The notes beneath the pieces are model-generated. The model made no database searches and had not been told where the DNA came from. It saw only the letters and a list, made by a program, of their open reading frames with translations. Below, one piece after another: positions 1 to 64,000 of a DNA stretch of 64,000 bases (position 1 is its first letter; the number at the start of each line of letters is the position of its first letter). This DNA comes from Hongsoonwoonella zoysiae (GTDB taxonomy: Bacteria; Pseudomonadota; Alphaproteobacteria; Rhizobiales; Stappiaceae), in assembly GCF_013266695.1 (NCBI RefSeq), contig NZ_JABRXF010000001.1, positions 2,361,736 through 2,425,735 on the forward strand, read 5' to 3'. A program made the translations under genes and the position numbers.

Positions 1-144
1 GCGCAGCTTGAGAATTTCACCGCTGTTATCAGGGGTGAGGAAGCGCCGGTCTGCTCGGGGCGCGAAGGCATGAAATCGCTCGCTGCGCTTGTCGCGCTTC
101 GCGACGCCGCGCAAAGCGGCAAAACGGAAGTTCCCGAGGTATGA
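1..144 (+). CDS. Gfo/Idh/MocA-family oxidoreductase, C-terminal fragment
   Basis: The window opens inside an open reading frame that ends at TGA 142-144. The 47 visible residues include LENFTAVIRG and SGREGMKSLAAL, followed by a tail like RDAAQSGKTEV. This is the usual C-terminal pattern of NAD(P)-dependent sugar/polyol dehydrogenases of the Gfo/Idh/MocA family, where the last helices end in 'L..A.A...AR..G..V'. The N-terminal Rossmann fold and the catalytic lysine lie outside the window, so the substrate cannot be judged. The aldolase gene starts 120 bp downstream on the same strand and may share its transcript. The family call rests only on this short tail. Confidence 0.6.
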   Translation, partial: AQLENFTAVIRGEEAPVCSGREGMKSLAALVALRDAAQSGKTEVPEV

Positions 145-264
145 TCGCAACGGAACGTGCCGGGGGCAGGGCACTGAACCGACGCAGATTTTGTTCAGGG
201 CACCGGCTGGCGAATAAGCTGATTTTATCATACAAATGCGCGTCCATATCGTAGGGGAAATTCA

Positions 265-1029
265 ATGGATCTTCCGAAGAACCACTTCAAGGCCGCGCTG
301 AGATCGGGGAAACACCAGCTCGGCTTCTGGAACTCGATCGGCGGCAACACCGTGCCGGAGATCCTGGCCGCCTGCGGATACGACTGGGTGATGGTCGATA
401 CCGAGCATTCGCCCGTCGAAGTGGTGGATATCCTGCCGGCACTTCAGGCCATTGCGGGCTATCCGGGTGTTTCGGCGGTGGTGCGGCCCGCGATCAACGA
501 TCCCGTGCTGATCAAACGCGTCCTCGATATGGGCGCCCAGACGCTGCTGATCCCTTACGTGCAATCGGCGGAGGAGGCTAAGGCGGCGGTCAGCGCGATG
601 CGCTATCCCCCCGCCGGCATCAGGGGTGTGGCGGGTGTCACGCGGGCAAGCCGCTTCGGCAAGGCGACGGACTACATCAAGCGGGCATCCGAAGAGCTTT
701 GCCTTATCGTCCAGGTGGAAACGAAGGCCGCGCTCGACCGGCTTGAGGAGATCGCCTCGGTCGAAGGTGTGGACGGCGTTTTTATCGGCCCGGCGGATTT
801 GAGCGCAAGCCTTGGGTTTCCGGGCGAGCCGAACCACCCCGATGTCGTCAAGCAGATCGAAGGAGCGTACAAGCGGCTTGCCGATATCGGCGTTCCTTCG
901 GGAGTACTCACATTGAATGAGGATTTCGCCCGCCGCTCCATGGAGCTTGGCACGGCATTCACGGCAATCGGCGTGGACCTTGCCGTCGTCGTCGACGGCG
1001 TCACCGCGCTTCGGGAGAGGTTTTCGTAG
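265..1029 (+). CDS. HpcH/HpaI-family aldolase
   Basis: This is a 254-residue class II, metal-dependent aldolase of the HpcH/HpaI (2,4-dihydroxyhept-2-enedioate / 2-keto-3-deoxy sugar acid) family, a TIM-barrel enzyme that splits 4-hydroxy-2-oxo acids into pyruvate and an aldehyde. Visible landmarks are DTEHSP with the general-base His48, Arg74 in VVRPAI, the metal ligand Glu152 in VQVET, and Asp178 in GPADLS. The length is normal for the family. AGGGGA lies 8 nt before the ATG, which supports this start. The aldehyde half of the substrate cannot be read from sequence. A second, diverged copy of the family lies at 49068-49874. The gene converges on the nir operon, with only 20 bp between the two stop codons. 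Confidence 0.88.
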   Translation: MDLPKNHFKAALRSGKHQLGFWNSIGGNTVPEILAACGYDWVMVDTEHSPVEVVDILPALQAIAGYPGVSAVVRPAINDPVLIKRVLDMGAQTLLIPYVQSAEEAKAAVSAMRYPPAGIRGVAGVTRASRFGKATDYIKRASEELCLIVQVETKAALDRLEEIASVEGVDGVFIGPADLSASLGFPGEPNHPDVVKQIEGAYKRLADIGVPSGVLTLNEDFARRSMELGTAFTAIGVDLAVVVDGVTALRERFS

Positions 1030-1049
1030 CCGGAGGTCCTTCGCCCGGT

Positions 1050-1829
1050 TCAGGCGGTCAGCCTCTGTCGCTCGCCGTGCCGGACACCGAGAACTTCCGC
1101 GATTTCTCTGGTGACGAGTTCGGCAACGCCCGGCATCAGACCGACGGGGGGCGAAAGGTAGCCCGCATGGCCCTGAAGCTTCAGCGCGTTTGCCACGTCT
1201 TCTTCCGAGTGCCCGCCGTTGGCCGCGAAATAGCGCACGACCGCGAAATTCGCCCCGATTATGGGAAGCGCCTCTTCGAAAAGCGGCGCTTCCTCCAGGA
1301 AAAGGCAGGGAATTCCCTCTTGCCCCATTTCGCGTCCGAGGGAACTGGCGAAAGTTTCCGCCGCCTTTCTTGGCCGCTTCCCCATAGCCGAGCCATGCGC
1401 GACCACGACGATGGGCGGCAGTTGGGCGGATGAAAGTTCGCGGCGCATATTGCGAGCGACAAGACCGGAAAGACCCGCCATCAGCCCAAGCGGGGTAAGA
1501 ATGCGGGCGTCGCTACGGCCCAGGTTCTCAAGCCGCCGCGGCAGCGCCTTGGAAACGTAATAGCCGTCCGACAGGAAATGCGGATAGACGACAATCCCCC
1601 GATCCTCGCCGACCCTTGCCATGACCGTCTCGAGCGAAGGTTCGCCGTTCAGCACCGCAGGCCTCACTTCGAAATCCGGCAGCCTCTCGCCAAGTTCACG
1701 GCAGAACGCGAGAAATCCGTCGTTCGCGTCTTCCCGCGCTCCCGCGCCGTGGGCCACGGCGAGGAGGACCGGGCCATTGACGGTCTTAATGGCTGGTGCC
1801 TTCGGAGAAGGTGATCTTGTTCCAGACAT
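1050..1829 (-). CDS. cbiX: CbiX/sirohydrochlorin chelatase-like protein, last gene of the nir operon
   Basis: This 259-residue protein has the two-lobed arrangement of long CbiX-type chelatases, which insert iron or cobalt into sirohydrochlorin. The first lobe has AVAHGAGA (His27) and YPHFLSDG (His84). The second has VVVAHGSAMG (His145) and ANGGHSEED. Its ATG lies inside the 3' end of nirN (44 bp overlap), so it is translationally coupled to the heme d1 genes. Homology begins near PVLLAVAH, so the real start could be slightly downstream. In this setting it would supply the ferrochelation step between precorrin-2 (made by NirE) and siroheme, the substrate of NirDL/NirGH. Metal choice is inferred from context. 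Confidence 0.78.
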   Translation of the reverse strand: MSGTRSPSPKAPAIKTVNGPVLLAVAHGAGAREDANDGFLAFCRELGERLPDFEVRPAVLNGEPSLETVMARVGEDRGIVVYPHFLSDGYYVSKALPRRLENLGRSDARILTPLGLMAGLSGLVARNMRRELSSAQLPPIVVVAHGSAMGKRPRKAAETFASSLGREMGQEGIPCLFLEEAPLFEEALPIIGANFAVVRYFAANGGHSEEDVANALKLQGHAGYLSPPVGLMPGVAELVTREIAEVLGVRHGERQRLTA

Positions 1830-3351
1830 TGTATTTTCCTGAAGGCTTTCTCATCGGCAGCCGCTTGACCTCTTCAAGCGTTTCTGCGTCGTAGACGATC
1901 ACGGCGCCATCATCCTCCCATAGCGAGACAAGTGCGTGCTTGCCCTCCCGGTCGAATTCCACGTGGGCTGCCGTCTTGCCGGGTTCGGGGCGCAGCGTCC
2001 TGACGATCTCGAGCGTTTCCTTGTCGATTACGTGCATCACGTCCTTGTTGGGCCCGAAGAAGACATCCGTCCACGCATAGCGCGAATTCTCGTGCGAGCG
2101 CATGAAGAAACCCGGTCCGTCCGTTTCTATCGTCTTCAATACGGACCAGTCGTCCATTGCGATCACCGAAATCTTCGCTTCCTTGAGGTGCGGCGTCGCC
2201 ATGACGGGCCGTCCCTGCCGCGTCCATGTGATGCCGGAGCCCAGATGCGGAAAACCGGGAAGCGGCAGGCGCGCGATCTCGCGCCCGACAATGAGATTGA
2301 CTACGACGCCCGTTCCCCCGTCGCGCGCGGAGCCGATGAGGTTGCGGTAGCCGGGGTCGAAGAAGAAGTCGTCGAGCGGTTCGGAAACCTCGATCCGGCG
2401 GCGCGCGAACAGTCCTTTTTCGACGGCAAGCGCCTCCACCATTCCCTTTTCGTGGGAATGCACGAAACCGGTGTAGACGGGTTTCGCGTTCGGATCGGTG
2501 GCGATTTCCCAGATTTCGGCGACATCCTTCAGCGCGACGATGAAACTGTCGCGTTCGGGTGCCTGGTAGACGGCGGAAACGCGGGAACTGTTGCCCTTGC
2601 GGTCTTCCGCCTCGAAGATTTTCTCAACCGACAGGTCATCGGTGGAAAGCACCACCAGCGAATGCGGCAGGTAGTTGGCGACTGCCAGATGCCTGCCGTC
2701 CTTCGAGATCGCGATGTTGCGCGCGTTGATCGCGGCGCGCACCTCGCCGACCTTCTCAAGCCCGTAAAGGTCGTATTTCGTCACCCAGCCGTCGCGCGAC
2801 ATGAAGAAGACATAGCGCCCGTCGGGCGTGAACTTCGGCCCACCATGCAGCGCGTAATGCGTTTGGAACCGGGTGATCGGCTCGAAGGTATCGCCGTTCA
2901 GGACCGTGGCGTGATGGTCGCCCGTCTCCACGACGACGAAGAGATTGTAACGGTCCGCGTCGAAGACGGGTTCCGACACGGGTTTGTAGTCCGCATTGAG
3001 CGTGCGCGACGCTTCAATCTCGGCCTTGCCCCAGACCGGCATTTCGCCGAGCGGCTTCATGACGAATTCCGCAAGGGCTGCGATCTCGTCCTCGCTCAAG
3101 GCTTCCGCAAAGGCCGGCATCTGCGTCTGCGCGCGGCCATTGGCGATCACGCCCTGAAGCGCTTCCTTTTTCTGCCGCCCCAGGCTTTCGGGGATCAACG
3201 ACGGCCCGATGGCGCCGAGCCGGGCCGGGCCATGGCACTCCGCGCAATTATCGCGGTAAAGCTGCTCGGTGGAAGACGGTTCGCCGGCAAGCGCTGTTGT
3301 GCAGAAAAACGAAAGCGCCGCCGCCTCAAGAATAGCGATGAACCGCTTCAT
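1786..3351 (-). CDS. nirN: NirN, cytochrome c / heme d1 dehydrogenase
   Basis: The protein of 521 residues has a Sec signal peptide (about 1-22, ending in ALA), a c-type cytochrome domain with CAECH at 36-40, and an eight-bladed propeller related to the d1 domain of NirS. NirN is the periplasmic dehydrogenase that converts dihydro-heme d1 to heme d1 as the last step of cofactor synthesis and hands it to NirS. The start chosen is the ATG at 3351, which gives a clean signal peptide; a longer upstream reading would add ten charged residues before it. The gene overlaps the end of nirJ by 26 bp and the start of cbiX by 44 bp, so the three are one translational unit. A NirS assignment is excluded by the complete nirS at 9191. 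Confidence 0.88.
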   Translation of the reverse strand: MKRFIAILEAAALSFFCTTALAGEPSSTEQLYRDNCAECHGPARLGAIGPSLIPESLGRQKKEALQGVIANGRAQTQMPAFAEALSEDEIAALAEFVMKPLGEMPVWGKAEIEASRTLNADYKPVSEPVFDADRYNLFVVVETGDHHATVLNGDTFEPITRFQTHYALHGGPKFTPDGRYVFFMSRDGWVTKYDLYGLEKVGEVRAAINARNIAISKDGRHLAVANYLPHSLVVLSTDDLSVEKIFEAEDRKGNSSRVSAVYQAPERDSFIVALKDVAEIWEIATDPNAKPVYTGFVHSHEKGMVEALAVEKGLFARRRIEVSEPLDDFFFDPGYRNLIGSARDGGTGVVVNLIVGREIARLPLPGFPHLGSGITWTRQGRPVMATPHLKEAKISVIAMDDWSVLKTIETDGPGFFMRSHENSRYAWTDVFFGPNKDVMHVIDKETLEIVRTLRPEPGKTAAHVEFDREGKHALVSLWEDDGAVIVYDAETLEEVKRLPMRKPSGKYNVWNKITFSEGTSH

Positions 3352-4540
3352 GGCGCGCTCCTCTGAAAGGGGTAAGCTCAACGCGGGAACTGGTTGGCTG
3401 CTTGAGGCCGATTTCGCTGTCGCTGAGATAGCAGGACGGATCTTCGGCGAAGGGATCTCCGGTAAGCTGGAGCGCGCGCACGCGCGTGTTACCGCCGCAG
3501 ATCTTCAGGAAAGCGCATTCGCCGCACCGTCCGGACAGCGGGCGAGGGCGCATTTTCAACTTCGCCATCACCGGATCGGAGGTATCCGCCCAGATGTCGC
3601 CGAACGGCCGCTTTTTCACGTTACCCAGCGAATAATGCCACCAGAAGCTGTCCGGATGCACCTCGCCCAGATTATCGATGTTGGCGATGTTGACGCCAGA
3701 AGCATTGCCGCCCCATCGTGTCAGCACCTCTTCCAGGTGGCCGGCGTTTTCAGGTATCACGGCGCGGGCCCATTGCAGCAGATAGACGCCGTCGGCATCG
3801 TTGTTGCCGGTCACGATTTCGCGGGTGCGTCCCGCTTTCACATCATCGAAGGCCGCCTTGAACAGCCGGTCCATTGCACACCGTGTGATTGCATGGGCTG
3901 CGTCCGAACCTCTGTTCTTGTTGCCGCGTCCGGCATAGACGAGGTGGGACAGATAGACCTTGTCGACGCCTTCTTCGTCCGCAAGCGCCAGTATGTCGTC
4001 GAGGTTGCGGGCATTGTCCGCCGTCATGGTGAAGCGCAGGCCCACCTTCACCCCGCGCGCCTTCAGGTGGCGCACCGCCTTGAGCGAAAGATCATAGGCG
4101 CCGATCTGCCCGCGAAACGCGTCATGCACGGCACCGATGCCGTCGAGGCTGATGCCGACATAATCGTAGCCGGCCGCTGCGATCCGCTCGGCCATCGGCT
4201 CATCTATAAGCGTGCCGTTGGTCGATAGGCCAACGTAAAAGCCGAGTGCCTTCGCGCGTTCGGAAACCGTGAAGATGTCGGGCCGCATCAGCGGTTCGCC
4301 GCCCGAAAGGATAAGAACGGGAACGTGCGCGGCCTTGAGATCGTCCATCACGTCGAAGACCTGGCGCGTTGAAAGCTCGCCTGGAAAATCCACATCGCCG
4401 GATATCGAATAGCAATGCTTGCACTTGAGGTTGCAGCGGCGGATCAGGTTCCAAATCACCACGGGACCGGGAGGCGCGCGATGAGGGCCGAGAGGGCTCG
4501 GGTTCACCAGTTCCTTCATGTAATGTGTCAGGCGGAACAT
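3326..4540 (-). CDS. nirJ: NirJ, radical SAM heme d1 biosynthesis protein
   Basis: This 404-residue radical SAM protein has the cluster motif RCNLKCKHC (Cys36, Cys40, Cys43) and a glycine-rich SAM motif ILSGGEPL. A C-terminal SPASM-like segment contains GRCGECAFLKICGG, which probably binds an auxiliary Fe-S cluster. NirJ removes the two propionates of didecarboxysiroheme and leaves the oxo groups of heme d1. The ATG at 4540 is fixed by a strong ribosome binding site, AAGGAGG, 6 nt upstream; the open frame continues much further upstream only as a shadow of the preceding gene. It overlaps nirGH by 13 bp and nirN by 26 bp, which implies tight co-translation. Confidence 0.92.
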   Translation of the reverse strand: MFRLTHYMKELVNPSPLGPHRAPPGPVVIWNLIRRCNLKCKHCYSISGDVDFPGELSTRQVFDVMDDLKAAHVPVLILSGGEPLMRPDIFTVSERAKALGFYVGLSTNGTLIDEPMAERIAAAGYDYVGISLDGIGAVHDAFRGQIGAYDLSLKAVRHLKARGVKVGLRFTMTADNARNLDDILALADEEGVDKVYLSHLVYAGRGNKNRGSDAAHAITRCAMDRLFKAAFDDVKAGRTREIVTGNNDADGVYLLQWARAVIPENAGHLEEVLTRWGGNASGVNIANIDNLGEVHPDSFWWHYSLGNVKKRPFGDIWADTSDPVMAKLKMRPRPLSGRCGECAFLKICGGNTRVRALQLTGDPFAEDPSCYLSDSEIGLKQPTSSRVELTPFRGARHEAVHRYS

Positions 4541-5616
4541 GCCTTGCCTCCTTGGGATGGCGCAACGGTATTGGATGGTTGAAGTCTCAGCCCGGTCTTC
4601 TTGAGGATCCTGGTGGAGACCAGCTGGTTGGCGGAGCGAAGATGCGGCCCGCAAGCTTCTCTCAATGCCGAGATCTTCGTTTCGATTTCGGCTTTCGAGC
4701 GGCCATGAACCATGGCGAAAAGGTTGTACGGCCAATCGGGCAGATGGCGCGGGCGCTCGTAGCAGTGGGAGACGAAAGGAAGGGTGCCGATCTTTCGCCC
4801 GACGTCCTCCAGCGCATCGTCCGCGATGTCCCAGACGGTCATCGCGTTTTCGCTCCAGCCGAGCGCATAGTGGTTCGGCACCGCCGCGATCCGGCGAATG
4901 GCACCGCGCGCGATCATTCCCCGTGTGCGCTCGATCACTGCGCCCTCGCTTGTATCGAGGTCTTCGGCGACCCGGACGAAGGGCCGGGGAACGAGCGCGA
5001 TGCCAGCCTGCATCGCTTCCACGAGTTTTCGGTCTTCTTCGGTGAAGGGAACGTCTTCGCAGCGTGTCGCGGGCGGCAGAGGCCGTGAAACAAGCCCGGT
5101 CTCTTCCGGCGGCGTCACTTTCAGCCCGATATAGAATTCGTTGAGTTTCGGAAATCGCAGCACGTCGAGCCCGCATTCGGCCTCGATCGCCTGTACCGCC
5201 GCTTCGATGCGTAATGGGTCGTCGCTCGCAACGACGAACCACATGTTGAGCGCGTGGTCGCGGGCATAGTTATGCGCGACTTCCCGGTGCGCATTGACGA
5301 CATCCGCAACCGCGTCGAAGCGTGGTTCCGGCACGCTCATCGCACACAGACACACGGCCCCGCCCAGGCGCTCGGCGTCAAACAAGGGGCCGAATCTGGT
5401 CAAAAGGCCCGCCTCGCTCCAGTGTCTCAGCCGCGTCAGCAGGCCTTTTTCGGAAAGGCCCAGTTCTTCCGCGACTGCGGCGAACGGTCGGCTTTCCGCC
5501 GGGATGCCATCCTGCAGCCTGTCGAGAACGCGCCAATCGTCGCGGGAAAGGGAGATGTCCCTTCCTTTTCCCGGTTTAATGCGGATCGCCGGACCGGCTT
5601 TGTTGGGGTGGGCCAT
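4528..5616 (-). CDS. nirGH: NirGH, fused siroheme decarboxylase (two AsnC/Lrp-like halves)
   Basis: The 362-residue protein consists of two tandem AsnC/Lrp-fold siroheme decarboxylase units. Each has an N-terminal winged helix followed by a ferredoxin-like domain. The first half carries VAHNYARDHALNMWFVV, the typical Y/H-R-H signature near residue 110. The second carries CYERPRHLPDWPYNLF near residue 300. In Pseudomonas aeruginosa NirG and NirH are separate proteins of about 150-170 residues, so this is a gene fusion. With NirDL it removes acetate carboxylates of siroheme to give didecarboxysiroheme. The assignment to G/H rather than D/L follows gene order (after nirDL, before nirJ). Three bases separate it from nirDL. 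Confidence 0.82.
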   Translation of the reverse strand: MAHPNKAGPAIRIKPGKGRDISLSRDDWRVLDRLQDGIPAESRPFAAVAEELGLSEKGLLTRLRHWSEAGLLTRFGPLFDAERLGGAVCLCAMSVPEPRFDAVADVVNAHREVAHNYARDHALNMWFVVASDDPLRIEAAVQAIEAECGLDVLRFPKLNEFYIGLKVTPPEETGLVSRPLPPATRCEDVPFTEEDRKLVEAMQAGIALVPRPFVRVAEDLDTSEGAVIERTRGMIARGAIRRIAAVPNHYALGWSENAMTVWDIADDALEDVGRKIGTLPFVSHCYERPRHLPDWPYNLFAMVHGRSKAEIETKISALREACGPHLRSANQLVSTRILKKTGLRLQPSNTVAPSQGGKACSA

Positions 5617-5619
5617 CGG

Positions 5620-6696
5620 TCAACTCCCGTTGCCGGTTCGGTCCGCGCAAAGCAGCGGACCGCGCTGGCGGAAGCATTTGGTCGAAAAAAGCACTGCCAT
5701 GTCGCGGCGGGTCAGGCCGGTTAGCCTTTTCACACGCTCGATCACGGGCTCGGCTTGCGCGCGCGAACGCGCATGCACCATGCAATAGAGGTTGAACGGC
5801 CACCCGGTTGCACGCCGCCGCCGATAGCAGAGCGTGACGCCCGGTACATGCGAAAGGCGTTCGCCCACGGCGTCCACATCGTCGTCGGCGATGTCGAAGA
5901 CGACCATGGCATTAGCCCCGAAGCCGAGCGTGCGATGTTTGACGACGACGCCGAAGCGGCGGATAACGCCGGCCTGCGAGAGCCTTGCAAGGCGGGCGAG
6001 CACATCCGCCTCGCTGCGCCCCGCCCGCCGGCCGATTTCGTAAAAGGGGCGGAAGACGAAGGGCAGCCCATCCTGGAGCGCTGCGAGGACTTCGCGATCC
6101 TCCGGTTCTATGGCGCTGGCGTCGGCGGGCCGCAACCGGCGCTTGACGAGGCTGTCCTCCGGCCTGCCCTCGATGGAGAACCCGAGGTCGAGGTGGAAGG
6201 GGCGCTCAAGCCTGAGATCAAGCACGTCCTTCCCGAGGCGCGATGAAATGCGCTCAAGGCTTACGTCGAGCGCGGCCTCATCCGCTGCGGTCACGACGAA
6301 CCAGAGATTGACCTTGTGGTCGCGCTCGTAATTGTGGTTGACGCCGGGCTCCATATTGATCAGCCGCACGGCCTCGGCGATGTCGGCTTTCTCGACACAG
6401 ACGGCCGCAAGCGTCGAAGCGCCCACGGTATTGGGCGCCAGAACCGCGCCGATGCGGGAAATGGCATTGTTTGCCTGCAAAGTCCGGAAACGCTCCAGAA
6501 CCTCGCGTTCGCGAAGATCCAGCTCGCCCGCGATCACCTGGAAGGGATGCGGCACGAGCGGAAAGTCATGCTGCCAACGGTCAAGCAGCGCCAGGTCGAT
6601 CGCCCTCGATTCCTGCTGCGTTTCCTGATCGAGGCCCGTCGGCATGCGGCGCCTCGGGCCGCGCGATTGCATGGATACATTCGCTTGTTCGAGCAT
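5620..6696 (-). CDS. nirDL: NirDL, fused siroheme decarboxylase (two AsnC/Lrp-like halves)
   Basis: The 358-residue protein has two siroheme decarboxylase modules. The first half contains GVNHNYERDHKVNLWFVV and the second LCYRRRRATGWPFNLY, the family's heme-binding and catalytic signatures, each preceded by a winged-helix segment. Fused NirD-L proteins are known in alphaproteobacteria such as Paracoccus; here the partner pair is fused as well. The protein acts in the cytoplasm with NirGH on siroheme. The ATG at 6696 lies 4 bp after the nirF stop. A second ATG eight codons in (MQSRGP) is possible, because the first 30 residues are poorly conserved in character. Confidence 0.84.
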   Translation of the reverse strand: MLEQANVSMQSRGPRRRMPTGLDQETQQESRAIDLALLDRWQHDFPLVPHPFQVIAGELDLREREVLERFRTLQANNAISRIGAVLAPNTVGASTLAAVCVEKADIAEAVRLINMEPGVNHNYERDHKVNLWFVVTAADEAALDVSLERISSRLGKDVLDLRLERPFHLDLGFSIEGRPEDSLVKRRLRPADASAIEPEDREVLAALQDGLPFVFRPFYEIGRRAGRSEADVLARLARLSQAGVIRRFGVVVKHRTLGFGANAMVVFDIADDDVDAVGERLSHVPGVTLCYRRRRATGWPFNLYCMVHARSRAQAEPVIERVKRLTGLTRRDMAVLFSTKCFRQRGPLLCADRTGNGS

Positions 6697-6699
6697 GGC

Positions 6700-7881
6700 T
6701 CAAAGCCCCGTCTTGTGCGCGCGGGCGGTGAAGAAGATGCCGCTCGGCTTTTCCGCCGGAAGGCTCGCGATCTTTTCGAGCTTTGCGGTGTCCCACACCT
6801 GAAGCTCGTTTTCGTCGCGCACGCTCATCCAAACCTCGTGGCCGCGGGGCGCGAACTCCATGTGAAGCACGCCGGGGCCGGGTTCGAGTGTGGCTGCGAC
6901 CTTGCGGCTCGGCGTATCGATTACCTGCACGAAGCGGTTGTCGGGCGGGGCGAAATTGACGAAGACCTGCCGCCCGTCGGGCCGGCTCATGGCGAACACC
7001 GGCTGACCCAGCAGCGGTACTCGGCCGACCTCTTCGAAGCTGCGGTCGTCGACGATCAACACTTCGTGGCGGCCGATCGCCGGCAGGTAGAACGCGCCGG
7101 AAGCTTTCGCCCAGCCTTCCAGATGCGGCATCTTGTAGACGGGAAGCGGCTTCTCGCCCCGCCCGTATCCGGCGAGGATCTTTCGCGCTCTCAGTGGGTG
7201 TTCCCAAAGGTCGATATGAGCAAGCCCGTCTTCGCCGAAGAGGCCGGCGATATAGTGCCGCCCGTCCCCCGTCACCAGGGCGTCATAGGGATTGGCGCCG
7301 ATCTCCTCGATCTTGGTGATGGCAGGCGCTGGGCCTTTCGAGAAATCGGCGATCCAGGCTTCGCCCGCCTCCCACGTGGAGAAGACGAAACGTCGGCCCG
7401 GCACGTCCACCAGCCCGATGGTCTTCGAGCCGGTTTTGATGTCGGCGAAGAGTTCCAGCGTTTCGGCATCGAACACCTTGACGCCGCCCGGCTCGTAATT
7501 GGACACGGCGACGAGTTTCCCGTCGTCGGAGATCGCCCCGCCGATCGCGTTTCCCGATTGTACGGTGCGCGCGACGACTTCCGCCGTCAGGATGTCGAGT
7601 TTCGTCAGCCCGCCATCGCGGCCGAAGACATAGGCGAAACGCTCGTCGCGCGAGAATACGGCCGAGGCGTGGCTGATATCGCCGAAGCCTTCGACGCGGG
7701 CTATGCGCTCATGCTTTGTCGTATCGATGATCAGCACGGAGCCTGTGGCACGCTCGATGACGATGCCGAGGTCTCCGGTTCCGCGAAGCCGCGGTGCGCC
7801 GGTCGCGAAAGCCGGCGTTGCCGCGAGTGGCAGCGCGCTTGCTCCGAGCACCGCGGAAAGCATGAAGGAGCGGCGGTTCAT
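6700..7881 (-). CDS. nirF: NirF, periplasmic d1-type propeller protein of heme d1 synthesis
   Basis: NirF here is 393 residues long and consists of an eight-bladed d1-like propeller without the cytochrome c domain of NirN or NirS. It is required for heme d1 formation and binds NirN/NirS in the periplasm. The N-terminus MNRRSFMLSA with a hydrophobic stretch ending in AFA looks like a twin-arginine signal peptide. The ATG at 7881 overlaps the nirC stop by 4 bp (ATGA), which settles the start. Propeller motifs such as DAETLELFADI and HMEFAPRGHEVW recur through the protein. Confidence 0.9.
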   Translation of the reverse strand: MNRRSFMLSAVLGASALPLAATPAFATGAPRLRGTGDLGIVIERATGSVLIIDTTKHERIARVEGFGDISHASAVFSRDERFAYVFGRDGGLTKLDILTAEVVARTVQSGNAIGGAISDDGKLVAVSNYEPGGVKVFDAETLELFADIKTGSKTIGLVDVPGRRFVFSTWEAGEAWIADFSKGPAPAITKIEEIGANPYDALVTGDGRHYIAGLFGEDGLAHIDLWEHPLRARKILAGYGRGEKPLPVYKMPHLEGWAKASGAFYLPAIGRHEVLIVDDRSFEEVGRVPLLGQPVFAMSRPDGRQVFVNFAPPDNRFVQVIDTPSRKVAATLEPGPGVLHMEFAPRGHEVWMSVRDENELQVWDTAKLEKIASLPAEKPSGIFFTARAHKTGL

Positions 7882-8204
7882 TCTGCGATCCTCCCGTCCT
7901 TGAGCGCATCGGCGATCCATTCGGCCTCGTCCCGGTCGATGACACCGTCCCAGCCGGGCATTGCCGTCGTCGGAACGCCGTAGAGGATCACTTCCGTCAG
8001 TGTTTCCTTGTCGTAGTGGGCGATGTCTTTGGGCAGGAGGGGCGACCCGAGCCCGCCCTTCAGCGTCAGCCCGTGGCAGGAGCCGCAGTCCTGGCGCACG
8101 AACTCCGACAGGCGGGCAATGTCGTCCGTGCCGAGATCGCCCGCATGGGCTGCGGCCACGAGAAGGGTGGCAATCATGGCGGATATGGCGAGACGGCTAG
8201 GCAC
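7878..8204 (-). CDS. nirC: NirC, small periplasmic cytochrome c
   Basis: This is a 108-residue monoheme cytochrome c. It has a signal peptide ending in AHA near residue 21, a heme site CGSCH at 40-44 and a likely axial methionine in PTTAMPGW. NirC can donate electrons to NirS or serve heme d1 maturation. I chose the GTG at 8204, not the upstream ATG at 8264, because GGAGG sits 7 nt before it and the product then starts directly with a signal peptide. This start overlaps the nirE stop by 8 bp. The downstream end overlaps nirF by 4 bp. Confidence 0.85.
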   Translation of the reverse strand: MPSRLAISAMIATLLVAAAHAGDLGTDDIARLSEFVRQDCGSCHGLTLKGGLGSPLLPKDIAHYDKETLTEVILYGVPTTAMPGWDGVIDRDEAEWIADALKDGRIAE

Positions 8205-8982
8205 GAGCGGCCTCCAGGTCTTGCGGTTTGATAGCAGGGATTTCCAGCCCGAAGCAGGCCGCAAGCCCGACCACCCGGCCGATCATGAAGGTCACCGGGC
8301 TCCTGAAGCCGGCCTGCCGGGCGCGCTCTTCGATATCGTCGAGACTGGCGATCAGCCGGCGCTCGTCCGCGCGGGTGGCTTTCTCCACCGCCAGAACCGG
8401 CGTTGAAGCAGGCAGGCCATGGGCCATCAGGCGCGAGGTGATTTCGCTCAGATTCGCAAGCCCCATGTAGACGACGAGCGTGGTGTCGGGATCGGCAAGG
8501 CTCATCCAGTCGAGATCGAGCGGTTCGCCTTCCTTGCAGTGCCCGGTGACGTAACGCACGCCGTGGGCTAGACCCCGATGGGTCAGAGGAATGCGCGTTG
8601 CGGCGGAAAGGCCTTGCGCCGCCGTGATGCCGGGTACGACCTCGAAGTCGATACCGGCTTCGACAAGGCGGATCGCTTCCTCGCCGCCGCGCCCGAAGAT
8701 GTAGGGGTCGCCACCCTTCAGGCGCACGACCGTTGCGTGTTCTCCGGCGAGTTCGACGAGAATGTCGTTGATGCGCTCCTGCGGCACCGGATGGCGGCGC
8801 GGCTCCTTGCCGACGCACACCATCAGCGCGGAAGCCGGCGCAAGCGCAAGGATATCGGCTGAGACGAGCCGGTCGTAGACGATGGCATCCGCCTTGGAAA
8901 GATAGCGGATAGCGCGTGCGGTCATGAGATCGGGATCACCCGGACCCGCACCGATGAGATAGACCTTGCCGCAGCCCGGCAT
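8197..8982 (-). CDS. nirE: NirE, uroporphyrinogen-III C-methyltransferase
   Basis: The 261-residue SUMT enzyme methylates uroporphyrinogen III at C2 and C7 with S-adenosylmethionine to give precorrin-2, the first committed step toward heme d1. Family motifs are visible in order: LIGAGPGDPDL near residue 9, YDRLVS near 37, RLKGGDPYIFGRGGEE near 88-103, VPGITAA near 117, and PLTHRG near 131. The lack of a CysG N-terminal domain means that oxidation and chelation must come from other proteins; cbiX at the end of the operon fits the chelatase part. It is the first gene after the nirS terminator and has a TTGAC-N4-GTCAA box 63 bp upstream. Confidence 0.94.
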   Translation of the reverse strand: MPGCGKVYLIGAGPGDPDLMTARAIRYLSKADAIVYDRLVSADILALAPASALMVCVGKEPRRHPVPQERINDILVELAGEHATVVRLKGGDPYIFGRGGEEAIRLVEAGIDFEVVPGITAAQGLSAATRIPLTHRGLAHGVRYVTGHCKEGEPLDLDWMSLADPDTTLVVYMGLANLSEITSRLMAHGLPASTPVLAVEKATRADERRLIASLDDIEERARQAGFRSPVTFMIGRVVGLAACFGLEIPAIKPQDLEAARA

Positions 8983-9045
8983 GACGCGTTTCTCCCGCTT
9001 GAATCTTGGCTGGGATCACCATCGTTCGCGGCGGCTTTCTTCTCC

Positions 9046-9059
9046 TTGACCATTGTCAA
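9046..9059 (-). promoter_or_regulatory. NNR/FNR-type box before nirE
   Basis: A perfect palindrome, TTGACCATTGTCAA, reads TTGAC-N4-GTCAA on both strands. Its near edge is 63 bp from the nirE start codon, almost exactly the distance of the boxes before nirS and norC. This is the known operator form for NNR/DNR/FNR-type activators. It implies that the heme d1 genes have a promoter of their own, in addition to any read-through from nirS. Confidence 0.8.
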
Positions 9060-9097
9060 GACAGCAGGAACTGCGACGTATCGACCGCATGGGGAGC

Positions 9098-9128
9098 AAA
9101 AAAAGCCCGCCCGGCGAACCGGGCGGGC
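9098..9128 (-). terminator. Rho-independent terminator after nirS
   Basis: A perfect 10-bp GC stem (GCCCGCCCGG / CCGGGCGGGC) with a 4-nt loop is followed, in the minus-strand direction, by seven T residues. It lies 63-93 bp beyond the nirS stop and should end most nirS transcripts, which separates high nirS expression from the cofactor genes. Confidence 0.9.
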
Positions 9129-9190
9129 CTTCGGGAGCGAGCCTTTGCAGCGCGGAGGGTATCCGCCGCGTCGCCCTTCAGTGCTCAGCG

Positions 9191-11042
<1,852 letters not shown>

Positions 11043-11087
11043 GCACATGCATCTGCCGTGCGGATTACAAACGAAAGCATGACGAAT

Positions 11088-11138
11088 GAGGCCCCGGCGC
11101 CATGAGCGGTTGCGTTGAGCGCGCCGGAGCCGGGCCTC
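11088..11138 (+). promoter_or_regulatory. Stem-loop in the nirI leader
   Basis: The arms GAGGCCC-CGGCGC (11088-11100) and GCGCCG...GGGCCTC (11121-11138) can pair over 13 bp with a 5-nt bulge on the right side. The sequence CTTTT follows directly. The structure ends 22 bp before the nirI ATG and looks like a weak terminator or attenuator. No function can be shown from the sequence. Confidence 0.4.
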
Positions 11139-11160
11139 CTTTTAGCGCGGACAAGGGCCG

Positions 11161-13227
11161 ATGGTTGCAATCGTTCACAGGCTAAAAGCTGCGTTATGGG
11201 CCGTGGTCCTGCTGGCGGGAATGGCCATGCCGGTTGTTGCGGCGGGCGAAAAGACGTTGCGGGAAGCGGCGGCAGGGATCCTGAACGCCGGTCCGGCCGG
11301 CCTCGATCTTTCGCAACTTGAAACCGCGCCGGATGTCTACCGGATCGAAGGGGAAGCGGGCGGCGGCTCGTCATCGCTATATGTCGGGTCGAGTTTCCGG
11401 CTTGTCGGATCGCTCGGCTATTCCGGAAAGCCGGTCGATGTCGCCGTCGTCGTGGACGTATCGAACGCTGCCGCCAGGATTTCCGGCGCGAAGTTGCTTT
11501 CCCATTCCGAGCCGATCCTCACGCTTGGCATCGATACGCGCGATCTAGCACGATACGTGGGCGGTTTCGCGGGAACCGATGTCGACGCGGGGCTCGCCGC
11601 GCTCGTTCGCGGTGGCAGCCTGCCGGATGCCGTTTCGGGGGCCACCGTTTCAAGCGGGGCGATCCGCAACGCGATCCTGCGCGCGGGGCGTACGATTGCA
11701 CGCGCCGCCCGCGCGGAGACCGCCCGTACCGGCGCCGCAATCCGGGAAATGGAAGATTTCCCGGACTTTGTGGAAGGTGGCGCGATCTCGCGTATGTCCG
11801 TGGATTTTGCCGCCGCGCGGGCAGCACTTCCCGGCTACACGACGATAGATCCGGGCAAAGATACGTTCGTCGAGCTTCATGCGGGCGTTCTTCGGGATCA
11901 GGATATATCCGCGAGGCTCCTGGGGCCGGAGACCTTCGCACGGGTCGACGCGGAGCGGGGCAGGGGCGAGACGGCGCTCTTCATCGCGGCAAGCGGCCTT
12001 TATTCGGTCAAGGGCACGGGTTGGAAAAAATCCGGCGTGTTCGACCGGCTGGAACTTGTCCAGGGCGACAAGACGAACCGCATTTCCTCCGACAGGCATA
12101 TTCGTCTCGAAGAACTTGTGGTGAAGGATGCGCCGAATTTTCGCGAGGCGATGGTCGCCTTTCTTCCTGCGGCCTCCGGTTTCGATCCCGAAAAGGCGGC
12201 CCGGCTCGATCTTGTGGTTACCGCGCCTGACGGGTCGAGCGCTCGCTTCGGTCTCGACCTTGCACCTGAAAAAGTGCCGGATGAGGCCGCTAATCAGGAA
12301 ATGGCGGGAGAGCCTGAAGGCTGGCGGCTTGAGTGGGAGGCGCGGGCACCCGACCTGGCGATCCTGACCGTCATGCTCACGGTGCTTTTCGCGGTGCTTT
12401 ACGTTTCCGGTCCCCTCGTGCGTCATGCCGAGACCTATCGCACCTTTCGTACCGGGTTCCTGCTCGTGACGCTCATCTGGCTTGGCTGGATTGCCGGCGC
12501 GCAGCTTTCCGTCGTCCAGGTCGTTTCCTTCATTCACGCGCTTCTGGCCGACTTCCGCTGGCAGACATTCCTGCTCGATCCGCTCGTCTTCACGCTCTGG
12601 GCGTTTGTGGCGATCACGCTCGTCTTCTGGGGGCGCGGGGTCTATTGCGGCTGGCTTTGTCCTTTCGGCGCGCTTCAAGAGCTGACGAATCAGGCCGCGC
12701 GGCACTTCAAATTCCGCCAGATCGAGATACCCTGGGAAATCCATATCCGGCTTTGGCCGATCAAATACATCTTCCTGTTTCTCATCATCGGGGTATCGCT
12801 GCAGGAAATAGGCCTTGCTTTCCGCCTTGCCGAGGTGGAGCCCTTTAAGACCGCGATCACGCTGCATTTCCTGCGCCCGCCCGCCTTCGTGGCTTATGCG
12901 TTGATCCTGTTGTTTGCAGGGCTTTTCGTGGAGCGCGCGTTCTGCCGCTACCTGTGCCCGCTTGGCGCGGCACTGGCGTTGCCGTCGAAATTCAAGATCT
13001 TCGACTGGCTGGTGCGCCGCCCTCAATGCGGGCGCGAATGCCGGCTGTGCGCCACGACCTGCACCGTCCAGGCGATCGATCCGATCGGCCGCATCAACCC
13101 CAACGAATGCATCTACTGCCTGCGCTGCCAGGCGAACTACCACGACGAAACCGTCTGCGTACCGCTGAAAATGCGCGCAAGGCGCCGCAACGCGGCATCA
13201 CCCCCTGAACCGGACAAAGCGTCATGA
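11161..13227 (+). CDS. nirI: NirI, NosR/NirI-family membrane flavo-iron-sulfur protein
   Basis: NirI is a 688-residue polytopic membrane protein related to NosR and needed for nirS expression or nitrite reductase maturation in Paracoccus-type denitrifiers. It has an N-terminal signal/anchor (about 8-28) and a periplasmic FMN-binding domain with the covalent-flavin motif SGATVSS near residue 159. About five or six membrane segments span 395-600, with two CP motifs, CGWLCPFGA and CRYLCPLGA. A C-terminal ferredoxin-like part has CGRECRLCATTC and ECIYCLRCQ (about 622-660). The second cysteine array is shortened compared with a full 2[4Fe-4S] ferredoxin. It is divergent from nirS, and its stop overlaps nnrS by 4 bp. 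Confidence 0.92.
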   Translation: MVAIVHRLKAALWAVVLLAGMAMPVVAAGEKTLREAAAGILNAGPAGLDLSQLETAPDVYRIEGEAGGGSSSLYVGSSFRLVGSLGYSGKPVDVAVVVDVSNAAARISGAKLLSHSEPILTLGIDTRDLARYVGGFAGTDVDAGLAALVRGGSLPDAVSGATVSSGAIRNAILRAGRTIARAARAETARTGAAIREMEDFPDFVEGGAISRMSVDFAAARAALPGYTTIDPGKDTFVELHAGVLRDQDISARLLGPETFARVDAERGRGETALFIAASGLYSVKGTGWKKSGVFDRLELVQGDKTNRISSDRHIRLEELVVKDAPNFREAMVAFLPAASGFDPEKAARLDLVVTAPDGSSARFGLDLAPEKVPDEAANQEMAGEPEGWRLEWEARAPDLAILTVMLTVLFAVLYVSGPLVRHAETYRTFRTGFLLVTLIWLGWIAGAQLSVVQVVSFIHALLADFRWQTFLLDPLVFTLWAFVAITLVFWGRGVYCGWLCPFGALQELTNQAARHFKFRQIEIPWEIHIRLWPIKYIFLFLIIGVSLQEIGLAFRLAEVEPFKTAITLHFLRPPAFVAYALILLFAGLFVERAFCRYLCPLGAALALPSKFKIFDWLVRRPQCGRECRLCATTCTVQAIDPIGRINPNECIYCLRCQANYHDETVCVPLKMRARRRNAASPPEPDKAS

Positions 13228-14447
13228 CGCATCAGAGTTTATCCGAAAGACACTCCATCCCGACGGTCTTTACAGCAGGCTTCCGGCTCTACTTTCTGGC
13301 GGCCGGCGCCTTTGCCCTTTTCGCCATGGTCGCCTGGCTTTTCTGGCTCGGCGTTCATGCCGCCGGCGGGTCGTTCGCCGAGCCCTGGACGGCCGTCGCG
13401 CCGCAGCTGTGGCATGCGCATGAGATGGTCTACGGCTATACGGTCGCGGTCATCGCCGGCTTTTTCCTGACGGCCGTGCCGAACTGGACGGGCTCTCCGC
13501 CCGCGCGCGCCATGTTCGTCGCCGGAACGGGCTTCGTCTGGATCGCCGGCCGTCTCGTTATCTGGTTTTCCGGCTTTCTCGATCCGGTATTCGTGGCGCT
13601 CGTCGACCTCGCCTTCGTGCCGCTGCTCGGCCTCAAGATAGGCGGCAACCTCCTGAAGAAAACTCAAAGTCGCAATCTCATCTTCCTGGGGCTTTTGACG
13701 CTCCTGTTTGCGGGCAACCTGCTCATGCACCTTGAGTGGTTGGGCGTTTCGGGAGGCGATGCCATGGCCGGCGTCCGCCTTGGTCTTCTGACCACCGTTG
13801 CGATGATCGCAATCATCGGCGGGCGCGTCGTGCCAGGCTTCACGCGTAATGCGCTCAACCGGGCAGGGTATTCCGGCAAGATGCCGGTGCTGCGGCCCGT
13901 ATTTGACAGGGTCGGCATCGTCAGCGCGGTCCTGCTGGCGCTTGCCGCGGGTCTCGACGCTCCGTCGGTGGTCATCGGCTCGCTCGCGGCGATCGCAGCC
14001 GTTTCGAACGGTATCCGCTTCGCCGGCTGGCGCTTTCAGGCGACTTGGCGAGAGCCGATCCTCTGGTCGATGCATCTTGCCTTCGCACTGCTTGTTGCGG
14101 GCTATGCGGCGCTCGCAACTGCGCATCTTTTCGGCGATCCCAGTGAAATCGGCGCTCTGCACCTGCTTGGCGTCGGCGCGGCAGGCGGCATGACGCTTGC
14201 GATCATGACGCGCGCAGCACTCGGTCATACGGGCCGCCCGCTCGTGGTTTCCACGCCGATCGCCGTCGCTTATGCCTCGATAGCGCTTGCTGCGGTCATA
14301 CGTGCCTGCGGGCCGGCGCTTCTGCCCGATCATTACTACTCGGTGATGTTCGTCTCAGGCGGGCTCTGGCTTGCGGCTTTCACGCTTTTTCTTGCCGTCT
14401 ATCTGCCGGTTCTGGCGTTTTCGGCGAATGAAAAGTCCGGCGGCTGA
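13224..14447 (+). CDS. nnrS: NnrS, heme/copper membrane protein of NO metabolism
   Basis: The 407-residue protein has about twelve hydrophobic segments and the N-terminal hallmark FRLYFLAAGAFAL followed by WHAHEMVYGY, where conserved histidines are thought to bind heme and copper. NnrS proteins occur with nir/nor genes in many denitrifiers and protect against NO or nitrosative stress; their exact reaction is unsettled. The ATG overlaps the nirI stop (ATGA), so the two are co-translated. An NNR-type box lies 27 bp beyond its stop and belongs to norC. Confidence 0.88.
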   Translation: MTHQSLSERHSIPTVFTAGFRLYFLAAGAFALFAMVAWLFWLGVHAAGGSFAEPWTAVAPQLWHAHEMVYGYTVAVIAGFFLTAVPNWTGSPPARAMFVAGTGFVWIAGRLVIWFSGFLDPVFVALVDLAFVPLLGLKIGGNLLKKTQSRNLIFLGLLTLLFAGNLLMHLEWLGVSGGDAMAGVRLGLLTTVAMIAIIGGRVVPGFTRNALNRAGYSGKMPVLRPVFDRVGIVSAVLLALAAGLDAPSVVIGSLAAIAAVSNGIRFAGWRFQATWREPILWSMHLAFALLVAGYAALATAHLFGDPSEIGALHLLGVGAAGGMTLAIMTRAALGHTGRPLVVSTPIAVAYASIALAAVIRACGPALLPDHYYSVMFVSGGLWLAAFTLFLAVYLPVLAFSANEKSGG

Positions 14448-14474
14448 GGTGGATTTTCTCGGTATTTCCCAAGC

Positions 14475-14488
14475 TTGACGAAGGTCAA
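14475..14488 (+). promoter_or_regulatory. NNR/FNR-type box before norC
   Basis: The sequence TTGACGAAGGTCAA matches TTGAC-N4-GTCAA. It lies 65 bp before the norC start. A possible -10 element, CTTAAT, at 14509-14514 would place the box centre near -40, the class II activator position. Confidence 0.82.
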
Positions 14489-14553
14489 GGGAATCTTGCG
14501 CGGGCTTTCTTAATGTTCGTCTCGCCTGAACATTTTACCTCATGAGGAAGCCG

Positions 14554-15006
14554 ATGAGCGAAGGACTGACCGCTTCAAAGGCCCGCAATATCTTTTATGG
14601 CGGGTCCTTGTTCTTCCTGGTCGTTTTCGGGGCGTTGACGGTCCATAGCCACATCTATGCCGTCAACACTTCGACCGATGCCGAGGGGCTGACGGAATCC
14701 GTCGTCCACGGCAAACGCGTCTGGGAAGAAAACTCCTGCATCAACTGCCATACGCTGCTGGGCGAGGGGGCTTACTTCGCGCCCGAGCTTGGCAACGTGT
14801 GGGTACGCTACGGCGGACGCGACGATCCCGAAGGCGCCCGCGAAGCCATCAAGCTTTGGATGCAAAGCCAACCGACGGGCATCGAAGGCCGTCGCCAGAT
14901 GCCGCAGTTCAACCTGACCGACGACGAGCTCGACGCGCTCGCCGACTTCTTCAAGTGGGTCAGCGAAATCGACACCCAGAACTGGCCGCCGAACGACGCG
15001 GGCTGA
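14554..15006 (+). CDS. norC: NorC, cytochrome c subunit of nitric oxide reductase
   Basis: This 150-residue subunit is anchored by one N-terminal membrane helix (about 13-35, starting GGSLFFLVVF). It has a periplasmic cytochrome c domain with CINCH at 62-66 and a likely axial methionine in RRQMPQF. It passes electrons to NorB. I place the start at 14554 and not at the in-frame ATG 14542, because GAGGAAG lies 4-10 nt before it and the product then begins MSEGLT, as in the family. norB follows after 16 bp. Confidence 0.95.
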   Translation: MSEGLTASKARNIFYGGSLFFLVVFGALTVHSHIYAVNTSTDAEGLTESVVHGKRVWEENSCINCHTLLGEGAYFAPELGNVWVRYGGRDDPEGAREAIKLWMQSQPTGIEGRRQMPQFNLTDDELDALADFFKWVSEIDTQNWPPNDAG

Positions 15007-15022
15007 TCCGGAGCGAACAATC

Positions 15023-16372
15023 ATGAAATATCAGTCACAAAAGGTCGCGGCCTATTACTTCTACTGCGCGATGGCGCTGTTTGCCGCGCAAGTCACCTTC
15101 GGGCTGGTGCTCGGCTATATCTATGTCGCGCCGAACTTCCTGTCCGAACTTCTTCCCTTCAACATCGCCCGCATGATCCACACGAACGCGTTGATCGTGT
15201 GGCTCCTGCTGGGCTTCTTCGGGGCCGCCTACTACCTGATCCCGGAAGAGGCGGAGACGGAGCTTCATTCGCCGAAGCTTGCCATCCTCCAGCTCGTGCT
15301 GCTGATGGTCGGCGCGTCGGGCGCGGTTGTGGGCTATCTCTTCCGCGTGCATGAGGGGCGCGAGTTTCTGGAGCAGCCGCTCTGGGTCAAACTCGGCATC
15401 GTCGTCGCAGCGCTGATCTTCCTCTACAACATCACGCTGACGGTGCTGAAAGGCCGCAAGACGGCGATCACCAACGTGCTCCTGCTTGGGCTGTGGGGTA
15501 TTGCGCTGTTCTTCCTCTTCGCGCTCTACAACCCCTCCAACCTGACGCTCGACAAGATGTATTGGTGGTATGTCGTCCATATCTGGGTTGAAGGCGTTTG
15601 GGAACTCGTGATGGCGGCGATCCTTGCCTTCATGATGTTGAAGCTGACGGGCGTCGACCGTGAGGTGGTGGACAAATGGCTTTATTCCATCGTCGCGCTT
15701 GCCCTGTTCACGGGCCTGCTCGGCACCGGCCACCACTATTACTGGATCGGCACGCCTGGTTACTGGCAGTGGATCGGCTCGATCTTCTCAGCCCTTGAAG
15801 TCGCGCCTTTCTTCGCAATGGTCGTATTCACCTTCGTGATGGTCTGGAAGGGACGGCGCGAGCACCCGAACAAGGCCGCGCTCCTGTGGTCGCTGGGCTG
15901 CTCGACGCTTGCCTTCTTCGGCGCCGGCGTCTGGGGTTTCATGCACACGCTCGCCCCGATCAACTACTACACCCACGGCACCCAGGTGACGGCCGCGCAT
16001 GGGCACCTTGCCTTCTACGGCGCCTATGTCTGCCTCAATCTCGCGATCATCACCTACGCGATGCCGCATTTGAAGAACCGCACGCCTTACAACCAGGTCC
16101 TCAACATGGCCGCCTTCTGGCTGATGTCCGGCGGCATGGCGTTCATGACGTTCACGCTGACCTTCGCCGGTGTCGTCCAGACGCACCTGCAGCGGGTCAA
16201 CGGTGAATACTTCATGGACGTGCAGGACCAGCTTGCGCTCTTCTTCTGGATGCGCTTCGGCTCAGGCGTGGCCGTGGTGCTCGGTGTGCTCATCTTCCTT
16301 TATGCGGTCCTCGTGCCGCGCAAGGAAGTGGTGACGCCCGGCATGAAGACCGAAACGGTCCCCGCCGAATAA
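15023..16372 (+). CDS. norB: NorB, catalytic subunit of nitric oxide reductase
   Basis: The 449-residue polytopic protein (about 12 membrane helices) belongs to the heme-copper oxidase superfamily and reduces two NO to N2O at a heme b3/non-heme iron center. Histidine ligand regions are recognisable as IHTNALIVW, HIWVEGVWEL, GTGHHYYWIG and HGHLAFYGAY. The EGVWEL segment supplies the conserved active-site glutamate of cNOR. The short form, without the extra N-terminal quinol oxidase extension, together with norC upstream makes this the cytochrome c-dependent enzyme (cNOR). Confidence 0.96.
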   Translation: MKYQSQKVAAYYFYCAMALFAAQVTFGLVLGYIYVAPNFLSELLPFNIARMIHTNALIVWLLLGFFGAAYYLIPEEAETELHSPKLAILQLVLLMVGASGAVVGYLFRVHEGREFLEQPLWVKLGIVVAALIFLYNITLTVLKGRKTAITNVLLLGLWGIALFFLFALYNPSNLTLDKMYWWYVVHIWVEGVWELVMAAILAFMMLKLTGVDREVVDKWLYSIVALALFTGLLGTGHHYYWIGTPGYWQWIGSIFSALEVAPFFAMVVFTFVMVWKGRREHPNKAALLWSLGCSTLAFFGAGVWGFMHTLAPINYYTHGTQVTAAHGHLAFYGAYVCLNLAIITYAMPHLKNRTPYNQVLNMAAFWLMSGGMAFMTFTLTFAGVVQTHLQRVNGEYFMDVQDQLALFFWMRFGSGVAVVLGVLIFLYAVLVPRKEVVTPGMKTETVPAE

Positions 16373-16379
16373 TCGAAAC

Positions 16380-16407
16380 AGCGGCCCCGGCTTCGGTCGG
16401 GACCGCT
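16380..16407 (+). other. Stem-loop between norB and norQ
   Basis: The arms AGCGG-c-CCCG and CGGG-a-CCGCT pair with one mismatch around an 8-nt loop. No T-run follows, so it is more likely a processing or stabilising hairpin behind norCB than a terminator. Confidence 0.4.
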
Positions 16408-16451
16408 CTCCAAACCCGATCCGCAAAAGAATTTTACAAGGAGGACGGTTC

Positions 16452-17264
16452 ATGCTCGATACCGTTCACACCCTCTCCGCCGCATCCGCTGACGCTCCCT
16501 ACTATCTGCCTACGGGCGATGAATGCGCCGTTTTCGAAGCGGCCTACCGCAACAAGTTGCCGCTTCTTCTCAAAGGGCCGACAGGTTGCGGCAAGACGCG
16601 TTTCGTTGCCCATATGGCAGCCAGGCTCGGCCTGCCGCTCACGACCGTCGCCTGCCATGACGATCTTACCGCCGCCGATCTGACGGGCCGCTATCTGCTG
16701 AAGGGCGGCGAGACAGTCTGGGTGGATGGTCCGCTTACCCGCGCGGTGCGCCAGGGTGGCATCCTTTATCTCGACGAGGTGGTGGAAGCGCGCAAGGACG
16801 TGACCGTGGTTCTCCATCCGCTCACCGACGACCGCCGCATACTGCCGCTTGAGCGCACGGGCGAGACGCTGGAAGCGCCGGATGATTTCATGCTCGTCGT
16901 GTCCTATAATCCCGGCTACCAGAACATCATGAAGACGCTGAAGCCGTCGACGCGCCAGCGCTTCCTCGCGCTTGAGTTCGACTTTCCGTCTCCCGAACGC
17001 GAGGCGCAGGTCGTCGCCGCCGAAAGCAGGTTATCGATCGAACGCGTGAAGCCGCTTGTGTTGCTCGCGGGCAAGCTGCGCGACCTCAAGGGCCAGGATC
17101 TGGAGGAAGGCGTCTCGACCCGTCTTCTGGTTTACGCCGCCTCGCTCATCCGCGACGGCATGCCCGTCATGAAGGCGGTCGAGGCGTGCCTCCTGCAGCC
17201 GCTGACGGACGATGCCGAGATCAAACGCGGTCTCGACGATCTTGCCGTGGCACTTCTTGGCTGA
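16452..17264 (+). CDS. norQ: NorQ, MoxR-type AAA+ ATPase
   Basis: The 270-residue AAA+ ATPase has Walker A GPTGCGKT at 42-49, Walker B ILYLDEV near residue 102 and an arginine-finger region TRQRFLAL. With NorD it forms a MoxR-VWA machine that inserts the non-heme iron (FeB) into NorB. The ATG is preceded by AAGGAGG, a strong ribosome binding site. norD begins 28 bp downstream. Confidence 0.93.
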   Translation: MLDTVHTLSAASADAPYYLPTGDECAVFEAAYRNKLPLLLKGPTGCGKTRFVAHMAARLGLPLTTVACHDDLTAADLTGRYLLKGGETVWVDGPLTRAVRQGGILYLDEVVEARKDVTVVLHPLTDDRRILPLERTGETLEAPDDFMLVVSYNPGYQNIMKTLKPSTRQRFLALEFDFPSPEREAQVVAAESRLSIERVKPLVLLAGKLRDLKGQDLEEGVSTRLLVYAASLIRDGMPVMKAVEACLLQPLTDDAEIKRGLDDLAVALLG

Positions 17265-17292
17265 CGGTCCGGATCCGGACGAGGAGAGGGTT

Positions 17293-19239
17293 ATGGCATT
17301 CGCCGATATCAAGCCCTGGGAGCCGGAGGAATCCGTCGGGACCCTCTGGCACCGGTTCATAACGAAGGTCGACGCCCGGCCGTCCTTTCCCGAAGCCGCG
17401 GTTGCGCTTGAGGCCATGAAATCGCGCATCGGTGTGCTGTTTCGCGCGCTGGGCGGGGCGGCTGGTGCTGAAATCGCCGAAGCCGCGGGAGAGATGTCGC
17501 ACCATCGTCTTTCGTGGCTGCGGAAGCTCGGCACACCTGAGGAAACCGTCGCTCGCGCGGCTTATGACGGTGAGACGCTTGCCCTGCCGGCCGCGATCGA
17601 CCTTTATCCGGAAACATCGGATAATGAGGCGCTCTTCATCTGGCTTGCCGCATCCGCCGCATTTGCGGTCGAGCCGGCGGGCGATATGCGCGATTCCCTT
17701 CGTCGGGACGTCGCTGCCCTTCGCGCAGCGAGCGTCACCGTTCGAGGGACGCTGGACGCCTGTCCGGGGCTTTTGCCGGTTCATGAGAGGCTGGCGGCGG
17801 CGACGCTCGCCGTTCGGCGGCGCCCCAAACGCCCGCAGATGGAGGCCGATCTTGAGGCGGCCGTGCGCGCCCTTCTTGGCGATCGCTCGCCGTTGTCGGA
17901 AACCGCGGAGCTTTTCCGCGCCGCGATCAGGGGGGAGGCGCCGCTCGACGCATTGCCATTTGCGCCCGATGGCTACTGCCCGGTGGAACCCGTGCCCCTT
18001 TGGCTCGACCGGCGCAAGGCGGCTTCTCCCGAAGCTGCGGGAGAGCGCGATGATGCGGCATCGGCCAGTTCCGCCCAGAAAGCCGGCATGCGCAAGAAGG
18101 CGAAACGGCGGGACTCCTCGGAAATCAACAAGCGGGATTCCCTGATCCTCAACCGCTTCGAGACGATCCTGTCATGGACGCAGTTCATGAACATCAACCG
18201 GCGGGTCGAGGATGACGATGCCGAAACGGCGCGCAAGGCAGCCGACGACCAGCAGGAACTGGGTCTTGGCGATATCGACCAGCGCCCGGCGACGAAGCTT
18301 GCCTTCGACCTCGATCTCGCGCCGAAGGACGTCGACCGTGTCGCCCTTTCCGGCGAGCACCTGGTGCCTGAGTGGGATTATCGCTCGGGCCAATACCGCA
18401 AGGATGCCTGCCGCATCCTGGTCAGCGACGCCGACCCGGGCGAGGGTGCCGCATCCGCTGACGAAGACCCGGCTCGCCGTCGTCGCATCGCCGCTGTCCG
18501 CCGCCGTTTCGAGGCGCTCCGGCCGAAACGTTCGATCCTGCCGCGCCAGGTCGATGGCGATGAACTGGACATGGATCAGGTCGTGCGTTCGCTCGTCGAT
18601 ATTCGCGCGTCGGGTGAGGGCAGCGACCGCATCTTCAAACGCGTGGTCAATGCGGAGCGGGATCTGGCCATCGCAACCCTGATCGACGTTTCCCGCTCGA
18701 CGGAGGCGATCGTCGAGGAACGTTCCGTCATCGATGTCGCGCGCGAAGCCTTGACCGCCTTCGGCCATGGCCTCCAGCAGACGGGGGACGATCACGCGAT
18801 CTACGCTTTCTCCTCGCTGCGGCGCGACAAGGTCTTCGTCAATCGCTGCAAGGCTTTCGGCGAGGCGATGGGCCCTGCCGTGGAACGCAGGATAGCGGCG
18901 CTGAAACCGGGCTTCTATACGCGCCTGGGTGCCGCGGTCCGCCACGTCTCGGAGGAACTGGCGGCGAGGGCTGCAAGCCGCAGGCTTCTGCTCGTCATCA
19001 CCGATGGTAAGCCGAACGACATTGACCATTACGAGGGCCGCTTCGGCGTGGAAGATACCCGCAAGGCGGTGATCGAGGCACGCCGGCAGGGCCACGCGGT
19101 CTTCGCGGTCGCCATCGAGGCGGGCACGCAAGCCTATCTGCCGTATCTTTTCGGGCGGAACGGCTATGCGCTCGTTCCCCGGCCCGAACGGCTTGCGGAA
19201 GCGCTGCCGCTGATCTACCGGCAACTGGTCACGGAGTGA
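17293..19239 (+). CDS. norD: NorD, VWA-domain activation protein of NO reductase
   Basis: The 648-residue soluble protein carries a C-terminal von Willebrand A domain with the MIDAS motif DVSRS near residue 465 and VITDGKPND near 570. The N-terminal part is helical and charged, with a low-complexity stretch around residues 250-280. NorD works with NorQ in cofactor insertion into NorCB. The ATG at 17293 has GAGGAGAGGG just upstream; the open frame upstream of it overlaps norQ and is not coding. The stop overlaps the norE GTG by four bases. Confidence 0.92.
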   Translation: MAFADIKPWEPEESVGTLWHRFITKVDARPSFPEAAVALEAMKSRIGVLFRALGGAAGAEIAEAAGEMSHHRLSWLRKLGTPEETVARAAYDGETLALPAAIDLYPETSDNEALFIWLAASAAFAVEPAGDMRDSLRRDVAALRAASVTVRGTLDACPGLLPVHERLAAATLAVRRRPKRPQMEADLEAAVRALLGDRSPLSETAELFRAAIRGEAPLDALPFAPDGYCPVEPVPLWLDRRKAASPEAAGERDDAASASSAQKAGMRKKAKRRDSSEINKRDSLILNRFETILSWTQFMNINRRVEDDDAETARKAADDQQELGLGDIDQRPATKLAFDLDLAPKDVDRVALSGEHLVPEWDYRSGQYRKDACRILVSDADPGEGAASADEDPARRRRIAAVRRRFEALRPKRSILPRQVDGDELDMDQVVRSLVDIRASGEGSDRIFKRVVNAERDLAIATLIDVSRSTEAIVEERSVIDVAREALTAFGHGLQQTGDDHAIYAFSSLRRDKVFVNRCKAFGEAMGPAVERRIAALKPGFYTRLGAAVRHVSEELAARAASRRLLLVITDGKPNDIDHYEGRFGVEDTRKAVIEARRQGHAVFAVAIEAGTQAYLPYLFGRNGYALVPRPERLAEALPLIYRQLVTE

Positions 19240-19835
19240 GCGTCGCCATGGGAGATGGCGAGGGAGCCTGCAACGAAGCCGCTGAAATATCGTCCGGCTG
19301 GGGGCCGCTCTCAGCCCTGCCGGGCGATGCGATGATGTGGATCCTCATCATCAGCGAGTTGGCCGTCTTCGGCGCAGCGCTTGCCGGCTATGCGGTTGCC
19401 CGCGCGCTTGATCCTGGCCTGTTTTCAGCGTCGCAAGCCCATCTCGATCCATTTTCAGGCGCGCTCAACACCGCGATCCTTTTGACGAGCGGGGTTTTCG
19501 CGGCAGGCGCGGTCCGGCAGGCGCGGGCGGGTGTTATTCGGGCAACGCGCCGGCTCATCGGTATCGCCTTCCTGTTCGGCCTTGCGTTCCTCGCCGTGAA
19601 GGTCGGCGAATACGCGGGCCACCTTGCCGATGGTTACGGGCTGGAGACGAACACCTTCTTCACCCTTTACTATCTCGTCACCGGCTTCCATGCTGCCCAT
19701 GTCGTCTTCGGGCTGATGATCCTCGCACTGGTCGCCGTTTTCGCGAGCGAGGAGAACGTGACGACAGGTTGCGCCTTCTGGCACATGGTCGATCTGATCT
19801 GGGTGCTCGTCTTCGCCGTCTTTTACCTGAGTTGA
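19236..19835 (+). CDS. norE: NorE, cytochrome c oxidase subunit III-like protein
   Basis: The 199-residue protein has five predicted membrane helices and the subunit-III-like signatures VKVGEYAGHL, TGFHAAHVVFGL and FWHMVDLIWVLVF. NorE is an accessory protein of cNOR that improves activity but is not essential in known species. The GTG at 19236 overlaps the norD stop; the ATG at 19248 is an alternative that would shorten the protein by four residues. Confidence 0.9.
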   Translation: MSVAMGDGEGACNEAAEISSGWGPLSALPGDAMMWILIISELAVFGAALAGYAVARALDPGLFSASQAHLDPFSGALNTAILLTSGVFAAGAVRQARAGVIRATRRLIGIAFLFGLAFLAVKVGEYAGHLADGYGLETNTFFTLYYLVTGFHAAHVVFGLMILALVAVFASEENVTTGCAFWHMVDLIWVLVFAVFYLS

Positions 19836-19843
19836 GGGTTCCC

Positions 19844-20128
19844 ATGCCGCATGGCGCGATACGCAAACGGCCGCTTCTCCTCATCTGGGCGGTGCTCATG
19901 GCGCTCTCGGCGCTGGGCGCATTCGGCGCCTGGCTTGCGGATGGCGAAACGCTGCGTCTTGCCGGGCTCGGCGCGATCGCGCTTGTCACGCTTTTCAAGG
20001 CTCGGCTGATCCTGGCGGACTATCTGGAGCTTTCCCGTGCGCCCGGCTGGCTCGCCGGGTTCACCGTCGCGATCTTCCTGCTGCTCGCGATGATCTTCGC
20101 TCTGATCGCCCTTGTCCCCGCGCCTTGA
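19844..20128 (+). CDS. norF: NorF-like small membrane protein
   Basis: This 94-residue protein has three hydrophobic helices and a KARLILADYLELSRAPG segment resembling cytochrome c oxidase subunit IV/prokaryotic NorF proteins. It closes the nor operon, 8 bp after norE. The ATG at 19844 follows GAGGG. It converges with the regulator gene with only three bases between the two stops, and no terminator hairpin is visible there. Confidence 0.82.
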   Translation: MPHGAIRKRPLLLIWAVLMALSALGAFGAWLADGETLRLAGLGAIALVTLFKARLILADYLELSRAPGWLAGFTVAIFLLLAMIFALIALVPAP

Positions 20129-20131
20129 TGC

Positions 20132-20848
20132 TCAAGCGCGCGAGCGCAGCACCTCCGCACGTTCCTGCTCCACGAAGTCACGCAGTTCTTCCACATCGGC
20201 GATGGTCGCCATGTTCTGGTTGATCTTCACACCCACGGTGCGCACTCGCTGGAAGGCGCGTGACAGGCTCTCCGGCTTCATGCCAAGGCGGCCTGCGATC
20301 AACGCCTTGTCATAGGGAAGGGCGATGGTGCAGGCCCCTTCTTCCACAGGTGCCAGTGACAGCAGGAATTCCGCCACGCGCTGGGCGCCCGTATGCGCCT
20401 TGAGCTGCTGGATCTGATGGACGAGAGCATGCAGGTGCTGGGATGTGGAAGCGAGCATGGCAAGGCCGATTTCGGGGCTTTCGCGAATGCGCGCGAAAAG
20501 GTGCCTTGCCGGGATCATCAGCACCCGGCAATCGGTGACCGTTTCGCCGCCCGCCGGATAGACGCCGCCCGTGAAGGCGGCTGCTTCGGCAAAACTCTGG
20601 CCCCTGGTGAAGACGCCGACCACCGCTTCCTCGCCGGCGGGCGTTATGCGGTAGACCTTCACCCATCCGTCGAGCACGATATAGAAGGCGCTTGCCGGCT
20701 CGCCCTGGATGAACAGCGTCTCGCCCCGGTCGAGCGTCTTGACCACGCCGTCGGAAATAAGAGCCTGAAGCGTGTCCTCGCTCAGGCCTCCAAGGATCGC
20801 CGTTTCGCGGATGCTTTCAAGGTCTCCGTCGCGCAAGCCGATTGCCAT
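20132..20848 (-). CDS. Crp/Fnr-family regulator, DNR/NNR-like, lacking cluster cysteines
   Basis: The 238-residue protein has a cyclic-nucleotide-like sensor domain (about 15-130), a long dimer helix (SQHLHALVHQIQQLKAHTG), and a C-terminal winged helix. The recognition helix KPESLSRAFQRV has the E-S-x2-R pattern of FNR-type proteins that read TTGAC/TTGAT half sites. No N-terminal cysteines are present, so it is not an oxygen-sensing Fe-S FNR. It best fits the heme/NO-responsive DNR/NNR group, and the three TTGAC-N4-GTCAA boxes in this island are its likely targets. The subgroup is inferred; a phylogeny would be needed to name it. Confidence 0.8.
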   Translation of the reverse strand: MAIGLRDGDLESIRETAILGGLSEDTLQALISDGVVKTLDRGETLFIQGEPASAFYIVLDGWVKVYRITPAGEEAVVGVFTRGQSFAEAAAFTGGVYPAGGETVTDCRVLMIPARHLFARIRESPEIGLAMLASTSQHLHALVHQIQQLKAHTGAQRVAEFLLSLAPVEEGACTIALPYDKALIAGRLGMKPESLSRAFQRVRTVGVKINQNMATIADVEELRDFVEQERAEVLRSRA

Positions 20849-21262
20849 GTCCCACCGATATCGTGTTCAATTGTCAGTTGCATTCCGCTTCCCTTTTCGC
20901 AGGACCACTGTGAGCCTGCAAGGCAGCCGCCGGACTATAGCAGCACGAAAGCGCCATAAGGAGTACGGGAAAGCCCTTGCTTTCTATTTCGTCCGGTTTG
21001 CGTTTCGGGGGGGCGGCATTGGAGAATTGGATGGCGGTTCCTGGTATGACAAATATGAAGGTTGTACTATCAGTTTGCGGCGAGACGCGTCACCTTACCG
21101 GGTCCCCTGATGTACTTATAATTCATCGACTTTTATCGCCTTGATCAAAAAAAATGCCGAAGTTTTCCGGCGATCTATTGACAGCCCCTTTGAGGCAGTT
21201 TTACGTATTTGGTCCAACAAATAGTTTGGTAGGGGTTGCAGCAAGGCGACGGAGACCTTCGG
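20849..21262 (+). other. Intergenic region with a candidate promoter for the GntR gene
   Basis: No gene is supported in these 414 bp. A TTGACA at 21178-21183 is followed after 17 bp by TTACGT, a plausible but weak -35/-10 pair for the downstream regulator. Two direct TTTGGT copies at 21208-21213 and 21225-21230, exactly 17 bp apart, lie just after it and could be half sites for the GntR protein. An 8-bp palindrome, TTGATCAA, is at 21141-21148. Confidence 0.4.
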
Positions 21263-21997
21263 ATGGCGGTGAGTACGGTCAAGGGTGCGTTATCGGTGGA
21301 CACAGCTTCGCCGGACGGATCGGCGGTTGACCATGTCGTGCACCAGATTCGCGAGTTGATCGCGCAAGCCGGGCTCAAGGTGGGCGACAGCCTGCCGACC
21401 GAGCGCGAACTTTGCGCGCAGTTCAACGCAAGCCGCAACACGGTTCGCGAGGCGATGCGTATCCTGAAGGCTTACGGGCTGGTGGAGGTTCGCCCGAAGG
21501 TCGGCGCCACGATTACCGACAATCGCATGTCGCGGGCGATCGAGCTGTTTTCCTTTGCCACGATGGAGGTTTCGCGCAAGACCTTCAGCGACGTGCAGGC
21601 GTTCCGTGATCTGCTCGAAGTTGGCTCGGTGGAGCAGCTTTTCGACCGGATTTGCGATCGGGACATAGACGAGCTTCATTCCATCAACGCGAAGCTTGCC
21701 GGCATCCACGATCTGGAGGAGGCTTCGGAGGTCGACTTCGCCTTTCACGTAAGGCTGATCTCGATCCTCGATAATTCCGCAATCCTCGACGTCTATAACG
21801 TCATGAAGCCCATCATTCTGCGCATCATGCAGAAGGGGAAGACCCGCCGCACCTTCAAGACGGAAACCTTCTCCGAACATGAAGGCGTCATAGAGGCCAT
21901 GTCGCACCGGGACCGGCTGTCGTTTCAGTATCGCCTGCGTACCCATCTGATGACGGGCTTCAAATATTTCAACGAGGAGATGGAGGCATCTGCCTGA
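21263..21997 (+). CDS. GntR-family regulator, FadR/FCD subgroup
   Basis: The 244-residue protein has an N-terminal winged helix (about 20-85) with the GntR signature LPTERELCAQFNASRNTVREAMRIL in overlapping parts, and an all-helical FCD effector domain that includes FAFHVRLISI and SEHEGVIEAM with metal/ligand histidines. FCD regulators usually sense organic acids or sugar acids and control the adjacent catabolic operon. The ATG at 21263 has GGAGA 8 nt upstream; a TTG at 21236 is a weaker option. The binding-protein gene of an ABC transporter follows 100 bp downstream, which makes that transporter the first candidate target. Confidence 0.86.
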   Translation: MAVSTVKGALSVDTASPDGSAVDHVVHQIRELIAQAGLKVGDSLPTERELCAQFNASRNTVREAMRILKAYGLVEVRPKVGATITDNRMSRAIELFSFATMEVSRKTFSDVQAFRDLLEVGSVEQLFDRICDRDIDELHSINAKLAGIHDLEEASEVDFAFHVRLISILDNSAILDVYNVMKPIILRIMQKGKTRRTFKTETFSEHEGVIEAMSHRDRLSFQYRLRTHLMTGFKYFNEEMEASA

Positions 21998-22097
21998 CGG
22001 ATGAACGAGTTCTGCCGTGCTTGAGAGAGGGCGCGGAAGCGGGCGGCGCCGACCCGGCGAGAAATTCCGCGAAAGGCGCAAAACGGGAGGAAAAGCG

Positions 22098-23234
22098 ATG
22101 AAAGCAGCGTGGAAATTGTCGTCTGCGGCATTGGTCCTGGCGTTGTCGGTCAATATGGCGGTGGCCGGGCCAGAGGTCGTTTCGGGGCCGGGTGCGAATC
22201 CCGAATGTTTCGCACCATGGTCGGCCGATACCAAACACTTCCAGTGGCAGGCGCGTCCGGCGCCCTACCGGATCGCCGTCGTCAACGGTTTCGTCGGTAA
22301 CACCTGGCGCATCCAGATGATCAAGACCGCCAAGGCCTATGCGGAGGATCCGGCGGTCAAGGACAAGATTTCGGAATTCAAGGTCGTCTCCACCGGTACG
22401 GATGCGCCCGCACAGCTCGGCGCGATAGAGGACTTCATCAATCAAGGCTATGACGCCATCATCACCATCGCTGTCTCGCCGGACGGTTTCGATCGTGTGA
22501 TCCGCCTTGCCGACAAGAACGACGTCGTGCTTGTCCCCTTCGACAATGTGCTCGATACCGACAAGGTCATGCAGGTGAACGAGGATCAGCTTGCCATGGG
22601 CCGGACCTGGGCGGAGTTCCTGCTGAAGGAGCTTGAAGCGCAGGGAAAGACGTCCGGCAAGATACTCGAGGTTCGCGGCCTGCCTGGAAACTCCGTCGAC
22701 CGCGACCGCTCGATCGGCATTAACGAGGTGCTCGATGCCTCCGGCGGGGACTGGGAGGTCGTCCAGGTCGTCGGCAACTGGGATGACGGCACGGCGCAGA
22801 AGGTGACGGCGGATGCCGTTGCCGTTCACGGGACGTTTGACGCCGTCGCCGCCCAGGGCGGAACGACCGGCGTCGTCCAGGCGCTGCTCGACGCGGGCCA
22901 CCCGATGGTGCCGATTGCGGGTGAATCCGAAAACGGATACCGCAAGCTGGTGGCCAAACATGCCGACGAGGGGCTCAAGGGCATCTCCATCGGCCAGTCG
23001 CCCGGTCTGGTGGCGATTGCCATCAAGGCGGCGATCTCGGCGCTGGAAGGCAATGTCATGCCGCAGCTCATTTCGGTTCCGCTTCCCGTTGCCGACTACT
23101 CGTCGCTGGAGAACGGGGTGAACTACTGGACGGATCTGCCGGACAACTTCTTTACCGTCAACGAGTTCCCGCCCTGCGGTGTGAACATCTCCGGCCCCGC
23201 CATCATGGCGCAGTCGGAAGAAGACGTGAAATAA
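22098..23234 (+). CDS. Sugar ABC transporter substrate-binding protein (ribose type)
   Basis: The 378-residue periplasmic protein has a Sec signal peptide (about 1-24, ending in AVA) and a type I binding-protein fold of the RbsB/peripla_BP_4 kind. Typical features are YRIAVVNGF, DAIITIAVSPDGF, and the hinge segment VRGLPGNSVDRDRSIG. It delivers substrate to the ATPase and two permeases encoded downstream. GGGAGG lies 9 nt before the ATG. It is followed by two large palindromic elements and a terminator, which would let the binding protein be made in excess over the membrane parts. The substrate is not identifiable; the length, larger than RbsB, suggests a non-ribose ligand. Confidence 0.88.
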   Translation: MKAAWKLSSAALVLALSVNMAVAGPEVVSGPGANPECFAPWSADTKHFQWQARPAPYRIAVVNGFVGNTWRIQMIKTAKAYAEDPAVKDKISEFKVVSTGTDAPAQLGAIEDFINQGYDAIITIAVSPDGFDRVIRLADKNDVVLVPFDNVLDTDKVMQVNEDQLAMGRTWAEFLLKELEAQGKTSGKILEVRGLPGNSVDRDRSIGINEVLDASGGDWEVVQVVGNWDDGTAQKVTADAVAVHGTFDAVAAQGGTTGVVQALLDAGHPMVPIAGESENGYRKLVAKHADEGLKGISIGQSPGLVAIAIKAAISALEGNVMPQLISVPLPVADYSSLENGVNYWTDLPDNFFTVNEFPPCGVNISGPAIMAQSEEDVK

Positions 23235-23247
23235 CCGCTTCACCCGC

Positions 23248-23323
23248 CTAGTCACCCGAATCTGAAGTTCGTCTCAATGCCCGGCATGCTCTGAACGAAC
23301 TTCAGATTCAAAAGGGTGACTAG
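23248..23323. repeat. Palindromic element 1 (76 bp, CTAG-bounded)
   Basis: The outer arms CTAGTCACCC / GGGTGACTAG (10 bp) and the inner arms GAATCTGAAGTTCGT / ACGAACTTCAGATTC (15 bp) are perfect. A 4-nt bulge (AAAA, 23310-23313) sits on the right side between them. The 22-nt loop carries a smaller palindrome, ATGCC-C-GGCAT. The element lies 13 bp after the binding-protein stop. It looks like a mobile palindromic repeat of the REP/RIME or MITE kind and not a standard terminator, because no T-run follows. Confidence 0.8.
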
Positions 23324-23336
23324 CAAATATATGTTT

Positions 23337-23414
23337 CTAGTGTGGTTTCCGGATTTGAAATACGCTCCGACGGCGGCTGCAATGGTGAGGCGTATTTCAA
23401 ATCCACCACACTAG
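23337..23414. repeat. Palindromic element 2 (78 bp, CTAG-bounded)
   Basis: The outer arms CTAGTGTGGT / ACCACACTAG (10 bp) and the inner arms GGATTTGAAATACGC / GCGTATTTCAAATCC (15 bp) are perfect. The 4-nt bulge (TTCC, 23347-23350) is on the left side. It lies 13 bp after element 1. The architecture is the same as element 1, but the sequence is unrelated except for the CTAG ends. Confidence 0.8.
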
Positions 23415-23444
23415 CGGCCCCGGTCACGCTCCGGGGCCGCTTTT
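23414..23444 (+). terminator. Rho-independent terminator before the ABC ATPase gene
   Basis: A perfect 10-bp stem, GCGGCCCCGG / CCGGGGCCGC, with a 7-nt loop is followed by TTTT. Its left arm starts at the last base of palindromic element 2. With only four T residues it probably terminates partially and allows some read-through into the ATPase and permease genes. Confidence 0.8.
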
Positions 23445-23490
23445 CCCCTGAAATACGGAACTGGCCGGCGTCCCCGGCGAGGAAACGGAT

Positions 23491-25014
23491 ATGACCGAGG
23501 CCATAGTCGAATACCGCGGTATATCGAAATATTTCGCCGGCATACGGGCGCTGGAGAGTGTCGATTTCGCCTGCCACCCGGGCTCGATTCACGCCATCCT
23601 CGGCGAAAACGGCGCGGGCAAGTCCACCTTGATAAAGATCATGTCGGGCGTTCTGCAGCCCGATGCGGGCGAGATGCTACTTGAAGGAAGGCCCGTCACC
23701 TTTCCCACGCCCCATGCGGCGAACGATGCCGGCATCGTCTGCATGTTTCAGGAATTGTCGCTCGTTCCCGATCTTTCGGTTGCCGACAATATCTCCATCT
23801 CCAGGCCGCCGCGGCGCTTCGGCCTGATCGACAGGCGCGCCCAGGTCGCGCGCGCCGAAGAGCTTCTGGCCCAGGTGCGCTGTGAAGATGTCGATCCGAA
23901 CGCGCTCGTGCGCGAGCTTTCCCTCTCCCGCCGCCAGATGGTCGAGATCGCCAAGGCGATCGGGCGAAATCCCAAGGTTCTGATCCTGGACGAAGCGACA
24001 TCGGCCTTGACCTCGCGCGACGTTCAGACGGTCTATGACCTTCTGGCCGACCTGAAGACGAAAGGCGTCGCCAGCCTTTTCATCTCGCACCGCATGCATG
24101 AGGTGGATGCGCTTTGCGACACGCTTTCCGTCTTTCGCAATGGTCAGCACATCGAAACCTTCGCCAAGGGCGAAAAGAGCGAACGCGAGATCGTTCGCCT
24201 CATGATCGGGCGCGACGTCGAAGCCCATTTCCCGCCGAAACCCGCGCCCAAGCCGGTTGAAGAGCGGGGCGAGGAACTGCTGAATATTCGCGGTCTCAAA
24301 TGGGGCAATCGGCTGAACGGGATCGATCTTTCGTTGAGGCGGGGCGAAATCGTGGGGCTCGGCGGGCTTGACGGCCAGGGCCAGAAGGAGTTGCTGCTCG
24401 CGCTTTTCGGCGTTCTTCGCGATGTCGATGGCGAGTTTCATATTGGCGGCCGCAAGGGCCTTCCGTCTTCTCCCGCCGCCGCGAAATCGGGCGATACGCG
24501 GATCGCGCTTGTGCCCGAAGACCGCAAGACGGAGGGGTTGATGCTTGGCATGCCGATTGCCGACAATCTTCTCGCGGCTTCCTTTTCGAAGATTTCGCGC
24601 GGATTTCTGATAGATCCCGCCCGCGCGCGAAAAGCGGTCGATGAGGAAGTCGAGAGATTGCGCATCAAGGTCGGTTCGGTGGCCGATCCTGTCATGACGC
24701 TTTCGGGCGGCAACCAGCAGAAAGTCGTAATCGCCAAATGGCTGATGACGGATCCCGACATCATCTTGCTCAACGATCCGACGCGCGGCATCGACGTCGG
24801 CACCAAGCAGGAGATTTACAGGCTGATGCGTGAACTGGCGAACGAGGGCAAGGCGCTCCTGTTTTATTCTTCCGACTACGCGGAACTGATCGGCTGCTGC
24901 GACCGTGTCTCGGTCCTGTACTCCGGGCGTGTCGTGAGCGAGCAGGAGGGAGATGCCATCACCGAGGAAAGCCTGGTCGCCGCCTCGCTCAACATAGGTG
25001 TGGAAGCGGCATGA
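23491..25014 (+). CDS. Sugar ABC transporter ATP-binding protein (RbsA type, two nucleotide-binding domains)
   Basis: The 507-residue protein contains two tandem ABC domains. The first has Walker A GENGAGKST (38-46), signature LSLSRRQ and Walker B VLILDEATSAL. The second has the degenerate Walker A common in this family (GLGGLDGQGQKE) but a good signature, LSGGNQQKV, and Walker B DIILLNDPTRG. It energises the two permeases that follow. The stop overlaps the next gene by four bases. In the family the second site is typically the catalytically degenerate one, as seen here. Confidence 0.93.
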   Translation: MTEAIVEYRGISKYFAGIRALESVDFACHPGSIHAILGENGAGKSTLIKIMSGVLQPDAGEMLLEGRPVTFPTPHAANDAGIVCMFQELSLVPDLSVADNISISRPPRRFGLIDRRAQVARAEELLAQVRCEDVDPNALVRELSLSRRQMVEIAKAIGRNPKVLILDEATSALTSRDVQTVYDLLADLKTKGVASLFISHRMHEVDALCDTLSVFRNGQHIETFAKGEKSEREIVRLMIGRDVEAHFPPKPAPKPVEERGEELLNIRGLKWGNRLNGIDLSLRRGEIVGLGGLDGQGQKELLLALFGVLRDVDGEFHIGGRKGLPSSPAAAKSGDTRIALVPEDRKTEGLMLGMPIADNLLAASFSKISRGFLIDPARARKAVDEEVERLRIKVGSVADPVMTLSGGNQQKVVIAKWLMTDPDIILLNDPTRGIDVGTKQEIYRLMRELANEGKALLFYSSDYAELIGCCDRVSVLYSGRVVSEQEGDAITEESLVAASLNIGVEAA

Positions 25015-26060
25015 CGCACAAGGCTGGCTGGAAAAGGTGGCTGTTCCAGAACATCGGGTTCGCCACGGCGTTGCTCCTGCTCATCGTCCTTTTCCTGACC
25101 TATAACATATTGCATCCGCGCGGGTTTTCTTCCGCCGTCGCCATTCAGAATTCGAATGAGACCGCGGCGATCGCCTTCGTCGCCATGGCGCAGACGCTGC
25201 CCGTTCTGCTCGGCGGGCTCGATCTTTCGGTCGGTGCGGTGATGACGTTGACGAATTGCGTCGCCTCCGAATTGCTGAACGGATCTCCCTGGCAGATTTT
25301 GTTTGGAATGTTCCTGACATTGCTGACGGGCACGGCATTCGGGTTCATGAACGGCTGTATCGTCGTCTATGGCCGCATCCAGCCCATCATCGCCACCCTC
25401 GCCACGGGAGCGATCGCCATCGGCCTTGCGCTCCTGATAAGGCCGAAGCCGGGCGGCAACGTGGATGACGATCTGGGTTGGGCGCTCACCAATTCGGTCT
25501 ACGACTTCGCGGACACATACGGGCTTGCGGATGGGGGCAATGCCTGGTGGCTCAGGCCATTTGCCGATATTCCGGTGCCGATCATGCTCATCGTCTTCGT
25601 GGCGGTCGTGGCCTGGGTGCCGTTCCGCCGCTCGGTCACGGGCCGTACGGTCTATGCCATCGGCTCGGCGGAAGGGGCTGCCTATATGTCCGGCCTGCCG
25701 ATCGAGCGCGCCAAGATCGCCGCCTTCACGCTGGGCGGCTTTTTCGCGGCCTGCGGCGGCCTCTATCTCGCCATCCAGACGTCGTCAGGCAATGCGGACA
25801 TCCAGCAGGCCGGCGCCTACACGTTGAACTCCATTGCCGCCGTCGTGCTCGGCGGCACGTCGCTGCTCGGCGGCGTCGGCAGCGCCATCGGCAGCCTCGT
25901 CGGGGCCATGATCCTGCGTGTCATCTCTTTCTACTTCCGCATTCTCGACATCGACCCGCTGCTGCAGCCGCTGATCGAAGGGGTCGTTCTTCTGGTCGCT
26001 GTCTCCTTCGGCGCATTCCGTACGTTGAGGGTGAAGAACCAGCTCGATCTGTTCAGGTAG
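25011..26060 (+). CDS. Sugar ABC transporter permease (RbsC type), first copy
   Basis: The 349-residue membrane protein has about nine or ten helices and the BPD_transp_2 signatures VLLGGLDLSVGAVMTL, YAIGSAEGAAYMSGL and VVLGGTSLLGGVG. It pairs with the second permease to form a heterodimeric channel. It starts at an ATGA overlap with the ATPase gene. About 50 residues between helices (GGNVDDDLGWALTN and on) form a periplasmic insertion. Confidence 0.92.
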   Translation: MTHKAGWKRWLFQNIGFATALLLLIVLFLTYNILHPRGFSSAVAIQNSNETAAIAFVAMAQTLPVLLGGLDLSVGAVMTLTNCVASELLNGSPWQILFGMFLTLLTGTAFGFMNGCIVVYGRIQPIIATLATGAIAIGLALLIRPKPGGNVDDDLGWALTNSVYDFADTYGLADGGNAWWLRPFADIPVPIMLIVFVAVVAWVPFRRSVTGRTVYAIGSAEGAAYMSGLPIERAKIAAFTLGGFFAACGGLYLAIQTSSGNADIQQAGAYTLNSIAAVVLGGTSLLGGVGSAIGSLVGAMILRVISFYFRILDIDPLLQPLIEGVVLLVAVSFGAFRTLRVKNQLDLFR

Positions 26061-26067
26061 GTTTCCC

Positions 26068-27018
26068 ATGCGCATGTCCGTTGCACCCGAGAACCGGCCC
26101 ATCGTCATCGCCTCTCTCTTCGTCGTGGTGATCCTGCTTGCCGGAACCGCCTACACACTTTCCACCGCTGGAAGCGCGCCGCTCCTTTCCCCGAACTACC
26201 TCCTCCAGCAATTGCAGACCGGGTCTTTCCTCGGCATTTGCGCCGCCGGCATGATGATGGTCATCCTGCTTGGCCAGATAGACCTGTCGATCCCCTGGAC
26301 ATTGACCGCGGCCGCGATGACGGCAACCGCCGTCGGTGGCGATCTGGCCTTGCCGACCGCGCTTGGCGTCGGCATTGCGGTCGGGCTATTGAACGGCTTC
26401 GGCGTCGCCTACCTGCGCATTCCTTCCATGATCTTCACGCTTGGGGTCGACACGGTATTGCGGGGTTTGATGGTCGCGCAAACAGGCGGCTTCGCGCCGC
26501 AGGATACGGCAACGCCCATCATGCTATTCCTGGCGAAGGACAAGCTTCTCGGCATTCCCGTCGCCATTTTCGTATGGGCAGGTGTTTCCCTTCTCATTGC
26601 GCTCATGCTGACGAGAACCGGCTTTGGCCGTTCTCTTTACGCCACGGGCTCGCGCGAGGGGGCGGCATATCTTTCCGGCATCCGCACGAAATGGGTCATC
26701 GTCGGTGCCTTTGTGATTTCAAGCGTCTGCGCGTCAATCGCCGGCGTTCTTCTGACAGGTTATTCCGCCAAGGCCTATCAGGGCATGGGCAATGCGTTCC
26801 TGCTTCCCGCCATCGCCGCCGTCGTGCTTGGCGGCACGCATATCCTGGGCGGCAAGGGGCGGTATATCGGAACCCTCATCGGCGTGGTTCTGATCGTGCT
26901 GCTAAATTCCGTCCTCTCGATCATGCAAATGCCCGAAGCCGGCCGGCAGATCATCTACGGCTCGGTCATCATCGGCATGCTTCTGGTCTACGGGCGCAAC
27001 CAGCGCGTGACTTCGTGA
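26068..27018 (+). CDS. Sugar ABC transporter permease (RbsC type), second copy
   Basis: The 316-residue BPD_transp_2 permease has VILLGQIDLSIPWTLT, YATGSREGAAYLSGIRT and VVLGGTHILGGKG. It lies 7 bp after the first permease and completes the transporter. ATG 26074 (MSVAPE) is an alternative start two codons in. The two permeases share only family motifs and are not a recent duplication. Confidence 0.92.
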   Translation: MRMSVAPENRPIVIASLFVVVILLAGTAYTLSTAGSAPLLSPNYLLQQLQTGSFLGICAAGMMMVILLGQIDLSIPWTLTAAAMTATAVGGDLALPTALGVGIAVGLLNGFGVAYLRIPSMIFTLGVDTVLRGLMVAQTGGFAPQDTATPIMLFLAKDKLLGIPVAIFVWAGVSLLIALMLTRTGFGRSLYATGSREGAAYLSGIRTKWVIVGAFVISSVCASIAGVLLTGYSAKAYQGMGNAFLLPAIAAVVLGGTHILGGKGRYIGTLIGVVLIVLLNSVLSIMQMPEAGRQIIYGSVIIGMLLVYGRNQRVTS

Positions 27019-27132
27019 CGAGCCCGGCATGGCTCGCCGTAACGCGTCAGGCGCGGTGCGAGCAGCCTCTTCGCGCGAAAGATCGGCGCCGGATAGCGCC
27101 AGAGGCAAGGCAATCCTGAAACGGAAAATCGG

Positions 27133-27138
27133 TTGACA
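27133..27138 (+). promoter_or_regulatory. -35 element before the Gfo/Idh gene
   Basis: A perfect TTGACA stands 78 bp before the start codon. No good -10 is seen at 16-18 bp (TACCTA at 17 bp is weak), as is common for regulated alphaproteobacterial promoters. The first LacI-type operator begins two bases after it, so a bound repressor would block RNA polymerase. Confidence 0.5.
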
Positions 27139-27139
27139 C

Positions 27140-27157
27140 TTTTGGAACGGTCCAGTA
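27140..27157 (+). promoter_or_regulatory. Candidate LacI-type operator, site 1
   Basis: The site TTTTGGAACGGTCCAGTA is an imperfect palindrome around a central CG, typical of LacI-family operators. The core is GGAACGGTCC. It sits between the -35 region and the start of the Gfo/Idh gene, with its centre 31 bp from that of site 2. The LacI gene at 41407-42429 is the likely partner (inference). Confidence 0.6.
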
Positions 27158-27170
27158 CCTAATTGGGAGA

Positions 27171-27188
27171 ATTTGGAACGATCCAAAA
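27171..27188 (+). promoter_or_regulatory. Candidate LacI-type operator, site 2
   Basis: The site ATTTGGAACGATCCAAAA is a near-perfect palindrome with central CG. It repeats the GGAACGNTCC core of site 1 on the same helical face, three turns downstream. Confidence 0.65.
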
Positions 27189-27215
27189 ATAATTCAAGGC
27201 TATGGGAGTGTAGGC

Positions 27216-28217
27216 ATGAAATGGGCGCTGATCGGGGCGAGCAGAATAGCATCGGGTTATGTGATCGATGCCATACGTGCCCAGAGCGGGCATGAGATCG
27301 CCTCGGTCCTGAGTTCCGATGAAGGGCGCGGGCGGGACTACGCTGAAACACACGGAATCGCCCGAAGCTCGACCGATCTCGATGAAATCCTCGCCGATCC
27401 GGAAATCGACGCGGTTTATATCTCGACCACCAACGAGAAGCATCATCCGCAGGCGATGGCCGCTATTGACGCCGGCAAGCATATCCTTTGCGAAAAACCG
27501 CTGGCGATGACGCTTTCGGATGCTGTCGAAATGGTGCGGGCCGCCGAGGCGAAGGGTGTCGTCTTCGCCACCAATCATCATCTCCGCAACGCCGGCTCCC
27601 ACCTTGCCATCCGCGATCTGATCGCCTCCGGCCGCATCGGCGAGGTCCTGAGCGCCCGCGTTTTCCATGCCGTCAATTTGCCCGAGCATCTTCGCGGCTG
27701 GCGCATCAACGATCGAGCCGCAGGCGGCGGCGTGATCCCCGATATCACCGTTCATGATGCCGATACGGTCCGCTTCCATCTGGGCGAGGATCCGGTCGAG
27801 GTCGTGGCCCAATCCGCGGTGTCGGGCCTTGGCCAGGGGGTGGAGGATAGCGTGATGTCCGTCTGGAAGATGCCCTCGGGCGCCATGGTGCAGACGCATG
27901 AAAGCTTTACCCATCCCCACGCCGGCACGGGGATCGAGTTTCACGGGACGAAGGGGTCGATCTTCGCGCGCGATGTGATGACGCAGCGCCCGGTCGGAGG
28001 CGTGTGGCTCGTGGGGCCGAACGGCCGTCAGGACGTGTCGTTTGACGATCACAACCTTTATGTCCGCGCGCTTGGAGAATTCGCGAAGGCGGTTGTCGGA
28101 AACGGTCGTCCGGCGGCAGACGGCGTGGACGGGGTGAAGTCGCTTGCCGTCGCGCTTGCCGTTCGCGAGGCCGCCGATCAGGGCAGGGCCGTTCGTGTGG
28201 ATTACGGCGGGATTTGA
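27216..28217 (+). CDS. Gfo/Idh/MocA-family dehydrogenase
   Basis: The 333-residue NAD(P)-dependent sugar/polyol dehydrogenase has an N-terminal Rossmann fold starting LIGASRIASGY, the catalytic-lysine motif CEKPLAMT near residue 91, and the second active-site region IPDITVHDADTVRFHLG, where histidine and aspartate act. The family oxidises cyclic sugars or inositols at a ring hydroxyl. GGGAG lies 10 nt before the ATG. It leads an apparent operon with CoA-transferase, enoyl-CoA hydratase and aldehyde dehydrogenase genes, and two LacI-type operators precede it. The substrate is unknown. Confidence 0.88.
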   Translation: MKWALIGASRIASGYVIDAIRAQSGHEIASVLSSDEGRGRDYAETHGIARSSTDLDEILADPEIDAVYISTTNEKHHPQAMAAIDAGKHILCEKPLAMTLSDAVEMVRAAEAKGVVFATNHHLRNAGSHLAIRDLIASGRIGEVLSARVFHAVNLPEHLRGWRINDRAAGGGVIPDITVHDADTVRFHLGEDPVEVVAQSAVSGLGQGVEDSVMSVWKMPSGAMVQTHESFTHPHAGTGIEFHGTKGSIFARDVMTQRPVGGVWLVGPNGRQDVSFDDHNLYVRALGEFAKAVVGNGRPAADGVDGVKSLAVALAVREAADQGRAVRVDYGGI

Positions 28218-28219
28218 GC

Positions 28220-29794
28220 ATGAAATCGAAGATCGTCACGGCTGACGAAGCGGCGGCACGCATTCCGGACGCAAGCGTCGTCACCGTCTCGTCGTCCTCC
28301 GGCCTCGGCTGCCCGGACAAGGTGCTGGAGGCCATAGGCGCGCGGTACGAGCGGGAGGGGCACCCGCGCGGCCTCACCACGCTGCACCCGATCGCCGCCG
28401 GCGACATGTATGGCATCAAGGGCGTCGATCACATCGCCAGGGACGGTCTCCTCAAGAAGATCGTCGCCGGATCCTATCCAAGCGGGCCATCCTCGCTGCC
28501 GATGCCGGAAATCTGGCGAATGCTGGTTGAAGACCGCGTTGCCGCTTACAACGTGCCCTCCGGTATCCTGTTCGACATGCACCGCGATGTCGCGGCACGG
28601 CGCCCCGGCGTCTTCACGAAGGTCGGGCTGGACACTTTCGTCGATCCCGGGCGCCAGGGCTGCGCGATGAACAAGTCGGCAGAGGTGGAGCCCATCGTCG
28701 CGCGAGTCGACCTTAATGGCGAGACCTGGCTGCATTTCCCGAATATCGTGCCGAATGTCGCCATCTTGCGCGCCACCACGGCGGATGAGCGCGGCAACCT
28801 GACTTACGAGCACGAGGGCGCTTACCTCGGCGGTCTCGAACAGGCGATCGCCGTTCGCAATCATGGCGGTCTGGTCATCGCCCAGGTGAAGCGCGTGACG
28901 GTGGCGGGTTCGCTCCGCCCGCATGACGTCCGGGTGCCGAGCCACCTTGTCGATCTCGTGGTGGTTGATGCCGACCAGCGCCAGACGACGGAAACGTATT
29001 ACGATCCGGCGATTTCCGGTGAAATCCTCAGGCCTTGGTCGAGCTTTTCGCTTGCCGAGCACGGGGTGGAAAAGGTCGTCGCGCGCCGTGCGGCGATGGA
29101 GCTGAGAGAGGGCCAGACGGCAAACCTCGGCTTCGGAATTTCGGCGATGGTGCCGCGCGTCCTTCTGGAGGCCGGCCATCCGCAAGCGGTGACCTGGGCG
29201 ATTGAACAAGGCGCGACCGGCGGCATGCCGCTCACCGGTTTCGCCTTCGGCTGTGCTTCCAATGCCGATGCCTATGTGCCATCCCCGCAGCAGTTCATCT
29301 ATTTTCAGGGCGGCGGCTTCGACCTCTCTTTCCTGTCCTTCCTCGAAATCGACGTGGAAGGAAACGTCAACGTCTCGAAACTGGGCAAGAAACCGTATCT
29401 CACCGCCGGTTGCGGCGGTTTTGTCGATATCACCGCGCATGCGAGGAAGATCGTTTTCTCGGGCCTTTTCGAGGCCGGAGCCGAGATCGAATTGACTGAA
29501 GATGCGCTGAGGGTCGGCAAACCCGGCAAGTTCACCAAGATGGTCGACGAGGTCGAGCATGTGACCTTCTCCGGCAGGCGCGCACGCGAAACCGGCCAGG
29601 AAGTTCTTTATGTGACGGAGCGCTGCGTCATTCGTCTTGAAGACACGGGCCTCGTCGCCACCGAGATCATGCCGGGGATCGATCCCGTCCGCGATATCGC
29701 CGAGGCTTCTCAAGGCCGGGTCCGTATCGCCGAAAACGCGCGCGAAATGCCGCAAAGCCTTTTGTCCAACGGTCCTATGGAGCTTGAACTGTGA
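28220..29794 (+). CDS. Fused acyl-CoA:acetate/3-ketoacid CoA-transferase (family I)
   Basis: The 524-residue protein is a single-chain family I CoA-transferase with both lobes joined, as in propionate CoA-transferase and YdiF. It moves CoA between acyl-CoA and a free acid through a glutamyl-CoA intermediate; the catalytic glutamate is probably the one in AIEQGATGG near residue 333. The glycine-rich motif VSSSSGLGCPDKVL at the N-terminus and GCGGFVDITAHARKIV later support the call. The ATG lies 2 bp after the preceding stop, and the stop overlaps the next GTG. Together with the hydratase it suggests a CoA-bound step in the pathway. Confidence 0.88.
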   Translation: MKSKIVTADEAAARIPDASVVTVSSSSGLGCPDKVLEAIGARYEREGHPRGLTTLHPIAAGDMYGIKGVDHIARDGLLKKIVAGSYPSGPSSLPMPEIWRMLVEDRVAAYNVPSGILFDMHRDVAARRPGVFTKVGLDTFVDPGRQGCAMNKSAEVEPIVARVDLNGETWLHFPNIVPNVAILRATTADERGNLTYEHEGAYLGGLEQAIAVRNHGGLVIAQVKRVTVAGSLRPHDVRVPSHLVDLVVVDADQRQTTETYYDPAISGEILRPWSSFSLAEHGVEKVVARRAAMELREGQTANLGFGISAMVPRVLLEAGHPQAVTWAIEQGATGGMPLTGFAFGCASNADAYVPSPQQFIYFQGGGFDLSFLSFLEIDVEGNVNVSKLGKKPYLTAGCGGFVDITAHARKIVFSGLFEAGAEIELTEDALRVGKPGKFTKMVDEVEHVTFSGRRARETGQEVLYVTERCVIRLEDTGLVATEIMPGIDPVRDIAEASQGRVRIAENAREMPQSLLSNGPMELEL

Positions 29795-30558
29795 GCGCGC
29801 TGCATCTCAACCGTTCGGGCCCGATTGCGGAGATCAGGCTCGACAATCCGGACAAGCTCAACGCCTTGACGGCGGGTATGCTCGAGGCGCTTGAAAGCCA
29901 CTGCACGGCGATCGAGCGCGACCCGGACCTGCGGGTGGTCGTCGTGACGGCGGAAGGCGAGCGCGCGTTTTGCGCGGGCGCGGATATCGAGGCATGGTCG
30001 AAGCTGTCGCCTGCGGAGTTCGCCCGTCACTGGGTGCGGGACGGCCACCGCGTGTTCGACCGTCTGGCGCGGCTTTCGAAGCCGACCGTGGCCGCGATCT
30101 CAGGGCATGCCTTCGGCGGCGGATTGGAGCTGGCGGCTGCCTGCGACATCCGCGTGATGGTCCCGGGCGCGACGCTCGGGCTGCCGGAAGCGAATGTCGG
30201 CATCGTCCCCGGCTGGTCCGGCACGCAGCGGCTGCGGCGCCTCCTGCCCGAACCCGTCATCAAGGAGATGGCGCTTTTCGGACGGCGCATTACCGCCGAG
30301 CGTGCATTGGCGCTCGGCTTCGTTGCTGATGTGAGCGAGAATGCGCGTGAAGCAGCCCACGAGATCGCCCTGGGTGCGGCGAAGCTCTCGCCTCGGGCGG
30401 CGGAGGTTGCGAAAAACATGATCCATGCCGGCGCGGGAGAAGACAGCGCCGCCTTGATCGAGGCGCTCGGCAGTGCCGCGATTTCGGCAAGCGAAGACAG
30501 GGGCGAAGGGGTCGCCGCCTTCCGTGAAAAGCGTAAGCCCTCGTTTACCGGCAGATAG
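29791..30558 (+). CDS. Enoyl-CoA hydratase/isomerase family protein
   Basis: The 255-residue crotonase-fold protein shows the oxyanion-hole segments FCAGADIEAW (about 64-73) and GHAFGGGLELAAACDIRV (about 103-120), and LPEANVGIVPGWSGTQRL (about 131-148), which holds the two usual catalytic glutamate positions. It should hydrate, dehydrate or cleave an acyl-CoA. The GTG start overlaps the CoA-transferase stop by four bases, so the two enzymes probably act in sequence. Confidence 0.9.
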   Translation: MSALHLNRSGPIAEIRLDNPDKLNALTAGMLEALESHCTAIERDPDLRVVVVTAEGERAFCAGADIEAWSKLSPAEFARHWVRDGHRVFDRLARLSKPTVAAISGHAFGGGLELAAACDIRVMVPGATLGLPEANVGIVPGWSGTQRLRRLLPEPVIKEMALFGRRITAERALALGFVADVSENAREAAHEIALGAAKLSPRAAEVAKNMIHAGAGEDSAALIEALGSAAISASEDRGEGVAAFREKRKPSFTGR

Positions 30559-30567
30559 GCGGTCGAT

Positions 30568-32103
30568 ATGACGATCCATGACCTTACCGTGATTTCCGCC
30601 GTTGACGGTTCGGCTCTTCCGAAGAAGCCCTTCACCGGCCGTCATCTGATCGACGGTCAGTGGCGCGATAGCCTTGACGGGGCAACCTTTGTCCGCCGCT
30701 CTCCGGCCCATGGAACGCTGGTCTCCGTCAGCGCCAAGGGTGGATCGGAAGATGTGGAAGCGGCGGTTGCGGCTGCCCGCCGCCGCTTCGACGATGGGCG
30801 CTGGCCTTTTTCCTCCGGCAAGAAACGCGCGAGCCTCCTCACCCGGGTCGCCGATCTGATCGACCGCGAGCGCGAGCGGATCGCCTTGGTCGAGACGCTT
30901 GAAAGCGGCAAGCCGATTTCCCAGGCGCGTGCCGAAATCGAGGGGGCCGCCGATCTCTGGCGCTATGCCGCCGCCCTTGCCCGCACCGTTCACGGCGACA
31001 GTCACAACAGTCTCGGGCAGGATATTCTCGGCTTTGTTCTGAAAGAGCCTGTCGGCGTGGTGTCGATCATAACGCCTTGGAATTTTCCGTTCCTGATCGT
31101 TTCCCAGAAGCTGCCCTTCGCGCTTGCCGCAGGCTGCACCGCCGTCATCAAGCCGTCCGAACTTACGCCCTCGACGACCGTCATTTTGGGCGAGCTTCTT
31201 CTCGAGGCGGGCCTTCCCGACGGTGTTGTGAACATCGTCCTGGGTTACGGCGAGCCGGTTGGCGCGGGGCTCACGACGCATGCGGATGTCGACATGGTGT
31301 CCTTCACCGGATCGACGGGTGTCGGAAAGTCGATCGCCGCCTCGGCGGCCGCGACCTTGAAAAAGGTGTCATTGGAACTTGGCGGCAAGAACCCGCAGGT
31401 TGTCTTCCCGGACGCCGATCTCGACAGCGCGATCGATGCCATCGTCTTCGGCGTCTATTTCAATGCCGGTGAATGCTGCAACTCCGGCTCGCGTATCATC
31501 GTCCACAAGGATATCGCGCAGGAGGTTGTCGAGCGGGTCGTCGCGCTTTCGAAGAAAGTGCCGTTTGGCGATCCGCTCCACCCCGAGACCAGGGTCGGGG
31601 CGATCATCTCTCCGGAACATTGTCGCAAGATCGATGGATACGTGAAATCGGCGGCGTCCGGTGGGGCGGCGATCCATCTTGGCGGTGGAGAGCTTGCCGT
31701 TCCGGGCTTGTCTGGCCAGTTCTATCAACCCACGGTCGTTTCGGATGTTACCGGCGATATGGCGATAGCGCGCGAGGAAGTGTTCGGCCCCGTGCTTTCG
31801 GTGCTGACGTTCGATACGCCGGATGAAGCGCTTGGCCTTGCCAACGCGTCGTCCTACGGCTTGTCGGCGGGCGTGTGGAGCGAGAACGTTCACACCTGTC
31901 TTGAATTCGCGAGAAAGGTGAAGGCGGGAACCGTCTGGACCAATACCTGGATGGACGGCTTTGCCGAACTTCCCTTCGGAGGCTTCAGGGAAAGCGGCCA
32001 GGGCCGGGAACTTGGCCGATACGGGCTGGAGGAGTTTCTGGAAGTGAAAACGCTCCAGATGCGGCTAGGACAATCGCGTGAACTCTGGTTGAATTCGCGC
32101 TGA
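30568..32103 (+). CDS. NAD(P)-dependent aldehyde dehydrogenase
   Basis: The 511-residue enzyme has the complete aldehyde dehydrogenase motif set: PWNFPFLIV near residue 172, FTGSTGVGKSI near 247, the general base in SLELGGKNPQ near 270, and the nucleophile region FNAGECCNSGSRI near 303, with adjacent cysteines. The C-terminus PFGGFRESGQGRELG is normal. It is the last gene before a palindromic operator and the second ABC transporter. It could oxidise an aldehyde released by the hydratase or by GMC enzymes; the substrate is not readable. Confidence 0.93.
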   Translation: MTIHDLTVISAVDGSALPKKPFTGRHLIDGQWRDSLDGATFVRRSPAHGTLVSVSAKGGSEDVEAAVAAARRRFDDGRWPFSSGKKRASLLTRVADLIDRERERIALVETLESGKPISQARAEIEGAADLWRYAAALARTVHGDSHNSLGQDILGFVLKEPVGVVSIITPWNFPFLIVSQKLPFALAAGCTAVIKPSELTPSTTVILGELLLEAGLPDGVVNIVLGYGEPVGAGLTTHADVDMVSFTGSTGVGKSIAASAAATLKKVSLELGGKNPQVVFPDADLDSAIDAIVFGVYFNAGECCNSGSRIIVHKDIAQEVVERVVALSKKVPFGDPLHPETRVGAIISPEHCRKIDGYVKSAASGGAAIHLGGGELAVPGLSGQFYQPTVVSDVTGDMAIAREEVFGPVLSVLTFDTPDEALGLANASSYGLSAGVWSENVHTCLEFARKVKAGTVWTNTWMDGFAELPFGGFRESGQGRELGRYGLEEFLEVKTLQMRLGQSRELWLNSR

Positions 32104-32109
32104 CTTGTA

Positions 32110-32127
32110 AAAAGGTTCGAACCTTTT
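32110..32127 (+). promoter_or_regulatory. Candidate LacI-type operator, site 3
   Basis: The site AAAAGGTTCGAACCTTTT is a perfect 18-bp palindrome with central CG, 28 bp before the binding-protein start. It shares the GG-N2-CG-N2-CC frame with sites 1 and 2, although the inner bases differ. Confidence 0.6.
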
Positions 32128-32155
32128 GAGAACGCATACAAGGGAGGAAAAAGTT

Positions 32156-33406
32156 ATGCGTGGGAAATTCGGAATAACGATGACGGCGCTCGCCGCACTG
32201 ATGACGTCGGCGGCTGTTGCCGAGGCGGGCGAGGTGGAAGTCCTGCACTGGTGGACGTCCGGCGGCGAAGCCGCGGCGCTCAACGTGCTTAAGGAGGATC
32301 TCGAAAGCCAGGGTGTGAGCTGGCAGGACATGCCGGTCGCGGGCGGCGGCGGCACGCAGGCGATGACGGTGCTGCGTGCGCGCGTTACCGCCGGCAATGC
32401 GCCGACGGCGGTGCAGTTTCTGGGCTTCGATATTACCGACTGGGCGAAGGAAGGCGCGCTCGCAAACCTCAACGATATCGCAGCGGAAGAGAATTGGGAC
32501 GAGGTCGTCCCGAAAGCACTGCAGAAGTTCTCCAAATACGACGGCAAATGGGTCGCAGCACCCGTGAACGTTCACTCGACCAACTGGGTGTGGGCGAACA
32601 AACCCCTTCTCGACGAACTTGGTATCGCGCAGCCCACGACCTGGGACGAGCTGATCGCCGCGATGGAAAAGGTGAAGGCTGCCGGCAAGGTCGCGCTTGC
32701 CCATGGCGGTCAGGCCTGGCAGGACACGACGATCTTCGACGCGGTGGTTATGTCCACCGGCGGTCCGGATTTCTTCAGGAAGGCCTTTGTCGATCTCGAT
32801 CCGGAAGCGCTTGGCTCCGACACCATGAAGGAAGCCTTCGACCGCATGTCGGTGCTTCGCGGTTATGTGGACGACAATTTCTCCGGCCGCGACTGGAATC
32901 TTGCAACCGCCATGGTCATCAACGGCGAGGCCGCCTTCCAGTTCATGGGCGACTGGGCGAAGGGCGAATTCCTGAATGCTGGCAAAACGCCGGGTGAGGA
33001 TTTCCTGTGCTTCCGCTTCCCCGGAACCCAGGATCAGGTGACCTTCAACTCCGACCAGTTCGCCATGTTCAAGCAGGGCGACACGGTCTCGGAAGATCAG
33101 GCGGCGCTCGCCAAGGCGATCATGTCGCCGTCCTTCCAGATCGCGTTCAACACGGTCAAGGGGTCGGTGCCGGCGCGTACCGACGTCTCCGACGCGGAGT
33201 TCGATGCCTGCGGCAAGAAGGGCATGGCCGATCTTGCGGCTGCGAACGCATCCGGCAACCTGATCGGCTCGATGGCCCACGGCCATGCGAACCCGGCCGC
33301 CGTCAAGAACGCCATATACGACGTCGTGACCGCGCACTTCAACGGTGAATACGACAGCGAGACGGCCGTCTCCGAACTCGTCACCGCCGTCGAGATCGCG
33401 CAGTAA
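32156..33406 (+). CDS. Carbohydrate ABC transporter substrate-binding protein (family 1)
   Basis: The 416-residue periplasmic protein has a signal peptide (about 1-25) and a type II extracellular solute-binding fold starting [16 protein letters not shown], typical of alphaproteobacterial glucose/mannose-type binding proteins. [14 protein letters not shown] and the C-terminal [18 protein letters not shown] are family features. GGGAGG stands 6-11 nt before the ATG; the open frame upstream of it is not needed. It is the first gene of a four-gene CUT1 transporter. A strong hairpin follows the gene. Confidence 0.9.
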
Positions 33407-33421
33407 GAGACAGGGAAAACT

Positions 33422-33450
33422 GCGGGAAGCCGGTTCTTCCGACTTCCCGC
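33422..33450 (+). other. Stem-loop between binding-protein and permease genes
   Basis: GCGGGAAG / CTTCCCGC (8 bp) and an inner CGG / CCG pair enclose a TTCTT loop with one mismatch. No T-run follows. Such hairpins downstream of binding-protein genes usually protect the upstream mRNA and keep the permease genes at a lower level. Confidence 0.65.
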
Positions 33451-33471
33451 CACCCTGACGGGGCTAGGTTC

Positions 33472-34374
33472 ATGTCCGTATCAGAGACCTCCGGTCGCGC
33501 CGGTCGAGCCGACTGGCTGCGGGACGCTTTGCCGAAACTGGTGCTCAGCCCGAGCTTCGCGCTCGTCTTGATCTTCGTTTACGGCTTCATCGTCTTCACC
33601 TTCTACCTGTCGTTCACCGACAGCCGGATCCTGCCGAGTTTCGGGCTCGTCGGCTGGCAGAATTACACGCGCCTCTTCTCGCTTCGCGCGTGGGATATCG
33701 CGGTCAAGAACGTCCTGATCTTCGGTTCGCTCTACATCCTCATCTGCTGTGTGCTGGGTCTGGCGCTTGCTATCCTGCTCGACCAGAAGATCCGCGCCGA
33801 AGGCTTCATCCGCACGATCTATCTCTATCCCATGGCGCTCAGTTTCATCGTCACGGGTACGGCGTGGAAATGGTTTCTCGATCCCGGTATCGGGCTTGAG
33901 GCGGTCGTGCGTTCCTGGGGGTGGACCAGTTTCGAGTTCGACTGGATCAAGAGCAGCGACATGGCGATCTATACGATCGTCATTGCCGCCGTCTGGCAAA
34001 CGAGCGGCTTTGTGATGGCGATGTTCCTGGCTGGCCTTCGCGGCATCGACAACGAGGTGATGAAGGCCGCCCAGATCGACGGGGCGTCGAATTGGGCGCT
34101 TTACCGGCGGATCGTTATTCCCCAGCTTCGGCCTGCCTTCATGTCGGCCTTCGTCGTGCTCGCCCATATGGCGATCAAGTCCTATGATCTCATCATCGCG
34201 CTGACGGGCGGCGGGCCCGGTACGGCGACCGAACTTCCCGCCACCTTTATGTATTCCTACACCTTCACCCGCAACCAGATGGGCATCGGTGCCGCATCGG
34301 CCACGATCATGCTGATGGCGATTGCCGCGATCATGGTTCCCTACCTCTGGTCCGAACTCAGGGAGAAGAAGTGA
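33472..34374 (+). CDS. Carbohydrate ABC transporter permease (UgpA/MalF type)
   Basis: The 300-residue permease has six predicted helices and the EAA-loop motif DNEVMKAAQIDGASNWALYRR in overlapping parts near residue 200, which contacts the ATPase. It lies 65 bp after the binding-protein gene. The stop TGA shares bases with the next ATG (TGATG). Confidence 0.93.
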   Translation: MSVSETSGRAGRADWLRDALPKLVLSPSFALVLIFVYGFIVFTFYLSFTDSRILPSFGLVGWQNYTRLFSLRAWDIAVKNVLIFGSLYILICCVLGLALAILLDQKIRAEGFIRTIYLYPMALSFIVTGTAWKWFLDPGIGLEAVVRSWGWTSFEFDWIKSSDMAIYTIVIAAVWQTSGFVMAMFLAGLRGIDNEVMKAAQIDGASNWALYRRIVIPQLRPAFMSAFVVLAHMAIKSYDLIIALTGGGPGTATELPATFMYSYTFTRNQMGIGAASATIMLMAIAAIMVPYLWSELREKK

Positions 34375-35279
34375 TGGCGACCGCGGCCGCGACAACGAAT
34401 GCCGGCGCCGGCTCGGCCCAGGTGATCCGCACCGGAGCGGGCAGCCGCTACGTGATCTACACGCTGCTGATCCTGTTCTGCCTTTATTATCTGCTGCCGC
34501 TTTACGTGATGGTCGTGAACTCGCTCAAGCCCTTGAGTGAAATTCAGGCCGGCGGCATGATGGCGCTGCCTGATGCCCTGACTTTCGCGCCCTGGGCCAG
34601 CGCCTGGTCGTCCGCGCAAGTGGGTGTCGAGGCGACGGGCCTGAGGCCCTATTTCCTCAATTCGATCCTGATGGTCGTGCCGGCGGTGGCGATATCGACG
34701 GTCCTCGGCGCGCTGAACGGCTATGTGCTCACCAAATGGCGGTTTCGCGGAGATACGATCGTCTTCGGGTTGCTCCTCTTCGGTTGCTTCATTCCGTTCC
34801 AGATGGTGCTGATCCCGATGGCGCGCATGCTGGGGCTGATGGGGATCGCGGGCACCGTGCCGGGGCTGGTCTTCGTGCATCTTGTCTACGGCATCGGCTT
34901 CTCGACGCTTTATTTCCGCAACTACTACCAGCAGTTCCCGACGGAACTCGTGCGCGCGGCGATGATCGACGGGGCGGGCTTCTTCACGATCTTCCGCCGC
35001 ATCATGCTGCCGTCGTCCGGGCCGATAGCGGTGGTCTGCATCATCTGGCAGTTCACGAACATCTGGAACGACTTCCTCTTCGGGGCGAGCTTTTCGGATT
35101 TCGACAGCCAGCCGATGACGGTTGCGCTCAACAACCTCGTCCAGTCCTCCACGGGCGTGAAGGAATACAATGTCCATTTCGCGGGCGCGATCATGGCGGC
35201 CTTGCCGACGCTCTTCGTTTACATCGTCGCCGGCCGCTTCTTCGTGCGCGGTCTGATGGCCGGCAGCGTAAAGGGTTGA
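34374..35279 (+). CDS. Carbohydrate ABC transporter permease (UgpE/MalG type)
   Basis: The 301-residue permease begins with a short Ala/Thr-rich cytoplasmic tail, then six helices. The EAA loop ELVRAAMIDGAGFFTIFRR is near residue 200. A GTG at 34371 is an alternative start one codon earlier. It forms the heterodimeric channel with the preceding gene product. Confidence 0.93.
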   Translation: MATAAATTNAGAGSAQVIRTGAGSRYVIYTLLILFCLYYLLPLYVMVVNSLKPLSEIQAGGMMALPDALTFAPWASAWSSAQVGVEATGLRPYFLNSILMVVPAVAISTVLGALNGYVLTKWRFRGDTIVFGLLLFGCFIPFQMVLIPMARMLGLMGIAGTVPGLVFVHLVYGIGFSTLYFRNYYQQFPTELVRAAMIDGAGFFTIFRRIMLPSSGPIAVVCIIWQFTNIWNDFLFGASFSDFDSQPMTVALNNLVQSSTGVKEYNVHFAGAIMAALPTLFVYIVAGRFFVRGLMAGSVKG

Positions 35280-35283
35280 ACCG

Positions 35284-36399
35284 ATGGGATTTCTCGACAT
35301 CAAGAACGCGACCAAGTCCTACGGGCCGGTCCGGGTCCTGCATGAAACCGATATCTCGGTGGAGGAGGGCGAGTTTCTGGTCCTGGTCGGCCCGTCGGGC
35401 TGCGGAAAGTCCACGCTGCTCAACATGATCGCCGGGCTTGAGGATGTGACGTCCGGCGAAATCGCGATCCGGGGGCGGCGCATGAATGAGGTGCGCCCGG
35501 CGGACAGGAACATCGCCATGGTGTTCCAGTCCTACGCGCTTTATCCGAACATGAACGTCGCGCAGAACATGGCTTTCGGGCTGGAAATGCACGGCGTGCC
35601 GAAGGCCGAGCGCGACAAGGCGGTCAAGGACGTCGCGGAGTTGCTTCAGATCACGCCGTTGCTCAACCGCAAGCCCGGCCAGCTTTCGGGCGGCCAGCGC
35701 CAGCGTGTCGCCATGGGCCGCGCGCTGGTGCGCCAGCCGGATGTCTTCCTGTTCGACGAACCCTTGTCCAATCTCGACGCCAAGCTGCGCGTCGACATGC
35801 GCACGGAAATCAAGAAGCTCCATCAAAAGCTCAAGACCACCATCGTCTACGTCACGCATGACCAGATCGAGGCGCTCACCCTTTCGACGCGCATCGCCGT
35901 CATGTATGGCGGCTACGTCCAGCAGCTCGGCACGCCGAAGGAGATTTACGACAACCCGGCGAACATGTTCGTCGCCGGCTTCATGGGCTCTCCGTCGATG
36001 AACCTTTTCCCGGCCAAGGTCGAGTTGGAGAACGGGCAGGCGGCGGCGCGGATCTCGCTTGTCGACGGCAAATCCGCGATACTGCCGTTCGCGCCCGGAA
36101 ACGCCATGGCCTCGCAAGAGGGGCGGAAGATCATCCTCGGCATTCGCCCGGAAGCGATAACGGACGAAGACGGCGCGGACCGCAACAGCCAGGCCATCCA
36201 CAAGCTGGAATCGGTGGTGGAAGTTACCGAGCCGGCGGGTTCGGACACTTTCGTCGTCACGCAGCTTGGCGGCAAGGAGGTGACGGCCCGCTTCCGCGCG
36301 GATGTGGAAGTCAGGCCCGGCGACAGCTTCCCCTTCGCGGTCAACATGGAAAAGGCGGTCGCCTTCGATCCTGAAACGGAAATGCGGATTTCGGGATGA
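35284..36399 (+). CDS. Carbohydrate ABC transporter ATP-binding protein (UgpC/MalK type)
   Basis: The 371-residue ATPase has Walker A GPSGCGKST (36-44), the Q-loop VFQSYALYPNM, signature LSGGQRQRVAMGRAL near 134, Walker B VFLFDEPLSNLDAKLR and the switch histidine VTHDQIEA. A C-terminal TOBE/OB regulatory region (about 240-371) is present, as in MalK and UgpC. It energises the family 1 transporter encoded just upstream. The stop overlaps the following GMC oxidoreductase start by four bases, which ties transport to oxidation. Confidence 0.95.
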   Translation: MGFLDIKNATKSYGPVRVLHETDISVEEGEFLVLVGPSGCGKSTLLNMIAGLEDVTSGEIAIRGRRMNEVRPADRNIAMVFQSYALYPNMNVAQNMAFGLEMHGVPKAERDKAVKDVAELLQITPLLNRKPGQLSGGQRQRVAMGRALVRQPDVFLFDEPLSNLDAKLRVDMRTEIKKLHQKLKTTIVYVTHDQIEALTLSTRIAVMYGGYVQQLGTPKEIYDNPANMFVAGFMGSPSMNLFPAKVELENGQAAARISLVDGKSAILPFAPGNAMASQEGRKIILGIRPEAITDEDGADRNSQAIHKLESVVEVTEPAGSDTFVVTQLGGKEVTARFRADVEVRPGDSFPFAVNMEKAVAFDPETEMRISG

Positions 36400-37880
36400 G
36401 CGGCACGCCGGATATCGTCATCATCGGCTCCGGCATGGGCGGGGCGACGCTCGCCGCAAGCCTGGCGCCAACGGGCGCGCGCATCGTTATTCTCGAGCGC
36501 GGGCACCAGATCCCCGACGATGCCCCGGCCCGCGATCCGAACCGCATTTACAAGAACAGCGCCTTCCGCGACAGGGAAACCTGGCTTGACGAGAATGGCC
36601 GCCCTTTCGAGCCGGGGAATTATTACAATGTCGGCGGCAATTCCAAGCTCTACGGCGCGGTGCTGATCCGCTACCGTGCCGAGGACTTCCAGGAGATGCG
36701 CCATTTCGACGGCGTCTCGCCCGCATGGCCTTTCGGTTACGAGGAGCTTGCGCCCTGGTACGACAAGGCGGAAGAGCTTTATCAGGTGCGTGGCGATGCC
36801 GCCTCCGACGAGACGGAACCACCCCACGGGAAGGACTATCCCTTTCCCCCCGTGCCGGACGAGCCTGCGGTCGCATCCGTTCGCGCCCGGCTTGAAAAGG
36901 CCGGCGCGCATCCCTTCACGCTGCCGCTCGGTGTCGATATCGACCGCTGGCTTGCCGCCGGCAACACGGGTTGGGACGGATATCCCGACACGCGCTGCGG
37001 CAAGATGGATGCCGAAACCTGCGGCCTTGCGCCCGCCCTTGAACATCCGAATGTGGACCTTGTGACCGGGGCTCATGTCACCGGCCTGAAGGCCGGTCCT
37101 GATGGCAAGCGCATCGCCGAGGTCGTTTATCGCAAGGACGGCGTGGAAGAGCGGCTTTGCCCGCGCGTCGTGGCGCTTTGCGCGGGTGCGGTGCAGTCGG
37201 CGGCGCTTCTGCTCCGCTCGGGCCTTGCGAACGGCTCGGATCAGGTCGGGCGCTGCTTCATGAACCATAATGCCAGCGCGGTCATCGCCATCGATCCGCG
37301 CTTTCGCAATGACGCGGTCTATCAGAAGACGTTCGGCCTCAACGACTGGTATCTGTCGGATGGCAATGGCGGGCCGCCGCTTGGCAACGTTCAGCTTCTC
37401 GGGCGTGTCGTCCCGGATATCCTGAAAATACAGGTGCCGAGCCTGCCGCGTCCGCTCGCGCGCTGGATCTCCGGCCACGCGATAGACCTTTACCTGATAT
37501 CCGAAGATCTTCCCGATCCGGAAAGCCGTGTCGTCCTGAACGGTAACGACATCCAGCTCATCTGGCGAAGGTCGAACATGACGGCGCACCGCCGTCTGTT
37601 GGAGAAGACGAAAGCGACGCTGAAGGCGGCCGGATTTCCCGTCGTCCTGTCCAGGCTCTTCGACGGGCGGGTGCCTTCGCACCAGTGCGGCACCTTGCGC
37701 ATCGGCGGCGATCCTTCCGCCTCGGTGCTCGATCCTGATTGCCGGTCCTGGGACCATCCGAACCTTTTCGTGACAGACGCGAGCGCGCTGCCAACGTCTG
37801 CGGCGGTCAACCCGGCGTTGACTGTCGCAGCACTCGCGTTGCGTGCCGCTGAAACGGTCAAGAAGGAGCTTGCGGCATGA
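36396..37880 (+). CDS. GMC-family FAD oxidoreductase (short form)
   Basis: The 494-residue flavoprotein has an N-terminal dinucleotide fold IVIIGSGMGGATLAA (FAD ADP-binding), the region YYNVGGNSKLYGAVL, and a C-terminal catalytic part with HQCGTLRIG and NPALTVAALALRAA. This architecture matches the GMC branch containing gluconate/sorbose and 2-keto-sugar dehydrogenases. No Tat or Sec signal is seen, so it is probably cytoplasmic or membrane-peripheral. It overlaps both neighbours by four bases (ATGA), inside a tightly packed operon. Confidence 0.87.
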   Translation: MSGTPDIVIIGSGMGGATLAASLAPTGARIVILERGHQIPDDAPARDPNRIYKNSAFRDRETWLDENGRPFEPGNYYNVGGNSKLYGAVLIRYRAEDFQEMRHFDGVSPAWPFGYEELAPWYDKAEELYQVRGDAASDETEPPHGKDYPFPPVPDEPAVASVRARLEKAGAHPFTLPLGVDIDRWLAAGNTGWDGYPDTRCGKMDAETCGLAPALEHPNVDLVTGAHVTGLKAGPDGKRIAEVVYRKDGVEERLCPRVVALCAGAVQSAALLLRSGLANGSDQVGRCFMNHNASAVIAIDPRFRNDAVYQKTFGLNDWYLSDGNGGPPLGNVQLLGRVVPDILKIQVPSLPRPLARWISGHAIDLYLISEDLPDPESRVVLNGNDIQLIWRRSNMTAHRRLLEKTKATLKAAGFPVVLSRLFDGRVPSHQCGTLRIGGDPSASVLDPDCRSWDHPNLFVTDASALPTSAAVNPALTVAALALRAAETVKKELAA

Positions 37881-38635
37881 ATCGCGTGGCGCTGATCACG
37901 GGCGGACAGCGCGGCATCGGCCTTGGCGTTGCCCGCTCGCTCGCCGAAGCGGGGTTTTCGCTCGCGCTCGCTTCCGAGGTCGATCCGCAAGACGCAAGCG
38001 TTGCCGATGCCCTGAAAAGCCTGGGGTCATCCGCCCGCTACTATCGTCACGACCTGCGGCAGATTTCAGGTGTCCCCGCATTGCTCGACCGGATCGAGGC
38101 CGACCTCGGGCCTGTCACCACGCTCGTTTCCAACGCAGGCGTCTCGGCGAAACAGCGCGGCGACATGCTGGAGCTTGAGGCCGACAGCTTCGATTTCGTG
38201 ATGGATATCAACCTGAAAGGGGCGTTCTTTCTGGCGCAAAACGTCGCGAAGCGTATGTTGGAACGTTCCAGTTCTCACTACCGCTCGCTGGTCTTCATCA
38301 CCTCCGTCAGTGCTCGCATGGTTTCGGTCGAGCGGGCGGAATACTGCCTGTCGAAGGCTGCAAGCTCGATGATGGCGCAGCTTTTCGCTGCCCGCCTCGC
38401 CCCGCACGGTATCGGCGTGTTCGAGCTTCGTCCCGGCATCATCGGGACGGACATGACGGCGGGCGTGAAGGACAAATATACCGCGCGGATAGAGGCTGGC
38501 CTCGTGCCGGCGGGCCGCTGGGGCGAGCCACGGGACATCGGTTCCATCGTCGTGCCGATAGCGGAAGGGCGCATGGCATTTGCAAGCGGTGCGGCAATCC
38601 CGGTCGACGGTGGCCTGTCGATCCCGCGTCTGTGA
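37877..38635 (+). CDS. Short-chain dehydrogenase/reductase
   Basis: The 252-residue SDR shows the cofactor motif TGGQRGIG (9-16), NAG near residue 88, the catalytic serine in VFITSVSARM and the Y-x3-K pair in YCLSKAAS near residue 155. The C-terminus with FASGAAIPVDGGLSIPRL is typical of 3-oxoacyl-ACP-reductase-like polyol dehydrogenases. It lies between two GMC oxidoreductases and could reduce or oxidise the same carbohydrate skeleton. Confidence 0.9.
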   Translation: MNRVALITGGQRGIGLGVARSLAEAGFSLALASEVDPQDASVADALKSLGSSARYYRHDLRQISGVPALLDRIEADLGPVTTLVSNAGVSAKQRGDMLELEADSFDFVMDINLKGAFFLAQNVAKRMLERSSSHYRSLVFITSVSARMVSVERAEYCLSKAASSMMAQLFAARLAPHGIGVFELRPGIIGTDMTAGVKDKYTARIEAGLVPAGRWGEPRDIGSIVVPIAEGRMAFASGAAIPVDGGLSIPRL

Positions 38636-38644
38636 GGCTTGGCA

Positions 38645-40231
38645 ATGAACGACGGTTTCGACTTCATCATAATCGGCGGCGGCTCGGCAGGCTGCGTCCT
38701 GGCGGCGCGGCTTTCCGAAAATCCCGAAACACAGGTTCTGCTGCTGGAGGCGGGCGGCAGCGACCGGCACCCGTTCTATCATGTGCCCGCAGGCTTCGCG
38801 AAGATGACCAAGGGCATCGGAAGCTGGGGCTGGCACACGGTCCCACAGCGGCACATGAAGGGCCGGGTCTTCCGCTACACCCAGGCCAGGGTCATCGGCG
38901 GCGGTTCGGCGATCAACGCGCAGATCTATACGCGCGGCAATGCGCTTGATTACGACGAGTGGCGCCAGCGCGGCTGCGAGGGGTGGGGCTATGACGACGT
39001 TCTGCCCTACTTCAAAAAGGCCGAGGATAACGACACTTTCGAGGACCGCTATCACGCCAGGGGCGGCCCGCTCGGGGTGTCGCAACCTCGCGCGCCGCTG
39101 CCGATCTGCGAAGCTTACTTTCAAGCGGCGGAGAAACTCGGCATTCCCCGCAATCACGACATGACGGGCGAGAAGCAGGACGGCGTCGGCTATTACCAGC
39201 TCACACAGCGCAATGCCCGGCGCTCGTCGGCGGCAATGGCCTATCTCGCGCCGAACCGGATGAGGGCGAACCTCACCGTCCTGACCGGCGTGCAGGTCGG
39301 GCGCATCATCGTCGAGGCTGGCCGCGCGCGGGGCGTGGAACTGGTCGACGGGCGCCGGCTCGCGGCGGCTGAGGAGGTGATCCTCTCTTCCGGTGCCATA
39401 GGCTCGCCAAGGCTCCTGCAGCTTTCAGGCATCGGTCCCGCCGATCATCTGAAGGGACTCGGCATTCCGGTCGTCCTCGACCAGCCGGAGGTCGGCTCGA
39501 ACCTGCAGGACCATCTCGATCTCTACGCGATTTGCGAAGTTTCGGGCCCGCACACCTATGACCGTTACGCGAAGCTTCACTGGTCCGCGGTCGCGGGGCT
39601 TCAGTACCTTCTGACGAAGAGCGGGCCGGTCGCTTCCAGCCTCTTTGAAACCGGCGGCTTCTGGTACGCCGACCGACAAGCCCGCTCGCCGGACGTGCAG
39701 TTTCACCTGGGCCTCGGGACGGGGATCGAATCCGGTGTCGCCGCCATGCCGGACGGCGGCGTGACGCTCAACGCCTGTTACTTGAGGCCGCGCTCGCGCG
39801 GCTCTGTCAGGCTCGCAAGCTCCGATCCGGCCGACGCTCCGCTGATCGACCCGAATTACCTTGAAGACGCCAATGACCGGCGAAATTCCATCGAGGGACT
39901 GAAGCTTGCGCAGGCGATCCTGGCGCAGGACCCGCTGAAGCCCTTCATCAAGGCGGAGCGCCTGCCGGGCCCGGGCGTGAAGAGCGATGAGGATTATTTC
40001 GCTTTCATTTGCGAGCACTCCAAGACCTCGCACCACTGCGCCGGCACCTGCCGCATGGGCTCTGAGCCTCAGGCCGTTCTCGACACGCGCCTGCGGTTCA
40101 ACGGCATTGAGGGTCTTCGCGTCGTCGATGCGTCCATCATGCCAACCGTCGTTTCTTCAAACACGAATGCGCCGACCATCATGATCGCGGAAAAGGCCGC
40201 GGACATGATCAAGGAAGATCGCGCTTTGTGA
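38645..40231 (+). CDS. GMC-family oxidoreductase (choline dehydrogenase-like)
   Basis: The 528-residue FAD enzyme starts with FDFIIIGGGSAGCVLAARL, has the GMC signature 1 region RVIGGGSAINAQIYTRG near 80-97, signature 2 GAIGSPRLLQLSGIGP near 250, and the active-site His in HHCAGTCRMG near residue 463. The C-terminal NTNAPTIMIAEKAADMI is standard. It is of the alcohol/choline dehydrogenase branch, different from the short GMC two genes upstream. The ATG at 38645 has GAGG 8 nt before it. Confidence 0.92.
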   Translation: MNDGFDFIIIGGGSAGCVLAARLSENPETQVLLLEAGGSDRHPFYHVPAGFAKMTKGIGSWGWHTVPQRHMKGRVFRYTQARVIGGGSAINAQIYTRGNALDYDEWRQRGCEGWGYDDVLPYFKKAEDNDTFEDRYHARGGPLGVSQPRAPLPICEAYFQAAEKLGIPRNHDMTGEKQDGVGYYQLTQRNARRSSAAMAYLAPNRMRANLTVLTGVQVGRIIVEAGRARGVELVDGRRLAAAEEVILSSGAIGSPRLLQLSGIGPADHLKGLGIPVVLDQPEVGSNLQDHLDLYAICEVSGPHTYDRYAKLHWSAVAGLQYLLTKSGPVASSLFETGGFWYADRQARSPDVQFHLGLGTGIESGVAAMPDGGVTLNACYLRPRSRGSVRLASSDPADAPLIDPNYLEDANDRRNSIEGLKLAQAILAQDPLKPFIKAERLPGPGVKSDEDYFAFICEHSKTSHHCAGTCRMGSEPQAVLDTRLRFNGIEGLRVVDASIMPTVVSSNTNAPTIMIAEKAADMIKEDRAL

Positions 40232-40239
40232 GGTCAGAT

Positions 40240-41400
40240 ATGCGCCTGCCAACCTATGCCGGAATGCTGGAACGTTATGAGCCGACCGGGGATCCGCTCA
40301 TCCCCCGCGCCCCGTCCGTTCCGCTCACCCGCACGGCTTTCGCCGCGGCTCACGTCGTGTCCGACCCGCTCGCCGAGCGCGATCCCTGGGTCGGGCGGCC
40401 TGCAGTCGACTGGAAGAACACGCTGCGCTTCCGCCACTGGCTCTGGGATCAGGGGCTTGGCCTTGCGGAGGCGATGGACACCGCGCAGCGCGGCATGGGC
40501 GTCGATTGGTTGACGGCGAAGGAACTGATCGAACGGACGATGAGGGAGGCGAAGGCCCATCCGCTGAAGCCGCGCGTTGCCTGCGGCGCGGGCACCGATC
40601 AGATGCCGCCAGCGGAGCTGAAAACGGCGGATGCCATTCTGGCCGCCTATAGCGAACAGATGGAGGCGATCGAGGCTGCCGGCGGTCAGGTGATCATCAT
40701 GGCCTCGCGCGCGTTTCCGGCAATCGGCGCCAGCCGTGAGACTTACGCCGAGGTTTACGGCAGGCTGATCGAACAGGCGCGCGAACCCGTCATCCTCCAT
40801 TGGCTGGGGGACATGTTCGATCCGGCGTTGAAGGGGTATTGGGGATCGGCGGATGTTGCGGCGGCCTCGGATGCGGTTCTTTCGATCATTGCCGCCAATC
40901 CGGGCAAGGTCGACGGCATCAAGATCTCGCTTCTCGACCAGGCGCATGAGGAAGTCTTCCGTTCCCGCCTTCCCGAAGGCGTGCGCCTTTATACCGGTGA
41001 CGACTTCAACTACGCTGCCCTGATCGAAGGCGACGGCAAACGGCATTCGCACGCGTTGCTAGGTATATTCGCCGCGATAGCGCCCGCCGCGAGTCAGGCG
41101 CTGGAGGCGCTTGCGAAGGGTGATCTTGAGACCTACCGCAGCCTTCTTGAACCCACGGTCCCGCTCTCGCGCGAAATCTTCAAGGCCCCCACGCAGTTCT
41201 ACAAGGCGGGGATTGCGTTTCTGGCTTGGCTTAACGGCGCGCAAAGTCATTTCATCATGCCGGGCGGGTTCCAGTCGTCGCGGGAGATCACCCATTACGC
41301 TGAAGTGTTCCGTCTCGCCGACAAGGCGCGCCTTCTGTCGGATCCCGATCTTGCGGCAGAGCGGATGGGCCTGCTGCTTCGCCTCCACGGGATTGAGTAA
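40240..41400 (+). CDS. DUF993 protein (DapA-like aldolase superfamily)
   Basis: The 386-residue protein matches the DUF993 family, described only as related to dihydrodipicolinate synthase/N-acetylneuraminate lyase TIM barrels. Visible conserved-looking parts are RFRHWLWDQGLGLAEAMDTAQRG in overlapping segments near residues 65-85, ACGAGTDQMPP near 112, VDGIKISLLD near 222, with a lysine at the position where DapA-type enzymes form a Schiff base, and YTGDDFNY near 250. It probably acts as an aldolase or lyase on a sugar-acid intermediate. The start at 40240 follows GAGGT; a GTG at 40228 is possible. Confidence 0.8.
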   Translation: MRLPTYAGMLERYEPTGDPLIPRAPSVPLTRTAFAAAHVVSDPLAERDPWVGRPAVDWKNTLRFRHWLWDQGLGLAEAMDTAQRGMGVDWLTAKELIERTMREAKAHPLKPRVACGAGTDQMPPAELKTADAILAAYSEQMEAIEAAGGQVIIMASRAFPAIGASRETYAEVYGRLIEQAREPVILHWLGDMFDPALKGYWGSADVAAASDAVLSIIAANPGKVDGIKISLLDQAHEEVFRSRLPEGVRLYTGDDFNYAALIEGDGKRHSHALLGIFAAIAPAASQALEALAKGDLETYRSLLEPTVPLSREIFKAPTQFYKAGIAFLAWLNGAQSHFIMPGGFQSSREITHYAEVFRLADKARLLSDPDLAAERMGLLLRLHGIE

Positions 41401-41406
41401 GTACCC

Positions 41407-42429
41407 ATGAAGAAGCGGCCCACGATCATGGATGTTGCCCGCCACGCGGGCGTCTCGAAGTCCACCGTCTCGCTGGTGCTTCAGAACAGCCCGCTGGTCA
41501 GGGAGGCAACCCGTCGGCAGGTCGAAGCGTCGATGGCCGCCCTCAATTATGTCTACAACCGCTCGGCGGCAAATCTTCGCGGCGTCGGCACAGGCCTCGT
41601 CGGCCTTGTCATCAACGACCTTCGCAATCCGTTTTTCACCGAGTTTGCCGCAAGCGCCCAGATGGCCTTTTCGCGCCGGGGCTTCGCCACGGCGATTGCG
41701 AACACCAACGAAGACCCGGACATCCAGGCGCAGACCATCGATTCCATGATCGAGCATGGCGTCTCCGCGTTCCTCATTTCTCCCGTTTACGGAGGCGAGA
41801 CATCGAGCTTCGACCGTATCGAGCGCGCAGGCATTCCGACCATGCAGGTGCTTCGCATGGTCGATGAGCGCACGGATATCTTTCCCTTCGCCTCTCACGA
41901 CTATGCAACCGGGGGAAAGCTCGCCACGCGGCATCTGGTGGAACTCGGATGCCGGAATATCGCCTTCGTCGGCGGCCTGGAGGATCGCCCGATCACGCTC
42001 GAGCGCATGGCGGGTTACCGTAACGTGATGGAAGCCGAAGGCTTGCGGGCGCGGTATTTTCCGGGTAGGCCGTCACGCGCCTTCGGACGTGAGACGGCCC
42101 GCACTCTCAATCGCGACCACCGCGATATCGAAGCCGCCGTTTGCTTCAGCGATCTCGTGGCAATGGGAATGCTCTTCGGCTTCGCCGAAATCGGTGTCGA
42201 ACTTGGCAGGGACTTCCGCGTCGTCGGTTTCGACGACATCGAGGAATGCTCGCTCGTCTTCCCGCAGCTCAGCTCCATACGCTGCGATACAACCCGCTTC
42301 GGCGAAAAATCGGCGGAAACCATGCTCCGCTGGATCGAGGATGGTGTGCACCCTCCGGCGGTCCATCGCTATCCGGTGGAGCTTGTCGCCCGCCATTCGA
42401 GCCTCGGCGCGCCCCGGCGGAGCGGTTGA
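41407..42429 (+). CDS. LacI-family transcriptional regulator
   Basis: The 340-residue repressor has the N-terminal LacI helix-turn-helix (IMDVARHAGVSKSTVSLVL, about 7-25), a hinge helix region RSAANLRGVGTG and a periplasmic-binding-protein-like effector domain (about 62-335). It lies 6 bp after the DUF993 gene, at the end of the operon it likely controls. The CG-centred palindromes at 27140, 27171 and 32110 are candidate operators. The hinge sequence with AANL matches regulators that insert into a central CG step. Confidence 0.93.
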   Translation: MKKRPTIMDVARHAGVSKSTVSLVLQNSPLVREATRRQVEASMAALNYVYNRSAANLRGVGTGLVGLVINDLRNPFFTEFAASAQMAFSRRGFATAIANTNEDPDIQAQTIDSMIEHGVSAFLISPVYGGETSSFDRIERAGIPTMQVLRMVDERTDIFPFASHDYATGGKLATRHLVELGCRNIAFVGGLEDRPITLERMAGYRNVMEAEGLRARYFPGRPSRAFGRETARTLNRDHRDIEAAVCFSDLVAMGMLFGFAEIGVELGRDFRVVGFDDIEECSLVFPQLSSIRCDTTRFGEKSAETMLRWIEDGVHPPAVHRYPVELVARHSSLGAPRRSG

Positions 42430-42527
42430 GCAGGCCCGGTCGGCCCAGGCCGGTTGAAAGGGCCGGACTTGCGAAATGATTTATCATGTCCCGTCGCCGT
42501 CTCGGCGGGATTAGGAGAGGAAAGACG

Positions 42528-43520
42528 ATGAGCGGGAGAACGCTTGAGGCATATCTCCACGAATTCACCGAAAGCAGCGGCGCGGTGGACGCGAATGTGG
42601 CGCAAACGATCCGCCTTTTCGCGGAAGCCGCCGTTCGCATGCGCTTGGCGATCAACGACGGTGCGCTGGGCGATGCGTTTTCCGCCGTTCGCGAGGCGGC
42701 CCACGCGCATGGCGACGAGCAGAAGGAGCTAGACGTCTTCGCCGACGAACTGTTCCTGGATGCCGCGCGCCGCGCGCGGGTGTCCTTTTACGCCTCCGAG
42801 GAATTGGCGCACCCGGTTGCGCTCGACCGGTCTTCGGAAATCGCGATCGCCATCGACCCGCTGGACGGTTCCTCCAACATCGACACCAATGTTTCGATCG
42901 GCACGATCTTTTCGATCCTTCCCTCGAAGGGCGATGAGGCCGCAACGTTTTCCCAGCCGGGCAGCGCGCAGCTTGCGGCGGGCTTTTTCGTTTACGGCCC
43001 GCAACTCGCCTTCGCCCTCACGCTCGGTCGCGGCACCAGCGTCTTTGTCTATTCTGCGCGGCTTGAAGCCTTCGTCGAAGCCTATCCGCAAATGTCGATC
43101 CAGGAGACCGCGCAGGAATTCGCAGTCAATATGTCCAACTACCGGCATTGGGACGAGGCTGTCCGCCATTACGTCAACGATTGCCTGAAAGGCGTCGACG
43201 GTCCGCGCGAGAAGGAATTCAACATGCGCTGGATCGCCTCGATGGTGGCCGACACTTACCGCATTCTCATTCGCGGCGGTGTGTTCCTTTATCCGGGTGA
43301 CTGCCGCGAAGGTTACTCGGCAGGGCGCCTGCGCCTCGTTTATGAAGCGAACCCGATTGCCATGCTGGTGGAGCAGGCGGGCGGCAAGGCGACGGACGGC
43401 ACGTCCCGCGTTCTGGATATCACGCCGAAGGGCCTTCACCAGCGCTCGCCGCTCGTCTTCGGATCCTCAAGGGAGGTCGAAAAGGTCGCGCTCTATCTCT
43501 CCGGCTCCTCGGGAACCTGA
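42528..43520 (+). CDS. fbp: Class I fructose-1,6-bisphosphatase
   Basis: The 330-residue enzyme has the metal-binding signature IDPLDGSSNIDTN at 109-121 and the substrate region NMRWIASMVADTYRIL. The C-terminal KGLHQRSPLVFGS corresponds to the family's phosphate-binding end. It hydrolyses fructose 1,6-bisphosphate in gluconeogenesis. The ATG at 42528 is preceded by AGGAGAGGAAAG, so the longer upstream frame is not used. It lies 98 bp after the LacI gene, with no terminator between them, which suggests that this cluster delivers triose-level carbon that must be turned into hexose. No Calvin-cycle genes are nearby. Confidence 0.92.
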   Translation: MSGRTLEAYLHEFTESSGAVDANVAQTIRLFAEAAVRMRLAINDGALGDAFSAVREAAHAHGDEQKELDVFADELFLDAARRARVSFYASEELAHPVALDRSSEIAIAIDPLDGSSNIDTNVSIGTIFSILPSKGDEAATFSQPGSAQLAAGFFVYGPQLAFALTLGRGTSVFVYSARLEAFVEAYPQMSIQETAQEFAVNMSNYRHWDEAVRHYVNDCLKGVDGPREKEFNMRWIASMVADTYRILIRGGVFLYPGDCREGYSAGRLRLVYEANPIAMLVEQAGGKATDGTSRVLDITPKGLHQRSPLVFGSSREVEKVALYLSGSSGT

Positions 43521-43671
43521 CCAGGGCAGACATGGGATGTCCCGCAGGCGTGCAAAGCGCTGGCGGAATTCTCATGCGCCCTTTTCGGCGCTTGCGGAAA
43601 TGAATCCGGCAATTCTGGAATTAAGCACGACGCCGCATTATTCGGCCCCTCGCAGGGCGGCGCGGGCGCTT

Positions 43672-44541
43672 TCAAGGCTGGGTAACCGTCGGAATTCGCG
43701 GCTCTTTTCCCTTCTGGAGGCGCGAGGCAAGGGCGATTGCCAGCGCCTGCGCAAGGCACATCGGCGCGGCGAGAGAGCGCGAAAATGTGTATTCGTACTC
43801 CGGCACGGAAAACAGAAGATCCGCGTTTTTGGAAAGTGGAGACAGCGTGGAATCGGAAATAGCCAGGATCGGCACACTCCGTCTGGCAGTATCATCCATG
43901 ATGTTGACGACTTCGTTCGCGTAGAAACGGAACGATACCGCAATCAATAAATCCTTATTGGTCGCCAGCTTGGCCCTGTGGGTCGCAAGGCCGCCGCCTT
44001 CACTTAAAAGGACATTTGGTTTACCTAACATCGTCAGGGCGTACTGCAACAGCATCACGATGGGCGCTGAGCGTAACTGACCGATGAGATAGATGGTGTT
44101 CGCCTTTTCCATCATTGCGGCCGCGCGTTGGATTTCCTCTCCGCTGACGTTGCTGAGAAGGTCCTGAAGAGAGGCGATATCGCGCACGACGAGATCCTTC
44201 AGGAAACTGCCCGCGCCTGCCTGGTCCGACCTGACAAGGTCCGTTTCAAGCGCCTTGATCCGCGCCTCGAAACCCGGTGCGGCAGTGGACAGGCGGCGCT
44301 GAAACACGCCTTGAAGCTCCTTGAAACCCTTGTAGCCGAGCGACTGGGCGAAGCGAACGAAGCTTGACGCGTGAATGCCGCGCAGGTCCGCAATCGCATT
44401 TACCGACATGACCGCGACGTCATTGGGGTTTTGCGTCAGGTATTCGGCAATCCGCTGATAGGATTTGCTCATCCCGTCGTATCGCTCATGGATGATGCGG
44501 ATAAGCTCTTCGTAGTCCTTCGGCGGGGTGGCGGTTTCCAT
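43672..44541 (-). CDS. iolR: RpiR/MurR-family regulator with SIS domain
   Basis: The 289-residue protein has an N-terminal HTH_6 domain (about 10-85, including NAIADLRGIHASSFVRFAQSLG in parts) and a phosphosugar-binding SIS domain (about 125-265, with IYLIGQLRSAPIV and LIAVSFRFYANEV). Such proteins control inositol genes in alphaproteobacteria, and iolE and iolD lie directly upstream. The start at 44541 is preferred because the upstream codons run through a perfect palindrome, TGCAAT-N4-ATTGCA, that looks like its own operator. The symbol iolR is by context only. Confidence 0.82.
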   Translation of the reverse strand: METATPPKDYEELIRIIHERYDGMSKSYQRIAEYLTQNPNDVAVMSVNAIADLRGIHASSFVRFAQSLGYKGFKELQGVFQRRLSTAAPGFEARIKALETDLVRSDQAGAGSFLKDLVVRDIASLQDLLSNVSGEEIQRAAAMMEKANTIYLIGQLRSAPIVMLLQYALTMLGKPNVLLSEGGGLATHRAKLATNKDLLIAVSFRFYANEVVNIMDDTARRSVPILAISDSTLSPLSKNADLLFSVPEYEYTFSRSLAAPMCLAQALAIALASRLQKGKEPRIPTVTQP

Positions 44542-44553
44542 AGATCTCTGCCT

Positions 44554-44569
44554 TGCAATTTTTATTGCA
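44554..44569 (-). promoter_or_regulatory. Palindrome TGCAAT-N4-ATTGCA before the RpiR gene
   Basis: A perfect palindrome with 6-bp arms and spacer TTTT lies 13 bp before the regulator start, overlapping its ribosome-binding region. It is the same motif as at 55972-55987, with degenerate copies at 47469, 47498 and 58116. Confidence 0.65.
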
Positions 44570-44659
44570 TAATGCGCCGAATTTCGCGCCATGCGCAAGC
44601 TGCCGGGGACCGGGAAACCGCTTGAGCGATATAGGGTTTGCGCCGGGAACCGCCAGTAT

Positions 44660-45565
44660 TCAACCGGAAATCACCGTGTATTCCGCAGCGTCTACAACGC
44701 GAAGCAGTTCCTTGTAACCAATTTGAGCCATCTGAAAAGGCGGGCTGATTTTCGGGTCCTGCTCGGCCTCTACGACAAACCAGCCCTGATAGCCGAAAGA
44801 CGCCAGCCGATGGACGATCCGCCCAAAATCGAGATCGCCATCGCCTGGTACCGTAAAGACACCTTTGACCACGGCATCGAGAAAACTGTCCTTTGAACGG
44901 TCGAGCCCGTTCACCACGCTCATCCGAACATCCTTCGTATGAACGTGGCTGATCCGCCGGTGGTGATGGTTGATGACGCGAATGACATCGCCGCCGGCCA
45001 TGGCCATATGCCCGGCATCGTAAAGCAGTTTGACCGCTTCACCGGTCCGGGACAGAAACAAGTCAAGTTCCGGCTCGGTCTCGATCGCTGCTGCCATATG
45101 GTGATGATAGGCGAGCGGCATGCCTTCATCGGCGCACCACTCGGCGAAGGCGGTCATCTTTCGGCCATAGGCTTTCATTTCCTCTTGAGAGAGCTTCGGT
45201 TTCGCCGCAAGCGGCTTTGTCCGATCGCCCTGGATTGAGCATGCCGTCTCGCCGTAGACGATGCAGGGCGCATTCGCCGCGATGAAGAAGTCCATCTGCT
45301 CGCGAATGCGATCCTTCTCTTCCTCGATATCTCCATCAAGAAGCAGGCCCGAGAACCAGCCTCCGCATACCGACATCCCGTATTTCTTCAGGATAGGCCC
45401 GAGTTCCGACATGTTCATCGGGAAGCGGCGCCCGGTTTCCATGCCGGTAAATCCCGCTTCGGATGCCTGGCGCAGACATTCCTCAAGGCTCACGTCGTCT
45501 GAAAGTTCCTCAAGATCGTCGTTCCACCATGCGATGGGTGCGATACCCAGCCTTGCCTTGAGCAT
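44660..45565 (-). CDS. iolE: IolE, myo-inosose-2 dehydratase
   Basis: The 301-residue TIM-barrel enzyme of the xylose-isomerase-like superfamily begins LKARLGIAPIAWWNDD, the typical IolE start. It has TGMETGRRFP, LAYHHHMAAAIE, LLYDAGHMAMAGGD and ISHVHTKDVR, which hold the metal ligands. It dehydrates scyllo-inosose to 3D-trihydroxycyclohexane-1,2-dione. The start ATG 45565 lies 5 bp downstream of the iolD stop. Confidence 0.94.
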   Translation of the reverse strand: MLKARLGIAPIAWWNDDLEELSDDVSLEECLRQASEAGFTGMETGRRFPMNMSELGPILKKYGMSVCGGWFSGLLLDGDIEEEKDRIREQMDFFIAANAPCIVYGETACSIQGDRTKPLAAKPKLSQEEMKAYGRKMTAFAEWCADEGMPLAYHHHMAAAIETEPELDLFLSRTGEAVKLLYDAGHMAMAGGDVIRVINHHHRRISHVHTKDVRMSVVNGLDRSKDSFLDAVVKGVFTVPGDGDLDFGRIVHRLASFGYQGWFVVEAEQDPKISPPFQMAQIGYKELLRVVDAAEYTVISG

Positions 45566-45570
45566 GATCG

Positions 45571-47430
45571 TCAAACTCCAACGCGTTGCCTGCTTCGGAT
45601 TTCCTGCTGATGCGCCCGCGCGGCCATGACGGTTTCGCGTTCGGAGACTTCAGGCACGCCTACATCCCAGTCCGCATCGCCAGGCACCCAGGCGAAAGCA
45701 TCCGTCGCGATGGACAGGACGGTGGTCCGGTCGTTGCCTTTCGCCCACTCAAGCGCGGCTTCCAGATCTCCGAGGCTTTCACAGTGGCGGCCATAAGCGC
45801 CCATCGCCTCGGCGTGTTTGGCGAAATCCACGTGCAACGGATTTTCAGGGTTCCCGATGCGGCAATCCTTGAGCAGGTTGTTGAAACCGGGCGTGCCCTT
45901 GAACTCCTGCAAGCGGTTGATGACCGCAAAACCACCGTTGTCGCAGACGACAACGATCATCTTCTTGCCCGTGAGGACAGAAGAATAAATATCGGAATTC
46001 ATCATCATGTAGGTGCCGTCGCCCAGCATGACGATCGGCGTGCCCTTGCCCTCGTTCGCCATGGCATTTCCCCAGCCGGCTGAAATCTCGTAGCCCATGC
46101 AGGAAAATCCGAACTCCAGATCGAAGGTGTTCGGGTTCTTGACCCGCCACCCCTTCGCGACCTCGCCCGGAATGCCGCCGGCAGCGGCTATGAGGTTGTC
46201 ATTCTCGCCCGCCGCCTTGTTCACGGTTGCTACCACTTGCGCGTAGGTCGGAACTGGAGCGTTGGTCGGCGCCTGGTGCCGGTCGAGCAGTTGATCCCAT
46301 TCCTTGAAGAGCGCCTTTGCCTGTTCCATTCGGGCAGGTGGGGATTTCCAGTTACCAAGCGCGTCCTCGATTTCGACGACAGCCTCCAGCGCATCGCCCA
46401 CGACCGAAAGCGCCCGATGTTTGGTGGCATCGAAGCGCGCCGCGTTGATCGAGATGAAACGCGCATTCGGGGCAAAGGCCGTCCAAGAGCCTGTCGTGAA
46501 ATCCTGCAAGCGCGTGCCGACGGCAAGGATGACATCCGCATCGCCGGCTAGCGCGTTCGCCGAGGTCGAGCCGATGATGCCGATGGGCCCGGCGTGAGCC
46601 GGATGATAATGTGTCAGCGTTCCCTTGCCGGCGATCGTTTCGACAATGGGAATTCCCCGCTCGACGGCGAATTTCGCAAGCGTTTCCTCGGCGCCTGAGT
46701 AACGCACACCGCCGCCTGAGATGATCAGCGGCTTCCTTGCGTTCTTCAACAATTCAACCGCTTGCGCCACGCGCTGCCGGTCGGGGCGCGGGCGCGGAAT
46801 GGTCCAGACTTTCGGTTCGAAGAAAACTTCCGGATAATCGAAGGCCACTTCCTGGGTGTCCTGGCAAAGGCCGATGAAGGCAGGGCCGCAGTCGGCCGGA
46901 TCGAGCATCGTGGCAATGGCTTGCGGTAAGGAAGAAATGATCTGTTCCGGCAGGGTGATCCTGTCCCAATAGCGCGACACCGCCTTGAAAGCGTCGTTTA
47001 CCGTCGTGGTCGGATTGCCGAAATGTTCGACTTGCTGCAGCACCGGGTCGGGAACGCGGTTGGCGAAAGTATCTCCGGCCAGGATCAGAACAGGTAGCCG
47101 GTTGGCATGGGCCGTGCCGGCGGCGGTCACCATGTTCAGCGCGCCGGGGCCGATGGAGGAGGTGGCCACCATAATCTGGCGGCGGCGCTTTGCCTTGGCG
47201 AAGCCGATCGCGGCCAGCGCCATGGATTGTTCGTTCTGGCCGCGCCATGTGGGCAGGCGGTCCTGCACGGCTTCGAGGGCTTCGGACAGGCAAGTGACGT
47301 TACCATGCCCGAAGATGCCGAAGACGCCGGCAAAAAGCGGCACGCGTTCGCCATCGATCTCGGTGAACTGGTTGCACAGGTATTTGACCAAAGCCTGGGC
47401 CATGGTCAGACGGATGGTCGCCTGCGGCAT
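45571..47430 (-). CDS. iolD: IolD, trihydroxycyclohexane-1,2-dione hydrolase
   Basis: The 619-residue thiamine-diphosphate enzyme opens the dione ring to 5-deoxy-glucuronate. N-terminal LFAGVFGIFGHGNVTCL (about 24-40), a central domain with PLIISGGGVRYSGAE, and the TPP/Mg motif GDGTYMMMNSDIYS near residue 475 are visible. Length and domain order (PYR, middle, PP) fit IolD. It leads the minus-strand iolD-iolE unit. The divergent promoter region upstream carries two copies of the degenerate inositol-cluster palindrome. Confidence 0.95.
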   Translation of the reverse strand: MPQATIRLTMAQALVKYLCNQFTEIDGERVPLFAGVFGIFGHGNVTCLSEALEAVQDRLPTWRGQNEQSMALAAIGFAKAKRRRQIMVATSSIGPGALNMVTAAGTAHANRLPVLILAGDTFANRVPDPVLQQVEHFGNPTTTVNDAFKAVSRYWDRITLPEQIISSLPQAIATMLDPADCGPAFIGLCQDTQEVAFDYPEVFFEPKVWTIPRPRPDRQRVAQAVELLKNARKPLIISGGGVRYSGAEETLAKFAVERGIPIVETIAGKGTLTHYHPAHAGPIGIIGSTSANALAGDADVILAVGTRLQDFTTGSWTAFAPNARFISINAARFDATKHRALSVVGDALEAVVEIEDALGNWKSPPARMEQAKALFKEWDQLLDRHQAPTNAPVPTYAQVVATVNKAAGENDNLIAAAGGIPGEVAKGWRVKNPNTFDLEFGFSCMGYEISAGWGNAMANEGKGTPIVMLGDGTYMMMNSDIYSSVLTGKKMIVVVCDNGGFAVINRLQEFKGTPGFNNLLKDCRIGNPENPLHVDFAKHAEAMGAYGRHCESLGDLEAALEWAKGNDRTTVLSIATDAFAWVPGDADWDVGVPEVSERETVMAARAHQQEIRSRQRVGV

Positions 47431-47468
47431 GAAGCTCCTCCCTGCGTAAATATGAAATATTTACCGCA

Positions 47469-47484
47469 TGAAATGATTATTGAC
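47469..47484 (-). promoter_or_regulatory. Degenerate TGCAAT-N4-ATTGCA copy, iolD side
   Basis: TGAAAT-GATT-ATTGAC matches the palindrome in ten of twelve arm bases. It lies 38 bp before iolD in the 192-bp region shared with the divergent aldehyde dehydrogenase gene. Confidence 0.5.
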
Positions 47485-47497
47485 AATCAGCATTGTT

Positions 47498-47513
47498 AGC
47501 AACGAAAATTGTC
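47498..47513 (+). promoter_or_regulatory. Degenerate TGCAAT-N4-ATTGCA copy shared with 58116
   Basis: AGCAAC-GAAA-ATTGTC is followed by AATT. The copy at 58116-58131 reads ATCAAT-GAAA-ATTGTC, also followed by AATT, so the two sites share a 14-bp block, GAAAATTGTCAATT, and are more alike than the motif alone requires. Confidence 0.5.
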
Positions 47514-47622
47514 AATTGCAGGCAGGCGATATTGATTGCCGATCTAACGCAGCGAAGGTGGAAATGAAACGCAGCCCGCCAAGGGGCCCATGCCCTTTCG
47601 GTGCGGAACGGCCGGGTGTGTC

Positions 47623-49059
47623 ATGTATCGAAATTTCGGACTTTTCATCGACGGAGAGTGGCGCGAGGCCGTGGGTGGGGCGTGCGCCAACGTGATCAGC
47701 CCGGTGACGGAACAGCCTCTTGGTGCCGCCCCGCAAGCGGCAAGGGAAGATACCGAAGCCGCACTCGCGGCGGCGGAAAAGGGTTTTGCGACATGGCGAG
47801 CGATGCCGGCATTTTCGCGGGCTGATGCCCTTCACCGGATCGCCGATGAAATGATCGCCCGAGCCGACGAGGCAGCGCGGGTGATCTCTTCGGAGACCGG
47901 CAAGCCTCTGGTGCAGGCCGGGAGAGAATGGGGTCTGTCGGTCGACCAGTTCCGCTGGTACGCCGAAGAGGCGCGCCGCATATACGGTCGCATCGTCGAA
48001 AGCCGCGTGCCTGGAGGGCGTTTTGAGGTCCACCGCGAACCGGTCGGCATCGTGGCGGCCTTCACGGCATGGAATTTTCCCGCCGCCCTTATCGCACGCA
48101 AGGTCGCACCGGCGCTTGCGGCGGGTTGCGCGGTTATCATTCGCCCTTCGAGGCAGACCCCCGGCACGGCGATGGTGATGGTCGACTGCATGCGTGCAGG
48201 CGAGCTGCCTGACGGCACTGTCAACCTCGTCGTCGGTTCCACGGACAATACCTACGCGCCGATCATGGCTTCAAAGGCGGTACGCAAGGTTTCGCTCACC
48301 GGTTCGACGCGTGTGGGCCAGCAGATGATCCGCGATGCCGCAGACACCATGAAGAAGGTATCGATGGAGCTTGGTGGCAACGCCCCTTGCATCATCTACG
48401 ACGATGCGGATCTTGAAGCCGCGCTCGATGTCTGCGTTCCGACCAAATTCGCCAATTGCGGCCAGGTTTGCGTCACGCCGGATCGCTTCTATGTCCACGA
48501 AAGCCGGCATGACGCCTTTATCGAAGGCTTTGTGAAGAGGGCGGAAAAAATAAAGCTCGGTGACGGGCTGGATGAAACGTTCGGCATGGGACCGCTTATA
48601 AATGGCAGGCGCGTTGAGGAAATCGAGGCGGTTGTCGAAAGCGCGGTGAGTGCTGGCGCAAAAATCGCGGCCGGCGGCAAACGACCTGCCGAGTTCAACT
48701 CCGGGCACTTCTTCGAACCGACCGTGCTCACCGATGTGACCGATGACATGAAGGTTATGGCGGAAGAAAACTTCGGGCCGATAGCCGCAATCGCTCTGTT
48801 CTCCTCGGATGACGAAGTTTTGGGACGCGCGAATGCAACCGACATGGGGCTCGCGGCTTATGCCTTTACCGCATCCGCGAAACGGGCGCGGCGCACGGTG
48901 GAAGAGCTCAAGTCCGGCATGGTGGGGATCAACAGCTTCGCGCTTGCTGCGGCCGAAGCGCCCTTCGGCGGAACCAGGCTCTCAGGCATGGGCCGGGAAG
49001 GCGGCACCGAAGGTATTGGCGATTATCTCGACGTCAAACTCTCTCAAACCGTTTTTTGA
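47623..49059 (+). CDS. NAD(P)-dependent aldehyde dehydrogenase (succinate-semialdehyde dehydrogenase-like)
   Basis: The 478-residue enzyme has AWNFPAALIARKVAPALAAG in parts near residue 148, FTGST-type LTGSTRVGQQM near 224, the general base in SMELGGNAPC near 249 and the nucleophile segment NCGQVCVTPDRF near 283. It is closest in form to succinate-semialdehyde/glycolaldehyde dehydrogenases, and it lacks the features of CoA-acylating methylmalonate-semialdehyde dehydrogenase (IolA). It starts a four-gene operon divergent from iolD. The ATG at 47623 has no strong ribosome binding site; 11 more codons upstream are open. Confidence 0.9.
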   Translation: MYRNFGLFIDGEWREAVGGACANVISPVTEQPLGAAPQAAREDTEAALAAAEKGFATWRAMPAFSRADALHRIADEMIARADEAARVISSETGKPLVQAGREWGLSVDQFRWYAEEARRIYGRIVESRVPGGRFEVHREPVGIVAAFTAWNFPAALIARKVAPALAAGCAVIIRPSRQTPGTAMVMVDCMRAGELPDGTVNLVVGSTDNTYAPIMASKAVRKVSLTGSTRVGQQMIRDAADTMKKVSMELGGNAPCIIYDDADLEAALDVCVPTKFANCGQVCVTPDRFYVHESRHDAFIEGFVKRAEKIKLGDGLDETFGMGPLINGRRVEEIEAVVESAVSAGAKIAAGGKRPAEFNSGHFFEPTVLTDVTDDMKVMAEENFGPIAAIALFSSDDEVLGRANATDMGLAAYAFTASAKRARRTVEELKSGMVGINSFALAAAEAPFGGTRLSGMGREGGTEGIGDYLDVKLSQTVF

Positions 49060-49067
49060 GGCCTGTG

Positions 49068-49874
49068 ATGCTCACGAACCCGCTAAAGCAAAAATGGGAA
49101 AAGGGGCAACCGACCATCAATGGCTGGTGCTCCATCGGCAACCCGTTCACCGCCGAAATCATGGCCGCACAGGGCTATGACTCGGTTTCGATAGATATCC
49201 AGCATGGCGCGCTGGATTACTCTGCGGCTCTGCCGATGCTTCAGGCGATGAGGGCATCCGGCGCAGTGCTGATGGCGCGCGTGCCCTGGCTTGACCCTTC
49301 CGCAATCATGAAGGCGCTCGATGCCGGCGCCATGGGCATCATCTGTCCGATGATAAACAACGCCGAGCAGGCGGCCGAATTCGTCAGCTATATGCGCTAT
49401 CCCCCTGACGGCCAACGAAGTTTCGGCCCGACGCGCGCGAACTTCGCCATGAAAGGATACGGCGTTCAGGTGAATGAGGCGGTTCTGGCATTTGCCATGA
49501 TCGAGACCGCGCAGGGCATGAATAACCTTGAGGAAATTGCCTCGACACCCGGCCTTGACGGAATTTATGTGGGTCCGGCGGACCTTGCCCTGGGCGTAAC
49601 CGAGGGGCGGCTTGCACCCGGTTTCGACCGTGAGGAGGAGGAGATGGTTGCCGCGATCCGGCGCATCGCGGACGTTTGCAAGGCCAAAGGCATCTATGCC
49701 GCACTGCATTGCGGGACGCCGGACTATGCCGCAAAGGCAATCGGCTGGGGGTACAACATGACCACGGTTTCCGCCGACGCGCGCCTTCTGGCGGCCGCTG
49801 CAAGTGTTTCCGTGGCGAGGTTTCGCGAGCTTACAGGCACTTCCGCGAAAAGTCGCGAGAAGGGAAGCTACTGA
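49068..49874 (+). CDS. HpcH/HpaI-family aldolase
   Basis: The 268-residue class II aldolase has DIQHGAL (His46), RVPW (Arg71), IETAQG (metal ligand Glu146) and GPADLALG (Asp172). It cleaves 4-hydroxy-2-oxo acids to pyruvate plus an aldehyde or semialdehyde. GAGG lies 7 nt before the ATG. It sits 8 bp after an aldehyde dehydrogenase gene and its stop overlaps the next start (TGATG), so aldolase and both dehydrogenases are made together. It differs from the aldolase at 265-1029 in the substrate-facing segment DIQHGAL versus DTEHSP. Confidence 0.9.
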   Translation: MLTNPLKQKWEKGQPTINGWCSIGNPFTAEIMAAQGYDSVSIDIQHGALDYSAALPMLQAMRASGAVLMARVPWLDPSAIMKALDAGAMGIICPMINNAEQAAEFVSYMRYPPDGQRSFGPTRANFAMKGYGVQVNEAVLAFAMIETAQGMNNLEEIASTPGLDGIYVGPADLALGVTEGRLAPGFDREEEEMVAAIRRIADVCKAKGIYAALHCGTPDYAAKAIGWGYNMTTVSADARLLAAAASVSVARFRELTGTSAKSREKGSY

Positions 49875-50836
49875 TGCCGCATGTTCTCGTTGTGGGGAAA
49901 ATCCATGCCTCCGGCATCCAAATCCTGGAAGATGCGGCCGATTTCACCTTCGAAACTGTCGATGGGACTTCGGAAGAAAGCTACGCGACGCCCCTTCCCA
50001 AGGCCGACGCCCTCATCATTCGCACGCAGCCCCTGACCGCGCCGACCATCGCCAGGGCGGAACGCCTGAAAGTCGTCGCGCGTCACGGTGTCGGATATGA
50101 CTCGGTCGACGGGGAGGCCCTGGCGCAGCGCGGCATCCCGCTGGTCGTGGTGGGCGATGTCAATTCGATATCGGTGGCCGAGCATTCCCTGATGATGATG
50201 CTTGCGGCAACGAAGCTTGCCATTCGCTCCGATGCAGCGGTGCGCAATAATAATTGGTCCTGGCGCAACAACCTCGAAGCCTGCGAACTTGCGGCCAAGA
50301 ACCTGCTTGTTTTGGGGTATGGCCGCATTGGGCGGCGCGTTGGTGCATTGGCATCGGCTTTCGCAATGAGGGTTCGCGCATATGATCCCTACCTTGCCGC
50401 GAAAGGGTGGCCTGAAGGGGCTGTAAGTTGCGTAAAAACGCTGGAAGAAGGACTGGCCTGGGCGGACGTGGTTTCGGTTAACGCACCGAAAGCTGATCGC
50501 CCGTTGATCGGGCAAAAGGAACTGGCTGCCATAAAGCCGGGGGCCGTTTTGGTGAACACGGCGCGGGGAGGGATTGTCGAGGAAGACGCGCTGATTGCCG
50601 CGCTGCAGGACGGTAGGCTGCGGGCGGCCGGGCTCGATGTTTTCGAGGACGAACCGCCAGCACCTGAAAACCCGTTGCTGAAGATGGATAATGTTGTTCT
50701 GTCGCCGCACATCGGCGGATTGACGCGCGAAGGCGGAGAACGCCTGGCAGTTCATTCAGTCCGCAATGTCATCGATTTTTTCGCGGGCCGCCTCGATCCG
50801 GAGCTTGTTGTGAACGGGGTGGTCCCTAAGGGATAG
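49874..50836 (+). CDS. D-2-hydroxyacid dehydrogenase (SerA-like)
   Basis: The 320-residue NAD-dependent enzyme of the D-isomer-specific family has NAD-binding GYGRIGRRVG near residue 150, the catalytic arginine in NTARGG, the glutamate in DVFEDEPP and the histidine in LSPHIGG. It lacks the C-terminal ACT domain of long SerA proteins. It probably interconverts a 2-oxo acid such as hydroxypyruvate or tartronate semialdehyde with a D-hydroxy acid produced by the aldolase upstream; the substrate is inference. The ATG overlaps the aldolase stop. Confidence 0.9.
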   Translation: MPHVLVVGKIHASGIQILEDAADFTFETVDGTSEESYATPLPKADALIIRTQPLTAPTIARAERLKVVARHGVGYDSVDGEALAQRGIPLVVVGDVNSISVAEHSLMMMLAATKLAIRSDAAVRNNNWSWRNNLEACELAAKNLLVLGYGRIGRRVGALASAFAMRVRAYDPYLAAKGWPEGAVSCVKTLEEGLAWADVVSVNAPKADRPLIGQKELAAIKPGAVLVNTARGGIVEEDALIAALQDGRLRAAGLDVFEDEPPAPENPLLKMDNVVLSPHIGGLTREGGERLAVHSVRNVIDFFAGRLDPELVVNGVVPKG

Positions 50837-50922
50837 CGCAGGCACATCGTGAGCCGGTAGCAACGGCGATGCAACGCGGGTGGCCCAATCTTGCGGATGT
50901 CCATAAAGCCGGGAGGGCTGTC

Positions 50923-51936
50923 ATGTTGAAGATTGCGGTACTTGGTTGCGGGCGGATCGGAGTTATGCACGCGGCGAACGTGAACGCGCATCCGCATGCC
51001 GAACTGGCGGGCGTCTTTGATATCAATTCGGTGGCCGCGGAAAATTGCGGGTCGGCACATGGCGTCAGGGTCTTCAAGTCGGCGGACGAAGTGTTTGCCA
51101 GTCCGGATGTGGACGCTGTTCTGATCGCCACGGCGACCAGCACGCATTCCGATTATATCGAAGCCGCGGTTCGGGCTGAAAAGCCGGTGCTTTGCGAAAA
51201 GCCGATCGACCTCGATCTCAAGCGGGTCGAACTTTGCAAGAGCCGGATTGGCGATACCTCTCTGCCCATCATGCTGGGGTTCGTGCGCCGGTTCGACCCC
51301 GGCCACCGCGCCGCGCGACAGGCGTTTCTGGACGGCGAGATCGGGAACCTGCACCAGGTTGTCATCACCTCGCGCGATCCGGGAATGGCGCCTGATGCAT
51401 ATATCGAAGCGTCAGGCGGAATTTTCCGCGACATGACGATCCACGATTTCGACCTCGCGCGCTTTATGCTCGGTGAAGAAATCGAAACCGTCTCCGCCAC
51501 GGGATCGCGCCTTGTCGACCCGGCGTTGATGGAAAAATGCAACGACTACGACACGGTGGTCGCGGTGCTTGTCACGAAAAGCGGCAGGCAGGCGGTCATC
51601 ACGAATTCTCGGGAAGCGGCCTACGGTTACGATCAGCGTGTCGAGCTTTTCGGCAGCAAGGGGATGGTCGTTTCCGAAAACCGGCGCATGAACCATGTAA
51701 CGAAGCACGTGAAGGATGCGACGAACGTCTCCGCGCCGCTTCTCAACTTCTTCATCGAACGATATGCGGAGGCGTTTAACGCCGAAATCGGCCATTTCGT
51801 CGATGTTGTTGAAAACGGGGCACTTTTGGAAGTCGGTTTCGAAGATGGCCGGCTTGCCCTGATATTGGCGGAAGCTGCATTCAAGTCGATTGCGGAGGGG
51901 CGGGCGGTCAGGATCGCCGAGATCGCACGATCCTGA
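50923..51936 (+). CDS. iolG: Inositol 2-dehydrogenase-like Gfo/Idh/MocA protein
   Basis: The 337-residue dehydrogenase begins LKIAVLGCGRIGVMHAANV. It has the lysine motif CEKPIDLDL near residue 92, GFVRRFDPGH near 123 and the D-x3-H catalytic pair in FRDMTIHDFDLARFMLGEE near 165-180, the pattern of IolG. It would oxidise myo-inositol to scyllo-inosose, the substrate of IolE. GGGAGG is placed 6 nt before the ATG. It is the last gene of the four-gene operon. Two other Gfo/Idh genes lie nearby, so the exact inositol isomer each one handles is open. Confidence 0.83.
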   Translation: MLKIAVLGCGRIGVMHAANVNAHPHAELAGVFDINSVAAENCGSAHGVRVFKSADEVFASPDVDAVLIATATSTHSDYIEAAVRAEKPVLCEKPIDLDLKRVELCKSRIGDTSLPIMLGFVRRFDPGHRAARQAFLDGEIGNLHQVVITSRDPGMAPDAYIEASGGIFRDMTIHDFDLARFMLGEEIETVSATGSRLVDPALMEKCNDYDTVVAVLVTKSGRQAVITNSREAAYGYDQRVELFGSKGMVVSENRRMNHVTKHVKDATNVSAPLLNFFIERYAEAFNAEIGHFVDVVENGALLEVGFEDGRLALILAEAAFKSIAEGRAVRIAEIARS

Positions 51937-51957
51937 CAACGTGGCCTCGTGCAATCT

Positions 51958-53040
51958 TCAAAACACCAGCCGGCGATCGGTTCTCGGGATATGCCGCACC
52001 ATCTCCGGCATCGGGTGAGAGGGGCGCGGCGGTGTGTCTATTTTCTGAGGCTTGCCGGTGGCGGCCGCTCGCTCGATGGCAAGCATGGCGCGAACGTCGG
52101 CCAGGCCTTCCTCACCATCAGGCTCCGGCCTGACGCCGTTGAGGATGCAATCGGAGAAATACGCCGTCTGACCGCCGAAGTGATCCACCGAAGGCGAAGG
52201 CTTTTCCAATACGACAACTTCGTCCTGCCGCAGGCGCAGGTTGGTATCCGTTTCGAAACGGAAGCCCGGTTCGAGCGTGATTTCCCCCTTCGTGCCGACG
52301 ACGCGATAGGTGTCGAGCGTATCGGCGCCGAAGCTTGCGACGAACTGAGCGAGACGTCCCCCGGGAAAGCGGAGCGTGACGGCGATGGCTTCCTCGACTT
52401 CGTCGAAACGCGGATCATTGTCGCCACTACCTTTCATGGCGATCGCCTCGACCGGCTCGGCCGCGAAGACATGCCGCGCTGCATTGAGGCAATAAACGCC
52501 AATGTCCTGAAGCGGCCCGCCCCAGTGTTCGGCCTTTAGCCGGTGGTTGCTTGCCGTCGCCTGATAGGAAAAGATGGAAGTGAAGATGCGCGGGTCGCCG
52601 ATCTTGCCGTTGCGGATTTGCTCCAGCACCTCGATTGTTCCCGGGTCCGTGTGGAGCCTGTAGGCCGTCATCAGGAAGACGCCCGCTTCATCTGCGGCGG
52701 CGATCATCGCCTCGCATTCCTCGACTGTTATGGCAAGGGGCTTTTCGACCAGGACATGCTTGCCGGCCCTGGACGCACGGATCGCATAGTCCGCATGCAA
52801 TGAATTGGGGAGGGCGATATAGACGGCGTCGACGATGTCGGCGGCCAGCATCTCCTCATAGCGTTCATAGGCAAATACATGCTCGATGCCGTAGAAATCC
52901 GCGAGCTTCGCGGCATTCGCGGCATTGCCGGTGACGATTGCCGTCATCTCGGAATTGCCGGTCTGCGCGACCGAAGGCAAGAAAGCTTCCTGGGAAATCC
53001 ATCCGGCGCCGACAACGGCGTAGCGTATCTTCTTCATCAA
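51958..53040 (-). CDS. Gfo/Idh/MocA-family oxidoreductase
   Basis: The 360-residue protein starts IRYAVVGAGWISQEAF and has VEKPLAITVEE near residue 95 with the conserved lysine. The C-terminal half shows DIGVYCLNAARHVF near 180, the form seen in cytosolic glucose-fructose-oxidoreductase relatives. It lies 57 bp after the binding-protein gene of the transporter and behind that gene's terminator, so it may be expressed by read-through. It converges on the iolG-like gene with 21 bp between stops. Confidence 0.88.
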   Translation of the reverse strand: MMKKIRYAVVGAGWISQEAFLPSVAQTGNSEMTAIVTGNAANAAKLADFYGIEHVFAYERYEEMLAADIVDAVYIALPNSLHADYAIRASRAGKHVLVEKPLAITVEECEAMIAAADEAGVFLMTAYRLHTDPGTIEVLEQIRNGKIGDPRIFTSIFSYQATASNHRLKAEHWGGPLQDIGVYCLNAARHVFAAEPVEAIAMKGSGDNDPRFDEVEEAIAVTLRFPGGRLAQFVASFGADTLDTYRVVGTKGEITLEPGFRFETDTNLRLRQDEVVVLEKPSPSVDHFGGQTAYFSDCILNGVRPEPDGEEGLADVRAMLAIERAAATGKPQKIDTPPRPSHPMPEMVRHIPRTDRRLVF

Positions 53041-53047
53041 TCACTCC

Positions 53048-53078
53048 AAAAGAAACGGCCCCCGACAGCCGGGGGCCG
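53048..53078 (-). terminator. Terminator after the binding-protein gene
   Basis: A perfect 9-bp stem, CGGCCCCCG / CGGGGGCCG, with loop ACAGC is followed on the minus strand by TTTCTTTT. It separates the transporter genes from the Gfo/Idh gene downstream and is the third case in this window of a hairpin just behind a binding-protein gene. Confidence 0.82.
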
Positions 53079-53097
53079 CAAGCCTTGTTACGGGCCG

Positions 53098-54090
53098 TTA
53101 CTGCGCAAGGCAGCTGTCGACGTTGTCAGGGGTGCAGACGTCGAGGCCGGTGTAGATCGGATCGTCGACCGATTTGCCTTCCGCCAGATCCTTCAGCACG
53201 AACATCGCACGATACCCCATTTCAAACGGGCGCTGGCCAACCTGACCGTTTGACAGGCCGTCTTTCAATTGGGCCATCTGCATGGGAAGCGTATCAGCCA
53301 CGATGATGGACATTTCGCCGGACGCCATCTTGTCCTGATAAGGTTCGGCGGCCTGACGATAGGCGTTGTCGAACCACTGGGTAAAGGCGCCAGTTGAAAT
53401 GAACGCGGTCAAATCGGCTTCCTTGGCCAGGATATCGGTCATACCCTGAATCGCCTTGTTGCCATCATCATCTGTAATGAGCGGGCAGCCGGCAACCTCG
53501 GTCCATCCGTTTTCTCCGCTAAGCGGTTCGCCCGGAGGTGTGCCCATGTCTTTGCCGGCAAGCGTGTCGCGAATGCCCTTCAGGCGTTCGTTGTGGTTGG
53601 CGGCCGCCGCACCGCCGGTTTGCAAGCAGACCTTGCCGCCGTCCGGATGCCGCTCCATCGCAATTTTCGCCAGGTTTACGCCGATATCGTAGTTCTTCGT
53701 TCCGACGAAGGTGGCGCGGATTCCCTTGTCCTCCTCAAGCAGGTCCGCATCCCAGGTCATTACCGGAATGCCTGCGTCGACAGCCGCCTTCAGGGCCTTG
53801 CCCATGGCGGGCGCGTTCGACGGCGAGACGGCTATCCCGTCCACGCCCTGGCTGATCAGGTCCTGAACGATCTGGATTTGCTCAAGCTCCGTATGCTCGC
53901 CCGGCCCGATATAGTTGCAGGTTACGCCTTCGAGTTCTTCCTGAGCCTTGTAGCAACCGTCGCGTGCCAGGTCGAAGAATGGATTGTTCATCGCCTTCGG
54001 TACGAGCGCGAAATTATAGTCGGCGGCAAGGGCGCCGGCAGCCGGCAGCGTTACGGCCGCCATGATTGCTGCACACATCAGTTTCTTCAT
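53098..54090 (-). CDS. Sugar/polyol ABC transporter substrate-binding protein
   Basis: The 330-residue protein has a signal peptide (about 1-22, ending in ALA) and a type I RbsB-like fold: YNFALVPKAMNNPFFD, GVDGIAVSPSNAPAM, MTWDADLLEE, and QTGGAAAANHNERLKGIRD. Internal cysteine pairs (GCYKAQEELEGVTC, about residues 46-59) suggest a periplasmic disulfide. It is the third gene of the ATPase-permease-binding protein unit. Its position next to iol genes suggests inositol or an inositol derivative as ligand (inference). Confidence 0.9.
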   Translation of the reverse strand: MKKLMCAAIMAAVTLPAAGALAADYNFALVPKAMNNPFFDLARDGCYKAQEELEGVTCNYIGPGEHTELEQIQIVQDLISQGVDGIAVSPSNAPAMGKALKAAVDAGIPVMTWDADLLEEDKGIRATFVGTKNYDIGVNLAKIAMERHPDGGKVCLQTGGAAAANHNERLKGIRDTLAGKDMGTPPGEPLSGENGWTEVAGCPLITDDDGNKAIQGMTDILAKEADLTAFISTGAFTQWFDNAYRQAAEPYQDKMASGEMSIIVADTLPMQMAQLKDGLSNGQVGQRPFEMGYRAMFVLKDLAEGKSVDDPIYTGLDVCTPDNVDSCLAQ

Positions 54091-54133
54091 GATGGTCTCC
54101 TCCCATTTGGTTTGAAGGCGCGGATGGTTCTTC

Positions 54134-55150
54134 TCAAGACCTGCCGCGATTGCGGATCTGTTCCAGAAGCACAGCCAGGATCAGGAACAGACCAACGAAG
54201 AACTGCTGCCAAAGGGCGTCGATACCGGCGAGCAGTAGGCTGTTACGGATAAGTTCCATGAGAGCGGCGCCGATCGGCGCGCCGAAGGCGTAGACCACGC
54301 CTCCCATAAGGTTTGCGCCCCCGATGACGGTCGCTGCGATGACGTTGAGTTCGTACGTCAGGCCGAGCGCATTGGTCACGGATCCGAACCAGCCAACCAG
54401 CAGGAAGGCGGCCAGACCCGCGCAACATGAGCACAGCACATAGACGGAGACGATCACGCGCTCGACCGGTATGCCGGCAAGCTTTGCGGCATCCGCGTTG
54501 CCGCCGATCGCGATGACCCAGCGGCCCCAGGTCGAGTAGCGCCATACCCACCAGAACACCACGGTCAGGATCATGAGGACCCACACGGGATTGGGGACGC
54601 CGAACACGCTCTCGCCGCCGATCCATTCGAAGAGGTCCTGATCGGGGCCGAAGTCGTAGATCATCTTGTTGTTGGAGATGACCATCGCGATGGAGCGGGA
54701 CATCGCCAGCATCCCGAGCGTCACGACGAATGGCGCCATTCTGAGATATGCGATCAGCACGCCGTTGACGAGCCCGACGATGGCGGCCGCCCCCATGCAG
54801 GCGATAAAACCGAACCCGATGCCGTAACCGGCCTGCATGACGAGGCCGGTAACGATGCCGGCGAGGCCCATCAGCGAGCCGACCGAAAGATCGATCCCGG
54901 CGGTGCAGATCACCGCGGACATTCCAAGCGCCATGATGCCGAAAAAGGCGAAATTCCGGGTAATGTTGAAAAAATTGCGCTCTGTAAGGAAGACGTCCGA
55001 GACGAAGCTCATGACGACACCGATCGCGATAATCGCTACGAACACCCAGAACGGCTGGGTTTTCAACGCTGCCTGCAGCCCCGACATCTCCTGACGAGAA
55101 GTGATGCTTTCATCGATCTCGGCGTGCGATTTCTGCGTCGTGTCGGTCAT
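54134..55150 (-). CDS. Sugar/polyol ABC transporter permease (RbsC/FrcC type)
   Basis: The 338-residue BPD_transp_2 permease has about nine helices with VICTAGIDLSVGSLMGL, FWWVWRYSTWGRWVIAIGGN in parts, and TVIGGANLMGGVVYAFGA. The N-terminal 28 residues are polar and cytoplasmic. Its ATG overlaps the ATPase stop by four bases. A single permease gene implies a homodimeric channel. Confidence 0.93.
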   Translation of the reverse strand: MTDTTQKSHAEIDESITSRQEMSGLQAALKTQPFWVFVAIIAIGVVMSFVSDVFLTERNFFNITRNFAFFGIMALGMSAVICTAGIDLSVGSLMGLAGIVTGLVMQAGYGIGFGFIACMGAAAIVGLVNGVLIAYLRMAPFVVTLGMLAMSRSIAMVISNNKMIYDFGPDQDLFEWIGGESVFGVPNPVWVLMILTVVFWWVWRYSTWGRWVIAIGGNADAAKLAGIPVERVIVSVYVLCSCCAGLAAFLLVGWFGSVTNALGLTYELNVIAATVIGGANLMGGVVYAFGAPIGAALMELIRNSLLLAGIDALWQQFFVGLFLILAVLLEQIRNRGRS

Positions 55151-55887
55151 GCGTTCTCAATCGCCCCCGTAATCAGCCCCGTGACTTCCTCCGGGCTCGT
55201 TGCGTTGATTTGCTTGTCGGCGACCTTGGCGCCGCGGCGCAGGACCGCTACGCGGTCGCAAACCTCGAAGACGTCCGGCATACGGTGCGAAACCAGAATG
55301 ACCGCGTGGCCCGAATCCTTGAGGCGATGGATAAGGTTCAGGACCTCGGCGACCTGGCGGACCGATATCGCCGCCGTCGGCTCGTCCATGAGGACAAGTT
55401 TCGGATCGGACAGGCGGGTTCGGGCGATCGCCACGGCTTGGCGCTGGCCGCCGGACATCTGCTTCACGAGATCGCGCGGCCGGGTTTCGGACTTGAGTTC
55501 CCGAAAGAGTTCACCGGCCTTTTCAAACATCGCCTTATGGTCGAGATAGCTGATCGGGCCGAATTTCTTGCGGATTTCCCTGCCGAGAAAGACGTTTGCA
55601 GCTGCGGTGAGGTTGTTGCAAAGCGCAAGATCCTGATAGACGATCTCGATACCGTTGTTGCGCGCGTCAACCGGCTTGTTGAAATGCACTTCAGAGCCGT
55701 TGATCATGATCTTTCCCGCCGTCGGCAGGAAATTCCCGGCGATAATGCGCATCAATGTCGACTTGCCGGCGCCATTGTCGCCCATTAGCCCGACAGCTTC
55801 GCCCTCGCTGATTGTCATGTCGATGCCCTGAAGGGCGTGGATCGCACCAAAACTCTTCGTAACGCCTTTAAGCTCAAGCAGGCTCAC
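55147..55887 (-). CDS. ABC transporter ATP-binding protein, single domain (FrcA-like)
   Basis: The 246-residue ATPase has Walker A GDNGAGKST (36-44), Q-loop VYQDLALCNNL, signature MSGGQRQAVAIAR near 146, Walker B LVLMDEPTAAI and switch histidine VSHRMPDV. Ribose-type systems normally use a 500-residue double ATPase; this single-domain form is like FrcA of the rhizobial fructose transporter. It is the first gene of the minus-strand unit and faces the SDR gene across a 209-bp promoter region with a perfect inositol-cluster palindrome. Confidence 0.92.
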   Translation of the reverse strand: MSLLELKGVTKSFGAIHALQGIDMTISEGEAVGLMGDNGAGKSTLMRIIAGNFLPTAGKIMINGSEVHFNKPVDARNNGIEIVYQDLALCNNLTAAANVFLGREIRKKFGPISYLDHKAMFEKAGELFRELKSETRPRDLVKQMSGGQRQAVAIARTRLSDPKLVLMDEPTAAISVRQVAEVLNLIHRLKDSGHAVILVSHRMPDVFEVCDRVAVLRRGAKVADKQINATSPEEVTGLITGAIENA

Positions 55888-55971
55888 GTGGCATCCTCCT
55901 CCCGAATGTTCTGGGCACCCGGTTTGCCATTATTCTATGCCGTCAGCTCTTATTTACGTAAGGTAATAATA

Positions 55972-55987
55972 TGCAATAATCATTGCA
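55972..55987 (-). promoter_or_regulatory. Palindrome TGCAAT-N4-ATTGCA between transporter and SDR genes
   Basis: A perfect copy with spacer AATC lies 84 bp before the ATPase start and 109 bp before the SDR start. A further AATTGTCAATT block, as found beside the copies at 47498 and 58116, lies at 55998-56008. Confidence 0.65.
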
Positions 55988-56096
55988 TGAAGGCGTAATT
56001 GTCAATTAATTTTTCGCTACGCGGGTATCCGCAAGCATTGTTTGCGCTTATGTGCTCTATCTGGAGGATGTTCCGAAAAGCGGGAGGGAAAAGACC

Positions 56097-56927
56097 ATGC
56101 ATGAAGCGGTTCGTAAGGGAAACATTGCGATCGTTACAGGCGGCGCGTCCGGCATTGGACTTGCGGCCGCGAGGAGGTTCGTCGACCTGGGACTCCGCGT
56201 CTGCATTGCCGATCTTCCGGGCAAGGCTCTCGATAGCGCGCGGGATACGCTGGGCGGTGATGGACGTGTGCTGACCGTGCCGACGGACATTTCACACGTC
56301 GAACAGCTAAAGGCGTTGAAAGCGAGGGTTCAAGCGGAATGGGGGCAGGTAAGCGTTCTGATGAACAATGCCGGAGTGCAGCCCGGCAGTTCGATCTTTG
56401 ACATCGAGGATACCTGGCAACGGATAATTGACGTAAACATGTGGGGCGTCATTCGAAGCGCGCAGATATTCGCGCCGGAAATGATCGCTGCCGACCGTCC
56501 CGGACTCATTATCAACACCGGGTCGAAGCAGGGGATCACGACGCCGCCGGGCGATCCTGCGTACAATGTGTCGAAGGCCGGCGTGAAGGTATTTACAGAG
56601 GCGTTGCAGCACGAACTGCGCAGCACGCCGGCTTGCAAGGTTGAGGCGCGCCTCTTTATCCCCGGTTTCGTCTTCACCCCGCTGACCGCCCGCGGCCGGA
56701 TAGAAAAGCCCGACGGCGCGTGGACGCCGGAAGAGACTGTGGCATTTCTGTTCGACGCGCTTGGGCGTGAAGACTTCTACATCCTTTGCCCCGACAATGA
56801 AGTCGATCACGCGACGGACGAAAAGCGGATCCTTTGGGCCGCCGGCGATATTGCGGAAAATCGTCCTCCACTCTCGCGGTGGCATCCCGGCTATGGGGAG
56901 GCCTTTGTCGATTGGCTCAAACAGTGA
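56097..56927 (+). CDS. Short-chain dehydrogenase/reductase
   Basis: The 276-residue SDR has IAIVTGGASGIGLAAA (cofactor motif near residues 10-25), NNAG near 94, the catalytic serine in INTGSKQG and Y-x3-K in YNVSKAG near 162. The C-terminal third carries an extended segment with PDNEVDHATDEKRILWAAGD that is longer than in classical SDRs. GGGAGG lies 9 nt before the ATG. It is divergent from the transporter and convergent with the next Gfo/Idh gene; the substrate is likely a polyol or ketose. Confidence 0.88.
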   Translation: MHEAVRKGNIAIVTGGASGIGLAAARRFVDLGLRVCIADLPGKALDSARDTLGGDGRVLTVPTDISHVEQLKALKARVQAEWGQVSVLMNNAGVQPGSSIFDIEDTWQRIIDVNMWGVIRSAQIFAPEMIAADRPGLIINTGSKQGITTPPGDPAYNVSKAGVKVFTEALQHELRSTPACKVEARLFIPGFVFTPLTARGRIEKPDGAWTPEETVAFLFDALGREDFYILCPDNEVDHATDEKRILWAAGDIAENRPPLSRWHPGYGEAFVDWLKQ

Positions 56928-57021
56928 GCTATGACCGGACGTTCGATAGGGAGTGCACCGTGATCAAGCGTAACAATTAACGCAGCGTCGCTGGGAAACA
57001 CGTCAATCGCGCTATCCCAGG

Positions 57022-58008
57022 TCACGGGCGCTCGGGCAGGACCAGATCGACCGGCGTGCCTGTTTCGATCGCATTGACGAGCTGTTCCGCGATCGATGTC
57101 GCCACGAAACCGTCCCACGCCGTGGCGCCTTCATTTGCGTGCGTTCCGTCCAAAAGGGAATTGATCCAGACTTGGTCCTGGATCCGGTAAGCATCGGCAA
57201 AACGCGGTATCCAGTTTTCCGGAAATTCGCCGCGCTCGGCCCGATCGAGCCTTGTGCGGGTCAGCGCCGGATGGGCCATGGAAGCGGTACCGCTCGTTCC
57301 CGCGATCTCGCAATGCACGTGATAGCCATAGGCCGCATTCATGAATACTTCCGTGGAAACGATGGCGCCGGTATCCGTTTCCAGCATGATCATGAGGGGG
57401 TCTCCCTTCGGCGCATCTCCAGTGCGTGGCGCCTCTGTTACGTACCCACGGACGAACTCGGCGCCCAGAAGCCAACGGGTGACGTCGATTTCGTGAACGA
57501 ATGAATTTGTCACCGCCATATGCGCGGTAAACCACTCCGGCGCCTGGGCGTTTCTGTGTTGATTGTGCACAATCCTCGGGGTGCCGATCGAGCCGGATTG
57601 AAGCGTCGACTTCAACTCCGCATAACAGGGATCGAACCTGCGCATGAAGCCGACCTGCACCAACTTCTGGCCGAGCTTTTCCTCTGTCCTGACGATTTCG
57701 AGACACTGAGCTGCATCAATAGCCAAAGGTTTCTCGCAAAGAACCGGTTTCTTGGCCTCCAGACAGGCCATCACGATATCCCGATGCGTGTGATCGGGGC
57801 TTGCAATGACGACCGCGTCCACCTGTGAAGAGCGGATCAGCATGAGCGGATCGGAGAAAACGCTCACATCGCCGGCAACCGCTTTTGCCCGTTCTTTGTC
57901 CGGATCCGCGACGCTGCCAAGAATTGCGCCCCGGATTCCCCTGTCGAACAAACGTGCATGATCCGCCCCCATGACGCCTGTACCGATAACTCCCACCCGA
58001 ATAGCCAT
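57022..58008 (-). CDS. Gfo/Idh/MocA-family dehydrogenase, inositol dehydrogenase-like
   Basis: The 328-residue protein has VGVIGTGVMGADHARLF, CEKPLAIDAAQ near residue 92, VGFMRRFDPCYAELK near 124 and the active-site region NSFVHEIDVTRWLLGAE near 167-183. These are close to IolG/IdhA proteins that oxidise myo-, scyllo- or chiro-inositol. It stands alone on the minus strand, with a degenerate inositol-cluster palindrome 107 bp upstream. Together with the gene at 50923 it gives two inositol-dehydrogenase candidates. Confidence 0.87.
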   Translation of the reverse strand: MAIRVGVIGTGVMGADHARLFDRGIRGAILGSVADPDKERAKAVAGDVSVFSDPLMLIRSSQVDAVVIASPDHTHRDIVMACLEAKKPVLCEKPLAIDAAQCLEIVRTEEKLGQKLVQVGFMRRFDPCYAELKSTLQSGSIGTPRIVHNQHRNAQAPEWFTAHMAVTNSFVHEIDVTRWLLGAEFVRGYVTEAPRTGDAPKGDPLMIMLETDTGAIVSTEVFMNAAYGYHVHCEIAGTSGTASMAHPALTRTRLDRAERGEFPENWIPRFADAYRIQDQVWINSLLDGTHANEGATAWDGFVATSIAEQLVNAIETGTPVDLVLPERP

Positions 58009-58366
58009 CTGCGAGGTTTCCCGTATCTGGGCGTGGGGCCGACAGGCTCCCGTCGGCCCTGTCTGCCTGCCAGCACTTCGGATCGGATATGGATAGTAAG
58101 GCCAATTGGCTGATAATCAATGAAAATTGTCAATTTTTAAACTTCTCAATAAACTATTTTTTCTGCTTTTTATGCGCTGCGCGCCCAGGAGCGTGGACTA
58201 TCCCGCAATGATCATTAGGGAGTTGATCACGTGGCGCAGGAATAAGCCTTTGTGTCAATGGACGCGGCTGTGAGCTTTCTTGTCACCGCGAAAAGCGGCT
58301 GCCGTTTGCGGCGCCAGCTTCGCGCGGGTAAGCTTTGGCCGAGGCCGACATTGCGCGAGAGGGCCC
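58009..58366. other. Divergent intergenic region between inositol dehydrogenase and cyclase genes
   Basis: No gene is supported in these 358 bp. The half near the dehydrogenase carries the degenerate operator at 58116-58131. The central part, around 58130-58170, is AT-rich and a likely place for promoters in both directions. A short ATGATCAT palindrome is near 58208. GAGAGGG at 58357-58363 is the ribosome binding site of the cyclase gene. Confidence 0.5.
58116..58131 (-). promoter_or_regulatory. Degenerate TGCAAT-N4-ATTGCA copy before the inositol dehydrogenase gene
   Basis: ATCAAT-GAAA-ATTGTC keeps the CAAT-N4-ATTG core and is followed by AATT, as at 47498. It lies 107 bp before the dehydrogenase start. 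Confidence 0.5.
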
Positions 58367-60058
58367 ATGTCCGTGGATGACAGCGTTTCCCGCTTCGATA
58401 AGCGGAACGAAGACAACGCTCAAACGCTTTCGGACCGTTATGCGCTCGTAAGCGAGGCCATTTCGGAAGGGATTTACGACTGGAATATTTCCAGCGGAGA
58501 ACTTCATGTGTCCGGTCGGCTCAATGCCATTGTCGGTTTTGGAGAGCGGGCGCTGACGGCGGAAGATTGGAACAGGCGCATCCATCCGCAGGATTTCGAC
58601 GGATACAAGGCAGCCATCATCGAGCACATCAGGGGTATTTCGGATCGCATGCGCGCGGAATATCGGTTGCGGCGCCCGATCGGCGACTACATTTGGGTGG
58701 CTGACAATGGCCGTTGCATCCGCCAGGACAATGGAGAAGCGGTTCGGCTTATCGGCGCAATCCGCGACATCACTTCGCGCAAGCTGGCGGAAACCCATCT
58801 GAAGGACGCGCAACGGAAAGCGGAACAAGCGAGCCAGAACCTGCTCGATGCCATAGAATCCATATCGGAAGGTATCGTCCTGTTCGACGCGGACGATCGC
58901 GTTGTCCTGTGCAATTCCAACTACCGGCAATATTTCGCGAGGGCAGCCAACGCTGAAGTGGCCGCCATGGTCGAGCCCGGCGCGGTTTTCTGGGACATCA
59001 TCAGAGCTGCATATGAAGCCGGCATGCTTCCGCTTATCGACGAGAAGGGCGGGATCGAAAACTATATCGAAATGCGTAAGCGCATTCGTAAAGGTACGCA
59101 GGAACCGATCGAACAATTGCTGTCTGACGGGACCTGGCTCCAGATAAACGAACACAAGACGAGTGCCGGCGGCATTGCTTCGGTCTATACGGACGTCACT
59201 GAATTGAAGAAACGCGAAGTCGAAGCATTCTCGAAGACAGAAATGCTTGAGTCGCTATCATCCCGCTTGTCGAAATATCTTTCGCCGCAGATCTATTCTT
59301 CCATTTTTTCCGCGCCGCAAAATGTAGAGATTGCTCCGAAGCGAAAGAAGCTGACCGTGTTCTTTTCCGATATCGTCGGCTTCACGGCACTGGTCGATGC
59401 GCTGGAGTCCGAACAGCTGACCGAATTGCTGAACCAGTATTTGACGGAAATGTCGAAGGTGGCCGTGGAGCATGGCGCAACGGTCGACAAGTTCATAGGT
59501 GATGCCGTCGTGGCGTTCTTCGGTGATCCGGTTTCCAGGGGCGTAGAGCGCGACGCGACTGCCTGCGTGACCATGGCTATGGAAATGCAATCAAAGCTCG
59601 GCGAGCTGGCTTCCAAATGGAACGACAGGGGAATCGATAAAGAATTCAAGCTGCGGATTGGTATCGCGACGGGATATTGCACTGTCGGTAATTTCGGGAG
59701 CGAGGATCGGCTGGACTATACGGCGATCGGCAGCCCGGTAAATCTGGCTGCGCGCCTTCAGCAGCATGCCCCGGCGGGTGAAATCCTGCTCGACAATGAG
59801 ACTTACCATCTTGTCAGGCAAGCGATTGGAGATGCGAGGAAGACGGAATTTAAGCCCAAAGGCTTTTCCAAGAGCGTGAGGGCGTATCAAATCAAGCCGT
59901 CAGGCGTGGGATGCGAAGATATTGCTCGTCTCGAAACTCCCGGAATTAGCATTAGGGTTCAAAAGTCCGTACTTTCACGATCTGACCGGGAAGAAGCGGT
60001 TCGTTCTCTGGAAAGCGCAATCGAGCACATAAGGGGGGCCGGTAAAGCCCGGCCATGA
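58367..60058 (+). CDS. PAS-PAS class III adenylate/guanylate cyclase
   Basis: The 563-residue protein is soluble, without membrane segments or signal peptide. It has a first PAS domain with a PAC tail (about 20-135, ending IRDITSRKLAE), a second PAS (about 150-285), a short coiled linker (KTEMLESLSSRLSKYLSPQIY) and a class III nucleotidyl cyclase domain (about 320-490). The metal aspartates are in VFFSDIVGFTAL and FIGDAVVAFFGD, and the transition-state pair is in PVNLAARLQ. It should make cAMP (or cGMP) in response to a PAS-bound signal. The ATG at 58367 follows GAGAGGG; an upstream in-frame start adds 29 unlike residues. Confidence 0.92.
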   Translation: MSVDDSVSRFDKRNEDNAQTLSDRYALVSEAISEGIYDWNISSGELHVSGRLNAIVGFGERALTAEDWNRRIHPQDFDGYKAAIIEHIRGISDRMRAEYRLRRPIGDYIWVADNGRCIRQDNGEAVRLIGAIRDITSRKLAETHLKDAQRKAEQASQNLLDAIESISEGIVLFDADDRVVLCNSNYRQYFARAANAEVAAMVEPGAVFWDIIRAAYEAGMLPLIDEKGGIENYIEMRKRIRKGTQEPIEQLLSDGTWLQINEHKTSAGGIASVYTDVTELKKREVEAFSKTEMLESLSSRLSKYLSPQIYSSIFSAPQNVEIAPKRKKLTVFFSDIVGFTALVDALESEQLTELLNQYLTEMSKVAVEHGATVDKFIGDAVVAFFGDPVSRGVERDATACVTMAMEMQSKLGELASKWNDRGIDKEFKLRIGIATGYCTVGNFGSEDRLDYTAIGSPVNLAARLQQHAPAGEILLDNETYHLVRQAIGDARKTEFKPKGFSKSVRAYQIKPSGVGCEDIARLETPGISIRVQKSVLSRSDREEAVRSLESAIEHIRGAGKARP

Positions 60059-60133
60059 TGAAGGCGCGCAGCGAAGAGATTGTATCTCCGCGCTCCGGAG
60101 TGCCGGAATTCATCAGCAAATTGGGTACTCGAA

Positions 60134-60155
60134 GCTGATTGCTCAACCAATCAGC
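60134..60155. promoter_or_regulatory. Inverted repeat before the FAH-family gene
   Basis: GCTGATTG-CTCAAC-CAATCAGC is a perfect 8-bp inverted repeat with a 6-nt spacer. It lies 61 bp before the next start codon. It could be an operator or a small hairpin; no regulator gene is adjacent. Confidence 0.45.
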
Positions 60156-60216
60156 ATTGGTCTGAGAGCCTCCGGTGTGCGATTAAACCGGCGCAATAAC
60201 CCTGTCGGAGGATTCC

Positions 60217-60903
60217 ATGCCGCAATTCGTTATCGAACAACCGCCTGCTGTCGCGATTCCGGTCGCGGGAACCAAGGCGCTTTTCCCCGTGCGCCGGGTC
60301 TATTGCATAGGGCGGAATTACGCCGCGCACGCTATCGAAATGGGGCACGATCCGGACCGGGAGCCGCCGTTTTTCTTTCAGAAGAACCCGGACAATCTTA
60401 ACCCGTCCGGCGAGTTTCCGTACCCGCCAAAGACCTCCGATGTCCATCATGAAGTGGAGATGGCGGTTGCGCTGAAAAGCGGGGGGCGGAACATCGCATT
60501 GGACGATGCGCTAAACCATGTCTTCGGCTATGGCCTGGCGCTCGATATGACCCGCCGCGACTTGCAGGGCGAAGCCAAGAAGCTCGGCCGTCCCTGGGAG
60601 ATCGGCAAGGCGTTCGAGCAGTCGGCGCCGGTCGGGCCTCTTCACCCTGTATCCGAAGTCGGGCATCCCGATAGCGGGCGCGTCGAACTCAGGATCAACG
60701 GACAGGTACGGCAGGAAGGCGACCTCAATCAGATGATCTGGAAAGTTCCGGAGATGATCTCGTATCTTTCGGAGTATTTCGAGCTGGCGGCGGGAGATAT
60801 CATTCTTTCGGGCACGCCGTCCGGCGTGAGAGCGGTGACGAAAGGTGATGTGATTGAAGTTTCGATTGAAAGCCTCGGAAGCATGACAGTCAAGGTGGTC
60901 TGA
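60217..60903 (+). CDS. Fumarylacetoacetate hydrolase family protein
   Basis: The 228-residue protein has the FAH-fold motifs RVYCIGRNYAAHAIEMG (about 27-43), the metal ligands in HHEVEMAVAL near residue 75, GYGLALDMTRRDLQ near 105 and LSGTPSGVRAV near 200. The family includes 2-keto-3-deoxy-acid dehydratases/hydrolases, acylpyruvate hydrolases and oxaloacetate decarboxylases. It needs Mg or Mn and acts in the cytoplasm. CGGAGG stands 7 nt before the ATG. It may act with the downstream transporter or the aldolases of the inositol cluster; this is not shown. Confidence 0.9.
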   Translation: MPQFVIEQPPAVAIPVAGTKALFPVRRVYCIGRNYAAHAIEMGHDPDREPPFFFQKNPDNLNPSGEFPYPPKTSDVHHEVEMAVALKSGGRNIALDDALNHVFGYGLALDMTRRDLQGEAKKLGRPWEIGKAFEQSAPVGPLHPVSEVGHPDSGRVELRINGQVRQEGDLNQMIWKVPEMISYLSEYFELAAGDIILSGTPSGVRAVTKGDVIEVSIESLGSMTVKVV

Positions 60904-60980
60904 ATTTCGATTTTCCTCTTGTGCTTCCCATTGATCGCCGTCAGATCGGGTGCGGCTGAATCGACGACTTGAGGAGCACC

Positions 60981-61748
60981 ATGGAAATCCGGCTCGAAGG
61001 CATCGGCCACTCTTATGACGGCTTCGAGGTGATGCGCGACATCACCCTCGAAATTCCCGCAGGGCGCATTGTCTGCATCGTTGGCCCTTCCGGATGCGGG
61101 AAATCTACGCTGCTGCGCATTATCGGTGGCCTGGAGCAACCGGCGCGAGGGAGGGTCTTGCAGATTGGCGAACCGCCCGAGGGGTGCCTCAATCCGCTCA
61201 CCTACATCTTCCAGGATTTCGCGCTGCTGCCATGGCGAAGCGTTTATGGCAATGTCTCGCTCGTGCTTGAGGATCATGGCATCCGGGGCAATGAGGCTGA
61301 CGAGATCATCGCGGACGTGCTTGCCCGCACGAAATTGAGTGATTTTGCCAAGGCGCTGCCAAAGCAACTTTCAGGGGGAATGAAGCAACGCGTGGCGATT
61401 GCCCGCGCGCTTGCCGTAAATCCGGCGGTTCTGCTGATGGACGAGCCGCTCTCGGCGCTCGACAGCCAGACGCGGGAGCTTCTGATGGACGACCTCGTCA
61501 GCCTTTATGAGCGCCAGCCCTTTACCGCCGTCTATGTCACCCACAATTTGGGCGAGGCCGTCAGGCTTGGCCACTCCATCGTGGTTCTGTCGCGCAGGCC
61601 GGGGCAAATCCGGGAAGTGGTTCATCTCGACCGCCCGATCCAGGAGCGCACTCTCGGCGATCCCGATCTGGAGATCCGGCAGAAACATCTTTGGGAACTC
61701 ATGCGCGCCGAGGCGCAGGCCGCCGATGCGGAGCTTATGAATGCCTGA
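60981..61748 (+). CDS. ABC transporter ATP-binding protein (nitrate/sulfonate/taurine type)
   Basis: The 255-residue ATPase has Walker A GPSGCGKST (35-43), Q-loop IFQDFALLPWRSV, typical of the SsuB/TauB/NrtD group, signature LSGGMKQRVAIARAL and Walker B VLLMDEPLSALD. GAGGAG lies 5-10 nt before the ATG. It overlaps the permease gene by 8 bp. No binding protein is encoded beside it. Confidence 0.93.
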   Translation: MEIRLEGIGHSYDGFEVMRDITLEIPAGRIVCIVGPSGCGKSTLLRIIGGLEQPARGRVLQIGEPPEGCLNPLTYIFQDFALLPWRSVYGNVSLVLEDHGIRGNEADEIIADVLARTKLSDFAKALPKQLSGGMKQRVAIARALAVNPAVLLMDEPLSALDSQTRELLMDDLVSLYERQPFTAVYVTHNLGEAVRLGHSIVVLSRRPGQIREVVHLDRPIQERTLGDPDLEIRQKHLWELMRAEAQAADAELMNA

Positions 61749-62559
61749 TGCAACGATGAATGCCGATGCGGCCGGTGGCCGTGCAGTCACCTTCCGTGGA
61801 GGCGGCTTTGCGCCCAGGCCGCAGCGCTGGGTCGCATTCGTGGTTTTCACGGTGCTGATCGCGCTTGCCGAATGGGGGACGCGGGAGGGCTGGATCTCGG
61901 CGCTAACGCTGCCACGACCATCGGACGTGCTGACCGCGTTTCGCGATTTGATCCAGACCGGTCTTCTGTTCGATCACCTGGGGCCATCCTTGTCACGTTT
62001 GGCCGTGGGCTCTGCGATAGGCGTTGTGGCAGGGATCATGGTCGGTATTCTGATCGGACTTTTCAGCCTTGTACGATCCGGCCTTGTTCCGCTTGTCGCG
62101 GCGCTCTTCCCTATTCCGAAGATCGCGCTCCTGCCTCTTTTCGTGATCTGGTTCGGCATTGGCGAAGGGTCGAAATACGCCCTTATCGCCTTCGGCACAT
62201 TCACGCCGACCGTGGTTGCCACATATGGGGCGGTGGACAATGTGGACCGGACGCTGATCCGCATGGGACAAAGCTTCGGGCTTTCCTGGCTCTCGATTGT
62301 CCGCAAGATCGTTTTGCCGGGTGCGATGCCGGGGATCCTTTCCGGCCTCCGCATAAGCCTGGCGATCGCGATCATTCTGCTGGTGGCGGCAGAAATGCTC
62401 GGCGCGGAATACGGCATCGGCGCCTATATCCTGGAAGCCGGCTCCCTTTACGATCTCGAACGCCTGTTCGCCGGTGTGGTCATCCTGTCGCTGCTTGGCG
62501 TGTTCGTCAGCGCCGCGATCGGCATGGTGGAGCGCAAATTGCTGGCGTGGCGGACTTGA
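61741..62559 (+). CDS. ABC transporter permease (nitrate/sulfonate/taurine type)
   Basis: The 272-residue permease has six helices with the EAA-like loop SFGLSWLSIVRKIVLPGAMPG in overlapping parts near residue 180 and SALTLPRPSDVLTAF near 45, both typical of SsuC/TauC proteins. The start shares 8 bp with the ATPase end. The expected NMT1/SsuA-type binding protein is absent on either side, so the substrate is unknown. Confidence 0.92.
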   Translation: MPDATMNADAAGGRAVTFRGGGFAPRPQRWVAFVVFTVLIALAEWGTREGWISALTLPRPSDVLTAFRDLIQTGLLFDHLGPSLSRLAVGSAIGVVAGIMVGILIGLFSLVRSGLVPLVAALFPIPKIALLPLFVIWFGIGEGSKYALIAFGTFTPTVVATYGAVDNVDRTLIRMGQSFGLSWLSIVRKIVLPGAMPGILSGLRISLAIAIILLVAAEMLGAEYGIGAYILEAGSLYDLERLFAGVVILSLLGVFVSAAIGMVERKLLAWRT

Positions 62560-62663
62560 ACTCGTCGTGCTGGACCTTGCCGGGAGCGCGGGCGCCCTTG
62601 GGAAGCCATCCGGTCGTTTCTCCGGCAGGCGCAGAAACAAATCTGTTAAAGGGGCGCAACATT

Positions 62664-62696
62664 GATATTTTTCGAAGACCGAAAGGTCCGAATATC
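62664..62696. other. Stem-loop in the permease/TPR intergenic region
   Basis: GATATT-(TTT)-CG-aa-GACC-gaaa-GGTC-CG-AATATC folds as a long stem with a small internal loop on the left. It lies between the convergent permease and TolB/TPR genes. A clear T-run is missing, but it may serve as a bidirectional transcript end. Confidence 0.35.
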
Positions 62697-62761
62697 TATT
62701 CTAAATCACGCGGTAACTTGACTTGGTATGGGATAAGAGTTGGGGGAGGCGCCAATTAATA

Positions 62762-64000
62762 TCAACCCTCCCCGTTCGGGAGACCGAGCGCGCGCAAGGC
62801 GGCGAGAAAACGCTCCAGATGTTCCCGGTTCTTGCTGGGGATGTGGCGAGCGTCGTCTACAGTCGCCTTGGGCATCAGCTTGAGATATTCTGCCAAGGCA
62901 TTGTGGGCAGCTTCGTCGTCTCCCAGCATATGGAGCGAGACGGCGAACTGACGGCGAAGCGACGGATTGCCGGGGGCAACTCGGCATGCCCGGCGGGCGA
63001 GGGCCGCAGCCTCTTCGTAATCTTGCAAGGCATGATAAGCCCACCACAGGGTCATGTACCAGAAAGGCAGAAAACCGTCGTGCGGGCTGAGGCGTACCGC
63101 CTGTTTCACCGCGGCGATCGCAAGGTCCGGCTCGTCCGCGCAGGCAAACACCGAGCCGCGTACGCCGACAGCAGCGGCGAAATACGGGCTGATCGCCAAT
63201 GCGCGCTCTATAGTCTCAAGGGCCGCATCGAATTCGCGGGAGAAAAGTTGCGCAACCGCCAGGATCGTCAGGGCCATCGGATCGTGCTCGTCGATCTCGA
63301 CCGCCGATTGCGCGGTGGCAAGCATTGCTTTGAAAGATTCCGCCCGATTCTCGCTCCAGCCGTAAAACGCCTCGTAAAGATGAACCAGTGCGAGATCGGC
63401 AACCCCCAGGCCGCTGCCGGGCGCAAGCTCCATTGCCTGCTGGAAGAGGCGGCGCGCCTCGACCCCGTCCTCGCGCGACATCTTCCAGACATGGGCGCGC
63501 CCGCGCATTGCGCATTCCCACGCACTGAGCTGTGAGGGGTCCTTGCGCCGTGTCTTGCGGACCTCCGCCGATACGAATTCCGGTGTCACGGCCGCGGTGA
63601 TCGCCCGAGTAATTTCGTCCTGAATGTCGAAGATATCCGCGATCTCACGATCGTAACGGTCGGCCCAGACGTGGGAACCGGTGGCGCTGTCGATAAGCTG
63701 GGCGGTGATGCGCAGTCGGTTGCCTGATTTGCGCACGCTACCTTCAAGAACGTAGGCAGCGCCAAGATCGCGACCCGCCTGCTTCATGTCCACCGCGCGG
63801 CCCTTGTAGGTGAAGCTGGAGTTGCGCGCGATCACGAAAAACCACGGCATCCGCGAGAATTCGGTAATGAGGTCTTCGGCCATACCGTCTGCGAAGAAAT
63901 CCTGCTCAGGATCGCCGGACATATTGTCGAAAGGCAGCACGGCGATCGAGGGTTTGTCGGAAAGTGATGTTTCGCCGCCGGCGGCGAACCGGGAAACTCC
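62762..64000 (-). CDS. TolB-like/TPR protein, probable cyclase- or winged-helix-linked regulator (5' end outside window)
   Basis: The frame is open to the window edge. The visible 412 residues begin with DKPSIAVLPFDNMSGDPEQ, the hallmark of the FlgO/TolB-like domain that follows either a class III adenylate cyclase domain or a CadC-type winged helix in many alphaproteobacterial proteins. SFTYKGRAVDMKQAGRDL and YVLEGSVRKSGNRLRITAQL follow (about 50-100). About six TPR repeats fill the remainder, with DLALVHLYEAFYGWSEN and LEYL-like helices. The N-terminal effector domain is out of the window, so whether it is a cyclase cannot be seen. Confidence 0.85.
   Translation of the reverse strand, partial: GVSRFAAGGETSLSDKPSIAVLPFDNMSGDPEQDFFADGMAEDLITEFSRMPWFFVIARNSSFTYKGRAVDMKQAGRDLGAAYVLEGSVRKSGNRLRITAQLIDSATGSHVWADRYDREIADIFDIQDEITRAITAAVTPEFVSAEVRKTRRKDPSQLSAWECAMRGRAHVWKMSREDGVEARRLFQQAMELAPGSGLGVADLALVHLYEAFYGWSENRAESFKAMLATAQSAVEIDEHDPMALTILAVAQLFSREFDAALETIERALAISPYFAAAVGVRGSVFACADEPDLAIAAVKQAVRLSPHDGFLPFWYMTLWWAYHALQDYEEAAALARRACRVAPGNPSLRRQFAVSLHMLGDDEAAHNALAEYLKLMPKATVDDARHIPSKNREHLERFLAALRALGLPNGEG

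Follow-up and report, generated by a model that had tools for sequence, protein, structure and literature searches.

A second, divergent inositol gene set in Hongsoonwoonella zoysiae that may feed an oxidative, phosphate-free branch

The breakdown of myo-inositol, a compound abundant in soil and plants, is usually read in bacteria from the presence of iolB, iolC and iolJ. The 64,000-nucleotide stretch of the Hongsoonwoonella zoysiae genome analysed here (the window) carries iolG, iolE and iolD together with a divergent operon for an aldehyde dehydrogenase (ALDH), an HpcH/HpaI class II 2-oxoacid aldolase (HpcH) and a D-2-hydroxyacid dehydrogenase (HADH), and raises the question of how the product of IolD is consumed at such a locus. 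The genes of the region are as follows:

43672..44541, minus strand: RpiR-family regulator (HTH_6 and SIS domains); the open reading frame runs to 44598, with the inferred ATG at 44541
44660..45574, minus strand: iolE, inosose dehydratase, type C (TIGR04379, 389 bits against a cut-off of 290)
45571..47430, minus strand: iolD, trihydroxycyclohexane-1,2-dione hydrolase, type C (TIGR04377, 822 bits against a cut-off of 715)
47623..49059, plus strand: ALDH (Pfam Aldedh)
49068..49874, plus strand: HpcH (Pfam HpcH_HpaI)
49874..50836, plus strand: HADH, PGDH-like, one domain pair
50923..51936, plus strand: iolG, inositol 2-dehydrogenase (TIGR04380, 395 bits against a cut-off of 355)
51958..53040, minus strand: Gfo/Idh/MocA oxidoreductase, Gfo6-like, found in some related clusters (6/46 loci)
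53098..55887, minus strand: ABC sugar uptake operon (binding protein 53098-54090, permease 54134-55150, ATPase 55147-55887)

IolG, IolE and IolD each score above the curated NCBIfam cut-offs, the start codon of HADH overlaps the HpcH stop codon (TGATG), and no IolB or IolC profile match falls inside the window, all matches in the genome lying outside it. In agreement with the initial annotation, coordinates and model scores place iolE, iolD and iolG beside the ALDH-HpcH-HADH operon, with neither iolB nor iolC in the window. Gene identities, like the conserved operon and the common operator described below, are established at the level of sequence.

The lack of isomerase, kinase and aldolase that had been suggested does not extend to the organism, as the genome holds both a canonical IolB and an IolC-DUF2090 fusion. 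These belong to an iolC-D-E-B cluster at about 204-215 kb (G000:C1), in which a genome profile search also places an iolG; the IolB reaches 351 bits with TIGR04378, above its cut-off, and the kinase/aldolase fusion 703 bits with NF047869 against a cut-off of 600. A third iol-like set, at about 7.8-15.7 kb of C1, encodes IolC (307 bits, barely above cut-off), an IolB-like protein (151 bits, sub-threshold), IolD, an IolE-like protein and a class II aldolase. The window IolD shares 48% and 54% identity with the genome's other two IolD proteins, the value of about 48% being that against the canonical copy, and the window IolE is 46% identical to the canonical IolE. In the IolD tree (built by a quick method), IolD of the window type forms a separate clade, termed type C. 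The window cluster is a second, divergent paralogue set and no accident. With the canonical route (IolG-IolE-IolD-IolB-IolC-IolJ, or its IolC-DUF2090 variant) it has in common IolG, IolE, IolD, an RpiR regulator and an ABC transporter, the shared parts being of the same gene kinds as in this genome's own canonical cluster, whereas in place of IolB, IolC and the phospho-aldolase it has ALDH, an HpcH-type aldolase and HADH.

A common palindrome, GCAAYGANNATTGC, is present at three promoters of the window, those of iolD/ALDH, rpiR and the ABC transporter:

44555..44568, minus strand: putative operator GCAATAAAAATTGC, 14 bases ahead of the inferred rpiR ATG, 1 mismatch
47499..47512, plus strand: putative operator GCAACGAAAATTGT, within the divergent iolD/ALDH promoter region (47431-47622)
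55973..55986, minus strand: putative operator GCAATGATTATTGC, upstream of the ABC transporter operon, perfect with 0 mismatches

The congener G041 has operator sites in the same places, before rpiR (L047:4351) and before the ABC operon (L047:17000), and its iolD/ALDH promoter region was footprinted. Across the divergent regions the palindrome occurs in 23 of 35, against a shuffle mean of 0.025, and an RpiR orthologue is found in 31 of the 46 named cluster loci; the RpiR protein would be expected to bind the palindrome. ABC transporter genes adjoin the cluster in G041 and G206 too. The initial annotation had named iolB, iolC and iolJ genes elsewhere, co-regulated with iolD and iolE, as counting against its reading: such genes are indeed present elsewhere, but the shared control did not emerge, a search for this operator type alone giving 0 sites at up to 1 mismatch in 20 kb of the canonical cluster.

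Of the 33 named loci with type C IolD and enough flanking sequence, 32 have HADH as the next gene after HpcH and 27 have ALDH as the gene just before it. Within 397 genomes of the order, HpcH at 58% identity or more was found in 20 of the 33 genomes with IolD at 61% or more, versus 6 of the 364 others (Fisher p 4.5e-20, uncorrected for kinship; our own ORF calls, made by GC position, are rough). Such clusters were found in Hyphomicrobiales, Rhodobacterales-type bacteria, Acetobacteraceae, Enterobacterales and Marinobacterium. The proposed link of ALDH-HpcH-HADH to iolD and iolE is therefore borne out by conserved partnership across loci and by a common promoter region with a palindromic putative operator. 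The module is not invariant: ALDH is absent from the clusters of G100, G068, G208 and G135, where the best ALDH elsewhere is 40-42% identical, and HADH from those of G150, G198 and G100, so that the G100 cluster has neither, yet that genome is also without IolB and IolC. G352, with type C IolD and IolE, lacks the HpcH module and also has no IolB (E 1e-30), and 13 of the 33 type C genomes, including early branches of the clade, have no HpcH orthologue. The tree's type C entries were gathered via HpcH neighbourhoods or IolD identity, and the group sizes are no census.

Our tentative reading, to which we give slightly less than an even chance, is that this cluster works as an additional catabolic unit for inositol or an inositol isomer, under its own regulation, and that within it an oxidative, phosphate-free branch, rather than IolB, IolC and the phospho-aldolase, consumes what IolD makes. 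With canonical IolB and IolC in the same genome, the window IolD and IolE could also feed those enzymes, and ALDH-HpcH-HADH could serve some other, co-induced compound, with HADH, which resembles PGDH and GhrB-type reductases, as a hydroxypyruvate/glyoxylate reductase and ALDH as a malonate semialdehyde dehydrogenase. We regard this arrangement, enzyme roles included, as improbable: the common divergent putative operator and the constant linkage argue against it, as do Acuticoccus kalidii (G206/G428) and Cedecea colo (G441), which carry the complete module with no IolB match and no IolC above cut-off, absences that are provisional because these genomes are drafts. On these draft genomes, the module provisionally occurs without IolB and without an over-cut-off IolC in at least two lineages.

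Canonical IolB is nonetheless retained by 40 of the 46 named carriers, and genomes with type C IolD show no significant excess of IolB loss (3/33 against 4/129, p 0.15). The substrate of the unit may therefore be a different cyclitol. If this were an isomer or derivative of inositol, for example D-chiro- or O-methyl-inositol, its ring-opened product would differ from 5-deoxy-D-glucuronate and need other downstream enzymes next to the canonical ones, and both the extra Gfo/Idh/MocA, SDR and epimerase-like genes that accompany the clusters and the three different IolD sets of this genome are consistent with such a role. In G045, G308, G208 and G329, however, type C is the only IolD found and IolB and IolC are present beside it; the product of type C IolD is therefore probably canonical and seems to suit the canonical enzymes, and we consider a different ring-opened product unlikely.

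In the oxidative branch that we favour, the cyclitol would be taken up by the ABC transporter, oxidized by IolG, dehydrated by IolE and ring-opened by IolD to 5-deoxy-D-glucuronate. ALDH would then oxidize the C1 aldehyde to give 5-deoxy-D-glucarate, HADH would oxidize the C2 hydroxyl of the latter to 3,4-dihydroxy-2-oxohexanedioate, and HpcH would cleave the C3-C4 bond of this compound to yield hydroxypyruvate and malonate semialdehyde. HADH is placed after ALDH because a D-2-hydroxyacid dehydrogenase can act only once C1 is an acid, and its predicted product, a 2-oxo-4-hydroxy acid, thereby fits HpcH as a substrate; with C1 oxidized and then C2, no dehydratase would be needed. The catalytic steps after IolD, and the substrate isomer, are predictions from the gene content. 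Counting against the branch, oxidation of a 2-hydroxy acid with NAD is uphill and must be pulled.

The initial annotation had instead proposed that ALDH forms 5-deoxyglucarate, a dehydratase converts it to 4-hydroxy-2-oxohexanedioate, and HpcH releases pyruvate and malonate semialdehyde; HADH would then reduce a side product. Classic HpcH, GarL and YfaU act on 2-oxo-3-deoxy acids (family names, E. coli annotation), and IolE-like TIM-barrel proteins (c22), which might act as dehydratases, occur at 16 of 46 loci, but the window has no c22 protein. At 5 of the 65 cluster loci there are neighbouring pyruvate carboxylase genes, which would suit pyruvate as a product. The dehydratase and FAH representatives tested have no relatives in the cluster loci except for the window's own FAH-family protein at 60217, the weak candidate put forward earlier, which was rejected as it has relatives in 0 of the other 64 loci. 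Relatives of MR/MLE, RhmD, DapA-type and enolase proteins were likewise absent from the 65 cluster loci (E 1e-12, in a search limited to single queries of these families). With no conserved dehydratase found among the families searched and no role left for HADH, which adjoins HpcH in nearly all loci, we consider this scheme quite unlikely.

The enzymes themselves were compared with better-known relatives. ALDH retains the catalytic Cys and Glu, and its best NCBIfam model is that of succinate-semialdehyde dehydrogenase (SSADH), a name that we do not apply because 483 bits is below the cut-off of 646. It also has Ala in both places where E. coli GabD has Arg282 and Ser445, which we take to be substrate-binding residues (a literature search on their roles gave nothing useful); residues like these are missing in 52/53 and 53/53 ALDH sequences, respectively. 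In HADH, R231, E260 and H279 make up the Arg/Glu/His triad of D-2-hydroxyacid dehydrogenases; at least 95% of 66 sequences retain them, and by this triad and its Rossmann domain pair the protein is a D-2-hydroxyacid dehydrogenase. D43, H46, R71, E146 and D172 of HpcH correspond to the catalytic and metal-binding residues of HpcH/HpaI enzymes and are kept in 106/106 sequences, which with the Pfam domain places the protein in the HpcH/HpaI class II aldolase superfamily. It is not an HpaI equivalog (4-hydroxy-2-oxoheptanedioate aldolase), reaching 150 bits with TIGR02311 against a cut-off of 369.

The best solved relatives of the window aldolase are chains of the hydroxyketoacid aldolase SwHKA, which has been crystallized with hydroxypyruvate (PMC10099721). 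His214 of the window HpcH aligns with the SwHKA Phe that contacts C3 of hydroxypyruvate, a position at which GarL and YfaU have Leu. An HpcH with the same His adjoins an MR/MLE (dehydratase-family) gene in Mesorhizobium, and the His is therefore no proof of hydroxypyruvate. A review counts 19 hydroxypyruvate-accepting enzymes among 571 screened (PMC7610986).

The proposed branch resembles the oxidative, phosphate-free sugar routes, in which the sugar acid is first oxidized and the 2-oxo acid is then cut by a class II aldolase. In the D-glucarate/galactarate and pentose routes a dehydratase acts ahead of cleavage, whereas here no conserved dehydratase was found and the second oxidation would take its place. 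The inositol route of Thermotoga maritima proceeds via 5-keto-gluconate, with IolN/IolO and other enzymes after inosose. It too does without IolB and IolC, but the IolO model matches the window only weakly, and to IolE itself. A search of the open-licence literature found no published description of the present gene arrangement. It is possible, though we hold this slightly less firmly than our main reading, that proteobacteria have a kinase-free and dehydratase-free oxidative inositol branch whose HpcH-type aldolase has hydroxypyruvate as its natural donor and which can replace IolB-IolC-IolJ. If so, the branch would provide a natural role for hydroxypyruvate-accepting class II aldolases, which have until now been familiar chiefly from synthetic work, and a co-regulated unit with a different ending would alter predictions of inositol use. 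Carried by many bacteria of soil and water, this additional, separately controlled inositol gene set suggests a breakdown route that has yet to be described.

The inositol cluster is arranged on two divergent strands as follows.

G000:C1:2361736-2425735: the window
Minus strand of the window: genes for an RpiR regulator, iolE and iolD
Divergent from iolD/iolE: genes for ALDH, an HpcH/HpaI aldolase (HpcH), a D-2-hydroxyacid dehydrogenase (HADH) and iolG; next come a Gfo/Idh/MocA gene and an ABC sugar transporter

The window IolD, IolE and IolG score above their curated cut-offs, the ALDH below that for SSADH and the aldolase below that for HpaI; alignment shows that catalytic residues are kept in ALDH and HADH. 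Downstream of the cluster region, window 58280-60058 encodes an adenylate/guanylate cyclase domain protein with PAS domains.

HpcH matches at E 1e-50 occur in 62 of 397 genomes of the order, and 40 surroundings were retrieved. In 19 of the 40, an HpcH of at least 56% identity stands with window-cluster partners (IolD or IolE in the stretch for 18, HADH in 16 and ALDH in 15 of the 19). A scan of named genomes, covering the best 80 loci of a longer list with HpcH present by construction, yielded at least 46 loci whose IolD or IolE is of the window kind (type C). These contain IolD (43), HADH (42), IolE (39), SDR (36), GfoX (35), ALDH (33), RpiR (31) and IolG (26), and the canonical genes are rare (IolC in 3, IolB in 1); the two sets overlap, as the Acuticoccus genome (G206) of the order set is locus L196 of the named set. 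At the 33 loci with enough flank, HADH directly follows HpcH in 32 and ALDH directly precedes it in 27, an order shared by the plasmid-borne copies of Acidiphilium, Rhizobium and Pantoea. In a quick tree of 94 IolDs, the 74 sequences nearest to that of the window separate from 18 canonical IolDs with a branch support of 100; two rows of the third type stand next to these. IolD of at least 61% identity occurs in 33 of the 397 genomes, and HpcH of at least 58% in 20 of these versus 6 of the 364 others (kinship not corrected); in G329 the type C IolD and HpcH are on different contigs.

The divergent stretch between iolD and ALDH (or IolG, HpcH) was compared at 35 loci including the window, and a relaxed palindrome is present in 23, versus a mean of 0.025 in mononucleotide shuffles. 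The strict palindrome occurs 31 times in the 792,220 bases of loci with IolD, 22 of these (manual count of the listing) between iolD and the divergent gene. A search of the window for GCAAYGANNATTGC with no more than one mismatch hit 5 places, with 6 matches against 0.98 expected by chance. Three of the places are a site upstream of rpiR, one in the iolD/ALDH region and a perfect one upstream of the ABC transporter; the remaining two are within genes. Further GAAATATTT matches, besides that of the iolD/ALDH region, lie within window 21962-23535, at 21962 and 23526/23527. In the congener G041 the three equivalent positions also carry sites, the middle one with 2 mismatches. A scan of the canonical cluster of the genome found no palindrome site; two are present in the third cluster, away from any evident promoter of that cluster. 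These sites lead us to infer one regulon that the local RpiR protein probably controls and that is separate from the canonical one.

In 5-deoxy-D-glucuronate, C1 is an aldehyde and C6 an acid that adjoins a CH2. In the preferred scheme, ALDH would oxidise C1, leaving C2 a D-configured 2-hydroxy acid. HADH would act after ALDH, because 5-deoxy-D-glucuronate offers no substrate for a 2-hydroxyacid dehydrogenase until C1 is oxidised, and its oxidation of C2 would yield a 2-oxo-4-hydroxy acid, cleavable by class II aldolases, which the HpcH-type enzyme would split into hydroxypyruvate and malonate semialdehyde. With such a product from HADH, the three enzymes would form a sequence that needs no dehydratase. 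Among solved structures, SwHKA chains are the closest relatives of the window aldolase, and SwHKA structures with hydroxypyruvate have been described (PMC10099721); hydroxypyruvate was accepted by 19 of 571 screened enzymes, and an active-site Phe has a role (PMC7610986). The SwHKA Phe aligns with His214 of the window aldolase, a residue match inferred from chain numbering, whereas GarL and YfaU have Leu at this position. His214 is kept in 105 of 106 aligned relatives; it is not diagnostic, since a relative encoded next to an MR/MLE gene has the same His. The HpcH orthologue adjoins an MR/MLE-family gene at L224:7889-9819, on a plasmid of Mesorhizobium loti, another use of the same aldolase.

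The initial annotation had iolB, iolC and the aldolase missing, which does not hold genome-wide: the genome has two further clusters. The canonical cluster (L016) comprises IolG, an RpiR protein, an ABC transporter, an IolC-DUF2090 fusion, IolD, IolE and IolB, DUF2090 being a proposed phospho-aldolase (PMC9007349). The third cluster (L015, G000:C1 ~7.8-15.7 kb) comprises a class II aldolase, a sub-threshold IolB, IolC, IolD, an IolE-like protein, two Gfo proteins and a LacI regulator; similar sets occur in other alphaproteobacteria. Because the genome has these further clusters, with IolDs 48% and 54% identical to that of the window, the window unit is an added paralogous set rather than the sole route.

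IolB is over its cut-off in 18 of the 20 genomes with HpcH of the window kind, that of the window included; in the other two, G100 and G206, a genome search gave no IolB match and no IolC over the cut-off, and each has a single IolD, of type C. Among named carriers IolB is over the cut-off in 40 of 46. Of the remaining six, two contain the complete module although neither their IolB nor their IolC search passed the cut-off: Acuticoccus (G206) and Cedecea colo. A Pseudorhodobacter MAG lacks IolB and has IolC, MAGs G400 and G442 have only third-type IolB, with an IolC that reaches or narrowly misses the cut-off, and in Brucella oryzae the IolB match is split over two frames with IolC present. 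The G100 cluster lacks ALDH and HADH, with no close ALDH elsewhere in that genome (best 42%). At E 1e-30, IolB is absent from 7 of 162 IolD genomes (type C 3/33 versus others 4/129, p 0.15). IolB absence can have other causes too, since one of the three type C genomes, G352, also lacks the HpcH module and three of the four others have IolG-IolD-IolE with an inositol-monophosphatase-family gene. That gene adjoins IolG-IolD-IolE at L243, L244 and L245 (G112, G327 and G340, with no IolB match at E 1e-30).

Several findings speak against the preferred scheme and keep alive the alternative that the module serves a particular inositol isomer: the canonical route is also present in most carriers, ALDH or HADH is missing from several clusters and the HpcH orthologue from 13 of 33 genomes with type C IolD, and a pyruvate carboxylase gene lies by 5 of 65 cluster loci. 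Two of the 13 genomes (G015, G261) have an enolase-type gene nearby, and G283 has DapA-type and FAH-type genes. Enolase-family genes over the TIGR01060 cut-off lie near type C IolD clusters without HpcH at L242:4209-5495 and L240:14301-15782; at L231:3979-6155, in a cluster without HpcH, a DapA-type aldolase/dehydratase gene and an FAH-family gene adjoin type C iolD and iolG. A pyruvate carboxylase gene is within the Rhizobium daejeonense cluster (L229:13003-16437), with relatives by four more cluster loci. G045, G308, G208 and G329 have IolB and IolC but no IolD other than type C, and there its product is probably the canonical one. A phosphate-free oxidative route, unproved as it is, remains the best reading of a unit that is a real, widespread and co-regulated ending of inositol catabolism, of a type undescribed as far as our searches show.
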